The translations under genes were made by a program, and so were the position numbers. 18,598 bases of DNA from contig JARRCQ010000003.1 in NCBI GenBank assembly GCA_029982105.1, positions 1 to 18,598 of the forward strand, written 5' to 3'. This document shows, one piece after another, positions 1 through 18,598 of the stretch (positions are counted from its first letter, which is position 1; each line of letters starts with the position of its first letter). This stretch comes from Candidatus Atribacteria bacterium (GTDB lineage Bacteria > Atribacterota > Atribacteria > Atribacterales > Caldatribacteriaceae). A model generated the notes under the pieces. The model worked only from the letters and a program-made list of their open reading frames with translations, was not told where the DNA came from and made no database searches.

Positions 1-269
1 AACAAAAGATTGAAGGTATTAAGTTTTTGCTTTTGGAAAAAATTGACCCTACTACCATGCAAGGTCAAAAAGATTATGTAGTGGCTATGGATAGTGTTGG
101 TGCTGGTGAAGGTGAAGTGGTTTTTTTTGTTGCGGGAAGTAGCTCACGAATGACGGCTGTTACTGAAGGAAAACCCAGCGATGCAACTATTGTTGCTATT
201 GTCGATTCTATCGAGATAGGTGGTAATTTGGTTTACCAGAAAGACCGGGTTGGCGAGGTCGATTTATAG
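1..269 (+). CDS. EutN/CcmL-family BMC vertex (pentamer) protein, 5'-truncated by window edge
   Basis: The reading frame is open from base 3 and has no start codon in the window, so the first roughly 15 residues of a ~95-residue protein lie to the left. The visible part begins QKIEGIKFLLLEKIDP, matching the 'G-x-K-LLLV-x-P' strand that follows the first beta strand of EutN/CcmL proteins. It continues with the family's 'D-x-V-G-A-G-x-G-E-x-V' turn, the 'GSSSR' pore segment and the 'ATIVAIVD' strand. These proteins form pentamers that cap the vertices of the polyhedral BMC shell. The TTG at 27 is an internal Leu codon, not the start. The gene sits 30 bases before a second pentamer gene, and the two resemble each other more than they resemble the pair at 4051-4612. 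Confidence 0.85.
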   Translation, partial: QKIEGIKFLLLEKIDPTTMQGQKDYVVAMDSVGAGEGEVVFFVAGSSSRMTAVTEGKPSDATIVAIVDSIEIGGNLVYQKDRVGEVDL

Positions 270-299
270 GAAGCTACGCAACAGTGGAGAGAGGAAAAA

Positions 300-587
300 A
301 TGATTTTTGGTAAAGTTATGGGAACTGTAGTAAGTACTCAAAAAGACGATGGAGTGCAAGGAAAGAGGTATCTTATAGTTCAGTCCTGTCAGCCAAATGG
401 CAATCTCTTGAATGAATTTCATGTTGCTATCGATCTGGTCGGTTCTGGATATGGTGAGATGGTTCTTTTGTCGCAGGGGAGTTCGGCTCGCCAAACTCAG
501 GATACTTATCAAAAAGCGGTTGACTGTATCATTGTCGGAATAGTTGATCTGGTTGAAGAGAAGGATCATTTGGTTTATCAAAAATGA
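300..587 (+). CDS. EutN/CcmL-family BMC vertex (pentamer) protein
   Basis: This 95-residue protein has the usual length for the EutN/CcmL/PduN family. It begins MIFGKVMGTVVSTQK, the typical first beta strand, then shows GKRYLIVQ, a 'D-L-V-G-S-G-Y-G-E' turn, the 'GSSAR' pore loop and 'IIVGIVD' near the C-terminus. It would close the fivefold vertices of the shell. The ATG at 300 has a purine-rich ribosome-binding region (ggagagagg) just upstream. It is the second of a tandem pair and is followed within about 25 bases by the PduS-like gene, so co-transcription is expected. The residue that would line the fivefold pore cannot be fixed without a structure. Confidence 0.9.
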   Translation: MIFGKVMGTVVSTQKDDGVQGKRYLIVQSCQPNGNLLNEFHVAIDLVGSGYGEMVLLSQGSSARQTQDTYQKAVDCIIVGIVDLVEEKDHLVYQK

Positions 588-611
588 CCATTAGGGTTGG
601 AGGGTGTCTCT

Positions 612-1937
612 TTGGAAATAATTGAAAATATTAGAGAAGCAGGTGTAGTTGGTGCTGGAGGGGCAGGTTTTCCAACCCACGCTAAAATTAGAAAAGCGTT
701 AGAAATAGCGATTGCTAACGGAGCCGAGTGTGAACCACTTTTGTTCAATGATAAATATATTCTTGCTGAGTATGGAGAAGAGGTAGTTTGGGGGTTAGAA
801 TTAATTTTAGAAGCAAGTGGAGCGCGAAGAGGGATAATTGCTATAAAAAAGAAGAATACCGATGTGGTATCCAGTATGGAGAAAATTATAGAAGGTCGTA
901 AAAACCTTTTTCTCGCTTTACTGGATGATTTTTACCCAGCTGGAGATGAGCTAATATTAGTGAGCTCGGTAACAGGAAAAGTCGTTCCTCAGGGTGGGTT
1001 ACCTTTGTCGGTAGGTTGTGTGGTAAATAACGTTGAAACTCTTAGGAATGTTTATCGAGCTTCCTTGGGGGAGCCGGTTATTCGGCGTACCTTAACTTGT
1101 ACCGGAGAGGTAAAAAATCCTTCTGTGGTAATTGCCCATATTGGGACATCCATTCAGGATGTAATTGATGCTTGCGGTGGTAGTACGGTTGATGATCCAG
1201 CGATAATTGTAGGTGGCCCTATGATGGGCAATATCGAGCGAGACCTAAATGCTCCTGTAACTAAGACAACGACTGGTATAATCGTTCTTCCCTCAGACCA
1301 TTTTCTGATTCAGAAAAAGAGCATGTCTATGCCCTGGATAATTAAGCAGAGTAAAGCTGCTTGCTGTCAATGTACTTATTGCACGGAGTTATGCCCTCGT
1401 TACCTTTTAGGACATGAGCTCTATCCTCATAAAATTATGAGGAGTATTAACTTTGGTTTGAGTGTGCCTCCTGAGGTGATTGAAAGCGTTTTTCTATGCA
1501 GCGAGTGTGGATTGTGTGAGGTATATGCCTGTCCTATGGAGCTTTCTCCTCGAATGGTGAATCATACCATTAAAAATAATTTGCTCGAATCCAACTATCG
1601 TCCTCAATTTGATAATAAGAAAGCAATAACTCGAGGGGATAATTTGCTGAATCGAAAAATACCGACCTCAAGAATCAAGAATAGATTACAGGTTGGAAAA
1701 TATGATCGAAAAGTATCGAGTATTGTCGAAACCAATCCTTCGAAAGTGGAAATTTTATTGAAACAGCATATTGGATTGCCAGCAGTGCCAGTTGTAGAAG
1801 TAGGGGATAAAGTCAAGGAGAAGGATTTGTTGGCTGATATCCCGGAAGGAAACCTGGGGGCAAGAGTGCACGCGAGTATTAAAGGTCGGGTTAGCTTTGT
1901 GGATCAAGAGAGAATTATTATAAAGAGAGAGAGCTAA
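612..1937 (+). CDS. pduS: PduS/RnfC-like flavo-iron-sulfur electron-transfer protein of the BMC
   Basis: About 441 residues. The N-terminus has GVVGAGGAGFPTHAKI, the glycine-rich loop of RnfC/NqrF-type flavin- and NADH-binding domains also found in PduS. A middle SLBB-like segment (RTLTCTGEV onwards) follows. Two 4Fe-4S motifs are visible: C251-x2-C254-x2-C257-x3-C261-P and C296-x2-C299-x2-C302-x4-C307-P. The C-terminus (VHASIKGRVSFVD...IIIKR) resembles the RnfC barrel-sandwich domain. PduS is known as a cobalamin reductase that binds the shell protein PduT. No B12-dependent diol dehydratase is visible here, so a general role moving electrons between NADH in the lumen and the outside is more likely (inference). 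I chose the TTG at 612 because GGAGGG lies seven bases upstream. An in-frame TTG at 597 has no such site. The PduT-like gene follows after seven bases. Confidence 0.88.
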   Translation: MEIIENIREAGVVGAGGAGFPTHAKIRKALEIAIANGAECEPLLFNDKYILAEYGEEVVWGLELILEASGARRGIIAIKKKNTDVVSSMEKIIEGRKNLFLALLDDFYPAGDELILVSSVTGKVVPQGGLPLSVGCVVNNVETLRNVYRASLGEPVIRRTLTCTGEVKNPSVVIAHIGTSIQDVIDACGGSTVDDPAIIVGGPMMGNIERDLNAPVTKTTTGIIVLPSDHFLIQKKSMSMPWIIKQSKAACCQCTYCTELCPRYLLGHELYPHKIMRSINFGLSVPPEVIESVFLCSECGLCEVYACPMELSPRMVNHTIKNNLLESNYRPQFDNKKAITRGDNLLNRKIPTSRIKNRLQVGKYDRKVSSIVETNPSKVEILLKQHIGLPAVPVVEVGDKVKEKDLLADIPEGNLGARVHASIKGRVSFVDQERIIIKRES

Positions 1938-1944
1938 AAATATT

Positions 1945-2499
1945 ATGGAGATTATTACCCTGGCGGCATTAGAATTAAATAGCATTGCTGTTGGCTTACA
2001 AGCATTGGATGGAATGGTAAAAGCTGGACCTGTCCAGATTGTTGATGCTAAAACTGTATGTCCGGGAAAATTTGTGATTCTCATTACCGGGGAAGTGGCA
2101 GCGGTGGATGCAGCCCTCTCTAAAGGCAAGGAGATCGGTGAAGGATGCGTTGTGGATGAATTATTCATACCGAATTTACATCCTCAAATCATACCTGCTA
2201 TTATTGGAACCGTCGAATGTGAAATATGGGATGCAATTGCCATGGTGGAATCTTTTTCGGTTACAGCTAGTATCAGTGCCGCTGATATTGCTGCTAAAAC
2301 TGCTGATATTTTAATTAACGAGATTCGTTTGGCTGCAGGTATGGGTGGAAAGTCATACCTAAAGATGGTGGGCAATATTTATGAAGTTGAAGCTGCAACC
2401 CATGCTGCAGTTGAGGTAATTAAGAACAAAGGGTTATTGTGTAAGGAAATTATTATACCTAATCCTCATCCAGATATTAAAAATTACTTTGTTCTATAG
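1945..2499 (+). CDS. pduT: PduT-like tandem-domain BMC shell protein (BMC-T)
   Basis: 184 residues, the expected size for two fused BMC domains. Domain 1 (about residues 1-90) starts EIITLAALELNSIAVGLQALDGMVKAGPVQIV, and domain 2 (about 95-184) contains YLKMVGNIYEVEAATHAAVE. BMC-T proteins form pseudohexameric trimers in shell facets. In PduT, one Cys per monomer at the central pore holds an Fe-S cluster, and the equivalent here is Cys39 in KTVCPGKF. Immediate adjacency to the PduS-like gene supports a redox pair that passes electrons through the shell. No single-domain BMC-H hexamer gene lies in the window, so the main facet proteins must be encoded upstream or elsewhere. Confidence 0.92.
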   Translation: MEIITLAALELNSIAVGLQALDGMVKAGPVQIVDAKTVCPGKFVILITGEVAAVDAALSKGKEIGEGCVVDELFIPNLHPQIIPAIIGTVECEIWDAIAMVESFSVTASISAADIAAKTADILINEIRLAAGMGGKSYLKMVGNIYEVEAATHAAVEVIKNKGLLCKEIIIPNPHPDIKNYFVL

Positions 2500-2533
2500 A
2501 GAGTTTGCAATGCAGGGAGGGTTGAAACTTAAG

Positions 2534-2602
2534 ATGTGGGGGAAACGTTTTGTTAGACTTGAAGATTGTGGATGGTTATTAATATGGAAATTATGGGAAT
2601 AA
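2534..2602 (+). other. possible 22-residue small ORF overlapping the aldehyde dehydrogenase start
   Basis: ATG at 2534 opens a 22-codon frame (MWGKRFVRLEDC... ending in LWE, TAA at 2600). A good Shine-Dalgarno sequence GGGAGGG (2516-2522) lies 11 bases upstream. It overlaps the start region of the downstream dehydrogenase in another frame. The peptide is Trp-rich and I recognise no family. It may be a leader peptide coupling translation, a decayed remnant, or chance. The strong site here contrasts with the weak one directly before the dehydrogenase. Confidence 0.2.
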
Positions 2603-4029
2603 GCGAGAGAGAAGTAAGATTAATTGTTGAAAAAATAGTAAATCAGCTGGGAACTAAAAGTGATATTGGTTTGCCTGAAGCGGATAAAATTGATGGAGGA
2701 GAATCATCTGGGTTATTTACTAATATCGAATCGGCTATTGATGCTGCTGAAAAAGCTTATTTCGAGCTCCACAAACTCAGTCTTGAGCATCGCAAAGAAA
2801 TGATCCGTCAAATCCGCAAGACGGTAATGTCTAATCTGGAATTTCTTTCCAGAATGGCAGTTGAAGAAACGACCTGTGGTCGGGTAGAAGATAAAATTGA
2901 AAAACATAGGTTGGCTGCTCTCAAAACACCTGGTGTAGAGGATTTGGAGCCAACTGCCTATACTGATGACCATGGTATGACCCTGGTTGAAAGAGCGCCT
3001 TATGGGGTAATTGGGGCAATCATTCCCTCTACCAATCCTACCACTACAGTGGTTAATAATACTATTAGTATGATTGCTGGCGGAAATACGGTGGTCTTCC
3101 ATCCCCATCCCCAGGCTAAGAAAAGTTCCTGTATGGCAGTGTCACTCCTTAATCAAGCGATTGTGAAAGCTGGAGGACCGAATAATGTTATTTGTGCTAT
3201 GAAAGAGCCTACCATAGAAACTGCTCAGTTGATGATGAAACACCCTAAGGTTAAGCTTTTAGTGGTAACTGGTGGCCCGGGAGTAGTAAAAGTGGCTATG
3301 AATAGTGGGAAAAAAGTTATCGCTGCGGGTCCGGGTAATCCTCCTTGTGTAGTGGATGAAACTGCGGATATCGTTAAAGCAGGAAAAGACATCGTTAAGG
3401 GAGCAAGTTTTGACAACAATATTATCTGTATCTGTGAGAAAGAGGTTCTGGCTGTATCAAGTATTGCTGATAAACTGAAAGAGGAAATGAAAAAGAACGG
3501 AGCTTATGAACTCGATAGCAATCAAGTAAATAAACTAACTGAGCTGATAATTGAGGTGCCAGGAGGTCCGGGTAAAGAAGGTGCGCCTAATAAAAAGTTT
3601 GTAGGTAAAAATGCCAGCCTAATTGCTAAGGAAATCGGTTTGAATATCTCTGATAATGTTAGATTGCTGTTATGTGAAGTTGGACCAGACCATCCGCTGG
3701 TGTGGACGGAGCAACTTATGCCGGTTATGCCCTTAGTTAGGTTTTCTAATGTAGAAGAGGCAATCGATTTTGCTGTGCAATGTGAACATGGCTTTCGCCA
3801 TACTGCTATTATGCATTCTAAGGATGTTGGTCATCTTACCCAGATGGCCAAACTTATGAATTGTTCCATCTTTGTTAAAAATGGACCCAGCTATTGTGGA
3901 TTGGGATATGGAGGAGCTGGTTTTGCATCCTTTACTATTGCCAGCCCGACCGGCGAGGGTTTAACTAGAGCGAGAACATTTACTCGGGAGCGACGTTGTA
4001 TTTTAGTTGATTATTTCAGGATTGTTTAA
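2584..4029 (+). CDS. pduP: CoA-acylating aldehyde dehydrogenase (PduP/EutE-like), BMC cargo
   Basis: Oxidises a short aldehyde with NAD+ and CoA to acyl-CoA inside the BMC; acetaldehyde is likely, given DeoC in the operon. From the ATG at 2584 it has 481 residues. The N-terminus ISEREVRLIVEKIVNQLG is an amphipathic helix of the encapsulation-peptide type, joined by a Gly/Asp/Ser-rich linker to the catalytic domain from about residue 40. Family motifs include GVIGAIIPSTNPTTT, the VTGGPGVV nucleotide region and KVIAAGPGNPPCVVDE. The catalytic Cys282 lies in GASFDNNIICICEKE. The N-terminal start is uncertain: in-frame TTG 2566, ATG 2572, ATG 2584 and ATG 2593 all precede the helix. I prefer 2584 for the GGATGG eight bases upstream. 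It lies between the shell/redox genes and the second pentamer pair. Confidence 0.93.
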   Translation: MEIMGISEREVRLIVEKIVNQLGTKSDIGLPEADKIDGGESSGLFTNIESAIDAAEKAYFELHKLSLEHRKEMIRQIRKTVMSNLEFLSRMAVEETTCGRVEDKIEKHRLAALKTPGVEDLEPTAYTDDHGMTLVERAPYGVIGAIIPSTNPTTTVVNNTISMIAGGNTVVFHPHPQAKKSSCMAVSLLNQAIVKAGGPNNVICAMKEPTIETAQLMMKHPKVKLLVVTGGPGVVKVAMNSGKKVIAAGPGNPPCVVDETADIVKAGKDIVKGASFDNNIICICEKEVLAVSSIADKLKEEMKKNGAYELDSNQVNKLTELIIEVPGGPGKEGAPNKKFVGKNASLIAKEIGLNISDNVRLLLCEVGPDHPLVWTEQLMPVMPLVRFSNVEEAIDFAVQCEHGFRHTAIMHSKDVGHLTQMAKLMNCSIFVKNGPSYCGLGYGGAGFASFTIASPTGEGLTRARTFTRERRCILVDYFRIV

Positions 4030-4050
4030 ATGTAAGGAGCAAGTTAAAGG

Positions 4051-4335
4051 ATGAAATTGGGAAAAGTTATTGGGACAGTAGTTTGTAATCAAAAGGTAGA
4101 TTCATTTACTGGAGTTAAGTTGTTATTAATTCAGCCTTTGGATGAGAACCTGAAGGAGGATGGAAATCCAGTTGTAGCTTGTGATACGGTTCAGGCTGGA
4201 TTAAATGATATCGTTTTTTACGAAGGAGGTAGAGAAGCAGCTTTAGGGCTGGCTAATTGGTTTAATCCTTCTGATTTGACGGTTATGGGGATTGTCGATG
4301 ATTTGTATGTGGAGAAAATAGATGATTTTAGCTAA
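4051..4335 (+). CDS. EutN/CcmL-family BMC vertex (pentamer) protein
   Basis: 94 residues starting MKLGKVIGTVVCNQK, then GVKLLLIQPLD, a D-T-V-Q-A-G turn and LTVMGIVDD. All are standard EutN/CcmL landmarks. It lacks the 'GSSAR' segment of the other three copies and has GGREAALGL in its place, so the fivefold pore lining or partner preference may differ (inference). An AAGGAGC site lies upstream of the ATG. The last 14 bases overlap the next pentamer gene, suggesting translational coupling and perhaps joint assembly. Confidence 0.9.
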   Translation: MKLGKVIGTVVCNQKVDSFTGVKLLLIQPLDENLKEDGNPVVACDTVQAGLNDIVFYEGGREAALGLANWFNPSDLTVMGIVDDLYVEKIDDFS

Positions 4336-4612
4336 GGTAATTGGCCATGTAATTTCAACCATAAAGTTGAGCGCCTTTAAAGGTTTTAAACTATTACTTG
4401 TTCAACCAGTTGATGCTGATGGAAAGCCAAAAGGTAAGGTTTTGTTAGTACTTGATACTGTTCAGGCTGGTATTGGTGATATAGTTTTGGTCATGGATGA
4501 AGGTAACTCAGCCCGTGCTATTGTTGGAGATTCTTTTGCGCCTATTCGTTCATTAATTGTGGGAATTGTTGATGAGGTTAGATTAACGGGGGAAAAGAAA
4601 GATGAAGCATGA
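4322..4612 (+). CDS. EutN/CcmL-family BMC vertex (pentamer) protein
   Basis: 96 residues beginning MILAKVIGHVISTIK, followed by GFKLLLVQPVDADGKPKG, D-T-V-Q-A-G-I-G-D, the EGNSAR pore segment and LIVGIVDEV. The ATG lies within the last 14 bases of the preceding pentamer gene, and its own end overlaps the start of the rpiB-like gene by 11 bases. Translation of the three genes is therefore probably coupled. It is the fourth vertex-protein gene in this locus. Confidence 0.9.
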   Translation: MILAKVIGHVISTIKLSAFKGFKLLLVQPVDADGKPKGKVLLVLDTVQAGIGDIVLVMDEGNSARAIVGDSFAPIRSLIVGIVDEVRLTGEKKDEA

Positions 4613-5162
4613 AGATTCTCAAGGCTCAATACGGATTATTGATAATGTGGTGAGCGGATTATATTCATCAACCACTTTAAACCAGACGACAAATCCTCAA
4701 ACCAATGATAAAGTTCTAAGAGTTGCTATAGGGTCTGACCATGGAGGATATGAAGCCAAGGAAAAGTTGAAGGTTTTCTTGCAAGAATTAGGATACCGAG
4801 TAACCGATGTTGGTACCTATGATACTAATAGTGTTGATTATCCTGATTTTGCTTTGAAAGTAGCTTTGAAAGTTAAGTCTGGTGATTGTGAAAGGGGAAT
4901 TATGGTTGATGGAGCAGGTATAGGTTCTTCCATGGTGTGTAATAAAGTCAGGGGAATACGGGCAGCACTTTGTTATGATCTCAAAACTGCGGTAAATAGC
5001 AGGGAACATAACAATGCTAATGTTCTTACTCTTGGTGGTCCATTACATCCGATTGAAGAATTATATGAAATAGTTAAAGTTTGGTTAGAGACAAAGTTTG
5101 CTGGTGGAAGGCATTGGAAACGGATCAACAAAATGATGGATATTGAAAAAAGATATTTATAA
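4602..5162 (+). CDS. rpiB: RpiB/LacA/LacB-family sugar-phosphate isomerase with N-terminal extension
   Basis: 186 residues, against about 145-150 for ordinary RpiB. Residues 1-38 are an extra N-terminal segment (contains IRIIDNVVSGLYSS, a possible though weak cargo helix) before the domain starts at VLRVAIGSDHGGYEAKE. Asp46 and His47 in GSDHGG and His136 in REHNNANVLTLGG match RpiB active-site residues. The position of the usual catalytic Cys (CGTGIG in RpiB) is Asp103 in VDGAGIGSS. The base for enediol chemistry must therefore differ, and the substrate may not be ribose 5-phosphate. The likely role is preparing the sugar phosphate cleaved by the adjacent DeoC. It overlaps the upstream pentamer gene by 11 bases. 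Confidence 0.85.
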   Translation: MKHEDSQGSIRIIDNVVSGLYSSTTLNQTTNPQTNDKVLRVAIGSDHGGYEAKEKLKVFLQELGYRVTDVGTYDTNSVDYPDFALKVALKVKSGDCERGIMVDGAGIGSSMVCNKVRGIRAALCYDLKTAVNSREHNNANVLTLGGPLHPIEELYEIVKVWLETKFAGGRHWKRINKMMDIEKRYL

Positions 5163-5187
5163 AATTAAAAATTGTTAGGAGCCTATT

Positions 5188-5994
5188 ATGGATCAAGAAA
5201 AACTTATTGATAAAATTACTCAAGAAGTAATGAATAGACTGAGTGGGATGGGATATAGTGAAAGTGGGTCTACCACTGTGAGTCAGAGAGCTAGAAATGT
5301 GGTTACTCAGCAGGAGTATGAAGGTTGTGAATGTGTTACCCCGGCGGGTTTAGCATCGTATATCGACCACACCTTGTTGAAGCCTGATGCTACCCAAACT
5401 CAGATTGACCAGCTCTGTCAGGAAGCTATCCAATATTCTTTTTGTTCAGTTTGTGTGCAACCTTTTTGGGTGAGCTATTGTGCAAGAAAATTGAGAGGGA
5501 CTAAAGTTAAAGTATGTACAGTTGTGGGATTTCCACATGGGGCTAACGTTCCGTCTACGAAAGCATTTGAAACTCGGCAAGCTATTGAAGATGGTGCTCA
5601 GGAAATCGATATGGTCATCAATGTCGGTGCGCTTAAATCAGGTAATCTTAGAGTAGTGGAAGAGGACTTGCGAGCTGTTAAGAGAGCTTGTCGCTCTACA
5701 ACAATTACTAAAGCGATTATCGAAGCTTTTCTTTTAACCGATGATGAAAAAATTACGATCTGTCAGTTGGTGAAAAAGGTTGGATACGACTTTGTAAAGA
5801 CTTCGACCGGTTTTGCCGGTGGGGGAGCTACTGTACATGATGTGGCTTTGATGAGAAGAGTAGTTGGCCCTAAGATGGGAATAAAAGCTGCAGGAGGCAT
5901 TCGTAGTTTTGAAGATGCAAAGGCTATGGTGTTAGCTGGCGCTACGAGACTTGGAACTAGTGCTAGTATAAAAATTGTAAGTGGACAAAGTTAA
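5188..5994 (+). CDS. deoC: deoxyribose-phosphate aldolase with BMC encapsulation peptide
   Basis: Class I aldolase cleaving 2-deoxyribose 5-phosphate to acetaldehyde and glyceraldehyde 3-phosphate. It has 268 residues, about 45-50 more than free DeoC. Residues 1-22 (helix [15 protein letters not shown]) form an amphipathic encapsulation-type helix, followed by a Ser/Thr-rich linker to about residue 50. The TIM barrel begins [15 protein letters not shown]. Visible catalytic residues are the Schiff-base Lys204 in FVKTSTGF, Lys233 in IKAAGGI and Asp141 in [16 protein letters not shown] lies six bases before the ATG. It follows rpiB and precedes PduL, making it the likely signature enzyme that generates aldehyde inside the compartment. 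Confidence 0.94.
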
Positions 5995-6009
5995 AAATGG
6001 GATAGGGTT

Positions 6010-6684
6010 ATGGATGAAAGCGGGCTTATAAGTAGCCAAACTTTATCGGAAATTATAAGCGAGGTGGTTGGTAAATATGTTGTTGAGAGTGAGTTTGTTC
6101 TCGAGGGGGAATATTCTATACCAGTTGAAATTTCTCGTCGGCATATTCATCTGACCCGAGCCGCTTTGGATATTTTATACGGGAAAAATTACCAGTTGAC
6201 TAAAGTTCGAGATATATCGCAACCTGGAGAGTTCGCCAGTGAGGAAAAAGTAATTATAATTAGCCCTAAGATGAAAATTATTGAAGGAGTACGTATTGTG
6301 GGACCCTTGAGAGAATATACCCAAGTAGAGTTAGCAATGACTGATGCCTTTCTTTTGGGTTTAGATTCTATTCCTACTCGTTTATCAGGAGACATAGCTG
6401 GTTCCCAACCAATTACTCTAGTTGGGCCAAAAGGCTCTCTAACTCTTACTGAAGGAGCTATACGTGCTGCCCGACATGTTCATATGACCCCTCAGGATGC
6501 AGAAAAGTATAAAGTTAAGAATGGTGATCGAGTAAAGGTGGAAACTGAAGGAAAAAACGGGGTAATATTCAAAGATGTTATTGTTAGAGTTTCTGATAAA
6601 TCTAAGTTAGCTTTTCATATTGACACTGATGAGGCTAACGCAGCTAATATTAAGGGGCCAGTCTTCTCTAGAATTTTGTATTAA
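6010..6684 (+). CDS. pduL: PduL-type phosphate acyltransferase (phosphotransacylase), BMC cargo
   Basis: Converts acyl-CoA and phosphate to acyl phosphate, recycling CoA within the compartment and allowing ATP formation by a kinase. It has 224 residues. The first ~26 (ISSQTLSEIISEVVGKYV) are an N-terminal helix like the encapsulation peptide of PduL. The PTAC domain then shows the metal-binding histidines of the family: His45 and His47 in RRHIHLT, His156 and His158 in ARHVHMT, and His203 in FHIDTDEANAA. It is last in the BMC operon and starts 15 bases after deoC. No acetate kinase gene is in the window. Confidence 0.93.
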   Translation: MDESGLISSQTLSEIISEVVGKYVVESEFVLEGEYSIPVEISRRHIHLTRAALDILYGKNYQLTKVRDISQPGEFASEEKVIIISPKMKIIEGVRIVGPLREYTQVELAMTDAFLLGLDSIPTRLSGDIAGSQPITLVGPKGSLTLTEGAIRAARHVHMTPQDAEKYKVKNGDRVKVETEGKNGVIFKDVIVRVSDKSKLAFHIDTDEANAANIKGPVFSRILY

Positions 6685-6742
6685 TGGTCTTTGCAAGAAT
6701 AAGTGATATCCTAATAAATACACACGCGCAGTAAACGACGGA

Positions 6743-6771
6743 TTTCTTAAATGCGGTGATTATAGTATAAT
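6743..6771 (+). promoter_or_regulatory. candidate sigma-70 promoter of the deoR-family regulator
   Basis: A perfect -10 box TATAAT (6766-6771) lies 17 bases after a weak -35 match TTTCTT (6743-6748), 35 bases before the regulator's ATG. The gap 6685-6806 therefore probably separates the BMC operon from an independently transcribed regulator. I see no convincing terminator after pduL. Confidence 0.5.
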
Positions 6772-6806
6772 CTGATAACTAAGTGTGTTTTTTTATGGGA
6801 GATTAG

Positions 6807-7583
6807 ATGAAAAAAGAAGAGAGAATTAATTACATTGTTAATATTCTTTCCCTCCAGGGGATTGTTCGTATCCGCGAACTTTCCCAAAAATTGGGGGTTT
6901 CGGAAATGACCATTCGCCGGGACTTGGATTCTTTAGCCCAAGCAAATATTGCTGACCTGATACCAGGAGGAGCGGTGCTTAAGCGGAACTCGTCTTCAGA
7001 TTTGGGAGAGGAGCATTACCTCTTTTCTGCTGCCGGGTCTCAAATGATTCAGGAAAAAATAAGAGTTTGCCGGAAAGCTGCTTCCTTGGTAGAAGCCAAT
7101 GATACCATTGCCATAGATGTTGGCAGTACTACTGAACAATTACCTCAGTTTATTCCCTCTTCCCTTCCTCTTACTATCATCTGTTTTACCCTTAATATTC
7201 TGTTCAAAGTATATGGGAACGAAAACTGGGAAATTACGCTTACGGGAGGCCGTTTTCATAGAAATACCCTGATGTTTGAAAGTCCAGAAGGAGTTGAACT
7301 TATCAAGAAAATGAGGATTAATAAGGCTTTTATTTCAGCAGCAGGTGTTGATGAAAAATTAGGGGTAACCTGTGCTAATCATTACGAGGTAGAAACCAAA
7401 AAAGCTGCGATGCAATCCTCAGATACCAAGATTTTGCTCTCGGATTCTTCCAAATTTGGCAAGGTCAAGATTGCTTATTTTGCCGACCTTTCAGATTTTG
7501 ACTTAATAATTACTGATTCTAACCTGGATCCTTACTATCAAGATATAATACGGGACTTGGGATTACAACTAATTCTCGTGTAA
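6807..7583 (+). CDS. DeoR-family transcriptional regulator, likely controlling the BMC operon
   Basis: 258 residues, normal for the family. The N-terminal winged helix-turn-helix covers about residues 5-57 (RINYIVNILSLQGIVRIREL, then SEMTIRRDLDSL as recognition helix, then PGGAV in the wing). The C-terminal sugar-phosphate-sensing domain includes DVGSTTEQL (104-112), the usual D-x-G-[ST]-T phosphate loop, and later ILLSDSSKFGK, typical of DeoRC. DeoR proteins usually repress sugar-catabolic operons and release DNA on binding a phosphorylated sugar. A sugar-phosphate BMC directly upstream makes a 2-deoxy-sugar phosphate or related effector plausible (inference). GGGAGA lies upstream of the ATG. 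Confidence 0.9.
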   Translation: MKKEERINYIVNILSLQGIVRIRELSQKLGVSEMTIRRDLDSLAQANIADLIPGGAVLKRNSSSDLGEEHYLFSAAGSQMIQEKIRVCRKAASLVEANDTIAIDVGSTTEQLPQFIPSSLPLTIICFTLNILFKVYGNENWEITLTGGRFHRNTLMFESPEGVELIKKMRINKAFISAAGVDEKLGVTCANHYEVETKKAAMQSSDTKILLSDSSKFGKVKIAYFADLSDFDLIITDSNLDPYYQDIIRDLGLQLILV

Positions 7584-7687
7584 ATCCAGGCTGCTCTCTG
7601 AGAAAGTAATTTATTTAGGTTTATCTCCAAAAGTTTCTCCATTTATGAACTCTGCCTTGCAGGAGATATCCTTGTGTGCCTAACCGG

Positions 7688-7699
7688 GCATTGCAATGC
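7688..7699. promoter_or_regulatory. 12-base perfect palindrome upstream of the dehydratase operon
   Basis: GCATTGCAATGC is its own reverse complement and lies about 32 bases upstream of the candidate -35 of the following operon. It could be an operator for a dimeric regulator, possibly the DeoR-family protein just upstream. No second copy was noticed in the window, and the assignment is speculative. Confidence 0.3.
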
Positions 7700-7730
7700 A
7701 GCCATATCCCATCTCAGATAATTTGTCCCG

Positions 7731-7759
7731 TTGCTTTTTTTGAAACCTTACTGTATTAT
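7731..7759 (+). promoter_or_regulatory. candidate sigma-70 promoter of the leuC-leuD-glyA operon
   Basis: TTGCTT (7731-7736), a 17-base spacer and TATTAT (7754-7759) precede the start codon at 7797 by 37 bases. The spacing is ideal and the boxes match the consensus moderately (3/6 and 5/6). The rest of 7584-7796 contains no gene that I can support. Confidence 0.5.
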
Positions 7760-7796
7760 GGAAAAATGTAAAAAGGAATTAGTGAGGAGCGATATT

Positions 7797-9053
7797 ATGG
7801 GAAAAACTATGGCAGAGAAAATATTCGAAAATAAAACTGGTTTTCCAGTTAAAGCAGGAGACCTGGTTATAGCTCGGGTAGATAGAGCTATGGGGCAAGA
7901 TGGGACTACTCCATTGGCTATCCGATCTTTTGAGGAGATGAAGGGAGAGCGAGTTTTTGACCCAGAGAAAATAATTCTGATTTTAGACCACAATGCTCCC
8001 AGTCCTTTAGAATCCGTTTCTCGGCTTCATGATTTGATGCGTGACTTTTCTCGAAAGTTCGGGGTGCAGCTTATGGAAGTAGGAGAAGGAGTGTGCCATG
8101 AACTAATGGTATCCCGGGGGTTTGTGGTGCCGGGAGATTTAGTAGTGGGAGCTGATTCCCATACTTGCACTTATGGAGCGATTGGTGCTTTTTCTACCGG
8201 GGTGGGGAGTACAGAGTTAGCGGTAGTGATGCTCTCAGGAGAATTGTGGTTTAAAGTACCAGAAACTATTCGCTTAAACTTGAAAGGCAAATTACCGGCA
8301 GGGGTATTCTCTAAAGACATTATCCTTTATCTTGCCGGTAAATTAGGAGCTGATGGAGCTACTTACCAGGCTCTGGAGTTTCACGGACCGGTGATAGAAA
8401 ATTTAGAAGTGGAAGAACGCTTTACCATTTCCAATATGGCAGTGGAAGTAGGAGCGAAAGCTGGTCTTATGATTCCCGATGAAAAAGCGATAAAGTGGGT
8501 GAGAGAGAGGACTAATCGAGAGTTTCAGCCTGTTTTCCCGGATTCTGATGCTCAATATTCTCAGGTTATAGATGTAGATTGTTCTTCTCTTTCTCCTCAA
8601 GTAGCTCTACCTCACCAGGTAGACAATGTAGTGCCCATAGAGGAGATAGGAGAAGTTCCCATTCAGGAAGCCTTTTTGGGAACCTGTACCAACGGGAGAT
8701 TAGTGGATATAGAAGTGGCTGCGCGTATCTTAGAGGGAAGAAAAGTTCATCCGGAGGTGCGATTAATTGTTGCTCCTGCCTCTCGAGAGATTTTTTTAGA
8801 AGCGATAAAGAGAGGATGGGTAGAGACCATCGTCCTTGCTGGCGGAGTTTTTGTTCCCCCCGGGTGTGGCCCTTGTGTGGGAACTCATCAAGGGGTGCCA
8901 GGGGATGGCTGGAATGTTATTTCCACTGCTAACCGTAATTTTAAAGGGAGAATGGGCAATGCTCAATCTTTCATTTATTTAGCTTCTCCAGCTACAGTCG
9001 CTGCTTCGGCTCTCGAGGGTAAGATTACCGATCCTAGAAAATATCTGAGGTGA
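7797..9053 (+). CDS. leuC: 3-isopropylmalate/homoaconitate-type dehydratase, large subunit
   Basis: Aconitase-superfamily large subunit (418 residues, typical) that carries the 4Fe-4S cluster for dehydration/hydration of a 2-hydroxyacid. The cluster ligands are Cys297 in GTCTNGR and Cys357/Cys360 in GCGPCVG. GADSHTCTYGAIGAFSTGVGS is the family's substrate and cluster loop. The ATG at 7797 is chosen because GAGGAG lies seven bases upstream and the protein then starts MGKTMAEKIF, the normal family N-terminus. It is followed after six bases by the small subunit. No leuA, leuB or lysine-pathway gene is nearby, so the substrate (isopropylmalate, homoaconitate, methylmalate-type acid) is not settled. 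Confidence 0.9.
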   Translation: MGKTMAEKIFENKTGFPVKAGDLVIARVDRAMGQDGTTPLAIRSFEEMKGERVFDPEKIILILDHNAPSPLESVSRLHDLMRDFSRKFGVQLMEVGEGVCHELMVSRGFVVPGDLVVGADSHTCTYGAIGAFSTGVGSTELAVVMLSGELWFKVPETIRLNLKGKLPAGVFSKDIILYLAGKLGADGATYQALEFHGPVIENLEVEERFTISNMAVEVGAKAGLMIPDEKAIKWVRERTNREFQPVFPDSDAQYSQVIDVDCSSLSPQVALPHQVDNVVPIEEIGEVPIQEAFLGTCTNGRLVDIEVAARILEGRKVHPEVRLIVAPASREIFLEAIKRGWVETIVLAGGVFVPPGCGPCVGTHQGVPGDGWNVISTANRNFKGRMGNAQSFIYLASPATVAASALEGKITDPRKYLR

Positions 9054-9059
9054 AAGGAA

Positions 9060-9566
9060 ATGATTTTGCGAGGTAAAGCTCATAAGTTTGGGGATAATAT
9101 TAACACTGATTATATTATCTCTGGAAAATACAAATTTAAGACTTTAGATATGAATGAACTGGCTAAGCACGTGATGGAAGACATTGACCCTCATTTTTAT
9201 GAGAAGATAAAGCCAGGCGATTTTATAGTGGCGGGAAGAAATTTTGGTTGTGGTTCATCCCGGGAACAGGCTCCTCGAGCGCTCTCTGCAGCAGGAATCC
9301 GAGGGGTTCTCGCTCAGTCTTTTGCCCGTATTTTCTTTCGCAATGCTATCAATTGTGGTTTGGCGGCTTTAGAATGCGATACCTCTCTGATAGAAGATGG
9401 AGATGAATTAGAAATTGACCTTCTTACCGGAAAAGTGGTAGACCACTCTCAGGGAATAGAGATTAAAACCCAACCTTTACCTCCGGTTATGGTGGATATT
9501 CTGCAAGAAGGGGGTCTAATAGAGTATTTCAAAAAATATGGTTCTTTTCAGGGGGTCAGAAGATAA
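9060..9566 (+). CDS. leuD: 3-isopropylmalate/homoaconitate-type dehydratase, small subunit
   Basis: 168 residues, the size of archaeal-type LeuD/HacB swivelling-domain subunits. It has HKFGDNINTDYIISGKY near the N-terminus and NFGCGSSREQAPRAL, the conserved active-site serine/arginine segment. In characterised homologues a short loop after the Tyr (YLRT or YLVx type) reads the substrate side chain. Here the loop is Y24-K25-F26-K27-T28, with two lysines and apparently one extra residue, so specificity cannot be transferred from LeuD or HacB by name. It starts six bases after the large subunit and ends three bases before glyA. Confidence 0.88.
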   Translation: MILRGKAHKFGDNINTDYIISGKYKFKTLDMNELAKHVMEDIDPHFYEKIKPGDFIVAGRNFGCGSSREQAPRALSAAGIRGVLAQSFARIFFRNAINCGLAALECDTSLIEDGDELEIDLLTGKVVDHSQGIEIKTQPLPPVMVDILQEGGLIEYFKKYGSFQGVRR

Positions 9567-9569
9567 ACT

Positions 9570-10826
9570 ATGTGGGAGCTGGTAAAAGAGGTAGACCCGG
9601 AAGTTTATCACTGGATAGTAAAGGAACTGGAGCGAGAGAGAAATAAATTAGAATTAATAGCTTCGGAAAATTTTACCAGTTTAGCGGTAATGCAAGCGCA
9701 AGGCTCTATTTTAACTAATAAATATGCTGAAGGATATCCCCGTCGGCGCTACTATGGGGGTTGTGAATTTGTAGATGAAGTGGAAAGCCTTGCCATAGAG
9801 AGAGCCAAAGAGCTTTTTGGAGCAGAGCATGTTAATGTCCAGCCTCATTCCGGCTCTCAGGCTAATATGGCGGTTTATTTCGCCGTTCTTAAGCCCGAAG
9901 ATACAGTGATGGGAATGGATTTATCTCATGGAGGACACCTCACTCATGGAAGCCGGGTAAATTTCTCCGGGATATTATACAATTTTGTACCTTATGGAGT
10001 AGACCCTTCCACCGAAACCATAGACTATGTGGCTCTGGAAAAGCGAGCAAAAGAAGTTAAACCTCGTTTAATAGTGGCAGGAGCCAGTGCTTACCCTCGT
10101 TTCATTGATTTTGAGAGGATGCGCCATATTTGTGATGAGGTAGGTGCTTATTTTATGGTGGATATGGCTCATATTGCCGGATTAGTGGCAGCGGGAGTTC
10201 ACCCTAGCCCTATCCCTTTTGCTCATTTTGTTACCACTACCACTCATAAGACTCTTCGAGGTCCCCGGGGAGGAATGATTTTTTGCCAAAAGGAATTTGC
10301 TTCCGCTATTGATCGGGCTATATTTCCCGGGACTCAAGGAGGGCCTCTTCTTCATGTCATTGCTGCCAAAGCGGTAGCCCTCCGGGAAGCTTCGACTCCT
10401 GAGTTTGTGGATTACCAAAAACAAGTGGTTAAAAATGCTAAGGTTTTTGGGGAAAGCTTAAGCGCTCGGGGATACCGGCTGGTTTCTGGTGGAACTGATA
10501 ACCATCTCCTTTTGGTGGATTTGCGGGAGGCGGGAATAACCGGAAAAGAAGCCGAAAAAATTTTAGATGAAGTGGGAATAACAGTTAATAAAAACGCCAT
10601 TCCTTTTGATGAGGAGAAACCCACGGTAACCAGTGGCATCAGAATTGGCACTCCTGCTTGTACCACTCGAGGTATGAAAGAGAAAGAAATGGAAATCATT
10701 GCTGAGTGTATGGATAAGGCCCTCCGGGGAAAGAACGACCCTCAGATTCTCAGCCAGGTTAAAAATCAAGTGCGAGAGCTGTGTCAGAAATTTCCTCTGT
10801 ATCCGGAAATAACCAATGGGGAATAA
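9570..10826 (+). CDS. glyA: serine hydroxymethyltransferase
   Basis: PLP enzyme interconverting serine and glycine with transfer of a one-carbon unit to tetrahydrofolate. It has 418 residues (usual 410-420). Landmarks are [11 protein letters not shown] near the N-terminus, [15 protein letters not shown], the PLP-binding [10 protein letters not shown] with Lys227 as internal aldimine residue, and [12 protein letters not shown] near the C-terminus. It begins three bases after the LeuD-like stop and so is almost certainly co-transcribed with the dehydratase. The pairing is unusual and may be only housekeeping co-expression. Confidence 0.95.
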
Positions 10827-10946
10827 AATATAGAAATGTGGTTTATAGTATCCTGTAAGATTAGTTAAAATATTAAAGCTTTGAAAAAGTAGATTACATC
10901 AACAATCAAAAAACTCAAGGTTGTTACGGGTGTTTTTCTCCAGCGT

Positions 10947-10977
10947 ACTGGTGGATATTTTTCCACCAGTAATCTTT
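10947..10977. repeat. hairpin repeat, copy 1
   Basis: Perfect 9-base inverted repeat (10947-10955 with 10962-10970, ACTGGTGGA/TCCACCAGT) around a six-base loop, followed by AATCTTT and further T-rich sequence. Copy 2 at 11056 shares the flanks and loop Ts but has different, still complementary, central stem bases. It could act as a transcription terminator or as a repetitive palindromic element. The stretch 10827-10946 between glyA and this copy shows nothing I can support. Confidence 0.65.
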
Positions 10978-11055
10978 ACTTTTTAAGTTTCTATGTTTTT
11001 GGAGGTTATAGGTTCTTTTTCCCCTATAGTTGGGGTTATAAGGGGGCTCTGCCCC

Positions 11056-11087
11056 ACTGAAGGATGTTTTTCCCTTCAGTAATCTTT
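11056..11087. repeat. hairpin repeat, copy 2, possible terminator
   Basis: Stem ACTGAAGG (11056-11063) with CCTTCAGT (11073-11080), nine-base T-rich loop, then AATCTTTGTTTTTTT. Aligned to copy 1, the two central stem pairs change from GT/AC to AA/TT while pairing is kept. The following T-run fits a Rho-independent terminator for the upstream operon. Between the copies are TATAGG/CCTATA (11007-11012 with 11023-11028) and GGGGC/GCCCC (11043-11047 with 11051-11055) hairpins. Confidence 0.65.
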
Positions 11088-11112
11088 GTTTTTTTCTGCT
11101 TTTGGGGGGTTA

Positions 11113-11134
11113 ATAAGGGGGCGTGCCCCCTTAT
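11113..11134. repeat. G/C-run hairpin
   Basis: Nine-base perfect stem ATAAGGGGG (11113-11121) with CCCCCTTAT (11126-11134) and a four-base loop CGTG. The preceding GGGGGGTTA context resembles the shorter GGTTATAAGGGGG element at 11035-11046, so it may be a related copy. It is the last structured element before the NifU-like gene. Confidence 0.6.
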
Positions 11135-11218
11135 AGTTTATTATTATGTGTTTAGGTAGGGCTCACGACGATGGTCATTAATAATTGACTTGGCATAACT
11201 ATGATAGGGAGGTAGAAA

Positions 11219-11443
11219 ATGATGAGAGAAAAAGTAGAAAAAGCTTTAGAAAAAGTAAGAGGCTATCTCCAATTTGAAGGTGGAGATGTAGAGCTCGTTG
11301 ATATAGAAGATGGAGTGGTAAAAGTTAGGCTAAAAGGTATGTGTAGTGCTTGCCCTATGGCTATGTTTACTCTTAAAGATGGCATTGAGCAGGCAATAAA
11401 AGAGGAAGTACCAGAGGTAAAATCGGTAGAACAAGTGCTGTAA
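11219..11443 (+). CDS. NifU C-terminal-domain (NFU) Fe-S scaffold protein
   Basis: 74 residues corresponding to a stand-alone NifU C-terminal domain. It starts with the helix MMREKVEKALEKVRGYL, then FEGGDVELVDIEDGVVKVRL, and the cluster-binding C-x2-C in GMCSACPMA. Such proteins carry a 4Fe-4S cluster between subunits and deliver it to targets. The Thr/Ser of the common 'C-x-x-C-P-[SM]-S-x-x-T' region is partly changed (CPMAMFTLKDGIE), which is within family variation. GGGAGG lies six bases before the ATG. It appears monocistronic, though many Fe-S proteins are encoded around it. Confidence 0.88.
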   Translation: MMREKVEKALEKVRGYLQFEGGDVELVDIEDGVVKVRLKGMCSACPMAMFTLKDGIEQAIKEEVPEVKSVEQVL

Positions 11444-11511
11444 GCTATAAAGAAAAAAATTCCTCTATAGCTGAACTGGAGAAGGAAAAAAATCCCGAAC
11501 TATTGTAACAA

Positions 11512-11569
11512 GGGAGAGGTAACTCTCAATTGCAGTATAAATCTTTATCTGTTTTTGGTTATCTCTCCC
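11512..11569. other. long imperfect inverted repeat in a gene-free interval
   Basis: GGGAGAGGTAAC (11512-11523) pairs with GTTATCTCTCCC (11558-11569) as a 12-base stem with a single G-U pair, enclosing 34 bases; AGGGTTTTT follows. The interval 11444-11804 has no gene I recognise. Overlapping minus-strand frames there look random. The stem could be a terminator of the NifU-like gene or part of a small structured RNA. Confidence 0.4.
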
Positions 11570-11804
11570 AGGGTTTTTATGGGAAGTAATGTGCTCGTGA
11601 TAATGCGATATTTCTACCCTCGATGAGATTGAGCGAATAGACAGCGGAGAATTGGGGTTGAAAGGTGATATGGCAATTTGGTTTAACCTTTGCCTGACTC
11701 CGTTTTGCAAGTTCATATTTCCTCTTTTTCCTCTGTAAGATAACTCGACCACCATGTTTGTTAAAATATTTTTTTCCCCACACTTTATTATAGAGCCCCC
11801 GTTC

Positions 11805-11833
11805 TTGACACCTTAAGGCGGGGTTTGTATAAT
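11805..11833 (+). promoter_or_regulatory. consensus sigma-70 promoter of the S1-domain gene
   Basis: TTGACA (11805-11810), exactly 17 bases, TATAAT (11828-11833): both boxes are perfect. The spacer contains the eight-base palindrome CCTTAAGG (11811-11818), and CCCCG (11797-11801) and CGGGG (11819-11823) form an inverted repeat around the -35 box. Strong basal transcription is expected, possibly with regulation at the spacer. Confidence 0.8.
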
Positions 11834-11872
11834 AAGCTCAATTTTTTATTAAAGGAGGATAGTTAGAAGTTA

Positions 11873-12235
11873 ATGGTTGAAGTTGGTAGCATTATGGAAG
11901 GTAAAGTGGTGGGTATTACCAAATTTGGAGCATTTATAGAATTAGAAGATGGAAAAAGAGGCTTGGTACATATATCAGAGATTTCTGATAAGTTTGTGAA
12001 AGACGTTAACGAACATTTAAAGCTAAATGACCAAGTAAAAGTAAAAGTAATCGGTATTTCTCCTGATGGAAAAATTGACCTTTCCATCAAAAAAGTTAAC
12101 GAAGATAGGGACTACGAAATAAAATTAGAAAAAAGCAAAGCCGGTTTCGAGCAAAAAATGACTCGCTTTCTAAAACAAAGTCAAGAAAAGCTCACTGATT
12201 TAAAACGCTATAACGATTCTAAACGCAAGCGCTGA
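11873..12235 (+). CDS. small S1-domain RNA-binding protein (YabR/GSP13-like)
   Basis: 120 residues. The S1 OB-fold spans about residues 1-75: VEVGSIMEGKVVGITKFGAF, then GLVHISEISDKFVKDV, then VKVKVIGISPDGKIDLSIKK. It ends with a basic, Lys/Arg-rich tail (DLKRYNDSKRKR). Proteins of this size associate with ribosomes or mRNA; the YabR/CvfD/GSP13 group is the closest match in layout. The GGAGG is 14 bases from the ATG, longer than usual, but a stop codon directly upstream in frame rules out an earlier start. Its 3' end overlaps the convergent cobalamin-domain gene by 28 bases. Confidence 0.85.
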   Translation: MVEVGSIMEGKVVGITKFGAFIELEDGKRGLVHISEISDKFVKDVNEHLKLNDQVKVKVIGISPDGKIDLSIKKVNEDRDYEIKLEKSKAGFEQKMTRFLKQSQEKLTDLKRYNDSKRKR

Positions 12236-13854
12236 AGAATGGAATTTACCCTTTCTTCCTCCTTTATTATTTCTCCTCTTTCGTTTACTATTCTTAAAAA
12301 TCCATCTATAACTCGGGTTTTAACTTTCCCGGGGGCATGGGGATTGCCCAATAGGTGGGGTGCGTCTAATATTCCCTCTTCTACCGCCTGGGCTAAAACT
12401 AGAGGAGAAGCCCAGGGGTCTTCTTCTTTTTCTCCCATTCTTTTTATTGCTTCTAAAATTAATTTAGCTTCTTTTTTTATTCTTTCTTTGTTTTCAATAA
12501 TAACTGGGTCAATTTCTACTTTAGGAAGTCCAAAAAGAGCATCTTTTATTACCCCTTCCACAATTTGAGCGCTTTCTATTACTTCTTCAGGGTGAGCCAA
12601 GTGGTCTGCTTCACAAAAACCCACTACGTGTATAATTTGAGGTTTTAAAAATAAGCCCAAGAAAGTGGAGGCTCCTAACTGTCCCTTGGCTATATTTAAA
12701 TCTACAGAAAAATGAGCCAGTCCCCCTCGAGTCTGGGTGAAAACAGTGAAATTTTCCCCTTCTAACTCTTTGATTAACTCAGCCTTGGCTAACATTTTAG
12801 ATAAATCGGCTTGAGGGGATATACCCGGTGGGGTATTGAGCATATATTGAGCAATGTAGTGATGAACTCCAGCTTTTTTAGCATTATAGGCAGCCAAGTA
12901 AAACGTGGCTGCAGCTACACTGTCGGGAGCGTCTCGCAGGCTCCACTGGTGAGATTCGTTTACCTCGAGAGGAACTCCTAATGAGGCATAGGCTCTCATA
13001 GCTTCCTGATTTTCTCGAATGGCTATAGGGAGACTTCTTTGAGAACGGCCATCTAATTTGCTATACCACATTAAAGGTACTGCTCCCCACGCAATATTAA
13101 TAGTTTCTTTCAAAAGATGAGCCCATTCCACCAAATTGTTGGTTCCGCTGTAGCAGCGTAAAAGAGGAAAGTTTCCTCGACGAGAGGCCTGGTATATCTT
13201 TTTTAGGTCTTCAGGTTGGCGCAAGGGAACGCCCCCTGCTCCTTTTTTCTCTTCATTCATGAGATGAGGTTGGAAAAATAATTCCTGAGCATTCTGATCT
13301 GGACCTAAAGAAATAATATCTATAACTCGAGCTTCGCTGATTTGCGCTACCCCCTCTACAGTTTCAGTTACAGAAGGTAGCCCGAAATGGTGTCTCAGAA
13401 GGGGAAAGGGGCTTTTAGCTTTTATTCTCTCAGGAAGGGTAGAAGGATATTTCTCCTCTGAAGAACTTTCTTTTTTCCCGGTTATGCTTTCTACTATGTC
13501 TTCGAAACGCTCTTTGCCAGTGAATATGTAGTCAAAAATTCCTGTTTTTTGAGCTATTTCCTCCAGAGCTGGGGTACAACTTAAAATGAGGACCAACTTA
13601 TCTAATAATTGATTTTTTTGTAGAGCTTCTTTAAGTTCTTGAAACAAGTTTTTAGCTGCTTCTTCGCTCAATCGGTAACCTACTATTACTCGGTCGGGGT
13701 TCTCTTCTTTTATCGCTTCTATCAGCTTTTCTACCGGGATGGCTGGGCCTAAAAAATGGGTTTGGTAACCATATTGCTCTGCTAAGGAAAGAAAACGATA
13801 TATACCGGCTACATGAACACAATTACCCAGTGATGCTCCTAAAATCTTTTTCAT
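12208..13854 (-). CDS. cobalamin-binding-domain protein with glutamate-mutase-like barrel
   Basis: 548 residues. The N-terminal ~130 residues look like a B12-binding Rossmann domain: KKILGASLGNCVHVAGIYRFL carries His14 and Gly17 of the D-x-H-x-x-G motif, but the Asp position is Cys12. The remainder (about residues 180-548) has NESHQWSLRDAPD, AYNAKKAGVHHYIAQYM, NTPPGISPQADLSKMLAK and GNPHAPGKVKTRV, resembling the TIM barrel of methylaspartate (glutamate) mutase E-type subunits. I infer a carbon-skeleton mutase or related B12 enzyme of unknown substrate. The ATG at 13854 has GGAGGAGA just upstream and forms an ATGA overlap with the preceding opine dehydrogenase stop. A longer frame beginning at 13968 is only the overlap. 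It is the third gene of the operon. Confidence 0.75.
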   Translation of the reverse strand: MKKILGASLGNCVHVAGIYRFLSLAEQYGYQTHFLGPAIPVEKLIEAIKEENPDRVIVGYRLSEEAAKNLFQELKEALQKNQLLDKLVLILSCTPALEEIAQKTGIFDYIFTGKERFEDIVESITGKKESSSEEKYPSTLPERIKAKSPFPLLRHHFGLPSVTETVEGVAQISEARVIDIISLGPDQNAQELFFQPHLMNEEKKGAGGVPLRQPEDLKKIYQASRRGNFPLLRCYSGTNNLVEWAHLLKETINIAWGAVPLMWYSKLDGRSQRSLPIAIRENQEAMRAYASLGVPLEVNESHQWSLRDAPDSVAAATFYLAAYNAKKAGVHHYIAQYMLNTPPGISPQADLSKMLAKAELIKELEGENFTVFTQTRGGLAHFSVDLNIAKGQLGASTFLGLFLKPQIIHVVGFCEADHLAHPEEVIESAQIVEGVIKDALFGLPKVEIDPVIIENKERIKKEAKLILEAIKRMGEKEEDPWASPLVLAQAVEEGILDAPHLLGNPHAPGKVKTRVIDGFLRIVNERGEIIKEEERVNSILQRLRLESL

Positions 13855-14948
13855 TTTGTCTCCTCCATCACTACCAATTCTCGGATTTCTTTGACGCTTA
13901 AACCTTTGAGTCCCAATTTTTCCACTGTTCTTCCCTCTTGCCAGTAATTTCTCCCGTGAAGGATGCATGCTAAGTGAATCATAGCATCAATTGTGGGAGT
14001 AGGAGTTTCTAACATATGACCAATAGAAGATATAGGAACAAGGCTGGCCGGAACATCTTCTGTAATATAGCGGTGGAAGACAGTGGGAGGAGCTTTAATT
14101 CCGTAATATCCAGGGTTATTTTGAATAGCTTCAAATAGATTGCGACCATGAGCGTCATAGGCAGAATAAAGCCATTCTCGAGCGGTAATTGCTCTTATTC
14201 CTAAAGACTCTCCTACTTTAACCCTTTCTTTATCTACTTCCTCTAAAATTAGAGCTACTGAAGGAGTTACTCCTTCTATATAATAATCAAATTCTCCATG
14301 GGTATTTTCGATACGACCGGCGTTAAGTATGGTTATAGTAGGGTGAAAAACTGCACCAATGTTATTGAAGCTGGTTTTTAAAACGTTATCCTCAGGGACA
14401 AATTGGGGAAGCGCTTTCCTTAAAGTTTGCACCACTTCCACTGTTTGATGAGCAGGGATAGCAGCTACCGGAACACTATTTTTAATTCTAAAAATTTTCA
14501 CCTGAGCTGGGCCAGAAATCCTGCTGGCAAAAATAAAAGTTTGGGCTTCAGCTACTATGACTTTGGCGCGGCACTCTCTTTCTTTTAAAACCTGTTTTAC
14601 TTCTAATGCTCCTCCAGTACGTCCTGGGTTAAGAACTATAATCTGCCCATCTTCTAAATAATTGCTCATCCTCTCAGCTATATAACGATGACCGGTGGCA
14701 GGAAGTACTACCATAATTACCTTTGCTCCTCGGACAGCTTCTTCTATATCAGAAGTGACTAAGGCTAAGGGAGCAAAACCCTGTATTTCTCCTTCTACTT
14801 GCATTCCTCCCATAAGCTTTATAGAATTTATGCGCTCCGGAGTACGATTAAAAAGGTTAACTTGGAAACCTTTTAGACTTAAATAGGCAGCCAAGGCTTG
14901 TCCTCCATGTCCGGCTCCTAATACGGCAAAAGTGAATTCCTCGTTCAT
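13851..14948 (-). CDS. NAD(P)-dependent octopine/nopaline (opine) dehydrogenase-family protein
   Basis: 365 residues. The N-terminal Rossmann fold shows FAVLGAGHGGQALAAYL (G11-x-G13-x-x-G16) and an acid-free beta2 end (NLFNRTPER) that may favour NADP (inference). The middle has MVVLPATGHRYIA and VLNPGRTGGA. The C-terminal opine-dehydrogenase domain has FNNIGAVFHPTITILNAG with His202, the expected catalytic histidine. Opine dehydrogenases reductively join an amino acid amine to a 2-oxoacid; some relatives act on other amines. The start at 14948 overlaps the upstream stop as ATGA; the ATG at 14969 lacks a ribosome-binding site. The stop overlaps the next gene's start in the same way. The true substrate is unknown. 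Confidence 0.8.
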   Translation of the reverse strand: MNEEFTFAVLGAGHGGQALAAYLSLKGFQVNLFNRTPERINSIKLMGGMQVEGEIQGFAPLALVTSDIEEAVRGAKVIMVVLPATGHRYIAERMSNYLEDGQIIVLNPGRTGGALEVKQVLKERECRAKVIVAEAQTFIFASRISGPAQVKIFRIKNSVPVAAIPAHQTVEVVQTLRKALPQFVPEDNVLKTSFNNIGAVFHPTITILNAGRIENTHGEFDYYIEGVTPSVALILEEVDKERVKVGESLGIRAITAREWLYSAYDAHGRNLFEAIQNNPGYYGIKAPPTVFHRYITEDVPASLVPISSIGHMLETPTPTIDAMIHLACILHGRNYWQEGRTVEKLGLKGLSVKEIRELVVMEETK

Positions 14949-15940
14949 AGTTGATTGTTTATCCTCCATTCGGTGATTTGCACTAGCTTCTGCACCATAG
15001 TTTTATAATCTATGCCACTCGCGTTACACATTTCTGGAAAAGCACTGTGCCGATAATAAAGAGAAGGAAGAGAGTTAAGTTCAAAGAAAAAGGGAATCCC
15101 TTCTTTCTCGGAAAACATCAGCTTAAAAGTGGCATAATCTCGCATATGTAATTCCTGGAAAATCCGGAGAGCCATTTTTTCTATCTGAGTTTTCTGCTCT
15201 TCCTCGAGAGGAGCAGGGCACAATACATCTTCTACATATCCTTTATCATTTTTAGTTTGAAAATCCCAGAGGGGTACCTGGTGAGAAACGTTAACTTCCA
15301 TAATGGGTAGAGGAAAGACGTTTTTCCCGTTGCCCCATACTCCCACCATCATTTCTCTTCCCGTTAAAAATTTTTCCACTATTACTTCATCTTTGGTTTC
15401 CAAGAAAACTCTTTGTGCTTCTCTTTCTAACTCTTCTCGGTTTTGGACCACCGATTGACTGGTAATTATCTCTTGATGAGAACGAAAACGGGGCTTGACA
15501 ATGAGAGGAAAATCCAGATTTTCTGGTATTTCTTCTTTGGGAGACCATATAAAATAAGAAGGAGTAGGTATACCTATTCCCCTTAAACACAGTTTACTTA
15601 AGGAGCGGTCTAAACAAAGTGAATGAACCATAGAGTTAGACCCTAAATAAGGTATATTATTAGCATCTAAAAGAAGAGGAAGAAAGGCTTGATTGTAAAT
15701 ACCCGAAACACAGATGGTAAGGTTGAACACTAAGTCTATCTTTTCAGAAAGAAATTCACTTATCTGGGGTAGAGGTAAATCTACATTAATTTTATTTACC
15801 TCCCATCCCGCCTCTTGCAATGCTTCCTCTATCATAGCCAAAGTTTTACCTTTAAGCTCAGTTCGAGTTTTATAGAAGTTTTCTTCTTGATTTTCAAAGA
15901 TTTCTTGACTGTAGGTAATCCAAGCGCTTTTGATAGGCAT
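14945..15940 (-). CDS. D-alanine-D-alanine-ligase-like ATP-grasp enzyme
   Basis: 331 residues, near the usual 300-360 for Ddl. It has DLVFNLT, ANNIPYLGSNSMV, LDRSLSKLCLRGIGIPTPSYF, the ATP-grasp strand FPLIVKPRFRS, VIVEKFLTGREMMVGVWG and the metal/substrate loop FELNSLPSLYYRHSAFP. The canonical Ddl glycine loop (EGSSVGV after VKP) is replaced by RFRSHQEIIT, and the HGxxGEDG substrate segment is altered (ICVSGIYNQ). It is therefore probably not a cell-wall Ddl but another amino acid or peptide ligase. The ATG at 15940 is preceded by AAGGAAG; a GTG at 15943 is too close to that site. First gene of the three-gene minus-strand operon. Confidence 0.8.
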   Translation of the reverse strand: MPIKSAWITYSQEIFENQEENFYKTRTELKGKTLAMIEEALQEAGWEVNKINVDLPLPQISEFLSEKIDLVFNLTICVSGIYNQAFLPLLLDANNIPYLGSNSMVHSLCLDRSLSKLCLRGIGIPTPSYFIWSPKEEIPENLDFPLIVKPRFRSHQEIITSQSVVQNREELEREAQRVFLETKDEVIVEKFLTGREMMVGVWGNGKNVFPLPIMEVNVSHQVPLWDFQTKNDKGYVEDVLCPAPLEEEQKTQIEKMALRIFQELHMRDYATFKLMFSEKEGIPFFFELNSLPSLYYRHSAFPEMCNASGIDYKTMVQKLVQITEWRINNQL

Positions 15941-15968
15941 CACTTCCTTTTACCTTTTTACCAAAAAT

Positions 15969-15998
15969 AGAATAACACAAATTAGCTTATTAATGCAA
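15969..15998 (-). promoter_or_regulatory. candidate promoter of the ATP-grasp/opine dehydrogenase/B12-domain operon
   Basis: Read on the minus strand, TTGCAT (15998-15993), an 18-base spacer and TATTCT (15974-15969) lie about 29 bases before the ATG at 15940. Spacing and distance are right, and box matches are moderate. Confidence 0.4.
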
Positions 15999-16614
15999 AT
16001 CTTACTGAGGATAGCCCTTTTTTCTTTTGTGTCAGTTTATTTAGCTATCGAAATTTTGTGTATCATTCTTCATTGGAAAAGGGAGCATTTGATAAAAGAA
16101 ATATTTGGCCCTTGCAATAGCCGCCGGATGACCATTAATTTGGCTCGTGGTGGGGTTGAGTATGGAGCTACTCAACCTCGGAATTTTGCTAGTCCTTTAC
16201 TGGTGGTGTAGAATTTTACTAATCTTTGTAATTTCATCCCTATACTTGCTTTTTCCGGGGGAGTGAGAAGTGTTAGCATTTCTCTATCAATATTTGGTGG
16301 GGGGAGAAAGATATTTGTTTTCAAACTGCTTTCCAGTTGGGTAGGAAATGTTTAGAAAAAATGCCGAAGGGATATAATTGCTGATTGCTATTCGGTATCT
16401 AAAAGGAAAGATAGCTTTAAGTAATATTACAGAGCAGCCGCTCTTCCGAATCTGGAGGGAATCACTGGTGTTAAAAGAGCTGAGAGATAGAACTCTCTAC
16501 TGGGGGCATTGTGGGAAATGTGATTACCGGTCAGTATATGGAGATTGCCGAGTTCTATATTATGCTTATTTTAAGGATTATTCAGTTCCTGATCAGGGTT
16601 GTAAGTTTAATTAG
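15993..16614 (+). pseudogene. decayed radical SAM/SPASM-domain gene
   Basis: Two coding remnants of one gene remain. The first (ATG 15993, frame open to TAG at 16209) has a hydrophobic segment, then EYGATQPRNFASPLLVV. It resembles the leader just before the cluster motif of radical SAM proteins whose next residues are typically W-N-x-T-x-x-C-N. Reading through the TAG gives N-F-T-N-L-C-N, so a Trp codon (TGG to TAG) appears to have become a stop. The C-x3-C-x2-C motif itself is then lost. The second remnant (16378-16614, another frame) reads NITEQPLFRIWRES...LKELRDR...CGKCDYRSVYGDCR, a SPASM C-terminus in which one expected Cys is Tyr. The whole is about 620 bases against over 1,000 for intact genes, so internal deletion and frameshift are implied. 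Family recognition is from memory. Confidence 0.7.
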
Positions 16615-16685
16615 TAGTTTTGGGAAGAGAGGTCAAAAAAAGAAGCTTATCTGGCAAATTTTTGATTTAATTAAAGAGGTGAAAA

Positions 16686-18203
16686 ATGGATAATAGTTTT
16701 TATGTTACTACTCCTATTTACTATGTAAACGATGTTCCTCATATCGGTCATGCGTATACTACTTGTGCTGCTGATGTTCTGGCTCGCTATTATCGCTTGC
16801 GAGGAGATAGAGTCCTTTTTTCTACTGGTACTGATGAACACGGACAAAAGATAGAGAAAGCTGCTAAAGACCAGGGAATTTCTCCTCAAGAACTGGTGGA
16901 TAAAGTGGTGGTTCGTTTCCAGGATTTGTGGGAGAAAATGAACATCTCTTACGATGAGTTTATTCGTACCACTGATCCTCGTCACATAAAAGTAGTGCAA
17001 GATTTTTTCCGATTACTGGATGAACGAGGCTACATTTATCTTGGGGATTATGAAGGGTGGTATTGTGTTCCTTGTGAAACCTTCTGGCCGGAAAACCAAT
17101 TGGATGAGCGTCTGGTGTGCCCGGATTGTGGAAGACCTTTAGAGAGGTTGAAAGAAGAAAGTTATTTTTTTGCTCTTTCTCGTTTTCAAGAACCACTTTT
17201 GCAATATTTGGAAAGTCATCCCGATTTTATAATGCCTGAAAGTCGATATCATGAAATTGAGAGTTTTATAAGAGGAGGACTCAAAGACCAGAGTATTTCT
17301 CGTCTGGGACTGGAATGGGGGATACCAGTTCCTTCCAACCCTCGTCATACTCTTTATGTGTGGTTTGATGCTTTGGTTAATTATTTAACTGTAGCTGGTT
17401 GGGGGAGTTCGGAAGAAAAATTCTCTACTTTTTGGCCTTCTGCTTATCATTTGGTGGGTAAAGATATTCTTCGCTTTCACGCTGTTCTCTGGCCTGGAAT
17501 GCTTATGGCTGCATCTTTGCCTCTGCCTCGGAGAATATTTGCCCATGGTTGGTGGACGGTAGAAGGAGAAAAAATGTCCAAATCTCGGGGTAATGTAGTA
17601 GACCCTTATTTAATGATTGACTGCTATGGAGTAGACCGTTTCCGGTATTTTCTGATGAGGGAAGTGAGCTTTGGCTTGGATGGAGATTTTTCAGAAAAAG
17701 CACTAGTAGAACGTTCTAATTCTGATTTATCCGACAACTTTGGCAACTTCGTTCATAGAACTTTAGGGATGGTATGGAGATATAAAAAGGGAGTAGTAAG
17801 GAGACCTTCTCTTTATCCCGATGAAGGGTGGGAAGAATTGTTGAAAGAAACAAAAGCAAATTACTTCTATTATATGGAGCAATTTGCTTTTGCGCAGGCC
17901 TTGGAACAGGTTTGGAAACTGGTGCATTTTGCTAACCGCTATATTGACCGGGAAGCTCCTTGGCGTCTATATCAGGAAGGGAAAGAAAAGGAAGTGGAAG
18001 CTCTTCTTTATCAATTATTGGATGATGCTCGATTACTGAGTTATTTGGTTTATCCTTTTATGCCCGATACCGCTTTGAAATTAAGAGAACTTCTGGGTTT
18101 GCCCCGGAATTGGGAGAAAGAAAGAAATTTATCCTGGCAAGAAGGACCGGAGGTTTATTCAGTGGAAGAAGCTCAACCTTTGTTTCCCAGAATTATAAAT
18201 TAA
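16686..18203 (+). CDS. metG: methionyl-tRNA synthetase
   Basis: Class I synthetase charging tRNA-Met, 505 residues, without the C-terminal tRNA-binding domain fused. Signatures are HIGH at 19-22 (VPHIGHAYT), GTDEHGQKIEKAA, a zinc knuckle C127-x2-C130 and C145-x2-C148, and KMSKS at 296-300 (GEKMSKSRGN). The anticodon-binding helical domain follows (for example FGNFVHRTLGM and PWRLYQEG). GAGGTG precedes the ATG. The separate tRNA-binding protein is encoded immediately downstream. Confidence 0.97.
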   Translation: MDNSFYVTTPIYYVNDVPHIGHAYTTCAADVLARYYRLRGDRVLFSTGTDEHGQKIEKAAKDQGISPQELVDKVVVRFQDLWEKMNISYDEFIRTTDPRHIKVVQDFFRLLDERGYIYLGDYEGWYCVPCETFWPENQLDERLVCPDCGRPLERLKEESYFFALSRFQEPLLQYLESHPDFIMPESRYHEIESFIRGGLKDQSISRLGLEWGIPVPSNPRHTLYVWFDALVNYLTVAGWGSSEEKFSTFWPSAYHLVGKDILRFHAVLWPGMLMAASLPLPRRIFAHGWWTVEGEKMSKSRGNVVDPYLMIDCYGVDRFRYFLMREVSFGLDGDFSEKALVERSNSDLSDNFGNFVHRTLGMVWRYKKGVVRRPSLYPDEGWEELLKETKANYFYYMEQFAFAQALEQVWKLVHFANRYIDREAPWRLYQEGKEKEVEALLYQLLDDARLLSYLVYPFMPDTALKLRELLGLPRNWEKERNLSWQEGPEVYSVEEAQPLFPRIIN

Positions 18204-18216
18204 AGGAGTGAGAAAG

Positions 18217-18552
18217 ATGGCATTGCCGGAAATTAACTTGGAGGATTTTCAAAATATCGATTTGCGGGTGGGTGAGATAGTACAAGCAGAGAAAATAGAG
18301 GGAACCAAAGCTCTTTTAGCTTTACGAGTTAACCTAGGAGAAGAAGAGAGGAATTTAGTGGCTGGATTAGCTAATTATTATCAGCCTGAGGAATTAGTGG
18401 GAAAGAAAATCATCGTTCTTACCAATCTAAAACCGGCTACCATTCGGGGAATTAAATCGGAAGGGATGTTGTTAGCTGCCGATGATGGAAAAGGGACGGT
18501 CAGCATTTTAACTGTAGATAGAGATATAGCGCCGGGAAGCAAAATAAGATGA
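18217..18552 (+). CDS. stand-alone tRNA-binding (Trbp111/MetG C-terminal-type) domain protein
   Basis: 111 residues forming one EMAP-II/Trbp111-type OB fold: INLEDFQNIDLRVGEIVQAE, then LVAGLANYYQPEELVGKKII, then TNLKPATIRGIKSEGMLLAA. In many bacteria this domain is fused to the C-terminus of MetG and promotes dimerisation and tRNA binding. Here it is a separate gene 13 bases after metG's stop. The ATG at 18217 is preceded by AAGGAG eight bases away. The GTG at 18208 lies inside that site. Its TGA overlaps the tatD ATG. Confidence 0.92.
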   Translation: MALPEINLEDFQNIDLRVGEIVQAEKIEGTKALLALRVNLGEEERNLVAGLANYYQPEELVGKKIIVLTNLKPATIRGIKSEGMLLAADDGKGTVSILTVDRDIAPGSKIR

Positions 18553-18598
18553 GTTTTTGGATTGATGTTCATGCTCACCTAGAGGGAGAAGAGTTCCT
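18549..18598 (+). CDS. tatD: TatD-family metal-dependent hydrolase, 3'-truncated by window edge
   Basis: Only 16 codons are visible, reading MSFWIDVHAHLEGEEF. The H-x-H metal-binding motif right after the first strand and the D-x-H-A-H-L context are typical of TatD deoxyribonucleases. The position after metG is the common one. The start overlaps the previous stop as ATGA. Confidence 0.75.
   Translation, partial: MSFWIDVHAHLEGEEF

Follow-up and report, generated by a model that had tools for sequence, protein, structure and literature searches.

Two described opine dehydrogenases, N-(1-D-carboxyethyl)-L-norvaline dehydrogenase (CENDH, 1bg6) and scallop octopine dehydrogenase, have to our knowledge no mutase partner. 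Comparative genomics in 2009 predicted a novel B12-dependent family, without a function and without a mutase assignment, which in 11 bacteria of four groups was always located beside an octopine/nopaline dehydrogenase gene, with a D-Ala:D-Ala ligase and an asparagine synthase nearby in several organisms (Zhang et al., section 8, PMC2667541). Besides this report, no description of a pair of opine dehydrogenase (ODH) and B12 protein was found in the literature searched, most subscription journals lying outside the search. Here we analyse a three-gene operon in an Atribacterota genome, that of an uncultured anaerobic bacterium, contained in a stretch of 18,598 nt (the window). The original prediction took this locus for a candidate undescribed system; as an association it has been in print since 2009 (PMC2667541), and what stands of the claim is that no characterised pathway appeared in the literature searched.

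RESULTS

Layout of the operon

The features of the locus are collected in Table 1. Both gene junctions are ATGA overlaps on the coding strand, since the plus strand reads tcat at both sites, which bears out the earlier proposal of one operon. No Rfam RNA, cobalamin riboswitches included, matched the window at gathering scores, a tRNA search of the window found none, and promoter and terminator sites in a scan of 11800-16700 were no commoner than in shuffles.

Table 1. Genes, domains and overlaps of the operon
Feature	Extent	Coordinates	Strand	Basis
ATP-grasp gene P0003 (operon gene 1)	331 aa	15940-14945	minus	open frame and Pfam
ODH (opine dehydrogenase-family) gene P0002	365 aa	14948-13851	minus	open frame and Pfam
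B12-dependent mutase-type gene P0001	548 aa	13854-12208	minus	open frame, Pfam, structure model
P0001 B12-binding domain, N-terminal	residues 1-128	13854-13471	minus	motif C-V-H-x-x-G, residues 12-17
P0001 mutase barrel	residues 136-541	13449-12232	minus	structural alignment to 1cb7_B
ATP-grasp/ODH stop/start overlap	ATGA	14945-14948	minus	sequence
ODH/B12 protein stop/start overlap	ATGA	13851-13854	minus	sequence

The opine dehydrogenase and the B12 protein

P0002 matches Octopine_DH (Pfam PF02317) with E 4.8e-49 and 166.7 bits against a cut-off of 30, and H202, R293 and D298 are invariant in 75/75 aligned relatives. With a score above cut-off and the catalytic His and Asp both present, P0002 is, as judged from its sequence, a predicted NAD(P)H-dependent opine dehydrogenase. 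Its best match among solved or characterised enzymes is CENDH (E 1.7e-83), and that of P0003 is the D-alanine--D-alanine ligase (Ddl) 3r23 (E 1.3e-26); neither is the close match to a characterised enzyme that was said beforehand to speak against the proposal, and P0001 has no such match either.

The 'mutase-like' label of P0001 is weak from sequence and strong from structure. Its matches to B12-binding (E 2.6e-6) and to Met_asp_mut_E (E 3.6e-4) stay under the curated Pfam cut-offs, the latter with 19.6 bits against 26.6, so that P0001 does not qualify as a glutamate mutase by Pfam. In the structure model, P0001 confidently fits the barrel of glutamate mutase and the aminomutases, with its own B12 domain fused: the predicted barrel aligns with 1cb7_B (residues 44-440) over 375 positions at rmsd 2.9, which is the TIM barrel of the adenosylcobalamin mutase superfamily. 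A profile alignment of the B12 family to MutE gives E 2.6e-5 and places E415 at MutE E330. The B12 domain carries the His ligand of the DxHxxG motif, with C in place of D, and H14 and G17 are kept at ≥95% in both subfamilies (see below). The positions of the glutamate mutase arginine claw and Glu, which we take to be R66, R100, R149 and E171, align with H156, a gap, Y235 and no Glu of P0001, in a register that is possibly off by two; two conserved arginines, R154 and R233, are found two positions upstream of H156 and Y235. The most likely identity of P0001 is a radical mutase of the glutamate-mutase type that depends on adenosylcobalamin. A CobA/BtuR adenosyltransferase is encoded in 21/21 cassette-bearing genomes of the window's order and in 44/50 Atribacterota genomes; PduO-type adenosyltransferases were found in 0/50 of the latter.

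The PLP-dependent aminomutases (OraE/KamDE) differ from the family of P0001, whose profile has no insertion bearing the lysine of OraE 'DIKHGG'. Methylaspartate-route glutamate fermentation was rejected: the window's genome has no canonical MutE, and methylaspartate ammonia-lyase (MAAL_C) is above cut-off in one of 50 Atribacterota genomes.

Conservation of the pair

Among 25 genomes of the window's order (G000-G024), 21 contain the B12 gene, as a piece at a contig edge in G016 and in two pieces in G014, and ATP-grasp and ODH genes adjoin it at each of these 21 loci, of which the window's is one. Outside the order we named 80 loci, the best 80 of at least 497 confirmed stretches (11 of the 80 Atribacterota), and a second sample of 58 loci partly overlaps them. 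Counting as directly adjacent a gene on the same strand within 250 bases, the ODH gene adjoins the B12 gene in 76 of these best 80, both bacterial and archaeal, and in 56 of the 58. Moreover, divergences of the B12 protein and the ODH correlate (Mantel r 0.648, 72 loci, 0/2000 permutations as high). Co-occurrence in other genomes, the check proposed at the outset, therefore upholds ODH and the B12 mutase-type protein as partners. The 'three-gene cassette' holds as a unit for the window's order; elsewhere the conserved core is ODH and B12 protein, and the third gene is variable. Relatives of P0001 number at least 6355 among predicted proteins, many of them named methionine synthase in databases.

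The variable ligase position

P0003 matches Dala_Dala_lig_C (Pfam, E 3.5e-30), and its structure model (pLDDT 94.2) has DdlA 8evx_B as top fold match (E 2.5e-23). E287 and N289 are retained, T271 and K273 replace the Ddl Arg and Asp, and an RFRSHQE loop replaces the Ddl serine loop. Loop, Arg and Asp are lost in 12/12 Atribacterota rows, which thus lack these parts of the D-Ala--D-Ala ligase active site; the Arg and Asp are retained in 13/13 cassette-type ATP-grasp rows from outside the Atribacterota. Accordingly, the suggestion that the ATP-grasp could add an amide bond is uncertain for the window's copy, as is the chemistry of the Atribacterota protein in general, because two Ddl catalytic residues are lost.

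A cassette-type ATP-grasp occurs in 14 and an AsnB-like protein in 21 of the 80 named loci (best 80 of at least 497), with 10/58 and 4/58 in the second sample. In both samples the two never share a locus, most loci lack a ligase gene nearby, and the type shifts with lineage. These counts leave out L076, L078, L195 and L196, where the ATP-grasp gene lies on the opposite strand and encodes an ordinary Ddl, and retain the AsnB match of L201 (613 aa, 2.3 kb off), which may be an ordinary AsnB. All 21 AsnB-like proteins have the PP-loop SGGxDSS, and 18 of the 21 (with the N-terminus inspected by eye for L029, L069 and L070) lack the catalytic Cys2; therefore most cannot use glutamine.

A sister subfamily with MutL

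In some relatives of P0001 a MutL-type reactivase is fused or adjacent, and in none of the window's class. P0277 (1657 aa; 35% identical to P0001 and 30% to P0002) unites ODH, mutase and MutL in one chain, with Octopine_DH at 198-364, B12-binding at 432-493 and MutL at 1120-1638. A free-standing MutL lies beside 4/56 window-type Bacillota loci (L226, L230, L238 and L239, the last confirmed as PF13941, E 4e-168). In the window's order no MutL was found, unlike glutamate mutase with its GlmL/MutL. TRAP/TAXI or oligopeptide importers stand beside 7/7 sister-subfamily (mutase-MutL) loci with sufficient flank, against 1/80 (best 80 of at least 497) and 0/56 window-type loci; L208 and L209 were left out of the window-type (family-I) importer counts because both belong to the sister subfamily. 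Peptidase C26 is encoded in L208 and L209, and a D-glutamate-cyclase-like protein in L112 and L114.

DISCUSSION

We favour, tentatively and with somewhat less than even confidence, a metabolic unit of two conserved enzymes, accompanied by a third gene that varies, in which mutase, ODH and an optional ligase serve synthetic and catabolic subfamilies. P0001 would most likely carry out a carbon-skeleton rearrangement on a small, acidic molecule resembling glutamate, and P0002 would most likely couple this molecule, through an amino group, with a 2-oxo acid, or act in reverse. Most likely, the pair works in synthesis in the window's subfamily, where a ligase, ATP-grasp or AsnB-like, would close an amide with ATP if present, a role that is uncertain for the diverged Atribacterota copy. 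The sister subfamily, with its fused MutL, importers and amide hydrolase or cyclase neighbours, would most likely break down the same kind of compound. The data show the operon, the co-occurrence, the folds, the conservation of the ODH catalytic residues, the gene fusion and the contrast between neighbourhoods. Cofactor form, direction, step order and all substrates are what we infer here, and the product is possibly an opine-like, glutamate-related metabolite that serves as an osmolyte in some lineages.

A wholly catabolic role appears rather unlikely. In it, the ODH would oxidise an external opine or amino acid, the amino acid so released would be rearranged by the mutase and fermented, and the ligase-like gene would play an incidental or regulatory part. 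Lysine and ornithine fermentation follow the same logic of a B12 mutase with an NAD dehydrogenase, the hosts are mostly anaerobes, and both the importers of the sister subfamily and the loss of Ddl catalytic residues in the Atribacterota ATP-grasp would fit it. However, importers of the tested types are nearly absent from window-type loci, two unrelated kinds of ATP-using ligase recur in operon with the pair, and MAAL_C, so rare in the phylum, is above cut-off in 0/21 cassette carriers.

Synthesis of a compatible solute, an opine-type zwitterion with its spare carboxylate amidated and made under salt or heat stress, is in our view unlikely. MscS channel genes lie directly upstream of the ODH in L028, L038, L075 and L071 (gaps of 19, 94, 68 and 46 bases), a Na/H exchanger is in the operon in L025 and L030, followed in L030 by MscS, a trehalose synthase gene is directly upstream in L049, and CLC channels are near four loci. 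Osmotic-type matches in set A number 17 in the 398 kb that lie within 3 kb and 5 in the 450 kb at a distance of 3-8 kb, a contrast that is mostly circular because the query families were picked after viewing the neighbourhoods; only MscS matches outside the query's lineage escape this, and 2 of the 17 (L046, L067) come from a query without a Pfam match. An octopine dehydrogenase gene, not necessarily the ODH of the pair, is reported to be up in an ethanol-tolerant Thermoanaerobacter strain (PMC3751872), which would also suit a solute. Against it, none of 56 Bacillota loci has an osmotic-type match, near or far, and no such gene stands beside the window's copy.

A kinship of P0001 with corrinoid methyltransferases or methionine synthase, as the NCBI name 'methionine synthase' of its relatives and the match of its B12 domain to corrinoid methyltransferase domains would have it, is very improbable, for its barrel matches radical mutases, the methionine synthase match is limited to the B12 domain, and its relatives have MutL fusions and the neighbours described above.

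To return to the two-enzyme unit, it would, if true, couple B12 carbon-skeleton rearrangement to opine chemistry, a coupling of which we met no description, in at least 6355 predicted proteins, and would explain the purpose of a widespread B12 demand in subsurface anaerobes. Since no more than two enzymes make up the minimal conserved unit, expression of their two genes could reveal the metabolite. A bolder version is unlikely: the subfamilies would be the synthetic and salvage arms for a single, undescribed class of opine-type metabolites that bear an amide and have a B12-rearranged skeleton. Such compounds would occur widely among anaerobic bacteria and archaea, and at least some of these would use them as osmolytes.

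Compared with known systems, P0002 is homologous over its full length to CENDH and scallop octopine dehydrogenase and has the conserved His, Arg and Asp in common with both. P0003 shares the predicted fold and the E/N metal ligands of D-alanine--D-alanine ligase, whereas the active-site serine loop, Arg and Asp are all replaced in the 12 Atribacterota ATP-grasps. The AsnB-like copy of L020 matches AsnB (1ct9, E 6e-52) and beta-lactam synthetase (1jgt, E 5.7e-22); the AsnB-like proteins near the pair have the PP-loop in common with these enzymes, and most of them differ in the missing Cys2. In glutamate mutase, GlmE/MutE works with GlmS and the reactivase GlmL/MutL; P0001 instead carries its B12 domain fused N-terminally, is about 16% identical in the structural alignment, and does not appear to retain the arginine claw, E171 and K326 at the aligned positions (register possibly off by two). 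From lysine 5,6- and ornithine 4,5-aminomutase it differs in that the lysine of OraE 'DIKHGG' in the B12 domain, presumably the PLP-binding one, sits in an insertion missing from the profile of the P0001 family. The family of Zhang et al. (PMC2667541), likened to the window's by gene neighbours, shares the octopine/nopaline dehydrogenase adjacency, to which the present analysis adds archaea and further phyla, the mutase barrel of the B12 protein, a sister subfamily fused to MutL, the single chain of ODH, mutase and MutL, and the divergence of the ligase in Atribacterota.

The three-gene operon and its surroundings

Three genes joined by stop/start overlaps had been described in the original prediction, and this arrangement was borne out by the reading frames and by both junctions (P0003/P0002 and P0002/P0001), each of which is ATGA. 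The 3′ end of the P0001 gene shares 28 bases with the end of an S1-domain gene, and searches of the window for Rfam families, tRNA and tmRNA gave no match above the thresholds applied. The host genome belongs to Atribacterota and is 60% complete in 144 contigs. Elsewhere in the window, a microcompartment locus encodes EutN/CcmL and BMC shell proteins, an aldehyde dehydrogenase, an RnfC-like protein, a PduL-type phosphotransacylase, RpiB and a DeoC aldolase, and looks like a sugar-phosphate aldolase compartment.

Positions of the operon and of neighbouring features in the window
Feature	Position (nt)	Strand	Length	Remark
P0003, Ddl-like ATP-grasp protein	15940-14945	minus	331 aa	
P0002, opine dehydrogenase (ODH)	14948-13851	minus	365 aa	
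P0001, B12-dependent mutase-type protein	13854-12208	minus	548 aa	
S1-domain gene	11873-12235			convergent to P0001
Aconitase-family (isopropylmalate dehydratase-like) large subunit, small subunit, serine hydroxymethyltransferase	7731-10826			consecutive; small subunit by eye
DeoR-like regulator	6807-7583			after the microcompartment locus; by eye
Bacterial microcompartment locus	300-6684			Pfam on seven of its genes

Spread and probable co-inheritance of the ODH-B12 pair

Of the 25 genomes searched in the window's order, 21 have the B12 gene, one of them as a partial copy and another divided in two; each of these 21 loci, counting the window's own, has the ATP-grasp, ODH and B12 genes in consecutive order. 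The divided copy (L101, G014:C63:7104-8728) occupies two reading frames in the contig as assembled. With one genome scanned per species, relatives were found to be encoded in 497 stretches, the best 80 of which (set A) cover Atribacterota, Bacteroidota, Ignavibacteria, Bacillota, Aminicenantes, Gemmatimonadota and other bacteria and, by their titles, the archaeal Methanomicrobia (L016), Lokiarchaeota (L022), Thorarchaeota (L050, L053, L064, L081) and Thermococci (L051). A second sample, overlapping set A in some genomes, consisted of 299 genomes from the phylum of Thermoanaerobacter; the window-type (P0001-like) subfamily was found in 58 and the MutL-fused sister subfamily in 2, one genome having both. 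Its locus set (n = 58) comprises 56 of the 58 window-type loci, L018 and L070 being already in set A, and both sister loci.

Co-occurrence across genomes was confirmed for ODH and the B12 gene, a same-strand ODH lying within 250 bases in 76 of the best 80 of 497 loci and adjoining the B12 gene in 56/58 second-sample loci. Three of the four set A exceptions stop at a contig edge and L047 is without ODH; in the second sample, ODH lies within 4.5 kb in L239 and is absent in L190. Distances between B12 proteins track those between ODHs (Mantel r 0.648, 72 loci, 0/2000 permutations as high), and the two proteins share their nearest neighbour in 38/72 loci, a correlation that fits long joint inheritance, although exchange may also have occurred. 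The association is real, ancient and widely shared.

The two proteins of the pair

P0002 is homologous over its full length to N-(1-D-carboxyethyl)-L-norvaline dehydrogenase (CENDH; E 1.7e-83); its homology to octopine dehydrogenase is weaker. R110, R143, N196, H202, P203, W259, Y264, Y281, R293, Y294, E297 and D298 are invariant in all 75 aligned ODH sequences, which include two from the sister subfamily. The catalytic His, Arg and Asp of the two solved enzymes align with the same residues at positions 202, 293 and 298.

The B12 family resembles methionine synthase in the B12 domain only, thus the NCBI name 'methionine synthase' carried by P0006, P0014, P0016, P0021, P0026, P0027 and P0049 is likely a transferred misannotation. 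Relatives of ∼1220 aa with a C-terminal domain of MutL, the reactivase of the glutamate mutase group, occur in 8/24 genomes searched of the other Atribacterota class (some cut by contig ends). All seven MutL matches over the cut-off among 50 Atribacterota genomes lie inside such proteins, and none was found in any genome searched of the window's order. One MutL-fused relative gave 426 database matches, the best 120 of which span several phyla and include P0277, where ODH, B12 and MutL form one chain of 1657 aa. A free-standing MutL gene lies near the window-type subfamily in 4/56 Bacillota loci (L226, L230, L238, L239) and near the B12 gene in 0/80 set A loci (best 80 of 497). CobA/BtuR adenosyltransferase is present in all 21 carriers of the window's order, and the PduO type in none of the 50 Atribacterota genomes.

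Neighbouring genes

The sister subfamily stands beside TAXI and TRAP transporter genes in all five Atribacterota loci that are long enough to be judged (L112, L113, L114, L259, L260), and beside oligopeptide ABC transporter genes and peptidase C26 in both Bacillota loci (L208, L209). In L261 an OppD-like gene stands upstream, and the sequence does not extend beyond the mutase; L116 and L262 offer too little sequence to be counted. A D-glutamate-cyclase-like gene also occurs in L112 and L114. In contrast, for window-type loci the same importer queries, applied to the surrounding 6 kb, matched in 1/80 (L007; best 80 of 497) and 0/56 Bacillota, a comparison limited to these transporter types, taken from sister loci, and to few lineages. 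Within 6 kb of the same 80 set A and 56 Bacillota loci there is no peptidase C26 and one D-glutamate-cyclase-like gene (L051).

Some set A neighbourhoods hint that the product of the pair is an osmolyte, which we keep as a rival reading rather than a result. An MscS gene lies directly upstream of ODH in L028, L038, L075 and L071, and a Na/H exchanger followed by MscS forms part of the L030 operon; Na/H exchangers (L025, L030, L049), CLC channels (L017, L038, L048, L075), trehalose synthase (L041, L049) and an amino-acid-permease/SLC12-like transporter (L031, L041, L059) also occur near the pair. Six osmotic-type queries gave 17 matches within 3 kb (14 loci) versus 5 at 3-8 kb (4 loci) in the best 80 of 497, or 15 matches in 12 loci within 3 kb upon removal of one query without a Pfam match; however, the queries were picked after looking at the neighbourhoods, so this contrast is circular except for MscS, and the 56 Bacillota loci gave zero matches at either distance.

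In 8 of the best 80 of 497 loci, all Bacillota (L027, L032, L034, L035, L045, L055, L056, L063), the downstream neighbour of the pair is an operon for a V-type ATPase. Two TldD/PmbA-type metallopeptidase genes (cluster c13) follow the pair in Aminicenantes L033, L057, L062 and L079, and L039 and L068 have at least one.

The variable ligase

A cassette-type ATP-grasp gene lies within 4.5 kb of the pair in 14/80 set A loci (best 80 of 497) and 10/58 second-sample loci, not counting four genes for an ordinary Ddl that run on the other strand, and an AsnB-like gene is found in 21/80 and 4/58, respectively. The two never occur together (0/80 and 0/58), and the majority of loci have neither nearby. 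The PP-loop is kept in all 21 AsnB-like neighbours, glutaminase Cys2 in only three.

P0003 is predicted to have the Ddl fold, and its relatives at ≥47% identity are, as far as named, Atribacterota only, the next ones being at ≤36%. The Ddl active-site Arg is replaced by T, S or V and the Asp by K, H or R in 12/12 Atribacterota rows, and both are kept in 13/13 cassette-type ATP-grasps from other phyla. The proposal that the ATP-grasp protein could add an amide bond is therefore uncertain for the window's copy: the ligase slot taken overall speaks for amide formation driven by ATP, yet judged from these replacements this copy may be altered or inactive.

Comparison with earlier descriptions

An octopine dehydrogenase gene of Thermoanaerobacter, which may not be the ODH of the pair, is reported to be raised in an ethanol-tolerant strain (PMC3751872). 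The literature search returned one paper on the pair (PMC2667541, section 8). It predicted, in 11 bacteria, a family of B12-dependent proteins whose genes always adjoin octopine/nopaline dehydrogenase; D-Ala:D-Ala ligase and asparagine synthase lie nearby in several organisms, and no function is given for the family. The association, put forward in the original prediction as a candidate for an undescribed system, is therefore not new in itself. Several features are new relative to that prediction: the mutase barrel, the connection to MutL together with the triple fusion, the contrast in neighbours between the two subfamilies that suggests two arms, a ligase that alternates between two types, and the divergence of the ligase in Atribacterota.
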